A DNA stretch of 58,634 nucleotides, taken from positions 1 to 58,634 of the IMG/VR virus record IMGVR_UViG_3300045912_000093, one strand, 5' to 3'. The notes beneath the pieces were generated by a model, which was not told the origin of the DNA, searched no databases, and saw only the letters and a program-made list of their open reading frames with translations. Within the stretch, counting starts at the first letter, position 1. Each line of letters starts with the position of its first letter. Made by a program: the position numbers and the translations under genes. The DNA is from a virus. This document shows positions 1-58,634 of the stretch, one piece after another.

Positions 1-2066
1 TCGACAGGGCGCCGTACCTCCTCGGCGGCAGCGCGGGCGTCCGCGGGGCTGGGCTGTTGCCCGGGGGGGATCATGCCCGGCGGGCCGGCGCCGGGGGAAG
101 GCCCACCGGGAGGTACGGCATTCATCTGGGCTGCCAGCTCCTCATCAGACGGCACAGTGCGCTCGTGGTCCAGCCCAAGATTCTGGGCGACGCTACGCAG
201 CACGTTGGCTCGTCCCTGCGGACCGACAATCGCCATGTCGATCGGGTTAGCAGTCAGCTGCAGGAACTCCAGCTGCCGCATCCGGTCCTGCTCACGCTTC
301 ACAGCATGGTTGACACCACGCACGTCAATGACCTCGTCGCCGCGGAGGAGTCCGGGCTGTGTCAGCATCACCATGTCATACAGGTACGTGATGAGCGGCT
401 CGATGACGTCTCGGTCGATGGTGGCAGCGACGTTCTGCAGGGTCTTGCTCGCGTTGCCCATGAGCATGGCCAGACCGGACGCCGTGCGCCCTGCGCCTCC
501 CACCCGCTCGTTACCGACCATGTAACGCGGCAGGGAGCTGATCTCATCAGCCATGACAGAGAACTTCTCGAAGACCATCAGCAGGTCCTGAGAGTTCGAG
601 TTGGGCTGGAAAAACTCGACTGGGCTGCGGCCGGAAGACGCGGTATTGGGGTCGTAGCTGACTTCCCACCGCTTCCACGGGTACAGGGACATCTCGGCGC
701 CCGGCAGGAGAGCCTCACGGTTGATGACCACCTGCGGGCCAGAGGAGATGGACAGGTTATTGACGAGCGAGCGGACCGTGGCGTTGCAGACAGTCTGCAC
801 ATCCTCGAGAAGCTCGGGCAGGCCGGCGCCGATCAAGCCGCCCGGGATCTTCTCGAAGGACGAGATGTAGTAGGGGGCTCGCTGCGTCGTGTAGGGGTTG
901 ATCTGAACCTTGATGACCCAGCGGTCAATGAGCCACGCCGTGACGAAGTACTCCTCAACCTCGTCAGGCACCTTCTCCTCGGGCATCCCCCAGTCACGCA
1001 ACAGGCGTCCGGAAACAAAGCCGGTAAACTCGGCGCAGTCAATCAGCGTCGACGATGCAGACCGCCCCCACCTCTCACGCTCCTCGAGATCGCGTCGCTC
1101 AGTATCCACGGAACTCCACCACTCAGAGAGCCCGCTGTTCCAGAACCGCTCCAATACTTGCGTGATGGCATCGTCGTCGTACCCGGGAACTCCTCTCAGT
1201 TGTGTCAGGTCAGCCCTCGAGAGGCGTATGCGTTCAATGAAATTGGCGTGCTGAACACGACTGGCACCGGGCGACCAGTACAGGTCAAAAGGCGACACAC
1301 GCTCCCAGAACATCTTCGGGACGCGCTGTTGTATGGGCGCGCCATTCTGCCACTTGGTCTGAACGACGTTCCTGACTACCGGACCCTTGATGACCGCGTA
1401 CGGGAAGATTGGCAGGTCGATGAGGAACTCAGCGAGGGCCTCGTAGTAGCCACCCTCTACCAGCAAATCGTTGAGCACACTGGTCGAGGCCGCGGCCTCC
1501 TCAACGGCTTTCTTCTTGCTCGCACGCTTGGCAGCCTTGCGCAGCTGCATCACGCGATCGTCAATCATCTGCTGGTCGACTGGCTGGCCGCTCTGCTGGA
1601 GAGTAGCAACCTCGGCGTTTACCAGCTCGTCGATGCTTCGGTTGATGTCATCAGGGATTACCGGCTCTGGGGTAGGCGTCAGCGCCCAGTGCGGCTCAGG
1701 ACCAAGGTACACGTCACGCAGCAGGGCGGTGGCAGCTCGGCACTTGGTAGCGGTCAAGCGGGCATAGACCTCGCTACCACCAAATTTCTTGATCTCGGTC
1801 AGGATATGCGGCGGGTACTGACCGCGGTAGGTCCGAAGGGAGTCAATCAGGCGCTGGGCAATACCCTCAGCGTCGCGGAAATTCCGCATTTCTGCCAGCT
1901 GCCCGCGAACAAACGACGCAAGCTGGGAAAGGCTGGCCTCTTCCTCCTGAGCAGCGGCGGCGGCTGCAGCTTCAGCGCGGTCACGCTCAGCCAGCTGTTG
2001 AGGCGACACCACCCGCAACAGGGAACCGGTCTGGGTAGCAACGGGGATAGCCGACGGAGTAGCCAT
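1..2066 (-). CDS. portal protein, open at the window edge
   Basis: This is the dodecameric head vertex through which DNA enters and leaves. The reading frame runs from ATG at 2066 to base 1 without a stop (688 codons). An AGGA ribosome site lies 8 bases upstream of the ATG. The translation has a coiled, Ala/Glu-rich N-terminus and a mid-part rich in Trp and aromatic residues (around FWERVSPFDLYWSPGA and WGMPEEKVPDEVEEYFVTAW). Towards the C-terminus are GGAGRTASGLAMLMGNASK and DVIEPLITYLYDM, typical of podovirus portals, then a Pro/Gly-rich tail. Joined to base 58634, the frame continues with DSALPL and a TGA, so it is cut only by the choice of end. It lies next to terminase on one side and scaffold and coat on the other. 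The function comes from motifs and position; no database search was possible. Confidence 0.88.
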   Translation of the reverse strand, partial: MATPSAIPVATQTGSLLRVVSPQQLAERDRAEAAAAAAAQEEEASLSQLASFVRGQLAEMRNFRDAEGIAQRLIDSLRTYRGQYPPHILTEIKKFGGSEVYARLTATKCRAATALLRDVYLGPEPHWALTPTPEPVIPDDINRSIDELVNAEVATLQQSGQPVDQQMIDDRVMQLRKAAKRASKKKAVEEAAASTSVLNDLLVEGGYYEALAEFLIDLPIFPYAVIKGPVVRNVVQTKWQNGAPIQQRVPKMFWERVSPFDLYWSPGASRVQHANFIERIRLSRADLTQLRGVPGYDDDAITQVLERFWNSGLSEWWSSVDTERRDLEERERWGRSASSTLIDCAEFTGFVSGRLLRDWGMPEEKVPDEVEEYFVTAWLIDRWVIKVQINPYTTQRAPYYISSFEKIPGGLIGAGLPELLEDVQTVCNATVRSLVNNLSISSGPQVVINREALLPGAEMSLYPWKRWEVSYDPNTASSGRSPVEFFQPNSNSQDLLMVFEKFSVMADEISSLPRYMVGNERVGGAGRTASGLAMLMGNASKTLQNVAATIDRDVIEPLITYLYDMVMLTQPGLLRGDEVIDVRGVNHAVKREQDRMRQLEFLQLTANPIDMAIVGPQGRANVLRSVAQNLGLDHERTVPSDEELAAQMNAVPPGGPSPGAGPPGMIPPGQQPSPADARAAAEEVRRPV

Positions 2067-2096
2067 TAGGCCCATCCTGTGGTTAGAATCGTGTCC

Positions 2097-2603
2097 ATGG
2101 AAACCAAACCCACCGAAGTAGCCCTCTCCCAAGAGGTTGCTCTACCGAGAATCGAAGCGTCCGTCGGACTAGAGCACCTCTCAGCCACAATCTGCGCTGA
2201 ACTGGCCGCCGGGCTGTCAGAGCCGGCGGACATCCGGGCGAAGTATAACATCAGCGACGAGCAATGGGACACCCTGCGCCGCTCGCCGGTGTTCCGGGCC
2301 ATGATGCGGGAGGCCGTCGAGAAACTCGCCGGGGACTCCAACGCCGGTCGGCGCATCACGTTGAAAGCCGAAATCGCCCTCGAGGACTCAATCCCCACGA
2401 TATACAGCATGGTACATAGCCGGGATGTGCCAGCCGCCTCACGGCTAGACGCCGCCAAAATCCTGGCGACCCTTGCCAACCGCACTGGCAAGATGGCGGA
2501 GAGCAACGGCACCGGGGCAGGATTCGCCGTGAACATCCACATCGATACCGGCGAGAAAAAGGGCGTGATCATCAACGGTGAATCAAGTCCACCCACGGAC
2601 TGA
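2097..2603 (+). CDS. putative terminase small subunit (DNA-binding)
   Basis: This 168-residue protein is the only plus-strand gene in the left part of the window. Coding is supported by strong G/C preference at third positions and a normal protein composition. Residues about 25-60 (AELAAGLSEPADIRAKYNIS onward) read as a helix-turn-helix, as in small terminase subunits that recognise the packaging site. The C-terminal half is helical and ends in an acidic, hydrophilic tail. ATG 2097 was chosen because a GTG 18 bases upstream would add only a few non-descript residues. It diverges from portal (30 bp apart), and its 3' end overlaps the 3' end of the large subunit by 21 bp. The role is inferred from position and the helix-turn-helix; another DNA-binding protein is possible. 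Confidence 0.62.
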   Translation: METKPTEVALSQEVALPRIEASVGLEHLSATICAELAAGLSEPADIRAKYNISDEQWDTLRRSPVFRAMMREAVEKLAGDSNAGRRITLKAEIALEDSIPTIYSMVHSRDVPAASRLDAAKILATLANRTGKMAESNGTGAGFAVNIHIDTGEKKGVIINGESSPPTD

Positions 2604-4004
2604 CGGCGGCTGCTGAGGGGGCGCCGGGTTCAGTTTTGCCATAATCCTACCCACGCTGTTCGAGCTGACGCTCAGTGCCATGTACTGCAGGCAGTCGGCC
2701 AAGTCCGACCACGGGTGGGTCTTCTCAGGCCTGTCCTCAAGATCCCCGGTTTTCTTCCGACGATAGCGGTACCCATGCTTCAGAGCATGGACGAGCGTCG
2801 GACACCCGGGTCCGGAAATCATCAGTGCTGGGCCGCCGTCAATCTGCTGCAGGAACAGCTGCTCCACCGCCCTAATACGCGGGTCGATGTCGTTGGTCAC
2901 AGCCGGGAACGCATCGAAGCCGAGGCGCTTGAGGGCCTTAATCGGGGACTCCTCACCAATCGGTCCCTTTGCATTGCCAGCCGGGTCACACACCACGAAG
3001 ATGCGGCGCCCCATGTAGTACCGGTAGATCAACGGGCGCGTCTCCGTAATGGTGAACTGCTCCAGCCCTTTGTCAGTGCTGAACAGCTCCCGCATGATCA
3101 CCAACCTCCCCCGATTATCGACCTGACCAAACAGGCAGGCGGGAGTGCGACCGAAATCGTGCCCAATCATGATCGGGATATGGTCCTGCGGCTCTATATA
3201 CTCGTCGACCACGTGAAACTCGGGTTTGAAGCTGGCTCTCCACACAGCCTGCCCACTTAGCGACTTGCCGTATTTCGCGTGAACGTGAACATCAACCCAG
3301 TCAGAGCTGTTGTTCGCTACAAGCAGGTCATAGTATCCGTCCGGCAGGTTCTCTACGTTCTCGGCGTTCGGTTCAGTACCGCCCGGCTGACGGAAGATCG
3401 TCCAGTTAGGCGGCTTGTCCTTCTCCAGCTTGTGGTACCACTCACTATCCTCGTCCGGGGGGTTCGACTCAGCAACGATACCCTTCCACGAGCATGGGGC
3501 AATGGCTTTGGCAGGGAATCGCCCAAGACGGCCAGAAAGGGCGTCAATGAGCGACGGGGAGACTTCACGAAACTCAGACACCCACGCTCCGGTCAGGTTC
3601 AGCGACAGCAACCGCTGTTGATCCTCCTTGGTGTCAAGCGGGATGAGCATCCAGTCCGAGATCACTTTGGTTCCGTCCGGCAGTGGGGTACGGATTTGGA
3701 TGGTGTTCTCGGCGACCTTGAAGGTCATAATTGGCCCAAGCCACAGCTGGATGTCCGCCAAGCACGTCTGACGAAGCTGCGGGAGCGTGTTACGGATGAT
3801 GGCAAACCGGGTAAGCCGTCGCCCGCGAGCGTCTGGCGCCTGCATCTTGGCCCGACGCAGCAGCTCCATGAAGCAACCTGCCGACTTGCCAGAACCAACC
3901 GGACCGATGATGAGTCGAACGAACGACTCGTCAAGCATGAACCGCCCGACAGTCGGAGGAGTGACGTAGTTGAGAACCGACGGGTTAGGGTCGTTGGAAC
4001 TCAC
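2583..4004 (-). CDS. terL: terminase large subunit (packaging ATPase-nuclease)
   Basis: This motor pumps DNA into the procapsid and cuts the concatemer. It has 473 residues, a usual length. The Walker A motif GPVGSGKS is at residues 34-41. The Walker B-like stretch LTGAWVSEFREV is near 138-148, with Glu144 as the probable catalytic acid. The C-terminal RNase H-like nuclease shows GHDFGRT (about residue 280), VVCDPAG (about 338) and SDLADCLQYMAL (about 436), giving the expected acidic residues. The start is GTG 4004, overlapping the stop of the upstream tail-fibre gene as GTGA, so translation is coupled. The 3' end overlaps the opposing small-subunit gene by 21 bp. Confidence 0.95.
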   Translation of the reverse strand: MSSNDPNPSVLNYVTPPTVGRFMLDESFVRLIIGPVGSGKSAGCFMELLRRAKMQAPDARGRRLTRFAIIRNTLPQLRQTCLADIQLWLGPIMTFKVAENTIQIRTPLPDGTKVISDWMLIPLDTKEDQQRLLSLNLTGAWVSEFREVSPSLIDALSGRLGRFPAKAIAPCSWKGIVAESNPPDEDSEWYHKLEKDKPPNWTIFRQPGGTEPNAENVENLPDGYYDLLVANNSSDWVDVHVHAKYGKSLSGQAVWRASFKPEFHVVDEYIEPQDHIPIMIGHDFGRTPACLFGQVDNRGRLVIMRELFSTDKGLEQFTITETRPLIYRYYMGRRIFVVCDPAGNAKGPIGEESPIKALKRLGFDAFPAVTNDIDPRIRAVEQLFLQQIDGGPALMISGPGCPTLVHALKHGYRYRRKKTGDLEDRPEKTHPWSDLADCLQYMALSVSSNSVGRIMAKLNPAPPQQPPSVRGWT

Positions 4005-5635
4005 CCGTAATCCTCGACAGCGTAGTAGCCGTTAAGAGCTGACACGACTGCAGTAGTGGTAGTCGTACCCGTATTAGCCCACACAACCGGACCAAGTCCA
4101 ACATTTGCGGCCGGCAAGTCGGACGTTACGTTGGATAGAGTGTAGACCGTCCCAGTCTCTAGGTTCACAAGCTCGAGATCGGCGCGACCGCCACCTGGCG
4201 GAACATACACCCGTAGTTCCAGCAAGGCATCTGCAAAACTGGTTTTAGCCACGCCGATGCTGGTCTTGGTCACAGTACCAGAGCCGTCATTTCGCATCCA
4301 CTGAAGGTTGGTGTCGCTTTGATCTGCACCGATGCCAAGGCAATTGAGAAAAGCTGACGGCTCACCGGCTGTATTCATGGCCGTATACATGCCCATAAAT
4401 AGGCGCTGGTCCGAACGCACGCTAGGCCAACCGCCACGAATCATGGCAAAGAACCCGCCAGCGGCCGAGCTGCCGCTACAGCTAACGTAAACCACATTCT
4501 GCACGGCATAGCTATTCAAACCAACGGACCCGATGGCGTTCGCCGTCGCATCGGACGTACCAGTGCGACGCATAACCTGCCCAAGCAGTGTCGTGGCGGA
4601 AGGAGAGCGGTTGGAAGTCGCTTGCGTACCAGTACCGGAAATACCGCCGAGACCCTGCAGGTCCATCGTCGTACCGCTGTACACCCGAAGCCATCGCTCA
4701 CGCTTGCCAAGCTGCCCGTTGAACATGGCAAACGGACGCCCATTGGCAGCCCGGAACGAAGGCAGAGACAAGGCTCCGTAGTCGTGACCGTACACACGGG
4801 CCGCCCCAACGGCGGGGGCAGACGGTACGGACACCGAGTCAAGACGAGCATGAGCAGTGAAGCGGGGGTTACCGCCGTCGTTGACCAGCCCGGACAGGCC
4901 AGCGAATGCCCCCGCGTTGTTGTACTGGACTTGGGTATCCAGGCCACCAGGAAAACCACTACCCCCCGAAACAGAAAGGGTAGTACCGGACATGCTGAGA
5001 CCGGAACCAAGGTTAATGGGCGAGACATTCCCAGTGGAACCGCGCCCAAGCAATTGGCTGGGTCCTATCGGTATGTCGTTGAGAGGTCCAGATGTAGCCG
5101 CCGCTCGACCGAGTACCGAGTTGGCTACTGCAGGGAAAAATCTGTCATACGCAAGAACGTTAGGCTGGACAGTCCAAACAGTCCCACCGCCGCTGACCAC
5201 TATGTCGCCGTAGTCACCGTCTGACACTCCACCAGACACCGCCGCAAACGACGGTGCAGCGGACGGTCCGTTCGACTTCAAGACCGTGCCGGACGCACCG
5301 AGAGCAAGCTCAGTAACCTGCCCAGCCCCGTTGCTGTAGAACACCTTCCAATTACCAGCAGTGTGGTCATCAGTGCTGGTCATCGTGTGCTGGCGATCGT
5401 GAGAGTTAGCAGACTCCTGTACGATCAGCTCCATCTGGTCGCCGTTGACCTTGATGAGCCCAAGGTCTTCCAGCTCCTCAAGACGGACGAACGACGGGCG
5501 CGGGTCGCGGACGCGCCGCTCGTATATATTGAGCGACGAGATGATGAGCTGCAGCGCAAGCGTGTGCGACCGAATGTTGTCCGTAATAGTCGGCCGCGAT
5601 GGGTACACCCGGGAGGTTTTGATCTTTACCGCCAT
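4001..5635 (-). CDS. tail fibre / appendage protein
   Basis: This 544-residue protein begins with a short conserved-looking head (MAVKIKTSRVYPSRPTITDN, then a helical part to about residue 75). A long Gly/Ser/Val/Thr-rich beta region follows. It contains the KVFYSNGAGQVTELALGASG and GTVLKSNGPSAAPSFA type repeats typical of phage fibre shafts, then a C-terminal part with GYYAVEDYG at the end. No enzyme motif was seen. It lies between the glycosyltransferases and the terminase, and is coupled to terminase by a GTGA overlap. It is separate from the other fibre genes at 49.6-53.8 kb, so the virion may carry two kinds of appendage. The receptor-binding role is inferred. Confidence 0.75.
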   Translation of the reverse strand: MAVKIKTSRVYPSRPTITDNIRSHTLALQLIISSLNIYERRVRDPRPSFVRLEELEDLGLIKVNGDQMELIVQESANSHDRQHTMTSTDDHTAGNWKVFYSNGAGQVTELALGASGTVLKSNGPSAAPSFAAVSGGVSDGDYGDIVVSGGGTVWTVQPNVLAYDRFFPAVANSVLGRAAATSGPLNDIPIGPSQLLGRGSTGNVSPINLGSGLSMSGTTLSVSGGSGFPGGLDTQVQYNNAGAFAGLSGLVNDGGNPRFTAHARLDSVSVPSAPAVGAARVYGHDYGALSLPSFRAANGRPFAMFNGQLGKRERWLRVYSGTTMDLQGLGGISGTGTQATSNRSPSATTLLGQVMRRTGTSDATANAIGSVGLNSYAVQNVVYVSCSGSSAAGGFFAMIRGGWPSVRSDQRLFMGMYTAMNTAGEPSAFLNCLGIGADQSDTNLQWMRNDGSGTVTKTSIGVAKTSFADALLELRVYVPPGGGRADLELVNLETGTVYTLSNVTSDLPAANVGLGPVVWANTGTTTTTAVVSALNGYYAVEDYG

Positions 5636-5647
5636 GCGCCAAGTCTA

Positions 5648-6352
5648 TCAGAAGTAATGGTCCAACACCCACGGATGGTTTTGGCGGACATCCTCATCCC
5701 ACGGCTTGCGAAGCCCGTGGAACGAAACAAGCCGAGCACCCTTTGGGAGCCGACCAAGATTACGGAAAGTCCTGAACGCGTGCACCCCGTCCTTGTCGGT
5801 CCACGTCGCTTCGTTCGGACCGAGGATGTAGTTCAACCACGCTTGGTCAGACCCAGCAAAGCCGGCCTCTCTGGCAGCGAGGGGAGACTTCACGGGGTCG
5901 AACTCCGTCCACACCTGCGGTCGGGCATCATAATTCATCATCCACATCGTACCGTTGTAGACCGTGTTCTTGAACGGCCACGCCCAGATGACGAAGTCCT
6001 CCTCACGGTCGAAAAGCGGCGTCAAGTCACCGGTGACGACTACGTCGAGGTCAATGCTCACGAATCTCTTTGCAATCGTCGCCGCGACTGCTGGATCAAA
6101 AATGCGTAGACGACGATAGCAGGAAGGCTGAAGAGGACCGTGAAGAGACCTAAGATCAGCATGGTCGCCCCAAATAGGCACAGTGCGCACGCCCGGAAGA
6201 AAGCCTCCTTGGCGGTCCGTAATGCAGACGAAATCGAACGGCTTCGCATAGTGCCGGGCCACCATCCTGAACAGCGTGTTGACGTGCGTCTGGTCGAACT
6301 GCGAGCGGTAGCGCGTCAGTGGCGTCCAGAGCCAGGATACTACGGTAATCAC
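5648..6352 (-). CDS. glycosyltransferase, GT-A-like (copy 1)
   Basis: This 234-residue protein resembles small nucleotide-sugar glycosyltransferases. FVSIDLDVVVTGD (about residues 96-108) holds a DxD-type metal and sugar-nucleotide site. HGPLQPSCYRRLRIFDP and GFAGSDQAWLNYIL are family-like motifs. It is a clear paralogue of the gene at 8034-8762: both begin ITVV/ITSIVVW, share SCYRRL, a DLDVVVTG/DVDVIVTG core, FDPxKSP and GSDQxWL, and end PWVLDHYF / PWIKDYW. The GTG start at 6352 overlaps the upstream 59-residue gene's stop by GTGA. It probably transfers a sugar to a surface glycan or a virion part; the substrate is unknown. Confidence 0.8.
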   Translation of the reverse strand: MITVVSWLWTPLTRYRSQFDQTHVNTLFRMVARHYAKPFDFVCITDRQGGFLPGVRTVPIWGDHADLRSLHGPLQPSCYRRLRIFDPAVAATIAKRFVSIDLDVVVTGDLTPLFDREEDFVIWAWPFKNTVYNGTMWMMNYDARPQVWTEFDPVKSPLAAREAGFAGSDQAWLNYILGPNEATWTDKDGVHAFRTFRNLGRLPKGARLVSFHGLRKPWDEDVRQNHPWVLDHYF

Positions 6353-6528
6353 GTCGCTCTCCTCAACACGTGTCGCACGATCTCAGCAACAGTCTTGCGC
6401 TCGTACTTCACAAGCACCTGCAGCGCCCCGCGCAAGTACGACTTTGCCCGAGCATCACCCTGCACCGCCGCCCGGCACTTGGCCTTGAGCACGTCGCCGT
6501 CAGGAAGACTGGCAAACGGGTCCTTCAT
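6349..6528 (-). CDS. small unknown protein, 59 aa
   Basis: This short gene begins with ATG at 6528, overlapping the stop of the upstream GT-D-like gene (ATGA). It ends with TGA at 6349-6351, overlapping the GTG of the downstream glycosyltransferase. The translation starts MKDPFASLPDGDVLKAKCRA and ends EIVRHVLRRAT. It is basic and mostly helical, with no motif I recognise. Double-sided translational overlaps and GC-rich third positions support it as real. It may be a partner of the flanking enzymes. Confidence 0.7.
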   Translation of the reverse strand: MKDPFASLPDGDVLKAKCRAAVQGDARAKSYLRGALQVLVKYERKTVAEIVRHVLRRAT

Positions 6529-7292
6529 ATCCGCAATTTCCCGTCAAAGTACAGAACGTCGTAGTGCTTGCTGAGAAAATCACGCATCTCCTCCGCCGTG
6601 ACGTCCTTCGGACGCCGCAGGACAACCCTAACCGCCGGACCATTGTCCATGGAAGCTAGCTTGAGCAGGAACCCGCCGGCAGAACCAAGATCAACAGCAT
6701 GAACACCATCGGCCGCCAGACGCGCCGCTATGCACGTCGCAGCGGGACCACAGGACAACACGACGAGATTGGCACCCTGCACTTGCCTAACGAGCTTGTC
6801 AGCAACCTTGTAGGACTGATGCGACGGACAAACGACGTGGGTCACAGAAGCCGCAGTCATACTGATCACAGCGAGCAGGGAGTTGCCTTTTTCACACACG
6901 ACGTGCACATCTTTACCATCCCACAGCTGCTGTACAAGGACCAAATACTCCTTGCACAGGATCCACGGCGAGCTGTCGGGCCGGCTCACGAATGCCGACC
7001 CATAAACCCGGCCCATGTCTACGTACTCCGCGAACGACGTCATGTGCCGCACCCACCCGTCCAGCTTTGGTCCGTCCTTGTGCATGGTCGGGATAGCTGG
7101 CAGAAGATTGGGCGGCGGGTGTTTCAGGATGTGCCGCAGCTCGGCTGCAAGCTCCTCGTTGGCCGGCTCACGCACCTGCGAGCTACCGCGCATGAGCTTG
7201 AGTTCACCATCGCCGTAGCGAGACAGCGACATACCACCCACCACCCTCTTCATGGTCTCGAACTCGTCGAGAACCTTTGGCCATGTCCTCAC
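6525..7292 (-). CDS. GT-D fold glycosyltransferase (DUF1792-like)
   Basis: This 255-residue protein has the hallmark SRYGDGELKL near residues 24-33. The [RF]YGDGE signature is known from GT-D fold glycosyltransferases (the former DUF1792), where Asp and Glu bind the metal and sugar nucleotide. The C-terminal half has VHVVCEKGNSLLAVIS and NLVVLSCGPAATCIAARLA, then GVHAVDLGSAGGF, which agree with that family. GTG 7292 was chosen: it makes a GTGA overlap with the upstream stop and has GGAGAGGG 8-9 bases before it, whereas an earlier GTG at 7310 has no ribosome site. The context is a run of sugar-modifying genes. Confidence 0.8.
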   Translation of the reverse strand: MRTWPKVLDEFETMKRVVGGMSLSRYGDGELKLMRGSSQVREPANEELAAELRHILKHPPPNLLPAIPTMHKDGPKLDGWVRHMTSFAEYVDMGRVYGSAFVSRPDSSPWILCKEYLVLVQQLWDGKDVHVVCEKGNSLLAVISMTAASVTHVVCPSHQSYKVADKLVRQVQGANLVVLSCGPAATCIAARLAADGVHAVDLGSAGGFLLKLASMDNGPAVRVVLRRPKDVTAEEMRDFLSKHYDVLYFDGKLRI

Positions 7293-8041
7293 AGCGGCAC
7301 CCTCTCCCACGTGAAATTCAACGGTATCGCCTTCGGCAGCTTTTCTCGGTTTTTCCGTCGCCGAATCTCACTGTACCGACTCGTGTCCCGACTGAGCACG
7401 GTCTCAGACGCGTCAGGCACGGAGTGAGTAGTATGCACATGCAACGGCATGGAGGCGGGCAGAAGCCGCGGCTCAACGATGGCCGTCAGGTCCCGAAGGA
7501 ATGGCGTCCCGCCACCCAGCGACCCGGAGTAGTCCTCGTCGTAGCCACCAGCCCGCCAGTACAGCTCTCTGGTGATGAGGTATGAGTCCACGTGCGGGTG
7601 AATCTCCACGAACGTCGCAGCCGGGTCCGCAGCGTCCTTCTTGCGCGTGAAATCAGCCGCCCCAACCCGCCACCGGCAGAACCGGTACCACCGCTCCGGG
7701 TCAAGCTCAATGTTGATGGCAGCAGCCATGGTCTCGGGCGGCACCGTGTGGTCGACATCGACGTGCAAAAGCCACGGCGTCTTGGCTACGTAGGCCCCAA
7801 GGTTACGCGCCCCACCCCGGTTCCACGGAATGTCCTCCTTGATGCGGTACAGCTCCACCGGCAGGGCGCGGACCATGCACCGCAGGGCCTCCTCTGCCGT
7901 CATGTCAGGGCTGCCGTCGTCAACCACGATGATGTGAAGCCGCTTGAGCACCGCCGGGTCGTACTGCTCCCACACGTCGACATGCTTCCTGAGCATCCAG
8001 AAGTTCCGGTAGTACGGGATGATGAGGGAGATGTCATTCAC
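7289..8041 (-). CDS. family 2 glycosyltransferase
   Basis: This 250-residue protein starts at GTG 8041 (VNDISLIIPYYRNFW), with AAGGA 7 bases upstream. Longer in-frame readings upstream run antisense-like through the neighbouring gene and were rejected. It shows the GT2 layout: an N-terminal nucleotide-binding strand (SLIIPYYRN), HIIVVDDGSPD (about 37-47), WNRGGARNLG (about 72) and a DxD-type LLHVDVDH (about 91). A galactosyltransferase-like C-terminal segment follows: YWRAGGYDEDYSG, in which GGYDE/D is the usual acceptor-side motif. It overlaps the upstream glycosyltransferase by 8 bp. It is predicted to extend or decorate a glycan. Confidence 0.85.
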   Translation of the reverse strand: MNDISLIIPYYRNFWMLRKHVDVWEQYDPAVLKRLHIIVVDDGSPDMTAEEALRCMVRALPVELYRIKEDIPWNRGGARNLGAYVAKTPWLLHVDVDHTVPPETMAAAINIELDPERWYRFCRWRVGAADFTRKKDAADPAATFVEIHPHVDSYLITRELYWRAGGYDEDYSGSLGGGTPFLRDLTAIVEPRLLPASMPLHVHTTHSVPDASETVLSRDTSRYSEIRRRKNREKLPKAIPLNFTWERVPL

Positions 8042-8762
8042 GCCAGTAGTCCTTGATCCATGGGTACCGTTTCTGTGCCTGCCGGCACCACGGCTTGAGT
8101 GCCCCCGGGGTACTAACCACAGTAGTCCCCGGCGCTGGACCGTCAGGCGACAACCACTTGAGGTACGCCAGCCCGTCGGCCGCAGTGAACCCCGCCGTGG
8201 GTGGATACAACCGGTAAGACAACCACCCTTGGTCCGACCCGAAGCACCGTGCCTTCCGCGCCTCTGCCGGCGACTTCTCCGGGTCAAACTCGTCCCAGAT
8301 GTGGGTCATTGTACCCGGTTTGTGGAAGTACAGCCCGCCAGCCACCTTCCGCCAGACGAACCGCCGGTCCACCCACCCGACGAAGTTCTCGGCACGGGTG
8401 AGCAGATGGTCAATGTTGCCAGTGACGATGACGTCGACGTCGATGGCAAGGATGCGCGGTCCGAGCACATTGGCAGCCTCGGCAGAGAAGTTCCACAACC
8501 GACGGTAGCAGGAGGGGAACAGCTCCCCGTGAGGGCTGCGGGCATGACTGACATTTGTCGGGTCCATGACCACGCGTATTTCGGGCCGCAGGCCCGTGGG
8601 GTCGTCGGTTACGCAGACCAGCTCCCACGGCAAAGTAATGTGCCGGGCCAGCATCGCATAGAGGATGTTGTAGTAGTCCGGCAGGAATGAGGTACCGCGC
8701 TCGTGTTTTGGGTCGGTCCACTTCCAGACGACTATGCTGGTAATCTGCCCTGACTCGTGCAC
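8034..8762 (-). CDS. glycosyltransferase, GT-A-like (copy 2)
   Basis: This is a paralogue of the gene at 5648-6352 (shared SCYRRL, ILAIDVDVIVTGN, FDPEKSP, CFGSDQGWLSY, and a PWIKDYW end). The DVDV motif at about residue 126 is the probable DxD site. The start is uncertain. GTG 8762 gives 242 residues but has no close ribosome site. The homologous region begins at an ATT codon at 8744, preceded by AGGG, so a rare AUU start is possible. Either way the start lies inside the end of the FkbM-like gene, so translation is probably coupled. Confidence 0.75.
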   Translation of the reverse strand: MHESGQITSIVVWKWTDPKHERGTSFLPDYYNILYAMLARHITLPWELVCVTDDPTGLRPEIRVVMDPTNVSHARSPHGELFPSCYRRLWNFSAEAANVLGPRILAIDVDVIVTGNIDHLLTRAENFVGWVDRRFVWRKVAGGLYFHKPGTMTHIWDEFDPEKSPAEARKARCFGSDQGWLSYRLYPPTAGFTAADGLAYLKWLSPDGPAPGTTVVSTPGALKPWCRQAQKRYPWIKDYWRE

Positions 8763-9373
8763 AGCTGGAGCCAGTGCAAGATCCTCTCCCGATGAGTCGC
8801 GCCAACCATCGCGGTACGACTTGTGAGCACGCGTGGGGGCGGGTACGGCGCCAACCGACGAAGAACCTCCTCCTGCCGATGTCGCAGCTCCCGAATCTTC
8901 CGCACGTCGAAGTCCACCATCACGTAGGTGACTTTTTCGAATTCGCCGCTGTCTAATAGGTCGTCGAGGATGTCGCATTCCGCACCTTCGCAGTTCAGTT
9001 TCAGGAACACGGTGGCAGGAGAGACGAGATTCTCACGAAACCAAGTTGAAGCCTTGACGAAATTGCACAACACTGGCTCGTAACCACGGTCAGTCCAATT
9101 GGTCTTTTTCCACAGGCTAGCACCCTTGCTACCTGCGTCAATAAGCTCTGCCTGCGTGTCCCGATCCCACAGCCCGAAACGGTGAACGACTGTCGTGCGG
9201 GTATCAGCAATCTCCTGCAAGTGTGCCCAACAGAACGGCGCCGGCTCGAAACAGTGAATCTCGTCAAACCCCCACTCTTGGGCAACGGCGAGTGACTGCC
9301 CGATGTTGGCACCGACATCAAGGAACACTTGCGGAAGGTGCAAGTATTCAGTATGCTCCGCTCCGTTGGTCAT
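8732..9373 (-). CDS. FkbM-like SAM-dependent methyltransferase
   Basis: This 213-residue protein has the SAM-binding loop QVFLDVGANIGQSLA (about residues 15-29), an acidic strand end HCFEPAPF, and TVFLKLNCEGAECDILDDLL. The last is the characteristic FkbM element (KxDxEGxExxxL). FkbM-type enzymes O-methylate sugars and polyketides. Here the context of four glycosyltransferases suggests methylation of a sugar, which caps or masks a glycan. ATG 9373 has a good AGAGGAAG site 5-6 bases upstream. It is the first gene of the glycan cassette in transcription order. Confidence 0.85.
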   Translation of the reverse strand: MTNGAEHTEYLHLPQVFLDVGANIGQSLAVAQEWGFDEIHCFEPAPFCWAHLQEIADTRTTVVHRFGLWDRDTQAELIDAGSKGASLWKKTNWTDRGYEPVLCNFVKASTWFRENLVSPATVFLKLNCEGAECDILDDLLDSGEFEKVTYVMVDFDVRKIRELRHRQEEVLRRLAPYPPPRVLTSRTAMVGATHRERILHWLQLCTSQGRLPA

Positions 9374-9386
9374 GTGCTTCCTCTTA

Positions 9387-9411
9387 GGCCCCCGAAAAGG
9401 GGGCCTTTTTT
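9387..9411 (+). terminator. intrinsic terminator on the plus strand
   Basis: GGCCCCC and GGGGGCC pair around a GAAAA loop and are followed by six T on the plus strand. On the minus strand, the direction of the surrounding genes, the hairpin lies between the 95-residue gene and the methyltransferase but has no U-tract. It therefore ends transcription only in the plus direction. The only plus-strand gene before it is at 2097-2603. Confidence 0.8.
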
Positions 9412-9697
9412 ATTCCGGAGGGATGATCCGCGGGTGTGGCACGAGAGGCTCCGGCTCAGCCTCCAGAGGCTCAACCGTGTCGACCGGACCCATGTCGACG
9501 ATCTTCAGCATTACAGGCGAGCAGCCGTAGACCGGCTTCTGCTCGGCCGCACGGCTAAGCGCAGCCCGCTGGGCGTCGGAGCGCCGCCGGGCCGCCACTG
9601 CGATGACCACCGGCACGTGCATGACCACGTGGTAGATGTGCACAGGCGGCAGTGGGGGAGGCGGAGTAGTGTCCCCGCTTTGACTGTCGGTGCTCAC
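9410..9697 (-). CDS. small unknown protein, Pro-rich, 95 aa
   Basis: It begins with GTG 9697, overlapping the upstream stop as GTGA, and ends at a TAA that lies in the T-run of the plus-strand terminator. The translation has a disordered start (STDSQSGDTTPPPPLPPVH), a hydrophobic stretch (HIYHVVMHVPVVIAVAARR) and an acidic, Pro-rich end (VEPLEAEPEPLVPHPRIIPPE). The hydrophobic stretch could be one membrane segment. I do not recognise the family. Position and tight coupling support it as a gene. Confidence 0.6.
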   Translation of the reverse strand: MSTDSQSGDTTPPPPLPPVHIYHVVMHVPVVIAVAARRRSDAQRAALSRAAEQKPVYGCSPVMLKIVDMGPVDTVEPLEAEPEPLVPHPRIIPPE

Positions 9698-9996
9698 TGG
9701 TCACCCCCGGTGATGTTGACCTTCATAGGACGAGACTTGAGGAGCCGCTCGCGCAATTCGTTGAGGTCACCGTAGGTGTAGACCAGCAACAGCTTAAAGC
9801 CCATGAACGCGATGGTCAGGTTGAAGTTGTTGAGGACCTGCTCGTGCTCGATGGTGAGGTCGATGAAGGTGAAGTCGACCCAGTTGTAGCGGGAGGGGAA
9901 GAACAGCGCCACCCACTGGATCTCAAGCGCGGCCATGAACCGCACCGGCGTGTAGTCGATGTCCACTTCCGGGGGCTCAAGATCGGGATTTGGCAC
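9694..9996 (-). CDS. small unknown protein, 100 aa
   Basis: GTG 9996 was chosen: AAGGAAG lies 6-7 bases upstream and the overlap with the upstream regulator gene is 20 bp; longer frames have no ribosome site. The sequence has an acidic N-terminus (PNPDLEPPEVDIDYTPV), then beta-like and hydrophobic parts (LEIQWVALFFPSRYNWVDFTFIDLTI, FMGFKLLLVYTYG) and a basic end. It is not recognised. It may be a small partner of the ribbon-helix-helix protein or a membrane-associated factor. Confidence 0.6.
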   Translation of the reverse strand: MPNPDLEPPEVDIDYTPVRFMAALEIQWVALFFPSRYNWVDFTFIDLTIEHEQVLNNFNLTIAFMGFKLLLVYTYGDLNELRERLLKSRPMKVNITGGDQ

Positions 9997-10171
9997 GGGC
10001 GGCTTCCTTCTTGGCAGCGGAAAGAACACGCTCGATGTACTGGCGCACGGCCGCGCGGACATGTTCGCTGACAGTCAGGCCAGTCTTGTCTGACAGCCGA
10101 TGAAGCTCGGCAATGTCATCGTCGGGGACAATCACATGGATGCGGGTTCCGTTGATGGATGGGCGTGGCAT
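9977..10171 (-). CDS. ribbon-helix-helix DNA-binding protein
   Basis: This 64-residue protein has a short beta strand (TRIHVIVPDDDIAELHRLSD) followed by two helices and a GLTVSEHVRAAVRQYIERVL segment. This is the layout of Arc/MetJ/CopG-type ribbon-helix-helix repressors, which bind palindromic operators as dimers or tetramers. The C-terminus is Lys/Arg/Ala-rich. A very strong ribosome site (AAAGGAGGT) precedes ATG 10171. It is the first gene of the minus arm and lies beside the divergent control region. That makes it a candidate ligand of the 15-bp palindromes, the nearest of which starts at 10426. Confidence 0.8.
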   Translation of the reverse strand: MPRPSINGTRIHVIVPDDDIAELHRLSDKTGLTVSEHVRAAVRQYIERVLSAAKKEAARAKSRS

Positions 10172-10193
10172 GGGTACCTCCTTTGGTGGGCGT

Positions 10194-10223
10194 AGTGTGG
10201 GCCTGTTGGGGTGTGGGTGTCAA
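10194..10223 (-). promoter_or_regulatory. candidate sigma70 promoter for the minus arm
   Basis: Read on the minus strand, TTGACA (10223-10218) matches the -35 consensus. After an 18-base spacer comes CACACT (10199-10194), which matches only half of the -10 consensus. It would start transcription just ahead of the strong ribosome site of the ribbon-helix-helix gene. The perfect -35 and the position support it; the weak -10 and GC-rich spacer argue for caution. Confidence 0.35.
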
Positions 10224-10425
10224 GGGGTGAGTTTCGTGGGTCTGTTTGGATTTGGGGCTGACATATTTGCGAAGGCCATAAGCAGGACCCCCACCCCCCA
10301 CCCCCCTTGGCCCGGTACCCCCTACCCCCGCCCACTGACGCCCGACAGCCCGAGGCGTTCCTAAGTCACGGTATATGAAGGGCGCGCATGGTGCATGCCC
10401 GCAATCGCTGCACACGTGCAGCGAC

Positions 10426-10440
10426 TTACAAACCTTGTAA
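10426..10440. promoter_or_regulatory. 15-bp palindrome, copy 1
   Basis: TTACAAACCTTGTAA. It lies 13 bases before the ATG of the first plus-arm gene and is the nearest copy to the ribbon-helix-helix regulator gene. It could act as an operator over the ribosome site or a promoter. Confidence 0.75.
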
Positions 10441-10453
10441 CTGGAGTACTGAC

Positions 10454-10996
10454 ATGACTAAGCAGACCAACACGATCACGAATCCTGCCGAACTGTCGCG
10501 CATCGCGAAAACGTTCGCGCGAGCCTACACGCTCAACGTGTCGGCGGCCGACATCCTGACGGAGTCGGCGAGCATGTTCGCGGCGCGTCTGAAGCGCGAG
10601 GAACGTGCCAGCACGAAGGAAGAAATCAACTTCATGGTCGCCGAAATCGTCGCACTCTGCGGCTTGCAGAAGCTACCGTCGCGGGCGGTGCGCGAGTCGG
10701 AAATCCGCAGCGTGTTCCGGAACGCGGCGGCTTTCACGGCCGTGATGCAGAAGATCGGTAACACGCGCATCGGCTACGCGCTGGCGATCCAGCTGGCGCG
10801 GAAGTGCGATAGCCTGCCGGTCGCCGACGTCGTGGCATGGTACAAGTCCGGTAAGCCGATCGCAGGAACCGCGACGCCGAAGGCGAAGCGCGCACGCGCC
10901 GTGAAGACGTTGACGCACCTGTGCGACGAAAAGTCGTTGCCGCGCGACTTCCGCGACGCGCTGGCGCGGCTCATGGCGAAGTACTCGCTGGCCTGA
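10454..10996 (+). CDS. unknown protein, first gene of plus arm, 180 aa
   Basis: ATG 10454 has GGAG 8 bases upstream; a longer frame to 10388 would run through the palindrome and has no ribosome site. The product is basic and helical (start MTKQTNTITNPAELSRIAKT) with no catalytic motif. The middle has EINFMVAEIVALCGLQKLPSR; the C-terminal part is Lys/Arg-rich (TPKAKRARAVKTLTH). Codons favour ACG, GCG, TCG and CGC more than neighbours do, which may mean separate acquisition. The gene is bracketed by palindromes 1 and 2 and followed by its own terminator, so it looks like a self-contained unit, possibly an early host-takeover protein. Confidence 0.75.
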   Translation: MTKQTNTITNPAELSRIAKTFARAYTLNVSAADILTESASMFAARLKREERASTKEEINFMVAEIVALCGLQKLPSRAVRESEIRSVFRNAAAFTAVMQKIGNTRIGYALAIQLARKCDSLPVADVVAWYKSGKPIAGTATPKAKRARAVKTLTHLCDEKSLPRDFRDALARLMAKYSLA

Positions 10997-10997
10997 G

Positions 10998-11012
10998 TTA
11001 CAAGGCTTGTAA
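10998..11012. promoter_or_regulatory. 15-bp palindrome, copy 2
   Basis: TTACAAGGCTTGTAA, extended by matching flanks to a 21-base palindrome (GAG...CTC, 10995-11015). It starts one base after the stop of the 180-residue gene and ends 15 bases before a terminator. Confidence 0.8.
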
Positions 11013-11027
11013 CTCACGTCCCTTCAC

Positions 11028-11056
11028 CCCCACGGCTTCACGGCCGTGGGGTTTTT
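11028..11056 (+). terminator. intrinsic terminator
   Basis: A stem of CCCCACGGC with GCCGTGGGG is followed by five T. It ends the 180-residue gene's transcript. The stem is the same as in the terminator at 11365-11394. Confidence 0.9.
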
Positions 11057-11081
11057 CGCTTCATGCTCTGGGAAAATCACG

Positions 11082-11318
11082 ATGACCCCGCACATTGACG
11101 GTCATGACTTGACGCCCACGGAACTGATGAACCTTGCGCTTTCATGGCTGGAAGTTTTCAACGAAACCTGCGACGAGCATGCGTGGCGCGTGGCCGCCAG
11201 CATCTACAACGATCTCGCCGAACGGCGACAGGAAGCCATTCGGCTGAACCTCGAAAACTCCACCTACATCGGTATGGTGGCTGATGACTTGAGCCGCGAA
11301 CTGATGTCGTGGACCTGA
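11082..11318 (+). CDS. unknown protein, 78 aa
   Basis: ATG 11082 (MTPHIDGHDLTPTELMNLAL) was preferred over an upstream in-frame ATG that lies in the terminator T-run. The ribosome site is weak (GGGAAA). The sequence is acidic and helical, and ends ADDLSRELMSWT. I do not recognise it. Like the gene before it, it is flanked by palindromes (2 and 3) and followed by a terminator. Confidence 0.65.
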   Translation: MTPHIDGHDLTPTELMNLALSWLEVFNETCDEHAWRVAASIYNDLAERRQEAIRLNLENSTYIGMVADDLSRELMSWT

Positions 11319-11335
11319 GCCTACCTGACACACGT

Positions 11336-11350
11336 TTACAAGCCTTGTAA
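11336..11350. promoter_or_regulatory. 15-bp palindrome, copy 3
   Basis: TTACAAGCCTTGTAA, with one further matched pair (T...A). It follows the stop of the 78-residue gene by 17 bases and precedes the next terminator by 14. Confidence 0.8.
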
Positions 11351-11364
11351 ACATGTGCCTGCAA

Positions 11365-11394
11365 CCCCACGGCCTGACAGCCGTGGGGTTTTTT
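11365..11394 (+). terminator. intrinsic terminator
   Basis: A CCCCACGGC / GCCGTGGGG stem with a CTGACA loop is followed by six T. The stem is identical to that at 11028-11056, suggesting duplication of a palindrome-terminator module. Confidence 0.9.
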
Positions 11395-11589
11395 GTGTGT
11401 CTGTTCTGCGGAGCGCCGTTTATGCGCCCATTTTTGCTCGTTCATGTGTCGGGCCGGCTGGCTGCCGGGCCGTGAGGGTGGAGGGCAGGCGCGCGACCCC
11501 CTCGGGGGGCCGTTGTCATCAGCGCATATGGCGGGCCGGAGGGCTGCCGGGTTTATAGCGTTTGCTGCTGCGGGCAGGGCGGCAGTGAG

Positions 11590-11941
11590 CTATAAATAAA
11601 CCAAGGCAGAGTGCGGACTATAAATATATATAGTATTTATAGTATTTATAGTAGAGGTTAGAAATAGAACCTACGTAAGGACTTTGCGTTTCGTGGGCTT
11701 ATATCAGTGCGGGGTGTGTGTAGTACATTGGGGTCTTCTATTTCTAAAGCGCGCTATAAATACTTTAATTGCTTTTCCCTTTAGAAACAATGACTTCAAA
11801 GCGTGGTTCCCGGCCCACGTTTCAGGGTTTATAGTCGCGCGCTGCTTTTAACCCCCACAGCCCCACAAACTCGCTCCCTGCCACTTAACAACCCGATTAT
11901 TTATAGTCATCGAAACCGCCCTACTATAATTACTATAAATA
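11590..11941. repeat. iterated 9-mer CTATAAATA in both orientations
   Basis: Exact copies of CTATAAATA start at 11590, 11618, 11754 and 11933. Reverse-complement copies (TATTTATAG) start at 11634, 11643 and 11898. Degenerate copies are at 11828 (TTTATAG) and 11924 (CTATAATTA). Five of the seven exact copies extend to ACTATAAATA. Clustered iterons in an AT-rich island are typical of initiator-binding origins, but multiple regulator or phage-promoter sites are also possible. Confidence 0.75.
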
Positions 11942-11978
11942 CCCAGCCTTTCTCAACAGGTGCTTTCAGCATCACTTG

Positions 11979-11993
11979 TTACAAGGTTTGTAA
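11979..11993. promoter_or_regulatory. 15-bp palindrome, copy 4
   Basis: TTACAAGGTTTGTAA, with one mismatch in the arms. It abuts the stem of the next terminator and lies in the leader of the operon starting at 12074. Confidence 0.75.
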
Positions 11994-12030
11994 ATTTCCG
12001 AGTCTCTAAACAAGCCTCGGAAATCTTTTT
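11994..12030 (+). terminator. intrinsic terminator / possible attenuator
   Basis: ATTTCCGAG and CTCGGAAAT pair across a 13-base loop and are followed by C and five T. It lies 44 bases before the ATG at 12074 with no room for a separate promoter between. It may therefore be a conditional stop in the leader of the following operon, rather than a gene end. Confidence 0.7.
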
Positions 12031-12073
12031 CACAGTGCCTACTCCCTAAACAAACCATGAAGGAGAAATCATC

Positions 12074-12292
12074 ATGAACCGTACCAACCTGATCGAAGTC
12101 ATCGCCGGTGCCGCCGAAACGATTGCTGACACGGTGGGCCAGCACCTGTCCACCCTGCCACCCGACCACCTGTTCGCACTGGAGTCGGCGTACTACGACC
12201 TGACGGGAAACCCGCTCTTCAGTGAGGCGCAACGCCAGCAGCTGCTGGCCCGTGCCAACCGCCCCCCTGCCGCTGGCGTGGGTCGCTTCTGA
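12074..12292 (+). CDS. small unknown protein, 72 aa
   Basis: ATG 12074 has a strong GAAGGAG site 9 bases upstream. The product (start MNRTNLIEVIAGAAETIADT) is helical and acidic, with a C-terminal RANRPPAAGVGRF. No motif is recognised. It opens the second plus-arm operon, behind palindrome 4 and the putative attenuator. Confidence 0.7.
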   Translation: MNRTNLIEVIAGAAETIADTVGQHLSTLPPDHLFALESAYYDLTGNPLFSEAQRQQLLARANRPPAAGVGRF

Positions 12293-12307
12293 TCGTGGGG
12301 TATCAAC

Positions 12308-12892
12308 ATGTTCATCATCTATTTCCAGTTGGTCCCCCACCCCGCTGGTGAGCCGGGCGAAGTGCCGGAGCTGTTCACTGATCATCTGCTCTACCCGCTG
12401 GTCCGTCCGGTTGAGTTCGGCAAGGTCCGTGCCAACAGCCCCACAGCCCACCGCCCGTGTCGTGCCAGTGAGCCGTCCTACTTGCAGAACGACGAGCTGA
12501 ACCAGCTGAGGACAAGGATGATGGCTGACTACTCACTGCGGTCCGGGCGCTTCTACCCTAGCGACTTGACTGAACAGTACCCTGCCGGCGTGCGGGCGAT
12601 ACTGAGTACGGCGCCGTTCTATCTGCAGCACTCCGACATCTACGAGATCGGCCTGCTGCTTGGCTGGTTACGGCCCACCAGTCTTGGGTGCTACTGGACC
12701 ATTGGTCTTGGTAGCACGCTAGTTGACGTGTTCAGTCGGACTGATCCGCACATCGAATTCCAGTTCGAAAACGAGGAAGACGTTCTGCGTTGTGCAGAGC
12801 TGTCAGTGAAAGGAGGTGAGCGCTACTACTTCGCCCTGCCTGAAAAACCGTCACATACCACGCTCCGTTACGTGGCACTGTTCACGTACTAA
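12308..12892 (+). CDS. unknown protein, 194 aa
   Basis: ATG 12308 follows the previous stop by 15 bases, with GGGG as a modest ribosome site. The product has a beta-rich start (MFIIYFQLVPHPAGEPGEVP), a helical middle (NDELNQLRTRMMADYSLRSG) and a C-terminal ERYYFALPEKPSHTTLRYVA. No catalytic or membrane signature is seen. Co-orientation and spacing place it in the early operon. Confidence 0.65.
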   Translation: MFIIYFQLVPHPAGEPGEVPELFTDHLLYPLVRPVEFGKVRANSPTAHRPCRASEPSYLQNDELNQLRTRMMADYSLRSGRFYPSDLTEQYPAGVRAILSTAPFYLQHSDIYEIGLLLGWLRPTSLGCYWTIGLGSTLVDVFSRTDPHIEFQFENEEDVLRCAELSVKGGERYYFALPEKPSHTTLRYVALFTY

Positions 12893-12921
12893 AACACACC
12901 TACACATGAGGAGACACAACC

Positions 12922-13323
12922 ATGAAAATCAACGACGCAGCAATCGGCTCTCGCTCCAGCTTCAGCCTCGTCTACGAGGACTTCGTGAACTCTGTTCTGT
13001 TCATGATCCTCATCGTTGCCTGCCTGCTCGCCGGGGCAGTCAATGCAGATGCCGGCTGGACGGTGGCAGGACTGGTGCTATGGATTGTCAGATTGGACGA
13101 TCAGATCACCCGTACCAGACGCCGACTGCTGGTGCACGGAGAGACGGTGTTCCTGTCTGAAGCACTGATGTATGCGCTGAAGCTGGACCCCGACAATGGC
13201 AAGCAGTTCCTGCAGAAGCTGGTGGAGGAAGGGTACATCCGTGAGGAGATCCTGGCGGAGGTGCTTGAGCGCACCGTCGAAGCCTTTGGCCTGAACAAGA
13301 AAAAGACCAACAACGAGGAGTAA
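12922..13323 (+). CDS. small membrane protein with cytoplasmic tail, 133 aa
   Basis: ATG 12922 has GAGGAG 11 bases upstream. Residues about 23-45 (VNSVLFMILIVACLLAGAVN) form a membrane segment, and WTVAGLVLWIV a second shorter one. After RRRLLVHGETVFLSEALMYA the C-terminus is soluble, charged and helical, ending KKKTNNEE. It is probably an inner-membrane protein with its C-terminal domain in the cytoplasm. It is too hydrophilic at the end to be a simple holin, and it is far from the lysis genes. Confidence 0.65.
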   Translation: MKINDAAIGSRSSFSLVYEDFVNSVLFMILIVACLLAGAVNADAGWTVAGLVLWIVRLDDQITRTRRRLLVHGETVFLSEALMYALKLDPDNGKQFLQKLVEEGYIREEILAEVLERTVEAFGLNKKKTNNEE

Positions 13324-13328
13324 CAGCA

Positions 13329-13538
13329 ATGAAAAGCTGCAACACCTGCCGACACTACTACCGTCCGCTGTTTGCCCGTCTACTGAACACTGGACGGGTG
13401 GAGTGTCACCATCCGAAAGTCAACGAGCTTGCCAGCAACCATCTGTTTGCCGTGCACGGGCAGTTCGGCATCGACTGCCTCGGAGCGCGGCGTCTTTATT
13501 GCCGTGACGGCAGCATGCATGAGGAGAAAAAACCATGA
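13329..13538 (+). CDS. Cys-rich small protein, 69 aa
   Basis: The sequence starts MKSCNTCRHYYRP and has further Cys at VECHHP, IDCLGA and LYCRDG. The CxxC...C-HH...C pattern suggests a zinc-binding or redox-stabilised fold. The stop overlaps the next ATG (ATGA). Small Cys-rich proteins of this kind occur often in phage early regions. The function is unknown. Confidence 0.65.
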   Translation: MKSCNTCRHYYRPLFARLLNTGRVECHHPKVNELASNHLFAVHGQFGIDCLGARRLYCRDGSMHEEKKP

Positions 13539-13678
13539 AAAGGAAGGACAAGTGGATGCGCAGACGGGAGCGCCGGCGTGCCGAGAAGTGGCTGCGCCTG
13601 CAGCGGCAGGCTGCTGAGCGGCAGCGGCTGAGGGAGCAGTCTGGGTTGATCGTTGCCGCTGAGGAGACGTCGCGATGA
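13535..13678 (+). CDS. very basic small protein, 47 aa
   Basis: ATG 13535 overlaps the upstream stop, and its TGA (13676-13678) overlaps the next ATG. The product is a single charged helix (start MKRKDKWMRRRERRRAEKW, then LRLQRQAAERQRLREQSG), perhaps binding nucleic acid or a partner. The two ATGA overlaps and a local AGGAG site support it as real. Confidence 0.6.
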   Translation: MKRKDKWMRRRERRRAEKWLRLQRQAAERQRLREQSGLIVAAEETSR

Positions 13679-13983
13679 GCAGTAGCTATCAACCTCTTTC
13701 CGGACTCGTGACGGAGTCGGACGGTACGCAGGCCATGTATTTGTTGGGCACTGCCGTCCTGACGGTGTATCCGTCCGGGACTGTCCGCATCGACACTGAT
13801 GACTGGCGTGGGCATGTAGTTAGTACCCGCATCAACTACGCCGCTGCCAAATTACGGTTGAACCTGCGGATCTTCTTTTCCAAGAACGGTGATCTGCTGC
13901 TTGTCTACAAAAACAGAGAGATGAACCTCCGCAAGGCCAGCGTCGTGGTACTCCACGATGGTGCCGTGCTGGAGGTAGCGTGA
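13675..13983 (+). CDS. unknown protein, 102 aa
   Basis: ATG 13675 is coupled to the gene before by ATGA, with GAGGAG upstream. The product is beta-rich (MYLLGTAVLTVYPSGTVRID, KASVVVLHDGAVLEVA) with a basic centre (YAAAKLRLNLRIFFSKNG). No family is recognised. It is the last gene before palindrome 5 and the AAA+ gene. Confidence 0.65.
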   Translation: MSSSYQPLSGLVTESDGTQAMYLLGTAVLTVYPSGTVRIDTDDWRGHVVSTRINYAAAKLRLNLRIFFSKNGDLLLVYKNREMNLRKASVVVLHDGAVLEVA

Positions 13984-13993
13984 CGTGCCTACC

Positions 13994-14008
13994 TTACAAA
14001 CCATGTAA
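13994..14008. promoter_or_regulatory. 15-bp palindrome, copy 5
   Basis: TTACAAACCATGTAA, with one mismatch (A for T) in the right arm. It lies 19 bases before the ATG of the MoxR-like gene, in its leader. Confidence 0.7.
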
Positions 14009-14027
14009 CACAACAACGGAGACGACG

Positions 14028-15092
14028 ATGAACATCAAGAATGCGAAGACCATGATCAAGACCCTCTACAAGCGGCAGATCGAGACCGGTGTGCGGTACT
14101 CGGTGATGCTGCAGTCCGGCCCCGGGCTGGGCAAGTCGGAGAGTGTGGCGCAGGCGGTGGCTGAGCTGTCGCAGGAGCTGGGGCAGCCGTTCGGGTTGAA
14201 GACCTTCCTGCTGTCCACGGTTGAGTCGCCGGACCTGCGTGGGTTCGGTATCCCGGCCAAAGACACCGACGGCACGCCTATCATGACGTACACGCGTGCG
14301 CCGTGGGGGCTGCGTGCTGGTGACCCGCAGCACGGGATACTGTTCCTCGACGAGTTCAGGCAGGCGAGCCACGACGTTCAGAAACCGGCTGCCGAGCTGC
14401 TGCTCAACGGGCGTGTGGGCGAGACCGTGCTGCCCATCACCTACATGGTAGTCGCGGCGAGCAACCGGGACACCGACCGCTCAGGCGTGCAGCGGGAGAT
14501 GGCGTTCATTACCAATCGTCTGCTGACGGTTGACGTGCACGCTGACCTCGACGCGTGGGTGGAGTGGGCCGAGAAGTCGCGGGTGCACTGGATGGCAGTG
14601 GCGTTCGCCAAGGCCAACCCGAGCGACGTGTTTGCTGACCGGGTGCCCGACAAGCCGGGTCCGTTCTGCACGCCGCGCACGCTGGTCAAGGTGGCCAACC
14701 TGATCGACGCTGGGATGCCCCAGAGCATGTTCAGTGAGGCTGCTGCTGGACTCATCGGTGAGGGCACGGCGACAAAACTGGTGGCGTTCATGCGGGTCAT
14801 CGACGAGCTGCCCACGTTCGAGGAGATCGTCAAGGACCCAGAGAACTGCCGCCTGCCGCCAGTTTCTCGGCCCGACGCCCAGTACGCTGCCATGCAGATG
14901 GTGGCGCACCGGGTGACCCCGGCCACCTCTCGGGCGGTGTTCACCTACCTGCTCCGCCTGCCGCGTGAGTTCCAGTTCGCCGGCCTGCGGGCGGCTCTGC
15001 GTGTGGCGCCACAGGTGTTGCACAACAAGGAGTTCGCCGACTGGATGCGGTCGAACAGCCAGCTGCTGGCTGCTGTTGCCGCTGCTTCGTAA
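14028..15092 (+). CDS. MoxR-like AAA+ ATPase
   Basis: This 354-residue protein is an AAA+ ATPase of the MoxR type. These act as chaperones with VWA-domain partners to insert metals or remodel complexes. Walker A GPGLGKS is at residues 31-37, Walker B HGILFLDEFRQAS near 104-116, and sensor-1 VVAASNRDTD near 141. VQREMAFITNRLLTVDVHAD and later CTPRTLVKVANLID fit the C-terminal lid. ATG 14028 follows an ACGGAGACG site; a longer frame would run through palindrome 5. The VWA protein that such ATPases work with is encoded two genes downstream. Confidence 0.88.
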   Translation: MNIKNAKTMIKTLYKRQIETGVRYSVMLQSGPGLGKSESVAQAVAELSQELGQPFGLKTFLLSTVESPDLRGFGIPAKDTDGTPIMTYTRAPWGLRAGDPQHGILFLDEFRQASHDVQKPAAELLLNGRVGETVLPITYMVVAASNRDTDRSGVQREMAFITNRLLTVDVHADLDAWVEWAEKSRVHWMAVAFAKANPSDVFADRVPDKPGPFCTPRTLVKVANLIDAGMPQSMFSEAAAGLIGEGTATKLVAFMRVIDELPTFEEIVKDPENCRLPPVSRPDAQYAAMQMVAHRVTPATSRAVFTYLLRLPREFQFAGLRAALRVAPQVLHNKEFADWMRSNSQLLAAVAAAS

Positions 15093-15121
15093 TCTACTAA
15101 CATCTGTAAGGAGACATGACC

Positions 15122-16425
<1,304 letters not shown>

Positions 16426-16426
<1 letters not shown>

Positions 16427-16488
16427 TGACACGTGTAGACCTCACCAACAGTACCAATTACCTGACTATCGAAGTAACGAAGGAGTAG
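16426..16488 (+). CDS. possible 20-aa leader peptide
   Basis: ATG 16426 overlaps the stop of the 434-residue gene (TGATG). The frame ends in TAG at 16486-16488, two bases before the ATG of the VWA gene, so its last codons contain that gene's AAGGAG site. The product begins MTRVDLTNSTNYLTIEV. It may serve only to couple translation across the 65-base gap. Confidence 0.35.
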
Positions 16489-16490
16489 AC

Positions 16491-17711
16491 ATGAGTAGCC
16501 AGAGGTTTACAGAAATGAAGTCGGCCGTGCTGATGCACGTGCCGTTCTTCGCTGCGCTCTTGCTTGACCGGATGACGATGAAGGTTGGCAAGTTCCCCAA
16601 CATCCCGACGGCCGGCACCGATGGCAAGACGGTGTGGTTCGACGAGGATTTTCTCAACAGCCTGACACTGAAGGAGGCGATGTTCGTGTGCTGCCATGAG
16701 GTAGCGCACGCCATGTGGATGCACATGGACCGGGCCAAGAAATACGAGAAGCTCGGCACTGTGAACGGCAGGCCTTTCAATGCCATGAAGTGGAACACTG
16801 CCGCTGACTACGTCATCAACTATCTGCTGGTGGAGGCTGGCATTGGCAAAATGCCTGCAGGCGGACTGTACGACGGCCGGTACACGTCGAGCATGTCGGT
16901 AGAGGAGGTGTACGCACAGCTGCCGGACCCGCCACCGTCTGGAGGTGGTGGCGGTAGTACTGGTGACGGCGGTGACAATGGCGACGGTGACGGCAGTGAC
17001 GGCGGTGGCGGCCGTGACGCCATGCCGGGGTTCGACGTGCACGTACCTGCTCAGTCCGAGGTTTCCCAAGAAGAGTGGAAGCGCGCTGTCGCTAGCGCCG
17101 TGCAGGCTGCCAAGACCGCCGGCAAGCTGCCCGGCGCACTGGAGCGGTTCGCTGAGGCATTACTTAACCCGCAGGTCACGTGGCAGGAGGTGCTGCGCCG
17201 ACGACTGACGGCGCTGGTGGGGCGCGACGCGCGCACGTGGGCAAAGCTGCATCGGCGCCGGCTGGTGGCACAGGGGGTAGTTATGCCAGGTTACGCCGGT
17301 CATAGGGCCGGCACGGTGGTGGTTGTTGTGGACACGTCCGGGTCTATCAGCAGTCAGGAGCTTACGGTGTTCCTGACAGAGGTACAGGCAATTCTCGACG
17401 ACGTGCAGCCGCAGGAGACCGTCCTCGTTGCGTGCGACACCAAAGTGCAAGATGTGCACACGCTGTATCCAGGCGATAGCCTCACAGCCCTGCAGCTCAA
17501 GCTGGGTGGAGGCGGCGGCACGTCCTTCGTCCCGCCATTCGAGTGGGTGGCGGAGCAGAGTGTGTACCCCGACACGCTGGTGTACCTAACCGACATGCAC
17601 GGTACGTTCCCTGCTGACCCGGGCTACCCGGTCATCTGGTGTGCGACGAGTGACCGGGAAGGACCGTTCGGCGAGACGATTCGTCTTGAGGTTGGAGGTG
17701 GGCTGCTGTGA
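16491..17711 (+). CDS. VWA-like protein with metallopeptidase motif (DUF2201-like)
   Basis: This 406-residue protein fits the two-part family with an N-terminal putative metallopeptidase domain and a C-terminal VWA-like domain. The zinc motif HEVAHAMWMH begins at residue 69. A Gly/Asp/Ser linker (about 145-175) resembles a flexible hinge. The VWA part has VVVVDTSGSISS near 277-288 (MIDAS DxSxS), and later VLVACDTKVQDVH and TDMHGTFP supply the other metal-coordinating positions. ATG 16491 has AAGGAG 8 bases upstream. It is probably the partner of the MoxR-like ATPase. The target of this machine in the infected cell is unknown. Confidence 0.85.
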   Translation: MSSQRFTEMKSAVLMHVPFFAALLLDRMTMKVGKFPNIPTAGTDGKTVWFDEDFLNSLTLKEAMFVCCHEVAHAMWMHMDRAKKYEKLGTVNGRPFNAMKWNTAADYVINYLLVEAGIGKMPAGGLYDGRYTSSMSVEEVYAQLPDPPPSGGGGGSTGDGGDNGDGDGSDGGGGRDAMPGFDVHVPAQSEVSQEEWKRAVASAVQAAKTAGKLPGALERFAEALLNPQVTWQEVLRRRLTALVGRDARTWAKLHRRRLVAQGVVMPGYAGHRAGTVVVVVDTSGSISSQELTVFLTEVQAILDDVQPQETVLVACDTKVQDVHTLYPGDSLTALQLKLGGGGGTSFVPPFEWVAEQSVYPDTLVYLTDMHGTFPADPGYPVIWCATSDREGPFGETIRLEVGGGLL

Positions 17712-18337
17712 GAAAGCGCACTAGGTCTAGCCCGTTCGAAGGCTATCAGGTGTGTTGGAACTGGATGCAGACCAGCCGCATGTCCGTACCGATACCACTT
17801 ACAAACGCCCAAATTCAGAGCATGTTAGAACGACTGGCGGCAGTGTCTGTCTCCGGCACGTCAATAGAAGTGCACAACCGAAACATGGCTGTGCATTACT
17901 CGAACACGTCCGTGATCAAGCTGGAAGGTATGTCCACCACTGCCGCATTGCATGCCGGTGGATTGAAGATACCGTCGCCACGCGAGTTCTTCATTGTGCC
18001 GAAGAGTGCGTCAGAGTATGCCGTCCTGCAGGACTGGGTAACCAAAGCGTGCGAGTATGAAGACAGACTTCAGCACAACCTTGCCATCTTGCACACACAG
18101 CTGTCGAGTGAAGAAGGTGTTCATCCAATGCTGGCTGATTTACTGAAACCGTTTTGGAAGCTGCGTGTAAACAAGCACGATTCGACGCCCGGCATCCACG
18201 ATCTTCTAAAAATGCTGACAGACGGACTGGCGCTTCAGACTGTCATCGGTATGGACGTGGTTGTGAGACCTGTGACTCCGGTAGATGGTGGTTGGAGTGC
18301 AGGCGATTCAACGGTTGTTATTTCGTGGGTGGAGTAG
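17708..18337 (+). CDS. unknown protein, 209 aa
   Basis: GTG 17708 overlaps the VWA gene's stop (GTGA), so the two are co-translated. An inner ATG (MSVPIPLTNAQ) is an alternative start about 24 codons later. The product is a mixed alpha/beta soluble protein (GTSIEVHNRNMAVHYSNTSV, FFIVPKSASEYAVLQDWVTK) with a beta-rich end (MDVVVRPVTPVDGGW). No motif is recognised. It probably belongs to the MoxR-VWA unit. Confidence 0.7.
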   Translation: MRKRTRSSPFEGYQVCWNWMQTSRMSVPIPLTNAQIQSMLERLAAVSVSGTSIEVHNRNMAVHYSNTSVIKLEGMSTTAALHAGGLKIPSPREFFIVPKSASEYAVLQDWVTKACEYEDRLQHNLAILHTQLSSEEGVHPMLADLLKPFWKLRVNKHDSTPGIHDLLKMLTDGLALQTVIGMDVVVRPVTPVDGGWSAGDSTVVISWVE

Positions 18338-18341
18338 AACA

Positions 18342-19190
18342 ATGACCAGACTGTCAACAAAACCAATGGCCTATAAGGTCAATCATTGCCTGCGAAAAGA
18401 AGCTGAGCGCTACATAGTAGCTACACGCCCGCTCGTACCGTTCCCGCTTGACCCGGTGAAGCACCTTCTGATCCCTGCAATCGGCAAAGAACGGCTGGCA
18501 TTTTTACTTGATATGTGCACGTCGTATGAAGATCGCAAGAACAGAAAGCAGCCGTGGTTCGCCGTTAACGGTCACGGGTTTGCGGCATGCTATCCGGACA
18601 TAACTATTACCTTCGACCGGGACTCTCTGCGGCATGTGGCTAGTACATACCCGCTACCGCTGGACCGCCAGTTCTTGAACGTCCGCTCAATGGTGCTGGA
18701 CATGATTGACTCAGGCTGGAGTATGGCCATTGATGTCCGGCTACCAACCATGTTCGAAGGCCGTCTGTGTGATGTAGGTATCCACTCTTCCAACCTACCA
18801 CCTGAAATTGCAGAGGCGGTGGCGTTGTTTGTGGTGAGTCGGTCTATCGTCACGTGCAGCATCTATACAGCTTTTCAGCTGGTAGAAATGGTGTACTCCG
18901 ATCGCAAGAACATACGTGTTCTGGCTAACATCTTTCCATCTTTGAGGAAGACGTTAAGTGAGTTGGTGGGACATGCTATCCCGGAGGAGAAGGTCAATTT
19001 GATGCGCTGTATTAAGAACAGTCGGCTGCGGAATTTAATTCCCGGTATCAACGCTGTTCTGGCCGTCAAACACCTGGTCCCCAAAGTTGAAACAGACGAC
19101 GCCTCACAGATACCGTACCCAGACATCTACTACTCGATGTCGCCCAGTGCCAGATTGCTTGATCTATGGCTGGCACTCCAGCCGGGTTAG
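18342..19190 (+). CDS. unknown protein, 282 aa
   Basis: ATG 18342 has GGTGGAG 9 bases upstream; the longer frame from 18285 lies in the previous gene. The sequence is mostly helical with basic patches (start MTRLSTKPMAYKVNHCLRKE) and ends LDLWLALQPG. Its codon use is somewhat more AT-rich than that of the flanking genes. No family is recognised. It is the last gene of the MoxR-VWA unit, followed by palindrome 7 and a terminator. Confidence 0.7.
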   Translation: MTRLSTKPMAYKVNHCLRKEAERYIVATRPLVPFPLDPVKHLLIPAIGKERLAFLLDMCTSYEDRKNRKQPWFAVNGHGFAACYPDITITFDRDSLRHVASTYPLPLDRQFLNVRSMVLDMIDSGWSMAIDVRLPTMFEGRLCDVGIHSSNLPPEIAEAVALFVVSRSIVTCSIYTAFQLVEMVYSDRKNIRVLANIFPSLRKTLSELVGHAIPEEKVNLMRCIKNSRLRNLIPGINAVLAVKHLVPKVETDDASQIPYPDIYYSMSPSARLLDLWLALQPG

Positions 19191-19196
19191 CCAAAC

Positions 19197-19211
19197 TTAC
19201 AAGCCTTGTAA
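19197..19211. promoter_or_regulatory. 15-bp palindrome, copy 7
   Basis: TTACAAGCCTTGTAA, six bases after the stop of the 282-residue gene and six bases before the terminator stem. Confidence 0.8.
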
Positions 19212-19217
19212 CTTTCA

Positions 19218-19251
19218 GGCCCACGGTCCCCGCGGACCGTGGGCCTTTTTT
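19218..19251 (+). terminator. strong intrinsic terminator
   Basis: A perfect 12-bp stem (GGCCCACGGTCC / GGACCGTGGGCC) with a CCGC loop is followed by six T. It separates the MoxR-VWA unit from the replication block. The CCCACGG core recalls the two terminators near 11 kb. Confidence 0.93.
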
Positions 19252-19268
19252 GTGCCTTTTTCTTGCGC

Positions 19269-19297
19269 TTGACACGCCCCGTCGGCCCCGCTACATT
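19269..19297 (+). promoter_or_regulatory. sigma70-type promoter for the replication block
   Basis: TTGACA (19269-19274) is a perfect -35 box. After exactly 17 bases comes TACATT (19292-19297), four of six matches to the -10 box. It lies just behind the terminator and 32 bases before the ATG at 19329, as expected for the start of a new operon read by host RNA polymerase. Confidence 0.7.
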
Positions 19298-19328
19298 AGC
19301 ACCCACGTTACTTGCCGACGGTGGTCGC

Positions 19329-19412
19329 ATGGATTTTCTGATCGCTTTGCTTGTCTGCGCGTGGCCGGTCTGGCTACCCGTTGTCATCAGTTGGTGGGAG
19401 GATCCGAGGTGA
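19329..19412 (+). CDS. 27-aa single-span membrane microprotein
   Basis: The frame from ATG 19329 encodes MDFLIALLVCAWPVWLPVV and ends ISWWEDPR, a single hydrophobic helix. Its TGA overlaps the GTG of the DNA polymerase gene (GTGA), and its last codons contain the GGGAGG site for that gene. No clear ribosome site is seen for itself. It may be a functional small membrane protein or a leader that couples translation to the polymerase. Confidence 0.45.
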   Translation: MDFLIALLVCAWPVWLPVVISWWEDPR

Positions 19413-21262
19413 GGGTTTTCACCATCGACTTCGAGACGTACTACGATCAAGAGTACAGTCTCCGCAAGATGACTACCGAGGAGTATGTGTGTGATCCCCG
19501 TTTCGAGATCATTCTGGTCTCGGTGGCAGTGGACGACGATCCGCCGCTAACCTTCTCCGCCGACACGCTTGAAGAGTACACAGGCTTCCTGCGCGGTCTT
19601 GGCATCGAGGACGGCGCGGTGCTGGCTCACAACACGATGTTCGACGGGCTGGTCCTGACGGCCCGTCTCGGCATCTACCCAAAGCTGTGGCTGGATACGA
19701 GATCCATGGCATCGGCCGTGGACAAGCCGGAGCACCGCTCGGTCTCGCTCGAGAACTGCCTGAACCGCCGGCCGCACCTCGGCATAAGCAAGGGCAGCTA
19801 CGTCCATAACATGCTTGGGGTGCGTCGTCGTGACATGAGTCCTGAGCAGTTCGACGCGTACGCCCGTTACTGCACGATCGACACCATCGGCTGCCGGGCA
19901 CTGTTCCGCGACCTGCTGCCCTCTATCCCGAAAGAAGAGCTGCGGGTCATCGACTTGACCCTGCGGATGTACCTTGAGCCGCAGCTGGAACTAGACGAAG
20001 ACCTTCTGGCACGGATTGTGGCAGACGAGGAAGCGAAGAGCTCCATAGCGCTGGCGTCAATCGAGAAGATTCTCGGCCCCGAGGCCCAGAATATCGTCCG
20101 GTCCAACGACAAGTTCGCTGCCCTCTTGACGCGCATGGGCGTAGAAGTCCCGATGAAGTATTCGCTTGCCACGGGGAAGCTGATCCCTGCGCTGGCCAAG
20201 ACCGACGAAGGGTGGGCGCAGCTGTGTGACATGTATGAGGATCACCCCACCATCGGGCCGCTGCTCAAGGTACGCCTCAGCCAGAAGTCCACCAACGTCC
20301 TGACACGCTCAAAGAGACTACTGGCAATCGCGCAGCGATTCAAGCACTTCCGCGTCCCGCTGGTGTACTACGCGGCCCATACCGGCCGGTACGGTGGCAC
20401 GGAGAAGATCAACCCCCAGAACCTGAAACGCGTGGACAAGAAGGCTGGCCCCCTCCAGATCCGGTACGCGGTCACGCCGCCGGAGGACCACCTTATTATC
20501 ACGGCTGATCTAGCGCAAATCGAGGCGCGCATCAACGCCCACCTTTCCGGCGAGGACGCGCTCGTGCACGCGTTCGCTACTGGTGAGGACGTCTACAGCG
20601 CATTCGCTTCCAAGCTGTTCGGCAGGACCATCACGAAGGCTGATCCCAACGAGAGATTCATCGGGAAGTGCTGCATTCTGGGTCTCGGGTACGGCATGGG
20701 GGCTGAACGACTTCGGTTGTTCCTGCTCCAGAGTGGCGTCCGCATCGACACGGACACGGCGGAGCGGTACGTCGCTACGTATCGGAACACATACCGAAAC
20801 ATTGTGAAGATGTGGACCATTGCTGAGCGAATGCTCGGCTCGATTCAGCGTGGTGATATGCTGAACTACAAGTACCTCAGCATCACGCCGCACGGCATTG
20901 GTCTGCCCAATGGCATGGCAGTGAAGTACCCCAACCTCACTTACGGCGACACCACGGATAGCTACGTGGCGTTTTACGACGGGACTGTCCGGCACCTTTG
21001 GGGCGGCATGATTGTAGAGAACGTAGTGCAGGCGCTGGCACGGACGGTGATCATCCAGCAGATGCTCGCTATCTACAACGAGCTCGGGCTGCGCCCGGCT
21101 ATGCAGGTGCACGACGAGCTTGTGTACGTGGTGCCTCACAAGAAGGCCCACATCCTAGCCGCCCGCATCAACACCATCATGTCCACGCCACCTGAGTGGG
21201 CACCCACCTTGCCTATCGCTGCCGAAGTAGGCATCGGGGCGAACTACGGAGACGCGAAGTGA
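19409..21262 (+). CDS. DNA polymerase, family A, with 3'-5' exonuclease
   Basis: This replicative polymerase has 617 residues. GTG 19409 was chosen: GGGAGG is 8 bases upstream and the protein then begins directly with the exonuclease motif VRVFTIDFETYYD (Asp7, Glu9). The second exo motif HNTMFDG (Asp79) and the YCTIDT motif complete the proofreading site. Polymerase motif A is DLAQIEARINAH (about 366), motif B follows RFIGKCCILGLGYG (about 415), and motif C is MQVHDELVYVVP (about 566). No 5'-3' nuclease domain is present, as in many phage Pol A enzymes. It is the first large gene behind the promoter at 19269. Confidence 0.96.
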   Translation: MRVFTIDFETYYDQEYSLRKMTTEEYVCDPRFEIILVSVAVDDDPPLTFSADTLEEYTGFLRGLGIEDGAVLAHNTMFDGLVLTARLGIYPKLWLDTRSMASAVDKPEHRSVSLENCLNRRPHLGISKGSYVHNMLGVRRRDMSPEQFDAYARYCTIDTIGCRALFRDLLPSIPKEELRVIDLTLRMYLEPQLELDEDLLARIVADEEAKSSIALASIEKILGPEAQNIVRSNDKFAALLTRMGVEVPMKYSLATGKLIPALAKTDEGWAQLCDMYEDHPTIGPLLKVRLSQKSTNVLTRSKRLLAIAQRFKHFRVPLVYYAAHTGRYGGTEKINPQNLKRVDKKAGPLQIRYAVTPPEDHLIITADLAQIEARINAHLSGEDALVHAFATGEDVYSAFASKLFGRTITKADPNERFIGKCCILGLGYGMGAERLRLFLLQSGVRIDTDTAERYVATYRNTYRNIVKMWTIAERMLGSIQRGDMLNYKYLSITPHGIGLPNGMAVKYPNLTYGDTTDSYVAFYDGTVRHLWGGMIVENVVQALARTVIIQQMLAIYNELGLRPAMQVHDELVYVVPHKKAHILAARINTIMSTPPEWAPTLPIAAEVGIGANYGDAK

Positions 21263-21924
21263 AGAACCCCGCATGGAGCTATTCAGCCCTCTCGACGTAC
21301 GAGCAGTGCCCCAAGAAGTACTACCACCTGCGCATCGCGAAAGACGTCAAGGACGAGGACAGCGAGGAGGCAGCGGAGGGCAGGGCGATCCACGAGGCGC
21401 TGTACGCACGTGTTGTGAAGGGTACCCCTCTCCCTCTGCCCATGCGAGTGCACGAGCGGATGGCTCTCAAGTTCATCTCTCTGCCCGGCACGAAGTCAGG
21501 CGAGCTTAAGCTGGCGCTCAACGAGAACCTTGAGCCAACCGGGTTTTTCGCCAAGGACGTCTGGGTGCGGGCAGTAGCGGACCTCGTGATCGACCATCCG
21601 AGTGGCTGCGTGATCGTTGACTGGAAGACCGGCAAGCAGAAGGACAGCTGGGACCAGCTGGTTTTGTCTGCCGCTGTGCTGGCACAGCACATGCCGGAGG
21701 CCGATAACTTCCGCTTGGTGTACGCGTGGCTTCGCGACGGTCAATGCACCGGCAGGCGGTTCACCCGGGCCGAGCTGCTTGACACGTGGAGCGGCTACAT
21801 CGAGCGGGTCAACAAGATGTACGAGGCCGGCAAGACGACCGATTTTCCCGCCCGCAGCAGTCGTCTTTGCGGCTGGTGCCCGGTGAAGCAGTGTCCCAAT
21901 TGGTTTGATAGGAGTGAACGATGA
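21259..21924 (+). CDS. PD-(D/E)XK exonuclease, RecB/Cas4-like
   Basis: GTG 21259 overlaps the polymerase stop (GTGA), with GGAGACG upstream. The 221-residue product begins WSYSALSTYEQCPKKYY, the usual N-terminus of RecB-type nucleases with the first Cys of a possible Fe-S cluster. EGRAIHEAL gives the helix with the conserved His, and VADLVID...CVIVDWKTGKQKDSWDQL gives the D-x(n)-D-x-K core. The end has RLCGWCPVKQCPNW, with three more Cys, so a Cas4/AddB-type 4Fe-4S cluster is likely. It probably works in recombination or end processing during replication. Confidence 0.85.
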   Translation: MKNPAWSYSALSTYEQCPKKYYHLRIAKDVKDEDSEEAAEGRAIHEALYARVVKGTPLPLPMRVHERMALKFISLPGTKSGELKLALNENLEPTGFFAKDVWVRAVADLVIDHPSGCVIVDWKTGKQKDSWDQLVLSAAVLAQHMPEADNFRLVYAWLRDGQCTGRRFTRAELLDTWSGYIERVNKMYEAGKTTDFPARSSRLCGWCPVKQCPNWFDRSER

Positions 21925-22433
21925 ATGCACCAAGTTCCGGACCGATCACAGCGGCTGGCAAGGGCAATACGATTAGCCCCAGTTTTTTCACGGTGGAAGA
22001 TATCGCCCGATGGCTTGAAACCCTTGCACGGTTCGAGGCGACCGATCCTGACCCTTCGCCTTACGCCATTGCAGCGGACACAATACGCCAGCTGCTGGAC
22101 GTCGTCGACTCGCTGGAGCAACGACTGGAACACGCCGCCAAGGTCCACGCGCACCAGCGAGAGCGGGCAGCGATCGAAGAAGCGTACGGCTGGGCAAAGA
22201 AAAAATATCCCTTCGGCTTGGCTGGTGTACGAGCATTGCGCAGTCCCTCTCAGCTTGATCTTTTCGACGATCAAGTACGTACGGAAGTGCGACCCGTCGG
22301 TCCTGTCCCAGACCTCCGCAAGGCGGGCGTATTTCAGGACCGTATCAGTGCTGCGCAGTCCGCAGGTGTATCGCCTGCACATAACCAAGCACGGGCTGCG
22401 CCTACTGGTACCACTGCGGAGAAAACCCGATGA
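21921..22433 (+). CDS. unknown protein, 170 aa, frame uncertain in second half
   Basis: ATG 21921 overlaps the nuclease stop (ATGA), and the TGA at 22433 overlaps the next ATG, so both borders look natural. The first 100 residues are well formed (FFTVEDIARWLETLARFEAT, RQLLDVVDSLEQRLEHAAKV helix). A QLDLF motif near residue 113 resembles a beta-clamp binding site. The last 50 residues are low in complexity, and a second plus frame ending at 22443 has better codon use there. Either the tail is disordered, or an indel near the A-run at about 22198-22206 changes the frame. Confidence 0.55.
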   Translation: MNAPSSGPITAAGKGNTISPSFFTVEDIARWLETLARFEATDPDPSPYAIAADTIRQLLDVVDSLEQRLEHAAKVHAHQRERAAIEEAYGWAKKKYPFGLAGVRALRSPSQLDLFDDQVRTEVRPVGPVPDLRKAGVFQDRISAAQSAGVSPAHNQARAAPTGTTAEKTR

Positions 22434-22567
22434 ACTCGCGTGAACTGCTGGCACTTCTACTCGCGTTCGTCGTCTGCTACGGCGTGACACTGATCGCGAT
22501 CGGCCTAGTGCAAGAGGTATTTAGTAGGCGGAGGAACTCCCGTGCCAAGAAAGCCCGTTCTCCGTGA
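22430..22567 (+). CDS. 45-aa membrane protein
   Basis: ATG 22430 is coupled to the previous stop (ATGA) and has GGAG 9 bases upstream. The sequence MNSRELLALLLAFVVCYGVT, then LIAIGLVQEVF, forms one membrane helix, followed by a very basic tail (SRRRNSRAKKARSP). The topology should be N-out, C-in. The function is unknown; it lies among replication genes. Confidence 0.6.
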   Translation: MNSRELLALLLAFVVCYGVTLIAIGLVQEVFSRRRNSRAKKARSP

Positions 22568-22793
22568 CGCGTGCGCCAAGGTCGGACTAGCGACAAGCAC
22601 GTACTGGAAGCGCCGACGTTCAGGTATGTCACACGAAGAAGCACTCGCCATGCCGGTATTACCCAGTCGCGCACGCGCTGCTGCATGCCGTGCCAGTATT
22701 GACAGACGCAGGCAGGAGGAGGCCGACCACGAATTCAACGTACGGCTCGTCAACAAGATGCTGCGTAACTGGAGGCTACCCCGTGACTCCTGA
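22542..22793 (+). CDS. small helix-turn-helix-like protein, 83 aa
   Basis: GTG 22542 has GGAGGAA 6-7 bases upstream and overlaps the gene before by 26 bases. Residues 8-38 (RDACAKVGLATSTYWKRRRS, then GMSHEEALAMPV) match the pattern of phage HTH segments with a basic helix followed by G-x-S-xEEAL. The C-terminal half is basic and helical. DNA binding is inferred; it may assist the adjacent VRR-NUC nuclease. Confidence 0.65.
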   Translation: MPRKPVLRDACAKVGLATSTYWKRRRSGMSHEEALAMPVLPSRARAAACRASIDRRRQEEADHEFNVRLVNKMLRNWRLPRDS

Positions 22794-23088
22794 AGGCAGA
22801 GTCAAAAAGCAGGTGAAGGCCTTGCTCTCTACGTACAAGGACCTGTACCAAGAGTGGCCGGTGCCGAGCGGCTACGGTAAGTCGGGGCTCGATGCCCACT
22901 GTTGCTACCGTGGCCGGTACTTTGCGATCGAGACCAAGGCACCCGGCAAGAAGCTGACGCAGCGGCAGGCGCTGACGGCGGCCGACATCGCTCAGGCTGG
23001 CGGGATAGTGTTCGTGGTAGACGGATCCCCTGATGGACTGGCTGAACTGAAAATGTGGCTGGACACCTGTGAGCACTTCCTCGTCTAA
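22783..23088 (+). CDS. VRR-NUC domain nuclease
   Basis: GTG 22783 has GGAGG 8 bases upstream. The 101-residue product is a stand-alone VRR-NUC domain: SGYGKSGLDAHCCYRGRYFA, then IETKAPGKKLTQRQ, gives the D...ExK catalytic core, and the helix RQALTAADIAQAGGIVFVVD follows. Such phage enzymes cut branched DNA such as flaps or Holliday junctions. It overlaps the helicase gene by 20 bases, fitting a joint role in replication or recombination. Confidence 0.85.
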   Translation: MTPEGRVKKQVKALLSTYKDLYQEWPVPSGYGKSGLDAHCCYRGRYFAIETKAPGKKLTQRQALTAADIAQAGGIVFVVDGSPDGLAELKMWLDTCEHFLV

Positions 23089-24604
23089 ACTCAGGGTCCG
23101 CGACGGCAAGATCGTCGCACCAGACCACCCGATGCTGCGCTCGTTGCGGCTCGGTACCCCACAGCCCGACGGCACCATTCACGTGCCGAATGAGGAGGAT
23201 GCGGTGCGCCTGCTCCGCAACCTAGGGTTCGTAGTGCCGGCGCCGATCATGAGCAAGTACAAGTGGCCCGGCCCCAAGCCGTTCCGCGTGCAGCGAGTGA
23301 CAGCCGCTGCTGCGACGATGAACAAGCGGCTTTACATCCTGTCGGAGATGGGCACCGGCAAGACGCGGGCAGCTCTGTACGCCGCTGACTACCTGCTACA
23401 GCAAGGTCTTGCCAGACGTGTGCTGGTAGCTGCCCCGCTGTCTACGCTGTCACAGGTGTGGGACCGGGAAGTGTTCGAGTTCTTCCCCCACCTAGAAGTT
23501 GCAGTGCTGCACGGGACGCGTGACAAGCGACTGCAGAAACTTGCCAGCGGTGCCCCCATCTGCGTGATCAACCACGACGGAGTGCAGACCATCCTGAAGG
23601 AACTGATCGACGCGGCGTTCGACGTGATCGTTCTCGACGAAGCCTCAGTGTACCGGAACAAGCGCACCGAGCGCTGGAAAGCCATGAACGCCCTCGTGGT
23701 CAACGCACCCTACGTCTGGGCGCTTACCGGCAGCCCGGCACCCAACGCCGCCACCGATGCTTGGGGACTGGCGCGGATGGTCACGCCTGACAGCGTGCCG
23801 AAGCACTTCAACGCGTTCCGCGACCAGACCCAGATCAAAGTTTCCACCTTCCGCTGGGTCAACAAGCACGATGCGATCGAGAGGGTCTACGAGGCCCTCC
23901 AGCCCGCTGTCCGGTTCAAGCGGGACGACTGCGTAGAGCTACCACCGACCACCTACATCGACCACAAGGTCGACCCGTCGCCTCGAGTGGCGGAGGTGTA
24001 CCGTGAACTGAACATAGCACTGCGCAAGGAGTTCGCTGAGGGCACCGTCACCGCTGCCAACGAGGGAGTGCTGATGTCGAAGCTGCTGCAGGTGTCGACC
24101 GGCTTTGTGTACACGCGTGACAAGAAGACGGTGGCACTCGGCTGTCAGGACCGGATGGACGCGCTGCAGACGTACTACTACTCCACCTCGAACAAGCTGC
24201 TGGTCTTCTGCGCATTTACGCACACGGCAGAGGCGGTGTACGAGGACATGCTCCGCCGGAAGCTGTCGGTGGCACTGGTGACGGGGGCGACGCCAAAAGC
24301 CAAGCGGGATGAAATCTTCGGGGCCTTCAACCGGGACCCGCAGCCCCGCATGATCGTGGCTCATCCGCAGTGCATGAGCCACGGTTTGACACTTGTCGCG
24401 GCCGACACTGTAGTGTGGTTTTCCCCGGTTCCGTCACTTGAAGTTTACGAGCAGGCATGTGCTAGAATCACCCGGCCGGGACAGAAGCACAAGCAGTACA
24501 TCGTCCACTTGTATTCCACCCCGGTCGAGCGTAAGGTTTACGCCCGGCTGAAAAACAAGGCGTCGGTACAAGGCGCCCTACTTGATCTGTTCAACGACGA
24601 ATGA
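23069..24604 (+). CDS. SNF2/DEAD-like superfamily 2 helicase
   Basis: The 511-residue product starts at GTG 23069 within the nuclease gene. RecA-like domain 1 has Walker A SEMGTGKTRAALYAAD (about 91), motif Ia VLVAAPLSTLSQVW, motif II VIVLDEAS (about 185) and motif III ALTGSPAPN. Domain 2 has KLLVFCAFTHTAEAVY, MSHGLTLVAADTVVWFSP and the SNF2-type motif VI QACARITRPGQK. This layout is common in phage helicases that remodel or unwind DNA near forks. The N-terminal 70 residues are specific to this protein. Confidence 0.92.
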   Translation: MSTSSSKLRVRDGKIVAPDHPMLRSLRLGTPQPDGTIHVPNEEDAVRLLRNLGFVVPAPIMSKYKWPGPKPFRVQRVTAAAATMNKRLYILSEMGTGKTRAALYAADYLLQQGLARRVLVAAPLSTLSQVWDREVFEFFPHLEVAVLHGTRDKRLQKLASGAPICVINHDGVQTILKELIDAAFDVIVLDEASVYRNKRTERWKAMNALVVNAPYVWALTGSPAPNAATDAWGLARMVTPDSVPKHFNAFRDQTQIKVSTFRWVNKHDAIERVYEALQPAVRFKRDDCVELPPTTYIDHKVDPSPRVAEVYRELNIALRKEFAEGTVTAANEGVLMSKLLQVSTGFVYTRDKKTVALGCQDRMDALQTYYYSTSNKLLVFCAFTHTAEAVYEDMLRRKLSVALVTGATPKAKRDEIFGAFNRDPQPRMIVAHPQCMSHGLTLVAADTVVWFSPVPSLEVYEQACARITRPGQKHKQYIVHLYSTPVERKVYARLKNKASVQGALLDLFNDE

Positions 24605-24611
24605 GGCACAC

Positions 24612-24986
24612 ATGAACACACAGGAGAAAATCGAGGCCTACATCAGGCTTCGCAATCACAAGAAGCAAGCCAAGGAAGAGTTCGAAAAGTCACTCGAGAA
24701 GGTCAACGCAGCGATGGAGGTCCTCGAGAACCAGCTGCTTGCCGACCTGAACGAACTTGGCAGCGAGAGTATACGCTCGAAGTCCGGTACCGTCTACAAG
24801 CGGGTCGAGACTTCGGTCAGTGTCGAGGACAAGGAAGCGTTCCGCGCTTTCGCCGAAGAGTACGGCCCGGAGATCATGGACATCCGTGCGAACAAAACGG
24901 TCGTCCGCGAGCTGACGGAGTCCGGCGTCACTGTCCCCGGCGTGAAGATTACCTCAACCACTCTTATCGGTGTCAGGAGCAAGTAA
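24612..24986 (+). CDS. unknown replication-block protein, 124 aa
   Basis: ATG 24612 lies seven bases after the helicase stop. The N-terminal 55 residues form a charged coiled coil (KIEAYIRLRNHKKQAKEEFE, KSLEKVNAAMEVLENQLLAD). The C-terminal part is a small domain (SESIRSKSGTVYKRVETSVS, RELTESGVTVPGVKITSTTL). Similar small proteins often stand beside SSB-like genes in phages, but I cannot name a function. The next gene starts immediately after its stop. Confidence 0.65.
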   Translation: MNTQEKIEAYIRLRNHKKQAKEEFEKSLEKVNAAMEVLENQLLADLNELGSESIRSKSGTVYKRVETSVSVEDKEAFRAFAEEYGPEIMDIRANKTVVRELTESGVTVPGVKITSTTLIGVRSK

Positions 24987-26216
24987 GTGAGCAAGACCGT
25001 AGCCCCCAAGAATCTGGTCCCCGCAGCTGAAGTGCCGGCCTACCTGCGCAACGTGATTGCGCGGGCCAAGACCGAAGACTTCTCGGAGTTCACCGACGGC
25101 GTGTCGTCTGGCTTCGGGATCATCAGCTATCGCGGCAAGGTATGGCGCGTCCGCAAGGGTGGCGAGGAGCAGCAGTACCTTGACGAGAACGGCGATGCGA
25201 TGCCGTCGATTGAAGTTGTGTTCATCAAGGCTAACCGCCTGCCGTCTAAACTGTACTACGGAGCGAAGTACGTCGAGGGCGACAACAGCCCGCCGAAGTG
25301 CTACTCCACCGACGGCGTGCGGCCAGACGTCGCTGTACTGGAACCGGTGTCCGAGTTGTGCGCCACCTGCCCGAACAACGTCTGGGGCAGCCGCATTACC
25401 GATGACGGCAAGAAGTCACGTGCTTGTCAGGACAGCCGTAGGACGGTTGTCGTCTTTTCTCACCATCTGGCTGACGCGACGCCCGACAGCCCGCCGGAAG
25501 TGTTCATGCTTCGGGTGCCGCCCGCCAGCCTGAACCCGCTGAAGGACTTCGTTGAGAAGGTCCTCAAGCCGAAGGGTATTCCCCTGTACTCGGTTGTGGT
25601 CCGTGTCGGGTTCGACAAGGACGCGTCCTTCCCGAAATTCACCTTCCGGGTGGTACGGTTCGCCACCGAGGAAGAGTACGAGGTCATCGAGCAGCTGCGC
25701 GCCTCTGACGAAGTGGCGCGGATCCTCACGCAGGAGGGGGCTGCTGCAGAGCAGGGCGCGGGGGGAACTACTGCAGGCAGCGAGGTAGCGTCTGGCGCGC
25801 CGGCCGGGCGCCGGGCTGAAGCGACCCCTGCAGCTCCCCCCGCCTCTTCCAAGAAGGCCAAGCCCGTTCCGGTCGAGGAGGAGGTTGATGAGGAGGTCGA
25901 GGAAGACGAAGACGACGCTCCCCCTGCACCGCCGGTGCGCGCGGCCGCCCGTGAAGCGGACGTAGAGGACGACGAAGAGGAGGCTCCACCGCCTCCTCCC
26001 AAGAAGAGGGCCAAGCCGACTCCGCCACCGGTTGTCGAGGAGGACGAGGACGAGGAGGCGCCGCCCCCGCCCAAGAAGAAGGCCAAGTCGGCTCCGCCGC
26101 CCGTTGTCGAGGAGGACGAGGACGAGGAGGCGCCGCCCCCGCCCAAGAAGAAGGCCAAGTCGGCCGCGGACGACGACGATATCGGGTCCATGGTGGACAA
26201 GCTGCTCGGCCTCTGA
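24987..26216 (+). CDS. SSB-like protein with acidic repeat tail
   Basis: The 409-residue protein starts with GTG 24987, directly after the previous stop. The first 250 residues form a beta-rich domain (FGIISYRGKVWRVRKGGEEQ) with a Cys set (ELCATCPNNVWGS ... ACQDSRR) suggesting a zinc site. The C-terminal 150 residues are disordered, alternating acidic runs, Pro runs and KKKAKS patches, from a 72-bp tandem repeat. It ends with the acidic-hydrophobic DDDDIGSMVDKLLGL. An OB-type domain followed by an acidic tail with a hydrophobic tip is the plan of single-strand DNA-binding proteins, so this is the likely phage SSB. The assignment is inferred. Confidence 0.6.
   Translation: MSKTVAPKNLVPAAEVPAYLRNVIARAKTEDFSEFTDGVSSGFGIISYRGKVWRVRKGGEEQQYLDENGDAMPSIEVVFIKANRLPSKLYYGAKYVEGDNSPPKCYSTDGVRPDVAVLEPVSELCATCPNNVWGSRITDDGKKSRACQDSRRTVVVFSHHLADATPDSPPEVFMLRVPPASLNPLKDFVEKVLKPKGIPLYSVVVRVGFDKDASFPKFTFRVVRFATEEEYEVIEQLRASDEVARILTQEGAAAEQGAGGTTAGSEVASGAPAGRRAEATPAAPPASSKKAKPVPVEEEVDEEVEEDEDDAPPAPPVRAAAREADVEDDEEEAPPPPPKKRAKPTPPPVVEEDEDEEAPPPPKKKAKSAPPPVVEEDEDEEAPPPPKKKAKSAADDDDIGSMVDKLLGL
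26031..26163 (+). repeat. 72-bp tandem repeat, nearly two copies
   Basis: The second copy starts at 26103, exactly 72 bases after the first, and the two are identical over about 60 bases. The unit encodes VVEEDEDEEAPPPP and then KKKAKSAPPP. A degenerate earlier copy precedes them. Near-identity indicates recent duplication. Confidence 0.9.
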
Positions 26217-26223
26217 GCGGAAG

Positions 26224-26246
26224 GGGGAGGGGTAACACCCTCCCCC
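26224..26246 (+). promoter_or_regulatory. hairpin holding the only G-rich ribosome site before the primase gene
   Basis: GGGGGAGGG pairs with CCCTCCCCC across a short loop, with no U-tract after it. The left arm contains the only ribosome-site-like sequence ahead of ATG 26254, so the fold would hide it. It may limit or time primase translation, or act as a weak transcript pause. Confidence 0.5.
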
Positions 26247-26253
26247 ATCTCCC

Positions 26254-29112
26254 ATGAACCTAGTCGAGTTCCTACGGGCAGTCACGCCGTCGGGGGCGAA
26301 GCTCGTCGCCGCCCGAAAGGTACAGCGGGTAGACCGAGACGGTCGCCCGTACTCTACCTTTGCTCACACAGTTGTAGACACTCACGAAGACCTCGCCGCT
26401 GCGCTGCAGAAAGCCGCAGCCAGCGGGGAGGACGCCTATTTCGCCCTCGCTGGGTTCCGGCAGGGGTTCCACAGAAACGCCAACGGCAAGGCGGTCGTCC
26501 GCGTCAGGGACAACGTCAGCGCCCTGCAGGCGTTCTGGATGGACATCGACTACAAGGATGGCTACGGCTCGCCCTCTGCCGCCCTGAAGGCCGTGCGCGC
26601 GTTCTGTGACGCGTCTGGCGTGCCTCCGCCGACCATCGTCGTGGCCAGCGGCAACGGGCTGCACGTGTACTGGCCGCTATCCGAGCCCGTGCCGGTCGCC
26701 GAGTGGCAACCGCTGGCGACCCGGCTCAAGAATCTTGCGGCGCAGCACGGCCTCAAGGCGGACGGGGTCTGCACTGCTGACAGCTGTCGGGTGCTTCGAC
26801 CACCGTTCACCACGAACTTCAAGGATCCCACAGCCCCGAAGCCCGTCAGGCTTCTGAGTGGGAATGGGGTAACGCGAACTGCCGAGCAGGTAGTTCCGTC
26901 TGCTACTACCCCATTTGGGCCTGCGGTACTCGGTGACCTCCCCTCGTATGTGCGGCCGGGGGCTGCCGACGCAGACGAGTACACCGGGGGCACCGGTACC
27001 GCAGTGCCCAAGGGCGTCATGGCCAACATCATCGCGCAATGCGCGGTAATGCAGGAGATCGTCGAGACCAAGGGTGCGCACCAGAGCGAGCCCGAGTGGT
27101 CTGCCACCCTGCAGTTGCTGAAGCACTGTGAGGACGGCGAGAACTGGGTGCACAAGGTATCCGAGGGGCACCCTGACTACGAGCACGAGGCGACGGAGCG
27201 GAAGTGGCAGGGCAAGCTGGAGAACACGTCTGGCCCCACCTTGTGCGAAACCTTCCAGCAGTGGCACTCAGCGAAGTGCATCACGTGCCCCTTCTACGGG
27301 AAGATCAAGTCGCCGGTTCAGCTTGAAAGCGTGACGCCCAACAGCCCGGCGGCCAAAGCTGGCGTAGTGCTGACTACGTGGCGCCCCGGAGCCGACGGCC
27401 GGTCTATGGAGATGAAGGTCTACGACAAGGAGACCAAAAAGTACTCGTGGCAGAAGGCATTGTCCTACATGATCGACGACGTCAAGGTAGTCTGCGTCGC
27501 CGGCAAGCTCAGCCACGGGCTCGAGTTCCGCGCCCACTTGGGTAACAATTCCAGCAAGCAGGTGTCGCTACCATCCTCAACCCTCGGCAACACGATGAAG
27601 CTGCGCGAGGAGATGTTCAGGGTAGGGGTTCCAATCGACGAACAGGAAACGAAGGCATTCGTTAAACTCATGAGTACGTGGCTGAAGAAAATGCAGCAGG
27701 CCCGGCAGGTGGAGACGCTCTCAGAGCAGCTCGGCTGGCTCACGGACGAAAACAACCAGATATCTGGCTTCGGCTGTGCCAACATCACGCTTAACCGTGA
27801 TGGCACGGAGAAGACGGGAGTCAGACCGACCAAGGACTTCGAGGTTCTGACCCGGCACTACACGCCGATTGGCGACCCGAAGGACTGGCGTGCCGTTGCT
27901 GACATGCTTTTGAAAGACGGTTCCCCTACCGCCACGATCATGTTAGCAAGCGCATTCGCGACGCCATTGCTCAGGTTTGCCGGGCTGCAGGGGTCGATTC
28001 TTTCGTTCGTGTCGGCGCAGTCCGGTGCCGGCAAGACGACGGCGATGCGGGCGGCTCAGGCCGTCTGGGGGTCGCCTACCAAGGCAGTGAACTCGGTCGA
28101 CGATACGGTGCTGTCGGTCGCCAAGAAGGTCGGCTTCATTCAGAACCTGCCGGCCTACTGGGATGAGGTCCGCGGCGAGAAGACGATCGAGAGCTTCAAG
28201 AAGCTGGCCTTCCAGATCACACAGGGCAAAGAGAAGTCCCGACTGGACTCGTCATCGTCGCTGCGTGAGGTCTACGACTGGCAGACGATGGTGGTGGTCG
28301 CCAGCAACGACTCAATCTTCGACGCCATGGCCACGGTCGGCTCCGGCTCAGACGCCGGCGTGCTCCGGACGTTCGAGGTTACGGCCGACGCCTTGGAGTG
28401 CTCGGTCGAGGCTAGTCAGCAGGTGCAGCGGGCGGTAGCTACGCTCAACCAGAGCTACGGCTGGGCTGGGGTTGAGTATGCTCGCTATCTCGTCACGCAC
28501 CTCGAGCAGGTCGAGCAGCTGGTCGAGGCGATGCAGGTCAAGGTATCCAAAGACGTCGGCGCCCTGCCAGTTGAGCGGTTCTGGGTGGGTACAATGGCAG
28601 TGCTGCTGGCGGGGGCGCAGCTGGCTAACGAGGCTGGTGTGTGCAAGTTCGACGTCCCGAGGCTGTACAAACAGCTGCGTGCAGTGCTGACGAGCATGCG
28701 GCAGCGACGTGTTTCCACAGCCGCGAGCGTCAGCCCGGAGGAGATCATCGCGTCGTTCTTGGCGTTCTATCAATCAGAGGTGTTGGTCACCGACAAGTTT
28801 CGGGGCCGCGGAAAGAGCGGGGACCCGCGCATAATTCGACCGCCTAACAACCCATCGGACAAGATCACCGTGCACCGTTCAGTTGAAGACGGCCACGTCA
28901 GGTTTCCGGTCAAGCTGTTCAACGACTATTCTGAGCGGCAGTTCCGCACGTCGGCCCGACTGATTATCGCCGACATGAGACGCAGGAATCTGCATGCCAA
29001 GACAATCCGCGGAGTGCTTGGCGCTGGTACATCGTACGCGCTTCCGCAGATGGGGCTCATCGAGGTAGACTACACGTCAGACGTCGATGACACCGATCAG
29101 TCAACGGAGTAG
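26254..29112 (+). CDS. primase-helicase (AEP primase plus DUF927-like ATPase)
   Basis: The 952-residue protein combines two enzymes. The N-terminal 210 residues look like a RepB/AEP-type primase: AFWMDIDYKDG near 95 supplies the catalytic acids, and VVASGNGLHVYWPLSEP near 130 the conserved Gly-Asn/His motif. A Cys pair (CITCPFYGK, about 350) may bind zinc. From about 400 onward is a DUF927-like hexameric ATPase with Walker A SAQSGAGKTTAMRAA near 587 and Walker B LPAYWDEVRG near 632. Such fusions load and drive phage forks. ATG 26254 is used although its ribosome site is unusual. Confidence 0.85.
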   Translation: MNLVEFLRAVTPSGAKLVAARKVQRVDRDGRPYSTFAHTVVDTHEDLAAALQKAAASGEDAYFALAGFRQGFHRNANGKAVVRVRDNVSALQAFWMDIDYKDGYGSPSAALKAVRAFCDASGVPPPTIVVASGNGLHVYWPLSEPVPVAEWQPLATRLKNLAAQHGLKADGVCTADSCRVLRPPFTTNFKDPTAPKPVRLLSGNGVTRTAEQVVPSATTPFGPAVLGDLPSYVRPGAADADEYTGGTGTAVPKGVMANIIAQCAVMQEIVETKGAHQSEPEWSATLQLLKHCEDGENWVHKVSEGHPDYEHEATERKWQGKLENTSGPTLCETFQQWHSAKCITCPFYGKIKSPVQLESVTPNSPAAKAGVVLTTWRPGADGRSMEMKVYDKETKKYSWQKALSYMIDDVKVVCVAGKLSHGLEFRAHLGNNSSKQVSLPSSTLGNTMKLREEMFRVGVPIDEQETKAFVKLMSTWLKKMQQARQVETLSEQLGWLTDENNQISGFGCANITLNRDGTEKTGVRPTKDFEVLTRHYTPIGDPKDWRAVADMLLKDGSPTATIMLASAFATPLLRFAGLQGSILSFVSAQSGAGKTTAMRAAQAVWGSPTKAVNSVDDTVLSVAKKVGFIQNLPAYWDEVRGEKTIESFKKLAFQITQGKEKSRLDSSSSLREVYDWQTMVVVASNDSIFDAMATVGSGSDAGVLRTFEVTADALECSVEASQQVQRAVATLNQSYGWAGVEYARYLVTHLEQVEQLVEAMQVKVSKDVGALPVERFWVGTMAVLLAGAQLANEAGVCKFDVPRLYKQLRAVLTSMRQRRVSTAASVSPEEIIASFLAFYQSEVLVTDKFRGRGKSGDPRIIRPPNNPSDKITVHRSVEDGHVRFPVKLFNDYSERQFRTSARLIIADMRRRNLHAKTIRGVLGAGTSYALPQMGLIEVDYTSDVDDTDQSTE

Positions 29113-29122
29113 CAGACGTGTC

Positions 29123-29314
29123 ATGAACTGGTACTTGTTTCAGATCCACCGCGGTGGAAAGACCTACGAGGTCGAGATTTCGGCCGAGTCACAGACGGAG
29201 GCAGAGGAAATCATCAGCCCTATCCCCTACGCAATGTTCGTGGCCGAGGGAATCCCCCGGCCTGACGGCACGGGGGTGAGCTATTTCGTGCAGATCCCTG
29301 AACGGCTGCAGTAG
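29123..29314 (+). CDS. small unknown protein, 63 aa
   Basis: ATG 29123 (MNWYLFQIHRGGKTYEVEIS) is used, with GGAG rather far upstream. The product is a small alpha/beta protein, acidic in the middle (AESQTEAEEIISPIP) and ending SYFVQIPERLQ. It is not recognised. It ends the plus arm; its stop directly abuts the stop of the opposing HNH gene. Confidence 0.6.
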   Translation: MNWYLFQIHRGGKTYEVEISAESQTEAEEIISPIPYAMFVAEGIPRPDGTGVSYFVQIPERLQ

Positions 29315-29578
29315 TCAGATCGGCTTGTTGTTCTTGTCGCGCTTGTACGACCGATTCGTGTAGCGGTCGACGACTCGCAGGTTGCTCTTGGCGTTGGTCC
29401 CGCCATTGCTCAGAGCCTTCTTGTGGTCGACCTCTTTCCCGTCACCCTTCTTGACCTTGCCCTCGCGCTCAGCCTGACGGCGCGCAGCGTTGCGCATGGC
29501 GCGCTGCTTCTTCGCTTCCTCCGTGCCGTGGTACTTGTCGTAGTACGCTTTGGTGCTCTCACGTGTCGGCTTCTTCAC
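29315..29578 (-). CDS. HNH-type endonuclease-like protein
   Basis: GTG 29578 has GAGG 9-10 bases upstream and overlaps the gene before by 20 bases. The 87-residue product has a very basic helical N-terminus (KKQRAMRNAARRQAEREGK). An HNH-like core follows: KEVDHKKALSNGGTNAKSNL, then RVV, with DH near 51-52 and two Asn in the expected places. Free-standing HNH proteins in phages help packaging cleavage or are homing enzymes. It is the last gene of the minus arm. Confidence 0.75.
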   Translation of the reverse strand: MKKPTRESTKAYYDKYHGTEEAKKQRAMRNAARRQAEREGKVKKGDGKEVDHKKALSNGGTNAKSNLRVVDRYTNRSYKRDKNNKPI

Positions 29579-30020
29579 GTCTCGTGTCCTCAATGGTGTA
29601 GTGGTGGGGGTTCCTGTCACTGTGGAGCTGCTTCAGACTCTCAATGACAGGCATCAGCGAGTCAATGGCAATGCGGTAGTCCACAGCCGGCGGCCTGTCG
29701 TCCGTCAGCTTACCGCATTCGTTGGCGTCCAACAGGATGCCGGCGCAGGCGATGATGCTGGCAAGATGAGGGACGTTGGTCTCGGGGTCAGCCCACTCGC
29801 CGTTCTGGAACTTGTGCAGGTGCCGATGCATAGCGTCGAGGTAGATAGAGGCTCGCACCCCCGCAACCCGCCAGTTGTACTTGCCGTATTTCAGTGCACC
29901 TTCGAGAAATGCCAGCGAAGCGTAGGTCATCACAGATGACGGTACGAGGTGCATCGGCAGCTTGGTCGCACCGATGGCGTCCTTGGGATTGGTGTCTTTT
30001 GGTTTCAGAGGATCGTTCAT
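29559..30020 (-). CDS. dATP/dGTP diphosphohydrolase-like protein (DUF5664 type)
   Basis: The 153-residue product matches a very common phage family: TNPKDAIGATKLPMHLVPSS, FLEGALKYGKYNWRVAGVRA, YLDAMHRHLHKFQNGE and the sequence VPHLASIIACAGILLDANECGK, then LTDDRPP. Members carry the name dATP/dGTP diphosphohydrolase N-terminal domain, with a helical MazG-like fold whose Glu/Asp/His residues bind metal. They would adjust nucleotide pools during phage replication. No PurZ-like adenylosuccinate synthetase was found here, so there is no sign of a full 2-aminoadenine pathway. ATG 30020 overlaps the membrane-protein gene's end. Confidence 0.78.
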   Translation of the reverse strand: MNDPLKPKDTNPKDAIGATKLPMHLVPSSVMTYASLAFLEGALKYGKYNWRVAGVRASIYLDAMHRHLHKFQNGEWADPETNVPHLASIIACAGILLDANECGKLTDDRPPAVDYRIAIDSLMPVIESLKQLHSDRNPHHYTIEDTRREEADT

Positions 30021-30265
30021 TCGGCGAAGTTCCTGACCCAGCGCACTACGGCTTCATGGAGGTTCGCGTTGAAGAAGCGCCGCCAGATGTACCCACGTAC
30101 CACACTGACGGCTGTGAAGATGCTGGTGATGCCGAGGTTGGCGGTGAGGGTGACTTCATAGCCGAACAGCGGCCCAACCACCTGCCATACTAGCACACTC
30201 AACACGAACCCGGAAGCTACGTTCAGAAGCTGCTCGATCAGGCTGACGAGTTTTGTTTGGCCCAT
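30017..30265 (-). CDS. small phage membrane protein, 82 aa
   Basis: The protein has two hydrophobic segments: LNVASGFVLSVLVWQVVGPLF and TLTANLGITSIFTAVSVVRG. A conserved-looking GYIWRRFFNANLHE follows. Small proteins of this type, with a VRxYxxRRxFN motif, occur in very many phages and remain without a function (a DUF7220-like family is my recollection, not checked). It overlaps both neighbours slightly. It is not next to the endolysin, so a holin role is unlikely. Confidence 0.7.
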   Translation of the reverse strand: MGQTKLVSLIEQLLNVASGFVLSVLVWQVVGPLFGYEVTLTANLGITSIFTAVSVVRGYIWRRFFNANLHEAVVRWVRNFAE

Positions 30266-30759
30266 GATTTAAGGTCCTCTGGCAGAAACTTCGAGGAGAT
30301 CCGCACCTTGTACTTCTTGGCGAGGCTACGGAAACCGGCTTCCGGCATGAGCCGGTACTTCTCTAACAGGTGCATATAGATGCCTACGAACTGGGGCCGG
30401 TGCGCTTCGGTACGTGACGGGTCGAACTGGTCGGCTATCCAGTGTGCCAACTCGTGTACCAAGGTAGGGGTGTTGGCCCCGTGATACCCTCGGTTCAGGA
30501 CGATTTTCTTGCGGTCGGTCCAGCCGAACACAGCTTCGTCAGGGCGGTTCGAGATCACCAGCCTCGGCGTGGGGACGCCGTAGTACTTACAGGCGTGCTC
30601 AACAATGCTCAGTAGGTCAGCCCGCTTGGCGGCGTGGTGCACGCACATGCCGACGATTTCCCTCTCCATGGCGTACACGCGCTCGCGCTGGGGGTCGTAC
30701 TGTGGCCCCGGCTTGGGGCGTCTCCCCGGATGCGTGATGAGCTTGGAAATCACATCCAT
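30238..30759 (-). CDS. zinc metallopeptidase-like protein
   Basis: The 173-residue protein has the zinc motif VHELAHWIAD (His102, Glu103, His106) and a further His in EAHRPQFVGIYMHLLEKY near 120, the usual third ligand spacing for SprT-like or small phage metallopeptidases. The N-terminal 30 residues are basic and Pro-rich. The C-terminus is basic (ARLAKKYKVRISSKF-like). It may cleave a host or phage protein; the target is unknown. It lies between the A1-like enzyme and the nucleotide-pool gene. Confidence 0.78.
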   Translation of the reverse strand: MDVISKLITHPGRRPKPGPQYDPQRERVYAMEREIVGMCVHHAAKRADLLSIVEHACKYYGVPTPRLVISNRPDEAVFGWTDRKKIVLNRGYHGANTPTLVHELAHWIADQFDPSRTEAHRPQFVGIYMHLLEKYRLMPEAGFRSLAKKYKVRISSKFLPEDLKSWAKQNSSA

Positions 30760-32375
30760 GCCTTGCCATCGATGATGTTGATGAGCGTCCGCTTGCCGTT
30801 GGCGTAGATGATGGCGTGCGTGTTAAGCCAGCTGCTTGGTCCCTGCGTGTAGGACAGCTTCAGATATGTGCTCGTGCCTACTCTGTAGTGCCCGCCTTCG
30901 ATGGCAGGGCTGTGACTGTGACCGGAGATCACGCGGACGCCGATTTTGGACAGGTTGTTCACCGAGCCCCTTGCGCCATCCGGGCCGCGGTGCCCGTGGA
31001 AGCCGCACTCGATACCCCCAATGAGGCAGGACTCGTCTGGCTTCAGGCAACGGATGTCGTCACGTTCGTCCAGCTGCGACTCTAACCACAAGGCAAACGG
31101 GTCTGGGTAGCTGGCCCCACCCTCAGCTACCTCTGCCCGCTCAGCAAGGGCAGCGGCCGTCTTCAGGTAGAAGACGGCGTTGGTGGGGTCTTTCCGCCAG
31201 TCCGAGTCCACCAGCCACCGGCGGAAGAAGTCGTTATGGTTGGAGGCGACGACGTAGGCCCGGCGGCCCGCCGACTTTTCGCGGATGAAATGCACTGCCT
31301 CCGCCACTTCTCGAGCGAAGTCGGCGCTTCCGTATCTGTGTCTGGCGACTGCTGCAAACGGATCATGACGCTCGTGTGGGTTGACTGCAAAGCCGTCCAA
31401 CACATCGTGCCAGACGAGAGCTTGGGGGTTCAATCTGTCGACGATGCCGCCGGGGCCGAACGTGGCCTTGACGACCTTTGGGTCAACAAACCTGACATGT
31501 GTGTCGCCCATCACCAGTCCCAAAGCCGGAGGGGCAGGGCGGACCGTGCCGTCCGGCAGATACTCGGTGTCTAGGTCGATGAACGAGCCATCGTCCATGG
31601 CGTTGATCTGCCGGAGGTGGAAGCGTGAGCCATCCAGCTCGACGACGCAGGCTCCAAACACGTGGTGGAACTCACCCTTCTTGCCTGCCTTGCTGTCGGT
31701 GTAGTTCCGGACGGTCACCGCACCAGTCGTGGTCATGATCTTGGGTAGGGCGCCGTGCGGGGTTGCAATTGTCCGCAGAGCCATCTTCGAATGGCCGAGG
31801 ATACCTGACTCGCCGTGGGTAATGCCTTCGAACCCGGATAGCGGGTGCTGGGCAGTGGGGACGGTCTTGATGTCCCCGAGCAGGATAAGGTGCTTGCTCA
31901 GACGTTTCCGCTGGTTGTGCAGGTACGGCGTGATGGCTGGATCCCACACTTCAGCGTTCTGCTGTGACTGACTCCACCGGGAAGTCGGGTTCTTGTAGCG
32001 GGTCGGAATGACCACGAGGTCGGCATTCCAGACCGAGCAGTAGCCCTTCAGTGCTTCTAGGAACCCCGCATGAACTGGGGTAGCGTTCTGGGCCGAGGTC
32101 ACTACGAGCCGGCGGCTGGTCAGGTTTCGTTTGAACCGCGGCCGACCGACGCGCTCGTTTGTCCCGTTTTGCTTCGCCACGTACCCGTCTATGGGTGTAG
32201 TCGTGCTGTAGCAATACAAGTCTTCGCCACCGCTCCTTGTCCTGCACCCCCACCTTAATCGGCCAGTAGCGGTGCGGGCCATGCGGAACATTTTGCGCCC
32301 GCAACGGGGGCAGGTGGGGCGGTCGCTATCTGAAGAAGTCTGCTTCGCGCCCGAGGATCGCTGCTTGCCGGTCAT
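30750..32375 (-). CDS. metallophosphoesterase, T5 A1-like
   Basis: The 541-residue protein opens with a zinc ribbon (TCPRCGRKMFRM, Cys22/25, then Cys44 and Cys55). A calcineurin-like metallophosphoesterase follows: LVMGDTHVRF near 287, VASNHNDFFRRW near 374 in place of GNHD/E, and ISGHSHSPAIEGGHYRVGTS near 484. Phage T5 A1, a host-DNA degrading early protein, has this kind of domain, so a nuclease acting on host DNA is a fair guess. ATG 32375 lies inside the end of the giant gene and has no clear ribosome site, so a slightly later start is possible. Confidence 0.75.
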   Translation of the reverse strand: MTGKQRSSGAKQTSSDSDRPTCPRCGRKMFRMARTATGRLRWGCRTRSGGEDLYCYSTTTPIDGYVAKQNGTNERVGRPRFKRNLTSRRLVVTSAQNATPVHAGFLEALKGYCSVWNADLVVIPTRYKNPTSRWSQSQQNAEVWDPAITPYLHNQRKRLSKHLILLGDIKTVPTAQHPLSGFEGITHGESGILGHSKMALRTIATPHGALPKIMTTTGAVTVRNYTDSKAGKKGEFHHVFGACVVELDGSRFHLRQINAMDDGSFIDLDTEYLPDGTVRPAPPALGLVMGDTHVRFVDPKVVKATFGPGGIVDRLNPQALVWHDVLDGFAVNPHERHDPFAAVARHRYGSADFAREVAEAVHFIREKSAGRRAYVVASNHNDFFRRWLVDSDWRKDPTNAVFYLKTAAALAERAEVAEGGASYPDPFALWLESQLDERDDIRCLKPDESCLIGGIECGFHGHRGPDGARGSVNNLSKIGVRVISGHSHSPAIEGGHYRVGTSTYLKLSYTQGPSSWLNTHAIIYANGKRTLINIIDGKAWM

Positions 32376-35300
32376 TCAGGTTCGCTCCGTAGGTTTGCGT
32401 GCGCACCTCACGTTCACGCTTGTTCCGCATGGCTTGAATCAAGCCAGCGACGCTTATCGGGGCGTCTGGGTACGTCTTGTTGTGCTGAACAGCCTCGCTG
32501 ATGAGCTTACCCATTTCAGACGGGTCGGCTTTCAGGATACGCTCCACGATCTCCTGCTTATGCTCAGTGGCAAGGCGCGTTCGACGGGTGAGGTACTCCC
32601 GCTTGTCGTAGAAACGAGAAACCGACGTCGGAGTAAGGCCAAGGCTTTGAGTGAACAGCTCCAGCGGAGAAACGTCGTCCGCCGGGACGAGTACGTCACC
32701 CCGAGTAGACGTGATGCCTTCGGTAGCAAAGCGGCCAGCGCGCAAAAAGTCGCGGACGATCTTCGGCGTGACAAACTCCAAGCCACGGAAGAACCCGCGC
32801 ACGTCACCGTTGGCAGACGCTTCCATGACTTGCTGGAAGCCACGCCCCCACTGCACGCCGATACCGATCCACGGTCCACCGAAAGACGTAACCGCACTAC
32901 CAAGGAACGAGTCGGCGTTCTCCGGCCGCAGGTCGGCCATGAAAATGGACCCCATCGAAAGCCGCTTCGACATGTCGACGCCCAGAACTGCCGGTATACC
33001 CTTGGCAGCAGCTTCAGCCAACGCCGGCGAGCCAGTGATCGCTGCAAGGTTTTTCTGGAACCACCAGTCGAACGCCTGCCCGCTGACCGCCGACGCCGCA
33101 TCGTACGGCTCGTCATCGTCGCCAAACAACGCAAGCACCAGACCGGCAGCCCACTTGATTGGCTGGAACATGGTGCCCGTTACGCCGGCAGCGAGGGTGT
33201 GGGTGGCAAGCATGTTTAGGAAGACGCGCTTGGCCTCCTTGTCACCTTTCGTCCACTTGTACAGGTTCATGCCCATCATGGCATACATGTGCTGAGGCCA
33301 CTGCATGAACTGTGTCACAAGAGGGGCACCGGCACCGAGAGGCCCGTTCGTCTGGAACCACCGCGGCTTGTTGGCGCCACCGTAGTTGAACTGCGTCGTA
33401 GAGACAGCGGTCTTGGCGTACATCGTGGCCTGTCGGTCAGCTTCAACCTCACCGACAGCCTCTACCACCTCGTTGTACTTGAGATCGTAGGCAGCGATGG
33501 CCACCAGCACGCGGTTGTTCACCTCGGTCAAGTGAGCCATGATGCGAGAGGCGTCGAGTATACGCTGGGTGGGAGAGAGGTCCTGCCCCTCAGCAATGTC
33601 GCGCAGCTCTGCGATCCACGACAGGTCGATGACGTTGTTCCGCCGCAGCTCAGTCAGCATGGCGATGTACTTCTCCCCCCTGCCGTCCGGCAGGCTGGAG
33701 TCATTCCGGATCTGGTCGATGATCTGGTCGATGACCGAGAACGCCTGCTCAGCCGCCACCTTGCCTGTCAACTTGCGTGCAGCTGCGATACCGCCCTTTG
33801 AGTCAACTACTGCCTTGAGCAGCGGCGACTTGATGAGATTCTGTGCCATACCCAAGGCAGCGCCAGCGGACCGCCAGCCGTACCGGGCGGCCAACCACGG
33901 CAGCGTGATCAGCCATGGCTGGGTGGCGTTGGTCATCCAGTACGCAGGTGTGGTGAGAGAGATGAACTGCGCGAACTCCGTCCCACGCTTCACGATGTTC
34001 ACAATGTCTGGCAGCTCGGCCATCTGCTCGTCGCGCTGCCTCAGCTCGTTCACCACATCACCCCGTCGCACCGCCGAAATCTCGTCGGTACCACGGGTCC
34101 GCTTGGCGAACTCGTCCATGTCTCGCAGGTGCCGACCAAGCTGCCAGCCGTACTGCAGCTGTGAGGTGTAGTACGCAGATTGCTTAGCGTAGTTGGCGAA
34201 GTTCCGATGCTGGATGTCGTAGTCCACGCCCAGCCGGTTCTTGCGACGGATCTCATGCTTGCGGAAGCTGGAGTCCGCCAGCGACCGTAGGTAGAAGTTC
34301 TTGATTGCCGCCTGCGCCGCCTTGTTACCTTCCAGATTACCGAGAATGGAGGCAAGAGCCGAGTTCGACTGAATCGCCGCGTCCTGCGTGAACTGTGACC
34401 GGCGCTGCACGTCGGACACAGCGTCGGCGCCGTAAGTTTCAACCATCCGCTGGCGAATCTCCTCTGCCTCCGTCCGCGACTCAGCTGTACTGAATTCTTT
34501 CTCAGTGACCCGCACTTCGAATTTGTTGTCGACCTTGAACACACCGACATCCAGCGTTGGGTCATCGCCACGCTTTGTCGCGGCATACGCGAATGCCTCC
34601 TTGCTGTCGGTGAACGTCTTGCGCTCTACCTCGCGCGACGCATACACGACAAAGTCACCGTAGCGCATTAGGGGGAAGTAATCACCCTGCCGCATTTCCG
34701 GCAAGCGGGCAAGCTGGGCTATCGTCGCCTTCATATCAGGCGTAGCGATGTCACCGATCATCTCATTCAGCTTCTCCGGGGTAATCCCAGAGAGCTTCTT
34801 GAGCGTGAACGTATCTTCGAACGTTTCTAAGTCGAGCGGAGCGCCGGCGCCAGTGGCCAACACCGCTCGCAGAGCGTTCTGCAGAATCAGAGTAGATTCC
34901 TCGGCAAGCGCGTTGCGGTAGTACGCCTGCAGGTCATCGTACATCTGTCGATACTCTGACGGCATGGCGAGATACCGAGCGTTCAGCTCTGACCAGCGCT
35001 GCTTCGCCGTCGGTGTAGTCAGATGGCTGTTTCGAGGGCTAGTTACCGCCTCGCCGGGCGACACGCGGTACAGGCTAGCCTCAGTTGCTACACGTGACAG
35101 CTCGATAGCCGCTGCAGGGTCCTTCTGTTGCAGCGTAGTCCACCGCTGCATGATTTTCTCGGCACGCTCCATCAAGCGAGAGTTCTCAGCAGCCCGCTTG
35201 AAGTACGCATCCATGTAGGCAGTCAGCGGGTTACCCTGCGGACCTTGGAACCCGTCGGCGTACAGGTCCCGAATTTGCTCCATGGTCATTGCACCAAGAG

Positions 35301-38300
35301 GTGGCACGGCCATGTCACGGATGCGCTTGGTCCACTTGCTTATGCTGGTGTGCTTCTCAAGAATGGCAGCTGCTGGGGCACGAAGTACCGCGTCTGGCAG
35401 ACGTACTTCAAGCGCGTCAGTCATGTCTACTTTCTCGCCGGTGAACAGCTCATCGGTCATCGAGAAGATCACGTCGAGCACGCTGGTCTGTATCGGCTTG
35501 ACAGGTTCGGGCAGACCAAGAACTCGCCGCACCAAAGCCTTGAACGCATCCCACGCCGACTGTATTCGTGACCCAAGAGTTGGAGGTGTGACAGGCGGAG
35601 GAGCTGGCACACGCTTCAGAACCGCGCGCAGTTCCAGATTTGTCCATGCCTCAGCCAAAAACTCGTCAATGGGGTTTGGCCGCCCATCAATCTTGGTCCT
35701 TTCAAGGCCGTAGCGCACGTACTCAGTCGGTGGCAAACCGCCCATTTTATTTTCAAGATACTGCCGGACGTGCTCACGCAAAGCCGTCAGCTCAAGAGCA
35801 AACCAAGGCTTATTGCGCAGGGCGCCGTGAGTTGCTGCATGCGTCAATTCATGCAGTATCGTGTACGATTTTAATGCATCACCACGTGCACTAAGTCCGG
35901 TGTCACCGTAGAACCTTAGCAGGACCGTCGGGCGCCCGTTCAAGTTGCGGACGAACGCAGCGGCGGCACCCTTCTTAAGACGGCGCCCGAAGTCGTAACG
36001 AATCACCACATCGTCGAGGTTCGACATCAGCAGGCGCTGAGCGATGGCGTGGAACGGATGCCCCTTTGGTATCTTCCGCATGAACACGTCAAGCGCATCA
36101 TTGGCCGTCATGCCAGAACCAAGCTGGTTGATCGCCGCATCAATCTCGTCAACAACCGCCGCGAACTCCTCACTGTAGAGGTCCGGGTCGATTGCCCGCA
36201 TGAACAGGTCAGTTTCCTCGTCCACCGGAGTAGATCGAGCCTTGGACTCGACAGCGGCAAGCTGCTCACGGGCTTCAGGGCTGGCGGTCCGCCGGGCCGC
36301 AGTCACAATGCTTGGCTCCGCCGGCGGCTTGACGCTCAGCATGATCTCCTTGGCCTGCTGTTTGAGAAGCGTCTTTGCCTGCAGAGCGTCCGCCACCAGA
36401 CGCACCGAGCGGGACTTGTCGCCAATCTTGATGGTCCCGAGGGCGGGGGTCTTGCCCTGCTGCCACACGCCGAGGGCTTGCAGGGCACGCACCAGCCGCT
36501 GCTCAGCCCGCACCATGCCATTGATCGTCGTCTTGGTGTTGCCGACACGCTTGAGGAAACGGTCAATCACCCCAGCGACACGGGAGTACAGCTCAGCCTG
36601 CTGCTGAACGTTTGCAGGGATGGCCTGCTCTGCGGTAACAGGTGTCCGCATAAAGACCGGGGCAATGTCCGGACGCGCCCACTGCGGCAGGGGGGTGGTG
36701 ATGTCCGGGATCTCCATCTCGCGCCCAAGGCGACGGAGTTCCTCCAAGGCCGTGGTGGTGTCACCGGTAAGCCTAGGCTCAACAAGCGGCACCTTCACGT
36801 CGTAACCAAACGCGCGCACAAGCGCGGTAGTATCTTTCTCCTTGCCATTTCCCGGCCGCGCCTCGACCCCAAGCTCTTCAAGGGCCGCAAACAGCCTCTG
36901 CTCGGCGAGCCGCGCCGCTCCAGCAGTGCGAGCAGCAGCGAGGTTGTTGGAGTACCGGGTGAGCACCCCAAGCACACGACTATTGAGAACTCGGTCACGG
37001 GCAGTCTGGGACCTTTCCTCCCGCTCAGCAGCCCTAGCGGCGGTCTCCCGTGTCTCCTGTATCTGCTTGAAGATGCTTGCAGAAGTGCCTTCACGGGCGA
37101 GCGGAGAAACGGAGACCTCCGGCGTGTACTCCTCGCCGGTAACCTTGTCCACTACACCAAGCAGCGTCTCGTGCTTCAGTCGAGCCTGCTTGTCGAGGTT
37201 CTCGTCGGTGATCTTGGTGTACCGTTCAAACCGCCGGCGTGGCTTCTGCCCCTCGGGCGGCGGCTCCGAAGACTCCTCGTACTGCAGCACCCCATTCTCG
37301 TCGAACGTGTAGCCAAGCTGCATGAAGTATTTCGCAGTCCGCTGCGTCAGCTCAGGAGGAGTGCGCTTGTCGCGCAGCATCCTCTGCAGGGCGTACTGGA
37401 CGGAATCCATCTCGGCAACGGTGGGCTGGTACGAGAACCATCCGTCAACCATGAACGAGTCCGCGAACTTCTGCATGACCGGCATGATCATGTCGCGGAA
37501 GTACATGGACTTCTTCATCCCCTCATCCGTGAGCTTCCTGCCAAGCCGAACAGCAGCGACGTGCTTGGCGTGCAGGGCTGCGTCGCGGTTGGCTTTGCTA
37601 CGGTCGAGCACAAACTTGCGGAACGATTGGTCGCCGGTGATCAGGCGGAGGCTGCCACGAAGCGAAGCACTCGTGACCTTCGCGTAGTCAGCGGCGAAAG
37701 CCTCATCAGACATGCCGTTAACTTCGTCAAGGAACCCAATCAGGTCCTCGATCTGATTCAGGGCGGGCGTAGACGGGTTGTCGGCGTTGTAGGCGAACTG
37801 TGCGTAGTCGCGCAGAGAACGCAGGTATGCCAAGGCGTACACCAGCTGGGTACGCTTGGCCCGGTCAGTTTCAGCCGGCAGTACCTCGTTGCGGAACCGC
37901 GTCAGCATTTCGTCGGTCTTGGCGATAGCAGCAGCCAGCTTCGGACGCAGGCGGTTGGCCCGTGCGACCCGCTTCTTGCGCTCCTCCGGCGTCTCGTCCT
38001 GCACCCGCCAAAAGTTGACCAGCACGTCAGCAGAATAAGCAGACGTGATCTCGTAGATTTCAGCGGTCTTTGGCGTGGGCTGTGCCTTCTCAACCGCCTT
38101 GTCCATCTCCGCTATGGCAGCTTCGAAAGACAGCCTCTGCAGAGGCGTGGCTTCGTCGCCGGCCAGTCGGACGTTCTCGGCTATGTTGCTCAGCTTCTTG
38201 AACGCCTCGACGTACAGCTTCTTGCTGCGCGGTGAACCAAACTCGACATCCTCGGGAGCGTAGTACCCCTCGACCATTCGCTGCTTCGCCGCCTTGCGCT

Positions 38301-41300
38301 CGACGGTCTTCGCGCCGGTAGGCATCTGCCCAGAGAACCCGTAGCGGTTTTTACCGCCGGTCTGCTCGTCCCGCCGGAACCTCGCCTGCCGGGCGCGACC
38401 GACGTTCTGGTTGGTCTGGTACATGACCTGAGCGCGCTGGATAATCTTGCGCTTCTGACCCGGCGTAGTGGCACGGTCATACAGTTGTTTGACGACATCT
38501 TTGTCGCCAGTGATGATCTGAGTTACGGAGACGTCGAACTGAATGCCCTCATTGGCAAGGGCGCTGGTCAGCTCACTGCTGAGAAGCATCTCGCCGGCTG
38601 CGGTGGCGCCCTCCTCGATCTCCTGCTCAGTCAGCTTGTTAGCCTGCTCGACCTCGTCAGGAGATTCCAGTCGCAGTACGCCAAGCTCCTTAAGCCGCTC
38701 GATCGGCTCGTCCTGATTCTCCTCAACAGCAGCTACTGCTTTGAGGTAGTCCTTGACGAGCTTCTGCTGAGTATCCCTGAGCGACTCAAGCTGAGCCTCC
38801 AGCTTGGCCACCTCATCGGACTTCTTTTTCTTGCCCTTGAGGGCGGCCAGCTGCTTCTTGGTTTCCTCGATCTTGGCGTTGTTCCTGAGAACCTTGTTGC
38901 CGGCGTTGGATACCCGTGCAGCGGCGTCCTCGGGGGCACGAGACCGGCGTGGCAAGCCAGCGATGTAGTTAACCGCCTGAGCAAACAGCTCGTCGAGGCG
39001 GAATAGGGCCTCGTCTTGCGCCAGCTCCTTCTCCGACGGAAGGGCGCCACGCATGACCACACCGGGGCGAGTGGCCAGCGTCACGAGCCGGACAAGCTCG
39101 TCCTCCGGCACGAGGTCAACGGTGTCGAACACGCTGCGACTGACGTCCTCGCTGGCAGGGATATCCAGTTGCCGCGTTTTCGCCTCCGCGGTTGCCTCTG
39201 GCGACAGCTCGGACGCTACCTCAATCGGCCGTGAATCCACCTTCTGCGAGGCACCACCGAGCTTGCGGGTCTTGCTGAGCGTATCCAGAACGTCGTCAAG
39301 GCGTTCAAGTTCGATGGCGTAGCGGATGCGGTCGCCGACAGTAGGGAACTCCTCAATGTCATCGAACTCATAGATGTTCAGCAAACGGGGCTTGGCGCCC
39401 TTGCGTGGCGTCACAGTCGAAGCGAAATCGACAAACCCACGAAGCTCCTCGAACGCCTTGGCGTACAGGTCGGCATACCGGGCATCACGGAAGGTAAGAT
39501 CCTCCGGCGCGAAAAAGCCGCCAATACGACGACTGGCTGCGGCACGCTGAGCCTTGGCGCTGCGAGAAAGTAAGCGGGAGGCAGCGCGGCCCGGGGTCTT
39601 GGATTTGAGGACCTCCTGCTCCTCCTCCGGCGTGATCACCCCCTCCTCAACGAGTTTGTCAGTCTGCTCAAGGAACTCATCACGGGCCTTAGTCTCGGCA
39701 CGCTTCTTGGCGCGCTGCTTGCGCTCCTGCTCAATCAGTCGGGCACGACGGCGGAGAGCCTGCTGAGCGGAGATGATGACTGCTCGCTCACCGATTTGTT
39801 CAGCGAGAGCATCGGCCTCTGCGTACGTACCAACAAGCGTTTCACGGACGACAGCCCCGGTCGGTGTGCGCTCCTGCACGACATACCTGCCAGCAAGAGG
39901 CTTCCCTGCTCCAGCACGTGTGAGAAGACCAAGGATCTCCTGCATGTCCTGACCCTGAGCCTTCAGTTCGAGGGCCATGTCAGCAGTGGGGCGGTCGCGT
40001 ACAATTAGCAGACCGCCCTTATCGTCGAAGTTACCAAGCTGCACGCCGCGACCACGAATGACTTCGGAAACACGGTCGCGGTTGAGTCGGGCAATGTTGT
40101 CCCTGGACAGATACACCCCGAGACGGTCGCTGGTTTCATCCTCCATGTCATCGAGCTGGGCCTCAATGTCAAGGAGCGGCTCGGCCGTAGGTTCGTCAGG
40201 CTGCTTCACCTCCGGAACCGGCTCAGCCTGCTTGCGTAGTTCTGCAGTCGGCACGATGGAGAACTCCACCGTGTTGAACTCGGAGTCCATGATGTACCGG
40301 GCAAGCGCGGCCTGCGCCGAGTCGGAGTCCGGGTGCGGCTCATTCACCACCACGTTGCCGTCCTCGTCGCGCCCGATAAGCCGGTAGACGTCGGCGGTAG
40401 ACCGCTGACGCCGCTGGACCATTACAGTATTTCCAGTTTTCTCGGCTCGACGCCGAAGAGGCTCTGCAGCCGCTTCTGCTTCGGCAAGCGTCGGGAAAGT
40501 CTTTCGTGACTTGACCTGCCGATCACGGTCGACAACGGAGACTTCATACTCGACCGGTGCCTGAGCGGTTTCATCGGGCTGAGTTACCTCTTCAACAGAC
40601 TGGACAACCGGCGCCGGCTCAGGGCGCGGAAACGGAGCCTGATCAAAAATTTCGATCTGCCGCTCATCGGGCAGGACGCCGGGCGGCTGTGACAGGTCAC
40701 GCTCCGGGGGCGGCTGCGGCAGCTGGCCGCGGGCGGGCGGCAGCAAGCTCATGGTACCGCCGGGGATAGGCTGGGTCAGCTCGCGCTGCTCGGTAATCGG
40801 CCTTGGCGGCGGTGGCGGTAAGTCAAGCTGGTACTGCCGGAGTCCCATCTGGCCCGGGTCAAGCCCGCCATCCTGAATGGACCGCTCGATGCCCTCCGAC
40901 CCGGGGATTGGGACGTACTCGAACATGTCCACCTGCGCCTCGCTCGGCGCGGCGGGCGGACGGATCTGCGGTACCTGCTCCAGCAGCTGCTGGGTGCGGG
41001 CCTCCACGGCCTGCTGCCAGCGAACCTGCGCGGCGGCGGCACGAGCTTTGGCGTCTTTCGGGGCCTTGGGGGAGATAGGCTTCGGCTTGCTCTTGGCCAG
41101 CTCGGCCTCAGCCTGCGCCCTAGCGGTCGCCCGCATGGCCGCCTGCTCACGCTCAGCCTGCAGCTCACCAGAGTCCTGCAACACCACCGGTCGACCGGTG
41201 GGCTTACCCGACCGGTCGTACGGTTGTGCAACACGTGTGGTGAACTGCTCACGGGCGCGCAGGGCAGCGGCAACAGCGGGGTCAACCGCGTCCGCGGCGG

Positions 41301-42561
41301 ACTGCCCGGGGGTAAACAGGTCGCCTTGCGTCTGGTTTTGCCCAATGCGGACGCCGCTCGGGGTAGGACCAAACACGGACTCGAACGACTCGCCGGGAGT
41401 ACCGCGGTTGACTGCGGCCGGGTCCTCAGTGGAAGCCTCCGGCGGCGGAGCCTCGGACGGCACTTCGGGGCGCTGCCGGCGACCAAGCGCCGCCGAGAAG
41501 CCACCACCAATAAGGCCGCCCAGCACGCCGCCCTCAACGGTGGCCTCAAGAACACCCTCGCTCGCTCTGCGAGTCTTGTCATACGTCTGAGCAGCGATGT
41601 TCTGAACGTATTGCTCAACGGCCGACTGCGAAGCCTCCTGCGGCGCCTCCGCGATGGCGCCCCGGCCTAGCCGCTGAAGTACAGTGCCAGTCGCACCTTC
41701 TCCCACGATAGGTGTCCAGAGACGCCCAGCTGCGGAGGAGATAGCTCCTACAATCAGGCCGGCAAGCAGCGGGCGAGCACCCTGAGCCTCGGCCGCAAGA
41801 GCCTCACGCGCCTCGGACTCAGTCATTGTCTTGCGCAACTCGGCGTAGCGAGGAGACTGCATGAGCTCCTCTTCGCGGGCAGCCGCCACCTCCTCATCAA
41901 TCTGATTGGCGAGGGCACCCATCGAGATGTTCGCTTCGGACGCACCGAGATAGCTGATAGCCGCAGGCGAGGCGCCCATGCGGAACATGATGATGGCCGG
42001 CAGCAAAGTGGCAAGCGACGACGGGACGGCCTGCACCAGCTTCGTGCCGACAGCGGCGGCTGTCTCCAACGGATCGTCAAACCGGAACACTGACTTGGTC
42101 GGGTCAAGCGTGAGCCACTGACGAGAGACGCGATCAGCAACCTCCGGGCGGAGTGTCTTGTACATCTCCTCACGGATGTTACCAAGGTACTGCCGAGTGG
42201 CACGAAACGGGGTGTTGAGGTCCATCTCCGGAACAATGCCCGGGAAAGCCTCACGAGCCTTGCGCTCACCCTGCCCGACCAGATACTCGCCAGCGCCGGC
42301 CAACGCCTCGCCAACACCAACAAGCTCTGCCCCGAACAAAGTGGGAAGGCCGCCTTCGCCCTCGGGTGCGCGGGGCTTGATGCCCCCACCAAGCTCCCAG
42401 AGTGGCGGCAGGGCAGTGTCGGCCGGGGAAGCGCCGGCACTGTACTGCTCGATGAGGACATCCGCTTCGCCCTGAATGTCGGGCAGAGGCGGAAGTTCGA
42501 GCGGGTCAAGTGCCCGGAGAGGACCGAAGTTCTTCTCGTACTGCCGACGGATGTCAGACAT
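32326..42561 (-). CDS. giant internal virion protein with PLxRFG-like and metallopeptidase motifs, 3411 aa
   Basis: This gene takes up one sixth of the genome. Such proteins of podoviruses are packed in the head and ejected with the DNA. The N-terminal 360 residues have hydrophobic stretches (LVQAVPSSLATLLPAIIMFR, LLAGLIVGAISSAAG, GGVLGGLIGGGFSAALG). About 360-800 is Pro/Gln-rich and disordered. Several coiled parts with a QRAxxSRRIGGFFAPEDL-like segment repeated as AAKQRMVEGYYAPEDVEFGS follow. Near 2235 is a zinc motif LHELTHAATHG. Near 2628 GDYFPLMRYGDF matches the PLxRFG motif of giant phage proteins. The C-terminal 700 residues hold further hydrophobic parts (TPAYWMTNATQPWLITLPWL). It is neither N4 RNA polymerase-like nor DarB-like by visible motifs. 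Confidence 0.85.
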   Translation of the reverse strand: MSDIRRQYEKNFGPLRALDPLELPPLPDIQGEADVLIEQYSAGASPADTALPPLWELGGGIKPRAPEGEGGLPTLFGAELVGVGEALAGAGEYLVGQGERKAREAFPGIVPEMDLNTPFRATRQYLGNIREEMYKTLRPEVADRVSRQWLTLDPTKSVFRFDDPLETAAAVGTKLVQAVPSSLATLLPAIIMFRMGASPAAISYLGASEANISMGALANQIDEEVAAAREEELMQSPRYAELRKTMTESEAREALAAEAQGARPLLAGLIVGAISSAAGRLWTPIVGEGATGTVLQRLGRGAIAEAPQEASQSAVEQYVQNIAAQTYDKTRRASEGVLEATVEGGVLGGLIGGGFSAALGRRQRPEVPSEAPPPEASTEDPAAVNRGTPGESFESVFGPTPSGVRIGQNQTQGDLFTPGQSAADAVDPAVAAALRAREQFTTRVAQPYDRSGKPTGRPVVLQDSGELQAEREQAAMRATARAQAEAELAKSKPKPISPKAPKDAKARAAAAQVRWQQAVEARTQQLLEQVPQIRPPAAPSEAQVDMFEYVPIPGSEGIERSIQDGGLDPGQMGLRQYQLDLPPPPPRPITEQRELTQPIPGGTMSLLPPARGQLPQPPPERDLSQPPGVLPDERQIEIFDQAPFPRPEPAPVVQSVEEVTQPDETAQAPVEYEVSVVDRDRQVKSRKTFPTLAEAEAAAEPLRRRAEKTGNTVMVQRRQRSTADVYRLIGRDEDGNVVVNEPHPDSDSAQAALARYIMDSEFNTVEFSIVPTAELRKQAEPVPEVKQPDEPTAEPLLDIEAQLDDMEDETSDRLGVYLSRDNIARLNRDRVSEVIRGRGVQLGNFDDKGGLLIVRDRPTADMALELKAQGQDMQEILGLLTRAGAGKPLAGRYVVQERTPTGAVVRETLVGTYAEADALAEQIGERAVIISAQQALRRRARLIEQERKQRAKKRAETKARDEFLEQTDKLVEEGVITPEEEQEVLKSKTPGRAASRLLSRSAKAQRAAASRRIGGFFAPEDLTFRDARYADLYAKAFEELRGFVDFASTVTPRKGAKPRLLNIYEFDDIEEFPTVGDRIRYAIELERLDDVLDTLSKTRKLGGASQKVDSRPIEVASELSPEATAEAKTRQLDIPASEDVSRSVFDTVDLVPEDELVRLVTLATRPGVVMRGALPSEKELAQDEALFRLDELFAQAVNYIAGLPRRSRAPEDAAARVSNAGNKVLRNNAKIEETKKQLAALKGKKKKSDEVAKLEAQLESLRDTQQKLVKDYLKAVAAVEENQDEPIERLKELGVLRLESPDEVEQANKLTEQEIEEGATAAGEMLLSSELTSALANEGIQFDVSVTQIITGDKDVVKQLYDRATTPGQKRKIIQRAQVMYQTNQNVGRARQARFRRDEQTGGKNRYGFSGQMPTGAKTVERKAAKQRMVEGYYAPEDVEFGSPRSKKLYVEAFKKLSNIAENVRLAGDEATPLQRLSFEAAIAEMDKAVEKAQPTPKTAEIYEITSAYSADVLVNFWRVQDETPEERKKRVARANRLRPKLAAAIAKTDEMLTRFRNEVLPAETDRAKRTQLVYALAYLRSLRDYAQFAYNADNPSTPALNQIEDLIGFLDEVNGMSDEAFAADYAKVTSASLRGSLRLITGDQSFRKFVLDRSKANRDAALHAKHVAAVRLGRKLTDEGMKKSMYFRDMIMPVMQKFADSFMVDGWFSYQPTVAEMDSVQYALQRMLRDKRTPPELTQRTAKYFMQLGYTFDENGVLQYEESSEPPPEGQKPRRRFERYTKITDENLDKQARLKHETLLGVVDKVTGEEYTPEVSVSPLAREGTSASIFKQIQETRETAARAAEREERSQTARDRVLNSRVLGVLTRYSNNLAAARTAGAARLAEQRLFAALEELGVEARPGNGKEKDTTALVRAFGYDVKVPLVEPRLTGDTTTALEELRRLGREMEIPDITTPLPQWARPDIAPVFMRTPVTAEQAIPANVQQQAELYSRVAGVIDRFLKRVGNTKTTINGMVRAEQRLVRALQALGVWQQGKTPALGTIKIGDKSRSVRLVADALQAKTLLKQQAKEIMLSVKPPAEPSIVTAARRTASPEAREQLAAVESKARSTPVDEETDLFMRAIDPDLYSEEFAAVVDEIDAAINQLGSGMTANDALDVFMRKIPKGHPFHAIAQRLLMSNLDDVVIRYDFGRRLKKGAAAAFVRNLNGRPTVLLRFYGDTGLSARGDALKSYTILHELTHAATHGALRNKPWFALELTALREHVRQYLENKMGGLPPTEYVRYGLERTKIDGRPNPIDEFLAEAWTNLELRAVLKRVPAPPPVTPPTLGSRIQSAWDAFKALVRRVLGLPEPVKPIQTSVLDVIFSMTDELFTGEKVDMTDALEVRLPDAVLRAPAAAILEKHTSISKWTKRIRDMAVPPLGAMTMEQIRDLYADGFQGPQGNPLTAYMDAYFKRAAENSRLMERAEKIMQRWTTLQQKDPAAAIELSRVATEASLYRVSPGEAVTSPRNSHLTTPTAKQRWSELNARYLAMPSEYRQMYDDLQAYYRNALAEESTLILQNALRAVLATGAGAPLDLETFEDTFTLKKLSGITPEKLNEMIGDIATPDMKATIAQLARLPEMRQGDYFPLMRYGDFVVYASREVERKTFTDSKEAFAYAATKRGDDPTLDVGVFKVDNKFEVRVTEKEFSTAESRTEAEEIRQRMVETYGADAVSDVQRRSQFTQDAAIQSNSALASILGNLEGNKAAQAAIKNFYLRSLADSSFRKHEIRRKNRLGVDYDIQHRNFANYAKQSAYYTSQLQYGWQLGRHLRDMDEFAKRTRGTDEISAVRRGDVVNELRQRDEQMAELPDIVNIVKRGTEFAQFISLTTPAYWMTNATQPWLITLPWLAARYGWRSAGAALGMAQNLIKSPLLKAVVDSKGGIAAARKLTGKVAAEQAFSVIDQIIDQIRNDSSLPDGRGEKYIAMLTELRRNNVIDLSWIAELRDIAEGQDLSPTQRILDASRIMAHLTEVNNRVLVAIAAYDLKYNEVVEAVGEVEADRQATMYAKTAVSTTQFNYGGANKPRWFQTNGPLGAGAPLVTQFMQWPQHMYAMMGMNLYKWTKGDKEAKRVFLNMLATHTLAAGVTGTMFQPIKWAAGLVLALFGDDDEPYDAASAVSGQAFDWWFQKNLAAITGSPALAEAAAKGIPAVLGVDMSKRLSMGSIFMADLRPENADSFLGSAVTSFGGPWIGIGVQWGRGFQQVMEASANGDVRGFFRGLEFVTPKIVRDFLRAGRFATEGITSTRGDVLVPADDVSPLELFTQSLGLTPTSVSRFYDKREYLTRRTRLATEHKQEIVERILKADPSEMGKLISEAVQHNKTYPDAPISVAGLIQAMRNKREREVRTQTYGANLNDRQAAILGREADFFR

Positions 42562-42563
42562 GG

Positions 42564-44489
42564 TTACTGCGCCGGCAGAGCGGTACGGTTGCCACCAGCA
42601 CGGAGGCGCTGCACATCTTGGGCAAGCTGGTCAAGCGTACCGTTCTCGTAGTGGTGCATCACCAACGCCGCAATCTCTGCCTCAGTGTACTGAGTCCTGT
42701 CAGGATACAACGTCTTGATCTGGCCCATCACGTTGCGTAGCTGACGTGCAACAGGAGCAGTAGCAGGATCAAGTTCTAGGGCCTCGGTCTCGTTCCTGAA
42801 GTAGTCGAGGCCTGCCTTGATGTCGCTTTGACGGATACCGCCGCCGAAGCCACCGATACCACGACGGGCGGCAATAAGGCGGGCCGAGCCATCCATGAGG
42901 TTCGCTTTCGCGTTAGCGAGAGAGGCAGCGGCCTGCGCACCCTGCAGGCGCATCGTAGACTCTGCCAGCGGCTTGTCGATCTCCTGTCGCTGTTCGTCCT
43001 GCATGAGCTGGTCACGCCAATCCTTCGTCCACACGCGCCACGCCTTTGGGTCGCTGAAGTTCTCGATCATGGCGGCGAGGTACTCTGGGGTAATGAGCTG
43101 CGGTTTGCCGACCGGCTTACCGGTCTGCTCGTCGAAGCCCATACCAACCAGCTGTCCTTGGTAGACACCAAAACGCACGTCAGCACCGTTGGGGAAATAC
43201 TGGTACGCAACCGTGAGGGCACGGGTAGCGGCGGGGATGTTTCCGGCGGCGAGATACTGAAACGCGGCTCGAGCGTTCTGGTCGAAGCCACGCATCTGCA
43301 TGCTGACCACCGTCTTGTCGACCTCGTCGATGGCTTCTGTCTCTGACTTGCCCATCGCAATCGCGTCAGCCACCATAGCCTCGCGCTCTTTCGCCCACTC
43401 CATGGTGGAGTAGCGAGGGATCTCGTCGGGGGAGACCTGAATCTGGTCGTAGGGTATCGGCTCGGCGCTTTCGCCCGGCATGCTGAGAGTACGCTTGCCG
43501 GTCTGTGGGTTGGAGGCAACCGGCAGATTCGGAAGTGCAGCACCAAGGGTCGCAGTGCCGCCAGCGGCGGCGGGCTGCGGCTCAGACTGCTGCTGCTGCT
43601 GCTGCTGTCCAACAGGCAAAGCGGACTGGGGCTGCTGACCAACGTCAGGATCAGACCGAAGAAGGCCAAAGGTCAGATCATCGGCAGCGCCGAGGGCGCG
43701 TACGCCGATATCTCCCAGAAGGGTAGGATCCTCGTTTGGGCCAAGCTCCATGCCGAATCGCTTGCGGTACTCCTCCGTGTCGGTGCCGGCGACCTTGGCG
43801 CCAGTACTGGCCAGATGCGCAAGCGCCCCCAGCTGAAGGGCAGCGCCGCCAGCGCCGCCGCGGGCAATTCGGCTACCTTCCGGTAACTTGAACTGACCCT
43901 TCATCGCACCCTTGATTTTGGAGCCCGCAGGCTTATTGACCGTGGTGTCGTTGGTGAAGTCAGCCGACCGCTTGGCCGCCCCTCGTTCCAACTGCTCTGC
44001 GGTGCGGTTCCTAGGCGGCGGCTCACCACGGGCACGTCGGGCCTGACGAGCCTTCCAGTCTTCTAGGGTCTCACCGTCAACACGCCCGCCCTCGGCGTAC
44101 GGCAGAGCATATCGAAAGTCGCCCGACTGCGAGGGCATGGTGACGGTTTGCGCGGGTACAGCAATACTGTCAGTAGTAGTCCCTGGAAGCGCCACAGTCT
44201 GAGAAGGGACAGCGCCGGGGGCACTGGGGGCAATCTTGCTTTTCAGCCACCCAAACAGACGCTCGCCGTAGGTCGGCGGAAGCGACCCGCGGCCGCCTTC
44301 GAGTGGGGGGAGCCCCGCCCGCTGCCGCGCCCGGTTGACGGCACCAAGCCGTCCCTCGTTCTTCAGCTCACGGTCCTGAATCTCAGTGGCGAGAAGCCGC
44401 TCTTCCTGACGGGCGCGACGGGCATCAACCGCCGACTGATAGCCACCCTGAAGGCCCTGTACGAATGCGCCGAACGGGTTCTGAGGCAT
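42564..44489 (-). CDS. internal virion protein, 641 aa
   Basis: The protein starts MPQNPFGAFVQGLQGGYQSA, then a charged coil, and is rich in Gln, Ala and Pro. A Q7 run comes from seven CTG triplets (plus strand 43587-43607). The C-terminal third has repeated Ala-rich helices (AQAAASLANAKANLMDGSAR). No enzymatic motif is seen. Its place directly ahead of the giant gene (two bases apart) and behind another Ala/Gln-rich protein matches the row of ejection proteins in podoviruses. The role is inferred from order and composition. Confidence 0.72.
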   Translation of the reverse strand: MPQNPFGAFVQGLQGGYQSAVDARRARQEERLLATEIQDRELKNEGRLGAVNRARQRAGLPPLEGGRGSLPPTYGERLFGWLKSKIAPSAPGAVPSQTVALPGTTTDSIAVPAQTVTMPSQSGDFRYALPYAEGGRVDGETLEDWKARQARRARGEPPPRNRTAEQLERGAAKRSADFTNDTTVNKPAGSKIKGAMKGQFKLPEGSRIARGGAGGAALQLGALAHLASTGAKVAGTDTEEYRKRFGMELGPNEDPTLLGDIGVRALGAADDLTFGLLRSDPDVGQQPQSALPVGQQQQQQQSEPQPAAAGGTATLGAALPNLPVASNPQTGKRTLSMPGESAEPIPYDQIQVSPDEIPRYSTMEWAKEREAMVADAIAMGKSETEAIDEVDKTVVSMQMRGFDQNARAAFQYLAAGNIPAATRALTVAYQYFPNGADVRFGVYQGQLVGMGFDEQTGKPVGKPQLITPEYLAAMIENFSDPKAWRVWTKDWRDQLMQDEQRQEIDKPLAESTMRLQGAQAAASLANAKANLMDGSARLIAARRGIGGFGGGIRQSDIKAGLDYFRNETEALELDPATAPVARQLRNVMGQIKTLYPDRTQYTEAEIAALVMHHYENGTLDQLAQDVQRLRAGGNRTALPAQ

Positions 44490-44492
44490 GTG

Positions 44493-45518
44493 TTACGCCA
44501 GCGCCATGCGGCGCTGCTCCTTTGCCGGGGTGTGGTACTTAGCAACGAGACGGTCGAAGAACTCCTGTCCCTTGATTCGCACAACATCTGCCGGGATGAC
44601 GTACTCACCGTCGGACGCCATGATCGGTACGGTGTCGTCGATGCCCGAGCCGTCACCCAGCCCGGTCGCGACCAGACCGTCCGTACCGTCTGTCTGCACG
44701 GCACCGCCGTCGGCGAGACCAGCGGCAGCTCCGACGATGGTGCCAATACCGCCAAGCACACCTGCCCTCTGCCCGAGCCCGGCATCCCAGTGGGCCATCT
44801 GGTTCGCGTACCCTTGATTGAGGATGTTGGCCTGCTGGCCGTACCCCTGCAGTGCCCCGCCGAAGTAAGTGGCCGCGCCCTGCATGGCACCGGCAGACGT
44901 ACCAGTAGTCTGATTGGCACCGCCGACCGCCGCCTGACCCGCACCGATGGCACCACCATAGCTCTGGGCCACGTTAGACAGCGAACCGCGACCAAGGTTG
45001 ATGGCATCCGACCGAAGCGCCCGGCCGACGTCCTCAACACGCCGGTTAGCAGCGGTGGCAGCGCCAGCCTGAGCGGCGGCCTGCTGCACGCGAACACCGA
45101 TGTCGAGAGCAGCGTTGCGGGTCTGCGAAGGGTCCACACCGTAGGACTCGATCCGGGACAGGGCGTTGCGCCGCTGGGCGTCGAACTGCTGGTTGACATC
45201 GGCAATCGCCGAGGCCCGCTCCCGCTCACGCCGGGCAGCGGTGTCGTACTCCTGAGCCTCGGTGACGAACTGGTCTTCGAGAGGACGGAACACGGTCTCA
45301 TACCGCTGCCGGTCCTCACGGGCGATACGGGCTTGTTCCTCCATTGCTGGCAGCTGAACACCGAGCACCCTATTGAGGATGTCGCGGTTCATCGCGTCCT
45401 GCTCTTTGGCCCACTTAAGCTGGTCGAGCGCCGTCTGGCGCTGAATTTCAGCGACCTCTTTACTGGCGTTAGCTACGCCAGAAAGATCAGGCGGCGGAGG
45501 CGGATCACTGCAGCACAT
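44493..45518 (-). CDS. internal virion protein, 341 aa
   Basis: It starts MCCSDPPPPPDLSGVANASK. A helical region to about residue 150 (LKWAKEQDAMNRDILNRVLG, ARREREREASAIADVNQQ-like) follows, then a Gly/Ala/Gln-rich region. The C-terminal DGEYVIPADVVRIKGQEFFD is a motif seen in many podovirus internal or tail proteins. ATG 45518 overlaps the GNAT gene by 14 bases. It probably enters the cell with the DNA, like the two proteins after it. Confidence 0.72.
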   Translation of the reverse strand: MCCSDPPPPPDLSGVANASKEVAEIQRQTALDQLKWAKEQDAMNRDILNRVLGVQLPAMEEQARIAREDRQRYETVFRPLEDQFVTEAQEYDTAARRERERASAIADVNQQFDAQRRNALSRIESYGVDPSQTRNAALDIGVRVQQAAAQAGAATAANRRVEDVGRALRSDAINLGRGSLSNVAQSYGGAIGAGQAAVGGANQTTGTSAGAMQGAATYFGGALQGYGQQANILNQGYANQMAHWDAGLGQRAGVLGGIGTIVGAAAGLADGGAVQTDGTDGLVATGLGDGSGIDDTVPIMASDGEYVIPADVVRIKGQEFFDRLVAKYHTPAKEQRRMALA

Positions 45519-46041
45519 CGTTCGAGCCCTCTACCTTCTTCGAGTAGAACATCGCCACAGGGCGATATCCTCTGCTTTCCAAAAACGGCCCGATATCCGG
45601 GCCACCGACAGGTCCCTTTGAGGACATGCCTATGTACTTGCAGCCGAGCTTCGCAAGGATGTCTTCGGCGTACTTCAACAGCTTCGTGGCCAGCCCCTGC
45701 CCCCTGACTTCCGGGCGCAGGAAAAACGCATCCTCGCGACCGATCAGGGAACCACGGGAGTGGGCGTCCCGGTAAACGTAATACTGCAGGTATCCTACCA
45801 GCTTCCCGTCGACACGTGTAGTGAACAGGACAAACTTGGCCTCACGCTCCAGCTGCGCCCACTGGGCATAGTCTGGGTCGAACGGGGATTCAAGGTACAA
45901 GGTCTCAGTCTCTGCGTAGTGCAAAGCGTGAAGTTCCCGAATTTCATCCACTATCTGGCTAATTTTCTCGATGCCGACCACGGTACCGGCGGCAACCTCA
46001 AGCGGGGCAAAGCCGTAGTACTTGACCTCAAGTTGGTCCAT
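45505..46041 (-). CDS. GNAT-family acetyltransferase
   Basis: The 178-residue protein has the acetyl-CoA motif FFLRPEVRGQGLATKLLKYA (R/Q-x-x-G-x-G/A), preceded by beta strands (VLFTTRVDGKLVGYLQYYVY). It ends with GPFLESRGYRPVAMFYSKKV, a typical GNAT C-terminus. The location between lysis genes and internal virion proteins suggests it acts on a virion protein or is brought into the cell. Similar GNAT genes stand at this place in several podovirus genomes. The substrate is unknown. Confidence 0.82.
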   Translation of the reverse strand: MDQLEVKYYGFAPLEVAAGTVVGIEKISQIVDEIRELHALHYAETETLYLESPFDPDYAQWAQLEREAKFVLFTTRVDGKLVGYLQYYVYRDAHSRGSLIGREDAFFLRPEVRGQGLATKLLKYAEDILAKLGCKYIGMSSKGPVGGPDIGPFLESRGYRPVAMFYSKKVEGSNDVLQ

Positions 46042-46396
46042 CCAAGACCTCCGTGCACGCAGGTCGCGTGTACCCGCGCTTTGTGCGCGTCTCGTACTCT
46101 CGCTCTTTCTCTTGTAGACGTGTCAGAAAAAACTGCTTAGCAGACGCGGACGTCGACTGGCACTGGCGAATGCGCGCGTCTACGAGCTGCTCTTCAAGCA
46201 GCGACACGTAGATCGAATCGACCTGCTCCGCTCTGGCAAAGCCGGTACCAAATGCCGGGGTTACGAACCACCCGAGTGCCCAGAGAGCAAAGACCCAAGA
46301 CGAAACCGCACTGACAAACAGCGCGCTGTGATAGAACAGTCTGGCCTGCGGATCAGAGTCCGCGGCAATGAGCATGTTGTAGAACCACTTGATCAT
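46028..46396 (-). CDS. small membrane protein next to lysis genes, 122 aa
   Basis: ATG 46396 overlaps the i-spanin stop (ATGA). After a short N-terminus come two hydrophobic stretches (YHSALFVSAVSSWVFALWAL, GWFVTPAFGTGFA), then a hydrophilic helical tail with KQFFLTRLQEKEREYETR and a basic end. It could be a holin or antiholin with a long cytoplasmic tail, but another holin candidate lies nearer to the endolysin. Confidence 0.6.
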   Translation of the reverse strand: MIKWFYNMLIAADSDPQARLFYHSALFVSAVSSWVFALWALGWFVTPAFGTGFARAEQVDSIYVSLLEEQLVDARIRQCQSTSASAKQFFLTRLQEKEREYETRTKRGYTRPACTEVLDGPT

Positions 46397-46950
46397 CTTG
46401 GTGACATCTGCAACAGGCGGCGTTGGCAGGCGCGCAGGCGTTCGCTGACGAGCTTTGCCTGCCCAACGAGGTCGTCTAGTCCACTGAGATCGAGTTCAAT
46501 GACTTCAGAGCGTCCTCCAACATCGCGTCCCACTCCGCGTCCGAGGGGGGAGGCACCATCACCGAAGGCGGGGGTGGAACCAGAATCTCCGTCGCGACCG
46601 GCGTACATGGCTTTGTCGTCGCACACCCTGACACGGATAATGCGAGGAGGAGTGCTGTCAATCCTGTTCTGCAATTCACGGATCCTCTCCTGAAGGTCAG
46701 ACTCAACCTGCATGCTCTGGAAGGCCTGAGCGGCCCGGAGGCGCTCACCCGCCGCCACCAGCTCTGACTGATACGCTTCGTGTTCCTTGATAAGCGCCGC
46801 CACAGCGAGCTGCTCGTGTTTCTTGACATCGTCAATGCGGCCGCTCTGGAGCTTCCACGCTGCACCAAAGCCGACCAAAAACGACACGACGGCAAGGGCA
46901 GCGTACGGCCCCCAGTTTAGCGTCGGTAGCGTGAATTTGAACGGTCCCAT
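46393..46950 (-). CDS. i-spanin (Rz-like)
   Basis: The 185-residue protein has one N-terminal membrane segment (YAALAVVSFLVGFGAAWKLQ) and a long periplasmic coiled coil (KKHEQLAVAALIKEHEAYQS, ELVAAGERLRAAQAFQSMQV). A Gly-rich region and a second short helix follow. Embedded in the +1 frame is a lipoprotein gene (next entry), the classic Rz/Rz1 arrangement. i-spanin and o-spanin together fuse inner and outer membranes at the end of lysis. This shows a Gram-negative host. Confidence 0.88.
   Translation of the reverse strand: MGPFKFTLPTLNWGPYAALAVVSFLVGFGAAWKLQSGRIDDVKKHEQLAVAALIKEHEAYQSELVAAGERLRAAQAFQSMQVESDLQERIRELQNRIDSTPPRIIRVRVCDDKAMYAGRDGDSGSTPAFGDGASPLGRGVGRDVGGRSEVIELDLSGLDDLVGQAKLVSERLRACQRRLLQMSPR
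46476..46679 (-). CDS. o-spanin lipoprotein (Rz1-like), embedded in the i-spanin gene
   Basis: It lies wholly inside the i-spanin gene in another frame. GTG 46679 has AGGAGAGG 5 bases upstream. The 67-residue precursor has a lipoprotein signal (GLTALLLALSVSGCATTKPC) with a lipobox ending at Cys. The Pro-rich mature part (ILVPPPPSVMVPPPSDAEWD) is typical of o-spanins. The mature protein would be anchored in the outer membrane and meet the i-spanin in the periplasm. Confidence 0.88.
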   Translation of the reverse strand: MNCRTGLTALLLALSVSGCATTKPCTPVATEILVPPPPSVMVPPPSDAEWDAMLEDALKSLNSISVD

Positions 46951-47231
46951 TCATCCAAGTCCGAGTTGTAGTCACGGTCTCGCCAGTGGTCGCCCCGCTC
47001 GTCCCAATGATCATCCCGGTCCGAGCGGTTATTGCGGCCCCATTCTACCCTCTTTTGAAACGTCCGGTTAGTCGTGTAGACCCCCAAAATGGCAGCGGAG
47101 GTCCACCCCCAGACGTCAGGCGGAATATGTTCAGTGAACAGGGCAACAGTGGCCGTAATCTGGATGCCTAGCGACTGCCAGAACTCCGTGGAATTCCACG
47201 AGCGAGGCGTGTTTACCGGCGGCTCGCGCAT
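46917..47231 (-). CDS. putative holin, 104 aa
   Basis: ATG 47231 lies within the end of the endolysin gene. The first 55 residues have two moderately hydrophobic segments (FWQSLGIQITATVALFTEHI and VWGWTSAAILGVYTTNRTF). The tail is extremely charged, with Arg/Asp/Asn repeats (NNRSDRDDHWDERGDHWRD). Position between endolysin and spanins and the two-span plan suggest a class II-type holin, but the family is not certain. Confidence 0.6.
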   Translation of the reverse strand: MREPPVNTPRSWNSTEFWQSLGIQITATVALFTEHIPPDVWGWTSAAILGVYTTNRTFQKRVEWGRNNRSDRDDHWDERGDHWRDRDYNSDLDEWDRSNSRYRR

Positions 47232-47722
47232 TGCTCGGCCAGCATGTTGAGGAAGTGGACGCCGCGCCGCTGCCAGCCAGCAATGAACGCCGCCTGCGAC
47301 CGGTCACGCCGGACGAGGTCAGCCCACAGGACGAACCTGTAGCCTAGGACCCGCAGGAACAGTGCTGTGGGGTCCTGCTCGTTGACCGCAGCAAGGGTCT
47401 TGGGGCCGACAACCCCATCCTCGACCGCACCTGCAGCACGCTGGAGCCATCTGGCAGCCAGCCGGACCCCATGGTTGACCCCAGCGTCGACGACTAGGTA
47501 CCGGAGCAGGTCATCCTCGATCCGGTCGAAGTTAGGCCGCAGGATGTACTCACGCTCGTAGAACTCCCGGGCTTGGGCTTCGGTGATGTTGCGAACGTCA
47601 CCGCCGTAGGCCCGCTCAGTGATGCCCCACTTTGTACGCCCACCCCGATCGCTCGGGTGATCGGTGAACCTGTCACCGCCCTCGTGCTTCAAGATGTAGG
47701 TGATGATCTTCTGGTTGTTCAT
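47213..47722 (-). CDS. endolysin, GH108-type muramidase
   Basis: The 169-residue protein has the GH108 signature: ILKHEGGDRFTDHPSDRGGR, then TKWGIT (catalytic Glu14), and FYEREYILRPNFDRIEDD. The C-terminal part (VDAGVNHGVRLAARWLQRAA, VEDGVVGPKTLAAVN) is the usual peptidoglycan-binding domain. No signal peptide is seen, so release depends on a holin. ATG 47722 overlaps the upstream tail gene's stop (ATGA). It cuts the glycan strands of murein. Confidence 0.92.
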   Translation of the reverse strand: MNNQKIITYILKHEGGDRFTDHPSDRGGRTKWGITERAYGGDVRNITEAQAREFYEREYILRPNFDRIEDDLLRYLVVDAGVNHGVRLAARWLQRAAGAVEDGVVGPKTLAAVNEQDPTALFLRVLGYRFVLWADLVRRDRSQAAFIAGWQRRGVHFLNMLAEQCASRR

Positions 47723-49572
47723 ACAGTCGCCAGTCCCTTCGGAGTCTCAGCAATCTGGACACTGTACACAGTCGTGTTGCCAGTCAGCTCCACCTGCCAC
47801 CGGTCGGACTTGAAGCCGGTCGACGGACGCAATATGCGTTCGGTACTGACGACTCGGTCGAAAGCCACAAACCGGTTACCGTTCTTGTCCCACGCGTACA
47901 GGGTGCACCGCACAGCCGGCGTCTGCACGGACTGAAAGCCGATGTCGTACAACAGTCCGCCACATAGCGGCTGCCTGATCTCTGGCTCGGTCCAATCAAG
48001 CACCTCGCCGGCAGCCTGCGCCGGGAACCCGCACAACACGTGTCCACCGAGCGTGTCAATCGGTACGTTGGCAGCGAAGAGAGCAGCGTTGTACGTACCG
48101 TAGTACTCCTCAGCATCGTCAGACACATCGTTGTCGGCCGCGTCGAACTGAATGCGGATGGCCCCGAAGTTGACCGGTTTAGGGGTCTGGTAGACCTTCG
48201 ACTGCCACCGCCAGTAGATCCGCTCTACTTGCTCCGGATCCCACTCCCACAAACGGTCCTGATAAATCAGATTCACGTTACCGGTGTACCGGTCAGTCTC
48301 AATACCGACCACACCAGAAAACCCGGAAAGAGTCACCAGTTTGACGGTTGGCTCAGTGGGGGTAAACACCAAACCGTTTGAGCTGTCGTAGAACGCGATG
48401 TACTGCAATCCTAGCTGCGCAGCAAATATGCTGGACGGGTTGTAAGTCGCCCACTCCTCCTTCGTCAGGATGTCCTGAGTGATGACCTGTGCACCGCCGG
48501 AATTGGCCATGACCAGACCGTTGATCGAGGCGTAATAGACGCCCGCAGTTGTGGCGACCATGCTGCGCTTCGACAGGCAAGGTTCAACAGCGTCCATCTT
48601 CTCAAGCGTGAACCCGGCGGGTGTCGTACCCTGCCCGAAGTACGGCTTCGACTCGGTGCCAATGACGACAGTAGAACCCCACACGGCCGCACCGACGATC
48701 GGGAACTCGGTGGACAGCTCGTACTCAGCGGGCCACGCGTGCGGGCGGTACGGTTCGGAGAACAGCAGTCGCCGGCCCTTCCACCCGATCAAGTAGCCAT
48801 TCGGCATAACGACAATGCCGTCAAGGTCGGAAGGCGGCTCAGCCCACGTCGTGGACTCGAGCAGCTCGTTGGACGCAACAGTGGTATCCGGCTGATTGTC
48901 GTTGTAGGTCGCCACACTCAGCGGAACCTCGGCTACAAAGAAGAACGCCGTCGACACCTCACCAGCCACAGTGCGATAGATGCGCTTCTTGACTATGTTG
49001 CGGTCTGCGGCATCCGGTACAGTGGTATCCATCCCGCTAATGGTCCACGTAGAATTACCGTCACCGTCTACCAACGTCGGATCTGACGGCTGCCCCTCCT
49101 CACCGTAGGCAGACACGAACGTGTAAACGTAGGACCTAACATCGCTACCAACTAACCCGGGCACCACGGTCGGGGCGTTGACCGGACGGGGTACACCAAG
49201 GATAAGCGGCGGAAGTCCGTTGTGGATGCGGCTGTACGTGGTCATAGAGGTACGCTCGCCGCCACCAGCAATGTAGTAGCGATCGAACGCGTCGTTGACC
49301 AGCGGGGAGCGGACTACGTCCACATCCCGGTTATCGAACACCAACCACTTGTCGTCGTAGTAGTCGCCCTCATCTGGAACGACAAACGCACGGCGGACGG
49401 TAAAATACTCATCGAACCGAGTAATTTCACGCGGCGCGCGGAACCCGCGAATCTCACCGTTCAGCAGCTTCGTGTTCTGGGCAACCGTGGCTGCCATGGG
49501 GGTCAGCAGGCGCTCGGATACCCGAGGCGCCAGCCCCTGAAACATCTCCAGCTTGATGCCGATACCAGCCAT
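47719..49572 (-). CDS. tail nozzle-like structural protein, 617 aa
   Basis: The protein begins MAGIGIKLEMFQGLAPRVSE, then LLTPMAATVAQNTKLLNGEI, a start seen in many podovirus tail proteins that plug or form the tail tube tip. The rest is beta-propeller-like: LIGWKGRRLLFSEPYRPHAW, VWGSTVVIGTESKPYFGQGT, GVYYASINGLVMANSGGAQV, LIYQDRLWEWDPEQVERIYW. This agrees with T7 gp12- or P22 gp10-like tail components, but the assignment rests on style and position. It lies between fibre genes and the endolysin. Confidence 0.75.
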   Translation of the reverse strand: MAGIGIKLEMFQGLAPRVSERLLTPMAATVAQNTKLLNGEIRGFRAPREITRFDEYFTVRRAFVVPDEGDYYDDKWLVFDNRDVDVVRSPLVNDAFDRYYIAGGGERTSMTTYSRIHNGLPPLILGVPRPVNAPTVVPGLVGSDVRSYVYTFVSAYGEEGQPSDPTLVDGDGNSTWTISGMDTTVPDAADRNIVKKRIYRTVAGEVSTAFFFVAEVPLSVATYNDNQPDTTVASNELLESTTWAEPPSDLDGIVVMPNGYLIGWKGRRLLFSEPYRPHAWPAEYELSTEFPIVGAAVWGSTVVIGTESKPYFGQGTTPAGFTLEKMDAVEPCLSKRSMVATTAGVYYASINGLVMANSGGAQVITQDILTKEEWATYNPSSIFAAQLGLQYIAFYDSSNGLVFTPTEPTVKLVTLSGFSGVVGIETDRYTGNVNLIYQDRLWEWDPEQVERIYWRWQSKVYQTPKPVNFGAIRIQFDAADNDVSDDAEEYYGTYNAALFAANVPIDTLGGHVLCGFPAQAAGEVLDWTEPEIRQPLCGGLLYDIGFQSVQTPAVRCTLYAWDKNGNRFVAFDRVVSTERILRPSTGFKSDRWQVELTGNTTVYSVQIAETPKGLATV

Positions 49573-52415
49573 TAGGTCACCTCATTCTCCCAATCGTAGG
49601 CTGAATAGCCGACGGGCTGGTCTACGAACGGTCCAGTGAAGTTAGCTGTAACTGCACGCGCAGTAGGGTTGTTGTTAGTAGCCATAATCAGCGGACGCAG
49701 AGGAACGTTCTGATACAAGGCACCGATCGGTACGGTTTCAACCAGCACACGCGAGCCAGAAACAATCTTCCAAAATTTGATCTCGTTCGCAGCGAAATCG
49801 ATACCAACGCCAACCGTGTCACCAGCGGTGAACGTAATGGTGGAAGTGGAGTATACAGAACCGTCTGCGTACACCGTGCCCTTGTCACCGTACGCGTAGG
49901 TCCCAACCCTGTTCTCCATAAAGGAGCCAAACAGCACGTCGGTACCAACCAACGTGTGGGCCTGATGAGCTGTACAGACGCCAACAAACGTGCGCTCATT
50001 CGTAACGATCGCGAATGGCGACGTCGCAGCAGTAACCTCAAAGTAGTACTTGTCTGGTCCGTACGCAGGATGAACAACGTGCAACGGGAACCCAGTAACG
50101 CGCTGAACGTTAAACACCGGAGGTCCGACAGTGAGCCCGTCTACCGTCTCGCTAAACCCAAGATAGTCGCCGCCAGACACTCGAGCTGGCTCAGCAATCT
50201 GCCCGACGGGAATTAGTTCAAACGCACAGCCAAGCGAATCGCTAAGGAAACTAACCCCATTTATGCGTCTGCGCCCAACGCCCACTGCGGACGTGATCGC
50301 CGAACCGCTGGTACGAATCTGCCCCTTGGACAGCGACGGCAAGAACTCACCTTCGTACAGACCAAGCCAACCACTCTGCGTATTGGCATGCGTGGGAGTA
50401 GCAGCCGGACTAATGTCGGATGTCTCGCTATTGGTGGACCCGAACGCAACACGGTACGTACCAGACGAAGGCGGCGTGAAAGTACCAGACACAGTGCTGC
50501 CCGGCGCGACCGACCCTGGGAACGACCCATTGGAAAACGAAGCATTACTCAGCCCGCTACCTATATCGGCAGTCTTCCAACGACCAGTCGATCCAGAATT
50601 GAAGACCATGCCCGCAGTGAAAGAGCCACCACTAGGTACGTTGGTAACTCGCATGTAGTTGTACGTCGAAGCCCCAGACTCACACATGGCGACCGCCAAC
50701 GTGTAGACCTGCCCACCCGTCAAAGTGACATCAAAATACACTTCATGCCGTGAGTTAGCAGTCTCGATGGGGTTCAACGACGACGGGGTATTACTGGTAG
50801 CATTGTCCGTCACAACCATCGCTGTATTGGACAGCGACGCAAGGTTTCGATGGTTGTAGGGTACAAGGTTCTGCAGCTCGTCTTGATCCGGAGTAACGAC
50901 AGCAGTCACAAGCCCGTACCGCGCGTTACCGGAAACTGGCGTATGGTTGTGTCCCTCAAGAAAGTCTGGCGTGTCGCCGACCATCTGTAGAGTACCAACC
51001 GGATTGACGCCATCATTCCGGACAACCGACGAAACAAACACAAACTTACCGCCGGGAGCAAGATTGTCCATGTACGGTGTAGCGACAAACGCTCCAGAAT
51101 TCAGATTGACAGCGGCGCCCACATACGGGTTGATTGTCGGAACTATCTGCCCAATTGGACGAGACACCCTAACTCCACGAAATGCATGGATGCACGAAAT
51201 GAGATACGAAGTGGTATCAGTAATCGTGAGCGTCCAAGTCGTATCACCAGCAGCCAAAAACCGATAGGCGTAAAGTAGCTCATAATTCTCGTTTTGAGCT
51301 GAAGCGCGATCAGCGTGCGTAGAATTGTTGTTACCATTCCGCTGGTTCAAAGCGGTCCACCCAGCCGGCAAGGTAGTGGCATTACTCTTCTTGACCAACA
51401 TGCACCACAACAAGAAATCGCCTTCCTCAGCATCGTCAGGCGGACTGATGGTGACGTTGGATGTCGGGTTAGTATTGATGCACACGGAGTCAACGTAGAT
51501 CAGGTCGCCCCAGCCCACGATGTTGGAGTTAGGCCCTTCGCCAGCAAAGGTACCAACCGCTTTGACATACCAGTTGTAGGAGTTTTCACCGAGATTGACG
51601 GTAGTGTCGGTATACGTCGTAGTAGGCGCAGCAACCGTCGCAATCAACGTATACGCTCCACCATTTACACGCCGGTAGACCTTGTACGAAGCCAGCGTGT
51701 CACCGGGACCGGGCGTGGCGGCGGTCCACGTCAGATCGTAGTCATCACCATCTCGTGTGCCGGTCAACACCGGCGCAGAAGGCGGCAGGTAGTTCACCTG
51801 TGGCTGGTTCACAATGTTGGAAGCCGTACCATCACCACCAAACAGACCGACCGGTACAACGTACCAGTCATAGCTGTTGCTCAAAGCATCGATAGGGGCG
51901 TCAAGGTACTCCGTTACGTCGCCGTCGACCACAGCAAGCAGGCTATAGGCACCAGCATTCACCCGCCGGTATATCTCATACCGAAGGATTATGTCGTCGG
52001 TGGCCGGAGTAGCTGCGGTCCAGCTAAGCTCAAACGACGTGCCTTCAAGAGAACCAGACAGCACAACGGTCGACGGGGCAGACGCGACAACCGAAAGCTG
52101 GTCCAAGAAGCCTTTTGTCACCGTGTGCACAACGACGGCACCAGACGGGAAAGCGCGCGCAACGGTGCCTTCCTTCCCACGCTCTACGGTCAGGCTGTCA
52201 CCAGACCGTCCGGTGCAGTAGCAAACCTCAAAGTTGCCGGCGTCATCGAAAATGACCAGACTGAAAATGGTGTCTGGATACGAAGCTGTAGACGGCGACG
52301 GAAATAGTGCACCGCTACCAGTCAAAAGCGGAAAGGTCGTGTCGCTCGCTGAAACAGATGTGGCAAGGGTAGACCGAGCGAAGTTCTTGAACAGGAACTT
52401 GCGGAACTCCAACAT
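49572..52415 (-). CDS. tail fibre with FN3 repeats and a SPRY/lectin-like C-terminus, 947 aa
   Basis: Residues 1-115 form a module shared with the two genes upstream (FPLLTGSGALFPSP, ERGKEGTVARAFPSGAVV). Two fibronectin-III-like repeats follow (LSWTAATPATDDIILRYEIY and LTWTAATPGPGDTLASYKVY). A beta-rich middle comes next, and a C-terminal region with YYFEVTAA, FVGVCTAHQ, YAYGDKGTVYADGS and DTVGVGIDFAANEIKFWK, which reads as a SPRY/concanavalin-like domain. Such a domain could bind host glycan. The TAATG overlap couples it to the nozzle-like gene. Confidence 0.82.
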   Translation of the reverse strand: MLEFRKFLFKNFARSTLATSVSASDTTFPLLTGSGALFPSPSTASYPDTIFSLVIFDDAGNFEVCYCTGRSGDSLTVERGKEGTVARAFPSGAVVVHTVTKGFLDQLSVVASAPSTVVLSGSLEGTSFELSWTAATPATDDIILRYEIYRRVNAGAYSLLAVVDGDVTEYLDAPIDALSNSYDWYVVPVGLFGGDGTASNIVNQPQVNYLPPSAPVLTGTRDGDDYDLTWTAATPGPGDTLASYKVYRRVNGGAYTLIATVAAPTTTYTDTTVNLGENSYNWYVKAVGTFAGEGPNSNIVGWGDLIYVDSVCINTNPTSNVTISPPDDAEEGDFLLWCMLVKKSNATTLPAGWTALNQRNGNNNSTHADRASAQNENYELLYAYRFLAAGDTTWTLTITDTTSYLISCIHAFRGVRVSRPIGQIVPTINPYVGAAVNLNSGAFVATPYMDNLAPGGKFVFVSSVVRNDGVNPVGTLQMVGDTPDFLEGHNHTPVSGNARYGLVTAVVTPDQDELQNLVPYNHRNLASLSNTAMVVTDNATSNTPSSLNPIETANSRHEVYFDVTLTGGQVYTLAVAMCESGASTYNYMRVTNVPSGGSFTAGMVFNSGSTGRWKTADIGSGLSNASFSNGSFPGSVAPGSTVSGTFTPPSSGTYRVAFGSTNSETSDISPAATPTHANTQSGWLGLYEGEFLPSLSKGQIRTSGSAITSAVGVGRRRINGVSFLSDSLGCAFELIPVGQIAEPARVSGGDYLGFSETVDGLTVGPPVFNVQRVTGFPLHVVHPAYGPDKYYFEVTAATSPFAIVTNERTFVGVCTAHQAHTLVGTDVLFGSFMENRVGTYAYGDKGTVYADGSVYSTSTITFTAGDTVGVGIDFAANEIKFWKIVSGSRVLVETVPIGALYQNVPLRPLIMATNNNPTARAVTANFTGPFVDQPVGYSAYDWENEVT

Positions 52416-52723
52416 CAGAGGTCCCTCAAGTATTCGAGAATCCCCGCAGTAATCGGCATGGTGACCTGAGCGCCAACAGGAAACGACTGCGCAGTGGTGC
52501 CCTCCCGCGCCCGCAAAACAGACAGCACGTTGTACTCGCGCTGGTCGCAGTACATGATCTCGCGGACACCGGTGGCGGGGTCGCGGACCACAATCACAAA
52601 CTCGTCGTAGTACGGGTCAGGGTCAGGGAAAAGATCCCCGTTAGAGACCGTAATCGTGGTATCGCCGGCAGCGATAGCCACAGTCGTAACATCCGACACG
52701 TTGTTAGCAAAGATGAAGGCCAT
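52415..52723 (-). CDS. stand-alone tail-fibre adaptor module, 102 aa
   Basis: This protein is only the N-terminal module of its neighbours: AAGDTTITVSNGDLFPDP, REIMYCDQREYNVLSVLRAR, EGTTAQSFPVGAQVTMPITA. The same pattern (threonine-rich strand, FPSP/FPDP, EGTTAQSF/W) is in the 352- and 947-residue proteins. It probably forms a ring or adaptor with them at the fibre base. It is coupled to both neighbours by ATGA overlaps. Confidence 0.72.
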   Translation of the reverse strand: MAFIFANNVSDVTTVAIAAGDTTITVSNGDLFPDPDPYYDEFVIVVRDPATGVREIMYCDQREYNVLSVLRAREGTTAQSFPVGAQVTMPITAGILEYLRDL

Positions 52724-53781
52724 CAGCTTGCCACCTTCATGATGTAGTAGATGCCGGTGTACGGCGGCACGATGGTGCTCGTGGGAACAGAGTGCTGGTG
52801 CGCGCTCGCCGCCGTCATAGTGGCAGTGTGAGTGTGGGCCTCACCGCCACCAGTCTGCTCAATGATCCTATTGCCGTCACCAGTGTTCGTGATGTAGCTG
52901 GAGAACGCGGCGTTATTCCCGTCACCCGTAGCACCCACAGTCGTCAGTGTGAGAGAACGCGGTGCAGTACCAGAACCGGGAGTGGCCCAGATCCTGTGAC
53001 CGTGCGCAGGCATCTGCTCAACAGTCAGAGCAGTGGAGCCGATGGTCAGCGAGTGGGTGTGACCGCCGCCGGGGTCGACGTTAATCGACGAACCGCTCCA
53101 CCCGCCCGTCTCGTTGAGCGAGGTGGGGCCGCCGGCACCGCGAACGAACCGGCCACGCAGGTCGGGGGTACCATTCGTACCATCGCAGAGCGCCCACCCG
53201 GTCGGGATGGACAACAGCGAACCAAACCACATGATGATGGCGCCGGTCGGGAACCGGGTCATAACTGGGTCAGTCTCGACCACGATCTTCTGCCCGCCAG
53301 CAGTAGCGCGAGTACCATCAGATGGCACGAGGATCTGGTTAGACGAGTTATTCTCCGATCCACGTATTGCAGTACCAGCAAGGATGCCGCCTTCAACAAC
53401 AGTGGTCCCGGTAAGACGAGCGTTCTTGAGTTTGTTGGTGGCGAAGTCAATATCGCCAGTAACGGTGTCACCACCTTTCTGCACAAAATTGTTCATGGTG
53501 CCGGAGGTAAGTCTCAGCTCCACACGCGTCGTGTTCAGAGTCCACGACTGAGCTGTAGTGCCCTCCTGCCCACGCACCACCGTCAGCAGGTTACCGGTCC
53601 TACTGGTGCACTTCACAATTTCAAGATCGCCATCAGCATTCACAAGAGCGACCATGAAGTAATCGCCACCAGTCGGACTCGGAAACGCCGCCCCAGACGC
53701 GACCTGAATCGTCGTAGTGGTCGGAGTAATGCTGGCAGCGAGAAGACTGCTCGCATTGTTCGAGAAGAGCTGCTTAGCCAC
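52723..53781 (-). CDS. tail fibre with phage tail collar domain, 352 aa
   Basis: The N-terminal 100 residues are the shared module (IQVASGAAFPSPTGGDYFMV, RGQEGTTAQSWTLNTTRV). The C-terminal part is a tail collar (short-fibre-like) domain: SIPTGWALCDGTNGTPDLRG, RFVRGAGGPTSLNETGG, then three His pairs (GGGHTHSL, GEAHTHT, SAHQHS) that in T4 gp12-type tips bind metal. It ends PPYTGIYYIMKVAS, the usual end of this domain. GTG 53781 is the start. It is a likely receptor-binding fibre. Confidence 0.85.
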   Translation of the reverse strand: MAKQLFSNNASSLLAASITPTTTTIQVASGAAFPSPTGGDYFMVALVNADGDLEIVKCTSRTGNLLTVVRGQEGTTAQSWTLNTTRVELRLTSGTMNNFVQKGGDTVTGDIDFATNKLKNARLTGTTVVEGGILAGTAIRGSENNSSNQILVPSDGTRATAGGQKIVVETDPVMTRFPTGAIIMWFGSLLSIPTGWALCDGTNGTPDLRGRFVRGAGGPTSLNETGGWSGSSINVDPGGGHTHSLTIGSTALTVEQMPAHGHRIWATPGSGTAPRSLTLTTVGATGDGNNAAFSSYITNTGDGNRIIEQTGGGEAHTHTATMTAASAHQHSVPTSTIVPPYTGIYYIMKVAS

Positions 53782-54094
53782 GTTGAATCTCCCTCACATC
53801 GAAGAGGATCTCATCCTCTCGGGTCTGTCCGGCGCTAGTCGTCACCGTAAACGTGACGGTGTACTCCTCGCCGCTGACCCCGCCCGCGGCGTAGTACGCA
53901 AAGCGGTCCAAGTCCGGGCCAATCACGATGTCGGTAATCTCGAACGGCGGAGTGGTCGCGTTGTCGACCGCTGCAGTCACCGCAGTAATGCGCTCACCTT
54001 CCTCCAGCCAGCGGGAATAGTTCACCAGCCGGCGGCGAACTTCGTTCGGCTGCTGAACATAACGCCCAAGGATGCTGTAGGCCCCTATGCGCAT
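53774..54094 (-). CDS. unknown structural protein, 106 aa
   Basis: ATG 54094 has GAGG 6-7 bases upstream and overlaps the gene before by 10 bases; the longer frame from 54151 lies in that gene. The sequence (YSILGRYVQQPNEVRRRLVN, ITDIVIGPDLDRFAYYAAGG) ends in beta strands (GEEYTVTFTVTTSAGQTRED), an immunoglobulin-like style. It lies between connector proteins and fibres, so it is probably a small tail or fibre-base component. Confidence 0.68.
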   Translation of the reverse strand: MRIGAYSILGRYVQQPNEVRRRLVNYSRWLEEGERITAVTAAVDNATTPPFEITDIVIGPDLDRFAYYAAGGVSGEEYTVTFTVTTSAGQTREDEILFDVREIQRG

Positions 54095-54711
54095 GACGAC
54101 CTCGAAATCACCGGCTGGCAACAGGATTCTACCCCAGATCGCGGTGCGCACGCACGATCACTGGCAAGCAGGCGGCGGCCGAGGTAGACCTCAAAAGCCA
54201 ACAGAGCTGGCTCGCCGAAGGTCTCGCCGAGCGTCAGGTTGTCGGCGAGCGGCGTAGTGGAGAGCTGGCCGACTGTCTCCCCCGGGACAACCCGGAAGTA
54301 CCCTCCATTCTCCGCATACGCGTACAGAAAATAGTCCTCTCCGTTCAGCTCCAGTGGAGTGCCGAGAATGCTGTCAGGCCCCCAGTAAGCTACAAGGCGC
54401 GAAGTAGTAGGTGTGCCGGTGTCCTCGAACAGGACTACATGGTAGGCAGAACGATCATCAAGTGTCTGCGCCCACTTTATTGGCGACTGCGCAGAGTAAA
54501 CCCGAGCGTCTCCTTCACCGGTCACCTCGGGCACGGAAAGCGCGCTACTCGTAACGATCACGAACGTGTTGTCTATGTCGCTACGGTATAGATGGGATGC
54601 GCTGTACACAAAGCCTTGCGCGAGAAGCAACGCCTTGAAAGTACCGCTCTCCCAGTCAAGGGTCTCATCAACCAGAGCCTGCGCCGCAATGGGGTAAACA
54701 CGTGCAGTCAT
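54085..54711 (-). CDS. unknown virion protein, 208 aa
   Basis: ATG 54711 overlaps the stop of the upstream connector gene (TGATG). The protein is beta-rich (MTARVYPIAAQALVDETLDW, FVIVTSSALSVPEVTGEGDA, YHVVLFEDTGTPTTSRLVAY). It resembles small phage proteins that sit on the head or tail and is found in many podovirus connector regions, but I cannot name it. No enzyme motif is seen. Confidence 0.68.
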   Translation of the reverse strand: MTARVYPIAAQALVDETLDWESGTFKALLLAQGFVYSASHLYRSDIDNTFVIVTSSALSVPEVTGEGDARVYSAQSPIKWAQTLDDRSAYHVVLFEDTGTPTTSRLVAYWGPDSILGTPLELNGEDYFLYAYAENGGYFRVVPGETVGQLSTTPLADNLTLGETFGEPALLAFEVYLGRRLLASDRACAPRSGVESCCQPVISRSSCA

Positions 54712-55409
54712 CAACGTCGCGCCACATTCCAGCCACCGGGGAACACCCAGTTTTGGGTACCGTTGAAGCCAGTGCCAGCCTCAGAACGCCAGCGACCAAT
54801 CTCCGATATGAACCGCCGACGATGCTCACCGGCAAGAAGGAGATTCGAGTACGGCTTGTTGGGGTGCAGAAGGACCCTCGACAAGTACCCGTTGAGGATC
54901 GCGTCGTAGAACTTGATCGCGGCAATGCGAGGCAAGTGCTCGACTGACTGCTTCGGAGTCAGGGCAACGTCCACAGCCAACGTGCCGAGATCATCCGACT
55001 CGAGCTGCGGGTGGACCTTGATCGCGTCAGGTGGGTTGCTGACGTAATACGCCACCGGCCTGTTCGAGGTCGAGTCCGGCTCGAGTGGCGGGGCGGCAAT
55101 CGGCGCTAGCTGGCTGTAGGCATTCGTGTCAGTAGGCTTGAACATGACACGAAGGACGGCCACCACGTTGGAGAACTCGTCGTACGGCGAGAGCCAGTAC
55201 TCCTTGTCACCGGTCCGGGCAGCGATGTTGGACATGCGTACGCGCCATGCGTAGGACCGCTCGAAAAACTCGCGGGCAGCGAGGACAAGCTCGCGGGCAG
55301 CGACAGCGCGCACCAGCCCGGGCGTCAGCGGGAGCGCATCCTTGAGCCACGTGTCTAGCGTGACGTCGCACTCGCACCCAGTACCTTCGAGGAAGACCGA
55401 GTCAGTCAT
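54711..55409 (-). CDS. head-tail connector protein, 232 aa
   Basis: The protein has helical N-terminal parts (LDTWLKDALPLTPGLVRAVA, ARELVLAAREFFERSYAWRV) and a beta part with NVVAVLRVMFKP. The C-terminal region (RIAAIKFYDAILNGYLSRVL, FISEIGRWRSEAGTGFNGTQ) is typical of podovirus tail-tube A / adaptor proteins (T7 gp11-like role). It lies directly after the smaller adaptor gene. The role is inferred from position and overall style. Confidence 0.7.
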   Translation of the reverse strand: MTDSVFLEGTGCECDVTLDTWLKDALPLTPGLVRAVAARELVLAAREFFERSYAWRVRMSNIAARTGDKEYWLSPYDEFSNVVAVLRVMFKPTDTNAYSQLAPIAAPPLEPDSTSNRPVAYYVSNPPDAIKVHPQLESDDLGTLAVDVALTPKQSVEHLPRIAAIKFYDAILNGYLSRVLLHPNKPYSNLLLAGEHRRRFISEIGRWRSEAGTGFNGTQNWVFPGGWNVARR

Positions 55410-55411
55410 GA

Positions 55412-55780
55412 TCAGATCCCCAACAGCGTCGAGCGGAACTGCTGAAGCAACATCATCGCACGACCGTCCTCAGTAAACTCGTCGTTTGTAATCTCTGTGA
55501 CTGCAACAACGTAATTCACGAGTGCGGGGATGAACTGCTCCTCGATCTCAATCTCGGCGGACAAAGCAGTCTCACCGGTACCGGGAGTCCCGGCAGCAAT
55601 GCGAGGTACGTTCAGGGAGTTCGCGTCGTACAGGGTGTAAAACGCGTCAGGACGCAGGCGTGCAAGTTCCAGCAAGCCGCGGTTGAGTACGGCTACGAGG
55701 TCGGCGTCCGAAAACCGGTTATCTACCGTGTCCTGAAGCAGAACCCGGCTATCGTCGATGATCGTCTGATACGTAGCCAT
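55412..55780 (-). CDS. head-tail adaptor-like protein, 122 aa
   Basis: The protein starts MATYQTIIDDSRVLLQDTVD and has a helix SDADLVAVLNRGLLELARLR, followed by FYTLYD. It ends DGRAMMLLQQFRSTLLGI. This matches phage adaptor proteins that sit under the portal (DUF6682-like from memory, not checked). It is separated from the coat gene by the terminator at 55793-55828 and is therefore probably expressed at a lower level than coat. Confidence 0.72.
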   Translation of the reverse strand: MATYQTIIDDSRVLLQDTVDNRFSDADLVAVLNRGLLELARLRPDAFYTLYDANSLNVPRIAAGTPGTGETALSAEIEIEEQFIPALVNYVVAVTEITNDEFTEDGRAMMLLQQFRSTLLGI

Positions 55781-55792
55781 GGGCTCCTCCCG

Positions 55793-55828
55793 TTAAGAAA
55801 CCCGGGGGGCCTGTTACAGCCCCCCGGG
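55793..55828 (-). terminator. intrinsic terminator after the coat gene
   Basis: On the minus strand CCCGGGGGGC pairs with GCCCCCCGGG across an eight-base loop and is followed by TTTCTTAA. A strong stem with an interrupted U-tract after the major coat gene would give partial termination and high coat expression relative to the connectors. Confidence 0.78.
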
Positions 55829-55840
55829 GTCCGTCAGGGC

Positions 55841-56827
55841 TTAGCCCTTGGCGACAACACCACGACCAATCGCAACACCGTTCACCACCTTGTAGCCGTA
55901 GACCTGCAGGCCACGGAGCAGGTTAGAGAAGGACCGCTCGGAGCGGATCGTCTCCATCTTGGTGAACTGCGCAGCGAAGGTCAGCGCAGCACTGGTACCA
56001 AACAGGACCGGGTACTCGTCATCGTAGTTGTCCTGCGGGAGCAGCAGGTTCGACAGGTACAGCGTGAACCGGTCGATCATGCCAATCCGCCCGTTCCGCA
56101 GAATGCTCGTGCCGTCACCGGACAGCGAGGCGTCCTTCAGTTCGGACTTCTTGATCTTCGCAGCGAACCACGCAGGCACGACCATCCACCGACCAGTCTC
56201 GGGGATGTTCTGCTCGTCAAGAACCTGACCACACTCGACGATGTAGTCGGTGATGGACTTGTCGTTGGAACTGTTATTACCAGCCCCAGTGCCCTGCGAA
56301 GCAGAGTTGACAAACACCGGCACGCCGTACTCACCGAGGTTGACATCCCCCGACACCTTACCAGCAGCAAGTCCCCGATTGAGAGAGTTGATGTCAGTAG
56401 TGGTGGCGAGGTAGTTCAGCACGTCGGTGTCGACAGCAATCTTCATCTGCTCGGCAGCATCTTCAGCCCACGTGGAGAGCAGGTCGATGTCCGACTGGAT
56501 CTCCATCACGTCGTCGAGCGCGAGATTGAAGTACTTGCCCTTGTCGATCAGCAGTTCGACGATGTTGCTACCCGGCCGACGAACCGTGAGGTCCTGATTG
56601 GCGGAGTAGTTATCGATCTGGATCGTCGGACGCGTGCGGATCTTGACAAGATCGCCTTGGTTCCGGATCTCACCTTCGTAGTCCGTGTTCGCGATGGCGC
56701 CAAGCACCGTCGCTGCGTAGAACTTCTCGATGAGCTTGCCAGACCAGACCTCGGGGATGAACGTGCCCGAGTAGGCCGGGGTCGGATTAAGTCCAGACCA
56801 CGGGGTACCAGCTACAGGATAAGCCAT
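55841..56827 (-). CDS. major coat protein
   Basis: The 328-residue protein starts MAYPVAGTPWSGLNPTPAYS and has features of HK97-fold coats of podoviruses: FIPEVWSGKLIEKFYAATVL, then LGAIANTDYEGEIRNQGDLV. An AVDTDVLNYLATTTD spine helix follows, then GRWMVVPAWFAAKI and ALTFAAQFTKMETIRSERSF. ATG 56827 has a good GAGGAG site upstream. Its place after the scaffold gene and its terminator fit an abundant protein. Confidence 0.92.
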   Translation of the reverse strand: MAYPVAGTPWSGLNPTPAYSGTFIPEVWSGKLIEKFYAATVLGAIANTDYEGEIRNQGDLVKIRTRPTIQIDNYSANQDLTVRRPGSNIVELLIDKGKYFNLALDDVMEIQSDIDLLSTWAEDAAEQMKIAVDTDVLNYLATTTDINSLNRGLAAGKVSGDVNLGEYGVPVFVNSASQGTGAGNNSSNDKSITDYIVECGQVLDEQNIPETGRWMVVPAWFAAKIKKSELKDASLSGDGTSILRNGRIGMIDRFTLYLSNLLLPQDNYDDEYPVLFGTSAALTFAAQFTKMETIRSERSFSNLLRGLQVYGYKVVNGVAIGRGVVAKG

Positions 56828-56854
56828 TGCAGTTACTCCTCAAACTAAAAACGG

Positions 56855-57934
56855 TCAACCAACAACCCGGCCTTCAGCGAGAGCTTTCGCGAGTTCCCGT
56901 TCCTCCTTCTGGAGGGAGTCGGGGATAGGCTTCCCACGACGGGTATACTCGTTCCTCTTCGCGTACAAGGCACGGAGTTCAGCGCGGGTCCACACCCGCT
57001 TACCGCCTTCATTGGGAGCGCCTGCTGGCCCGGTTTTTGGCGTTCCGGGAGCCGTGAACTCGCTCAGGTCACGCTGTGATTCCTCGCCCTTGGGCTTTGG
57101 AGCAGCGCGGCCGTCACTGGATGCAGTCACAGCGGCGTTTTCCTGCAGAAAGCGCGTGAAGAAAGCGATTACCCTCCGGGCATCATTCTTTCCGTACGCC
57201 TCTCTGAGCATCTGTCCACGGACTTGACCCGAGAAAGGGTCCACCTGATCCAGCCACGCCAAAAACTTCGGGTCGCTGTTCAGGTCATTCCAGTTCGGAA
57301 CTTCCTCGGTCAAAGCCGCAAACAAACGCTCACGAGCAGATTGTGCCACAGAAGTGGCGGCAGTGGAAGCGGCTTCCTCCACCTTCTGGATTTTTGACTT
57401 AAGCTCGGCGGTCTGGTCTTCAGCCTGCTTGGCCGCAATCTGCGCTGCGGTGCGCAGGATGAAGTCGTAGAGGTCAGGACCAAACGCCTTGATTTCCTCC
57501 TCGGTGACAGGGGACAGGGAGGTCTTGGCCGGCGCTCTGGATGAGGCGGCAGCCTTGATCTCGAGTTCCGCCAGCCGGTTGCGCAGGTCCGCATTGACGG
57601 CCATCAGGTCATTCACCTGCGCCATCAGACGTGGCACCTCCGCATTGTACTTGCCCTGAAGAACGCTGTACCGCTGCTTGTAGTCGTCAGCAGTGGCACC
57701 TGCACTACCGTCCGGCGCTGGTGCAGCAGGCTCACTCTTCTGAGGAGCAGTCGCCGGAGGAGATGTAGGATCACCTCCCTCCGCAGCCTTCGATTCCGGT
57801 TCAGGTTTCACCGGTTCGTCGTCGGCAGGCGGCGAGCCTGCTTGCGCTTTCTTGATCTCCTCTGCGATCTGGTTGGCTTTGGCGATCTGGTCTCGTACGG
57901 CACGCGGAAGGTTAGTAGCGGGCAGAGCACTCAC
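56855..57934 (-). CDS. scaffolding protein
   Basis: The 359-residue protein is acidic, Ala/Pro-rich and unstructured in the first 110 residues. It has a coiled coil (YKQRYSVLQGKYNAEVPRLM) and a basic C-terminal helix-turn part (KRVWTRAELRALYAKRNEYT, KEERELAKALAEGRVVG), which is where scaffolds bind coat. GTG 57934 has GGGAGA 6-7 bases upstream. Position directly before coat and after portal is the standard place. It directs procapsid assembly and then leaves the head. Confidence 0.88.
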   Translation of the reverse strand: MSALPATNLPRAVRDQIAKANQIAEEIKKAQAGSPPADDEPVKPEPESKAAEGGDPTSPPATAPQKSEPAAPAPDGSAGATADDYKQRYSVLQGKYNAEVPRLMAQVNDLMAVNADLRNRLAELEIKAAASSRAPAKTSLSPVTEEEIKAFGPDLYDFILRTAAQIAAKQAEDQTAELKSKIQKVEEAASTAATSVAQSARERLFAALTEEVPNWNDLNSDPKFLAWLDQVDPFSGQVRGQMLREAYGKNDARRVIAFFTRFLQENAAVTASSDGRAAPKPKGEESQRDLSEFTAPGTPKTGPAGAPNEGGKRVWTRAELRALYAKRNEYTRRGKPIPDSLQKEERELAKALAEGRVVG

Positions 57935-57957
57935 GTGTATTCTCCCTGATGGTTACG

Positions 57958-58215
57958 TTACACCCTAGAACTGGTGGCGTTTTCCTTGAACCGCTCAACA
58001 GTCCCCGGGGCCTCGGTGTTGGCTTTGGCGAACTCGCGCAAAGCACGGATGAACCCTTGCTCGCGATAGATGGACGCGGGAACGTCCAGCGTAAGCAAGG
58101 TGTCCGCGCTCTGCTTGTCGGCCGCCTGCAGCCAGTCGAGTACAGCCTCGAAGTCAGGGTTGCCCCGCAAGCGGGACAGCGCCTCAGCAGCACGCTCAGT
58201 CAGTACCAGTCTCAC
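57958..58215 (-). CDS. small unknown protein, 85 aa
   Basis: GTG 58215 overlaps the upstream stop (GTGA). The product is a soluble helical protein (ALSRLRGNPDFEAVLDWLQA, YREQGFIRALREFAKANTEA). Small proteins with this type of sequence often sit between portal and scaffold genes in podoviruses; the role in the head is not known. Confidence 0.72.
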   Translation of the reverse strand: MRLVLTERAAEALSRLRGNPDFEAVLDWLQAADKQSADTLLTLDVPASIYREQGFIRALREFAKANTEAPGTVERFKENATSSRV

Positions 58216-58415
58216 AGCACGAACATCTTCTGGTACCGAGCATCGCGCGCCTTGTCGTCATCGAAGACGCCACTACGGGCGGCAGCGGCAGCCTTGCCGT
58301 TCTTCGAGAGATCGCGCTGCATGCGTGCCTCCCACTCAGCAGAACCGAAGCTGATGTCGCGCACACCGTCAAGGCTACGAAGACGCACGTCCTTGGTGAC
58401 CTTACCGTTCTTCAT
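58212..58415 (-). CDS. small unknown protein, 67 aa
   Basis: ATG 58415 has GTGAGGACC upstream, the same kind of site as before the gene at 58604. The product starts MKNGKVTKDVRLRSLDGVRD and is basic, with an Ala-rich middle (SKNGKAAAAARSGVFDDDKA). No family is recognised. It is probably a minor head protein or an assembly factor. Confidence 0.68.
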   Translation of the reverse strand: MKNGKVTKDVRLRSLDGVRDISFGSAEWEARMQRDLSKNGKAAAAARSGVFDDDKARDARYQKMFVL

Positions 58416-58424
58416 GGCAGGTCC

Positions 58425-58604
58425 TCACTTACCGCCAGAGCGATTCGGAGGCAGGTCACGGTTGCCCTTGGTGCCGCCGGCAAACTTACCGCCAAGACCA
58501 GCACCACCCTTGTGCGACTCGCCGGAACCGCCATGACCACCCTTCGACAGGTTGTGGTTCAGGTCACGGTTGCCCTTGGTGTCGCCGAGAAACTTACCCT
58601 TCAT
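58425..58604 (-). CDS. Gly/Lys/Asn-rich small protein with an internal repeat, 59 aa
   Basis: ATG 58604 was chosen over GTG 58619: GAGG lies 9 bases before it, and the GTG is part of that ribosome site. The protein starts MKGKFLGDTKGNRDLNHNLS and repeats GKFxGxTKGNRDLxxN near the C-terminus. In between is Gly/His/Ser-rich. It is probably unfolded and basic. Across the closed junction it follows portal directly, whose TGA overlaps the ribosome site. Confidence 0.7.
   Translation of the reverse strand: MKGKFLGDTKGNRDLNHNLSKGGHGGSGESHKGGAGLGGKFAGGTKGNRDLPPNRSGGK
58453..58598 (-). repeat. two near-identical 38-bp direct repeats in the Gly/Lys gene
   Basis: Positions 58453-58490 and 58561-58598 match except for a few bases. 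They encode the two copies of GKFxGxTKGNRDL. The repeat may have arisen by duplication of a short motif that the protein uses twice. Confidence 0.85.
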
Positions 58605-58634
58605 GTTACGAATCCTCACAGTGGAAGAGCGGAA

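Follow-up and report, generated by a model that had tools for sequence, protein, structure and literature searches.

The question raised by this locus is whether an AT-rich island, in which a short word is iterated in both orientations, is the replication origin of the phage that carries it and which protein would read the repeats. The window, by which we mean the whole stretch of DNA analysed (58,634 nucleotides), encodes terminase, major capsid, tail and internal virion proteins, a 3411-aa DarB-like protein, PolA, a SNF2-type helicase, an exonuclease and an AEP primase-helicase. The island is very probably the place where the phage starts to copy its DNA, and we put at roughly 0.8 the probability that it works like the origins of SaPIs and PICIs, with the primase-helicase binding both sets of iterons as the initiator.

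Iterated sites in an AT-rich noncoding island

The 9-mer CTATAAATA is present in seven exact copies in the 58,634 bases, all of them between 11590 and 11941; for the whole window, shuffles give an expectation of 0.01. When the sequence of the island itself was shuffled 2,000 times, CTATAAATA was expected 0.0175 times, with a largest count of 1, and the commonest 9-mer in any shuffle reached at most three copies; the AT-richness of the island therefore does not account for the cluster. These counts bear out the original prediction, which had reported seven exact copies in about 350 bases, in both orientations and with degenerate copies alongside, and a 10-mer common to five of them, here identified as ACTATAAATA. 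It had also placed an AT-rich stretch in a GC-rich genome; G+C is 60.1% overall, and the lowest-GC window, at 0.39 over 250 bp, sits in the island. No recognisable gene is found there, again as predicted, only small unsupported ORFs; in the close relative L006 one of them (11693-11851) is disrupted by the loss of 2 nt. The elements of the island are as follows.

11575-11950, no strand: AT-rich noncoding island, candidate replication origin; the lowest-GC and top inverted-repeat window of the genome, conserved in close relatives and syntenic in distant ones
11590(+), 11618(+), 11634(-), 11643(-), 11754(+), 11898(-), 11933(+): exact copies of CTATAAATA
11590-11652, no strand: left iteron set, comprising CTATAAATA at 11590(+) and 11618(+) and a 9-bp tandem of TATATATAG at 11625 with TATTTATAG at 11634 and 11643; 25% G+C
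11653-11753, no strand: central stretch separating the iteron sets, G-rich on the plus strand; 46% G+C
11754-11941, no strand: right iteron set, with sites at 11754(+), 11898(-), 11924 (CTATAATTA) and 11933(+), the last two forming a 9-bp tandem
11552-11558, plus strand: degenerate iteron TTTATAG, found again at 11828-11834; both largely retained in close relatives

The degenerate iterons TATATATAG and CTATAATTA complete head-to-tail runs with a period of 9, of three copies at 11625-11651 and of two at 11924-11941. The island as a whole shows the arrangement of an iteron origin, short repeated sites adjoining an AT-rich stretch, and both sets lie in the lowest-GC window.

The island is syntenic in related phages

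Neither the island nor the first 25 kb gave a match in near and distant DNA searches of a phage collection, and the deposited phages include no close relative of the contig; the nearest, with 26-31% primase identity, are Pseudomonas phage Rollin and four Rhizobium phages. A collection of genome contigs yielded no relative of the phage ATPase. In IMG/VR about twenty relatives were found, with 53-61% identity in the MoxR-type ATPase in most and 96-97% in one; this 96% relative (G001) is probably a closed genome, because it has a 127-nt terminal repeat.

A search of relatives for the 9-mer cluster had been proposed as a check of the origin. Comparison with relatives revealed syntenic islands in 18 contigs (the two closest relatives, L006 and L011, and 16 more distant ones), each with one noncoding island, the same early genes around it and short repeats of its own, often tandem 9-mers. 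L006 and L011 retain the island and their spacer sequence drifts. Several iteron copies in L011 read ATAATTA where the window has ATAAATA, which indicates that the copies change together. In the 16 distant contigs a single AT-rich noncoding island lies to the right of gene X and to the left of the early genes preceding the ATPase.

10454-10996, plus strand: gene X, 180 aa, all-helical; always an early gene of about 180 aa left of the island, and not the preferred initiator

The repeats of the distant islands include GTGGACAAA, GACGTAGAG, GGACATTCA, ATGGACGCG, GGACGGTT, GGACATGAT, GGATATGATGGTAATGA, GGTAATGAT and AACGTATTT, among others. Direct or inverted 8-mer pairs significantly exceed those of each island's own shuffles in all islands tested. 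Of ten near-complete genomes, eight have the island as their top-ranking window for inverted pairs, and eight as that for low GC. A repeat lag of exactly 9 occurs in 8 of 14 islands against 0.76 expected, a lag of 8 being as common, partly owing to TA runs. No island was found in contigs G023 and G025, but the ATPase region is missing from both, and in Pseudomonas phage Rollin, whose protein is 28% identical, no comparable island was seen in those gaps inspected. Rhizobium phage RHph_TM3_14A has at 19355-20125 (L059, 1356-2125) a 770-bp intergenic gap with G+C down to 25% and TCATAATTA-like repeats, which is possibly the same kind of origin and, if so, would permit an experimental test in a cultured phage. 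Its record labels the primase-helicase as a 'putative integrase'.

The AEP primase-helicase is a homologue of self-loading initiator helicases

The original prediction held that the initiator was not evident and might be one of the unknown proteins. Our results point instead to the AEP primase-helicase, which it had listed as a replication gene.

26254-29112, plus strand: AEP primase with DUF927 helicase, proposed initiator (Pfam DUF927, E 2.2e-26; profile matches; structural model)
28849-29073, plus strand: C-terminal winged-helix-like domain, proposed iteron reader, residues about 866-940; strand-strand-helix-helix-strand-strand in the model

A profile built from 12 relatives matches SCCmec Cch (5dgk, E 4e-18) and SaPIbov1 Rep (8tch, E 1.6e-16). 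The last 543 residues were modelled with AlphaFold2 (mean pLDDT 79), and the model aligns with Cch at a Z of 29.5 over 447 residues (rmsd 10.9, model residues 7-538) and with SaPIbov1 Rep at a Z of 26.2 over 412 residues (rmsd 11.2, model residues 9-531), the high rmsd values probably reflecting a differing arrangement of domains; the next-best chains are MCM proteins at a Z of 12.7. The primase-helicase is thus a homologue of Cch and SaPIbov1 Rep, and by homology and predicted fold it appears to be a DUF927 helicase of their self-loading type. Cch and SaPI Rep are described as self-loading initiator helicases, and the C-terminal domain of SaPI Rep recognises iterons (PMC7581432); in AEP-helicase fusions a C-terminal winged helix has been proposed to serve in origin recognition (PMC5862659). 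In the phages compared here the C-terminal domain is the least conserved folded part of the protein, at 33% identity versus 62% for the helicase core.

Iterons vary with the C-terminal domain of the helicase

In the 14 phages for which both iterons and protein are known, similarity of the iterons was scored by cosine on the short words contained in repeated 7-mers and compared with the identity of protein parts by Mantel tests. Identity of the C-terminal winged-helix domain correlates with iteron similarity at r 0.52 (p 0.0005, 14 phages), a figure obtained with island limits drawn by eye beforehand and one kind of similarity measure, and from which shared ancestry is removed only in part. For the other parts of the protein r is 0.24 for the AEP domain, 0.21 for the helicase core and 0.29 for the lid, and for the ATPase (13 phages) it is 0.19. 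With gene X and the other parts of the protein removed, the C-terminal domain retains an r of 0.40 (p 0.0006), and the tracking persists at each of four word sizes and when three close relatives are left out. The highest r along the protein falls at residues 826-950, and a smaller rise is seen at 451-575. The iteron of the window itself has no distant look-alike. From this statistical tracking we propose that the C-terminal domain binds the iterons; as the repeats change with the DNA-binding tail of the primase-helicase, this protein is the likely starter of replication.

Weighing other explanations of the repeats

The island is flanked in the early region by two genes that point the same way, and its repeats might form an operator or promoter array, either binding a phage regulator or serving as -10-like elements that switch the flanking early genes. 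The TATAAA and TATAAT of the window do resemble -10 boxes, and a separate family of palindromes nearby (seven sites) suggests that regulators act there. We nevertheless regard such an array as unlikely: one promoter-like site was found against 1.0 expected, an HTH_3 repressor was not found in the genome, and of the proteins tested it is the replication helicase domain that the repeats follow most closely. In most relatives, moreover, the repeats (GGACGTAGA, GGTAATGAT, AACGTATTT) are unlike -10 boxes, and transcription starts at the 9-mers lose weight as an alternative for that reason.

The island could also be an origin served by gene X, as in phages whose initiator gene borders the iterons. 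Gene X is present in every relative and always adjoins the island, is hardly conserved in sequence (14-22% identity to distant relatives) and shows a weak correlation with the iterons (r 0.30, p 0.01), which falls to 0.21 (p 0.06) once the parts of the primase-helicase are removed, compared with the residual 0.40 of the helicase C-terminal domain. It has no match to a PHROGs or Pfam family, and its predicted all-helical fold has no convincing match in the PDB (best E 1.9), on which ground it was dropped as a candidate; its chances of being the initiator are slim.

A partition or packaging site is very improbable; centromeres also carry iterated sites in both orientations, and there is one island per genome, but neither a ParA-type ATPase (PF13614) nor a tyrosine integrase (PF00589) was found in the contig, and the distance to the terminase genes, which are on the opposite strand, is 8-9 kb. 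Equally hard to credit is a structured noncoding RNA with the inverted repeats as stem arms, for although the arms remain complementary as the sequence changes and the fold z-score is -2.3, a stem needs neither direct tandem copies within its arms nor extra copies outside them, and no Rfam family matches at gathering cut-offs. None of these four explanations accounts for repeats that follow the helicase domain.

A candidate replication origin, as first predicted, is therefore the best-supported reading, given an island that is syntenic in 18 relatives, two iteron sets in an AT-rich stretch, and iterons that vary with a SaPI-Rep-like helicase domain. GC skew, which had been suggested as a check, has minima near the island in some genomes, yet it follows gene direction and so does not decide on the origin.

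Proposed initiation and comparison with known origins

For this candidate origin we infer a mechanism in which the C-terminal winged helix would attach hexamers of the primase-helicase to the iteron sets on the left (11590-11652) and on the right (11754-11941). The hexamers would open the AT-rich DNA, self-load as helicases and start forks at the island. The fused AEP domain would then prime, and the phage PolA (19166-21262) would extend the primers.

The closest parallel is the PICI origin, in which an AT-rich region always has two sets of iterons around it (PMC6092414). Like the SaPI/PICI origin with its Rep (SaPIbov1 Rep, 8tch), the window has a DUF927 helicase, which is homologous to Rep and in the model aligns with it in the C-terminal domain as well. 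Both have short iterons that form two sets and are accompanied by AT-rich DNA, and in both the iteron sequences are specific to the element. Both also have a primase, which is fused in this phage and sometimes fused in PICIs. The window differs in that the element is an autonomous, podovirus-like phage and not a satellite integrated at an attachment site, for it has terminase, capsid, tail and virion genes of its own and no tyrosine integrase was detected. The conserved GTTATCATCAGC box adjoining the island is a further difference. Against the origin reading, the island lies 14.3 kb from the proposed initiator gene, and is far from it in relatives too, whereas PICI origins lie directly 3' of rep. 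The helicase part has its best match, in structure and in sequence, in SCCmec Cch (5dgk; Z 29.5), which has no AEP domain and resides in a chromosomal cassette.

The alpha protein of phage P4, with its ori and crr, likewise unites primase and helicase functions with origin binding in a single polypeptide and uses short iterons in both orientations, but its helicase is of a different family. In lambda O and the iteron plasmids the iterons also adjoin AT-rich DNA; their initiators load DnaB, whereas the proposed initiator of the window is itself the helicase. What is new with respect to PICI origins is that the element is a phage in its own right and that, with a homologous initiator present, the candidate origin does not follow the initiator gene. 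In the literature searched, the coverage of which is incomplete, we found no description of such a phage origin. We offer more tentatively the idea that in this phage group the origin code diversifies rapidly in constant surroundings. Each phage would keep the island and respell the iterons in step with the helicase domain that reads them, and related phages, or satellites with a SaPI-type Rep, might thus be unable to use or block one another's origins. If this is true, the arrangement that has been reported as unique to the origins of phage-inducible islands may derive from free phages or be common to both.

Neighbouring elements and genes

Two further families of short sites were found in the early region.

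11512-11529, plus strand: left-flank box GTTGTCATCAGCGCATAT; in relatives GTTATCATCAGC followed by CGTAC
10426, 10998, 11336, 11979, 13994, 15444, 19197: sites of the palindrome TTACAARSYTTGTAA

The left-flank box (GTTRTCATCAG) is largely retained where the iterons are not. A second same-strand copy lies at 19380-19397, near the start of the PolA gene, and second copies occur in G011, G015 and G016 at a similar distance, about 8-10 kb rightward. The 15-bp palindrome occurs at seven sites against 0.11 expected, all within 9 kb of the early region, and most sites directly precede a ribosome-binding site or a terminator-like hairpin. The relatives each carry a variant of their own at comparable positions (TTACACCSGTGTAA, TTAACAGSCTGTTAA, TTGCTAGSCTAGCAA, TTCACACATGTGTGAA and others), and a dimeric regulator of changing specificity is therefore the likely reader of the palindromes.

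Hairpin promoters were also considered for these sites, alongside an N4-like virion RNA polymerase. The 3411-aa protein (32326-42561), the candidate for such a polymerase, instead matches a DarB-like antirestriction family over residues 2455-3396; its first two thirds have no PHROG match, and distant relatives align only from residues about 2000-2230 onward. Glycosyltransferase and methyltransferase genes adjoin the terminase on the minus strand (5648-9373). All relatives share the block at 13980-17711, which encodes the MoxR-type ATPase, found in N4-like phages too, a protein whose acidic-proline tract is repetitive, and a DUF2201 metallopeptidase/VWA protein.
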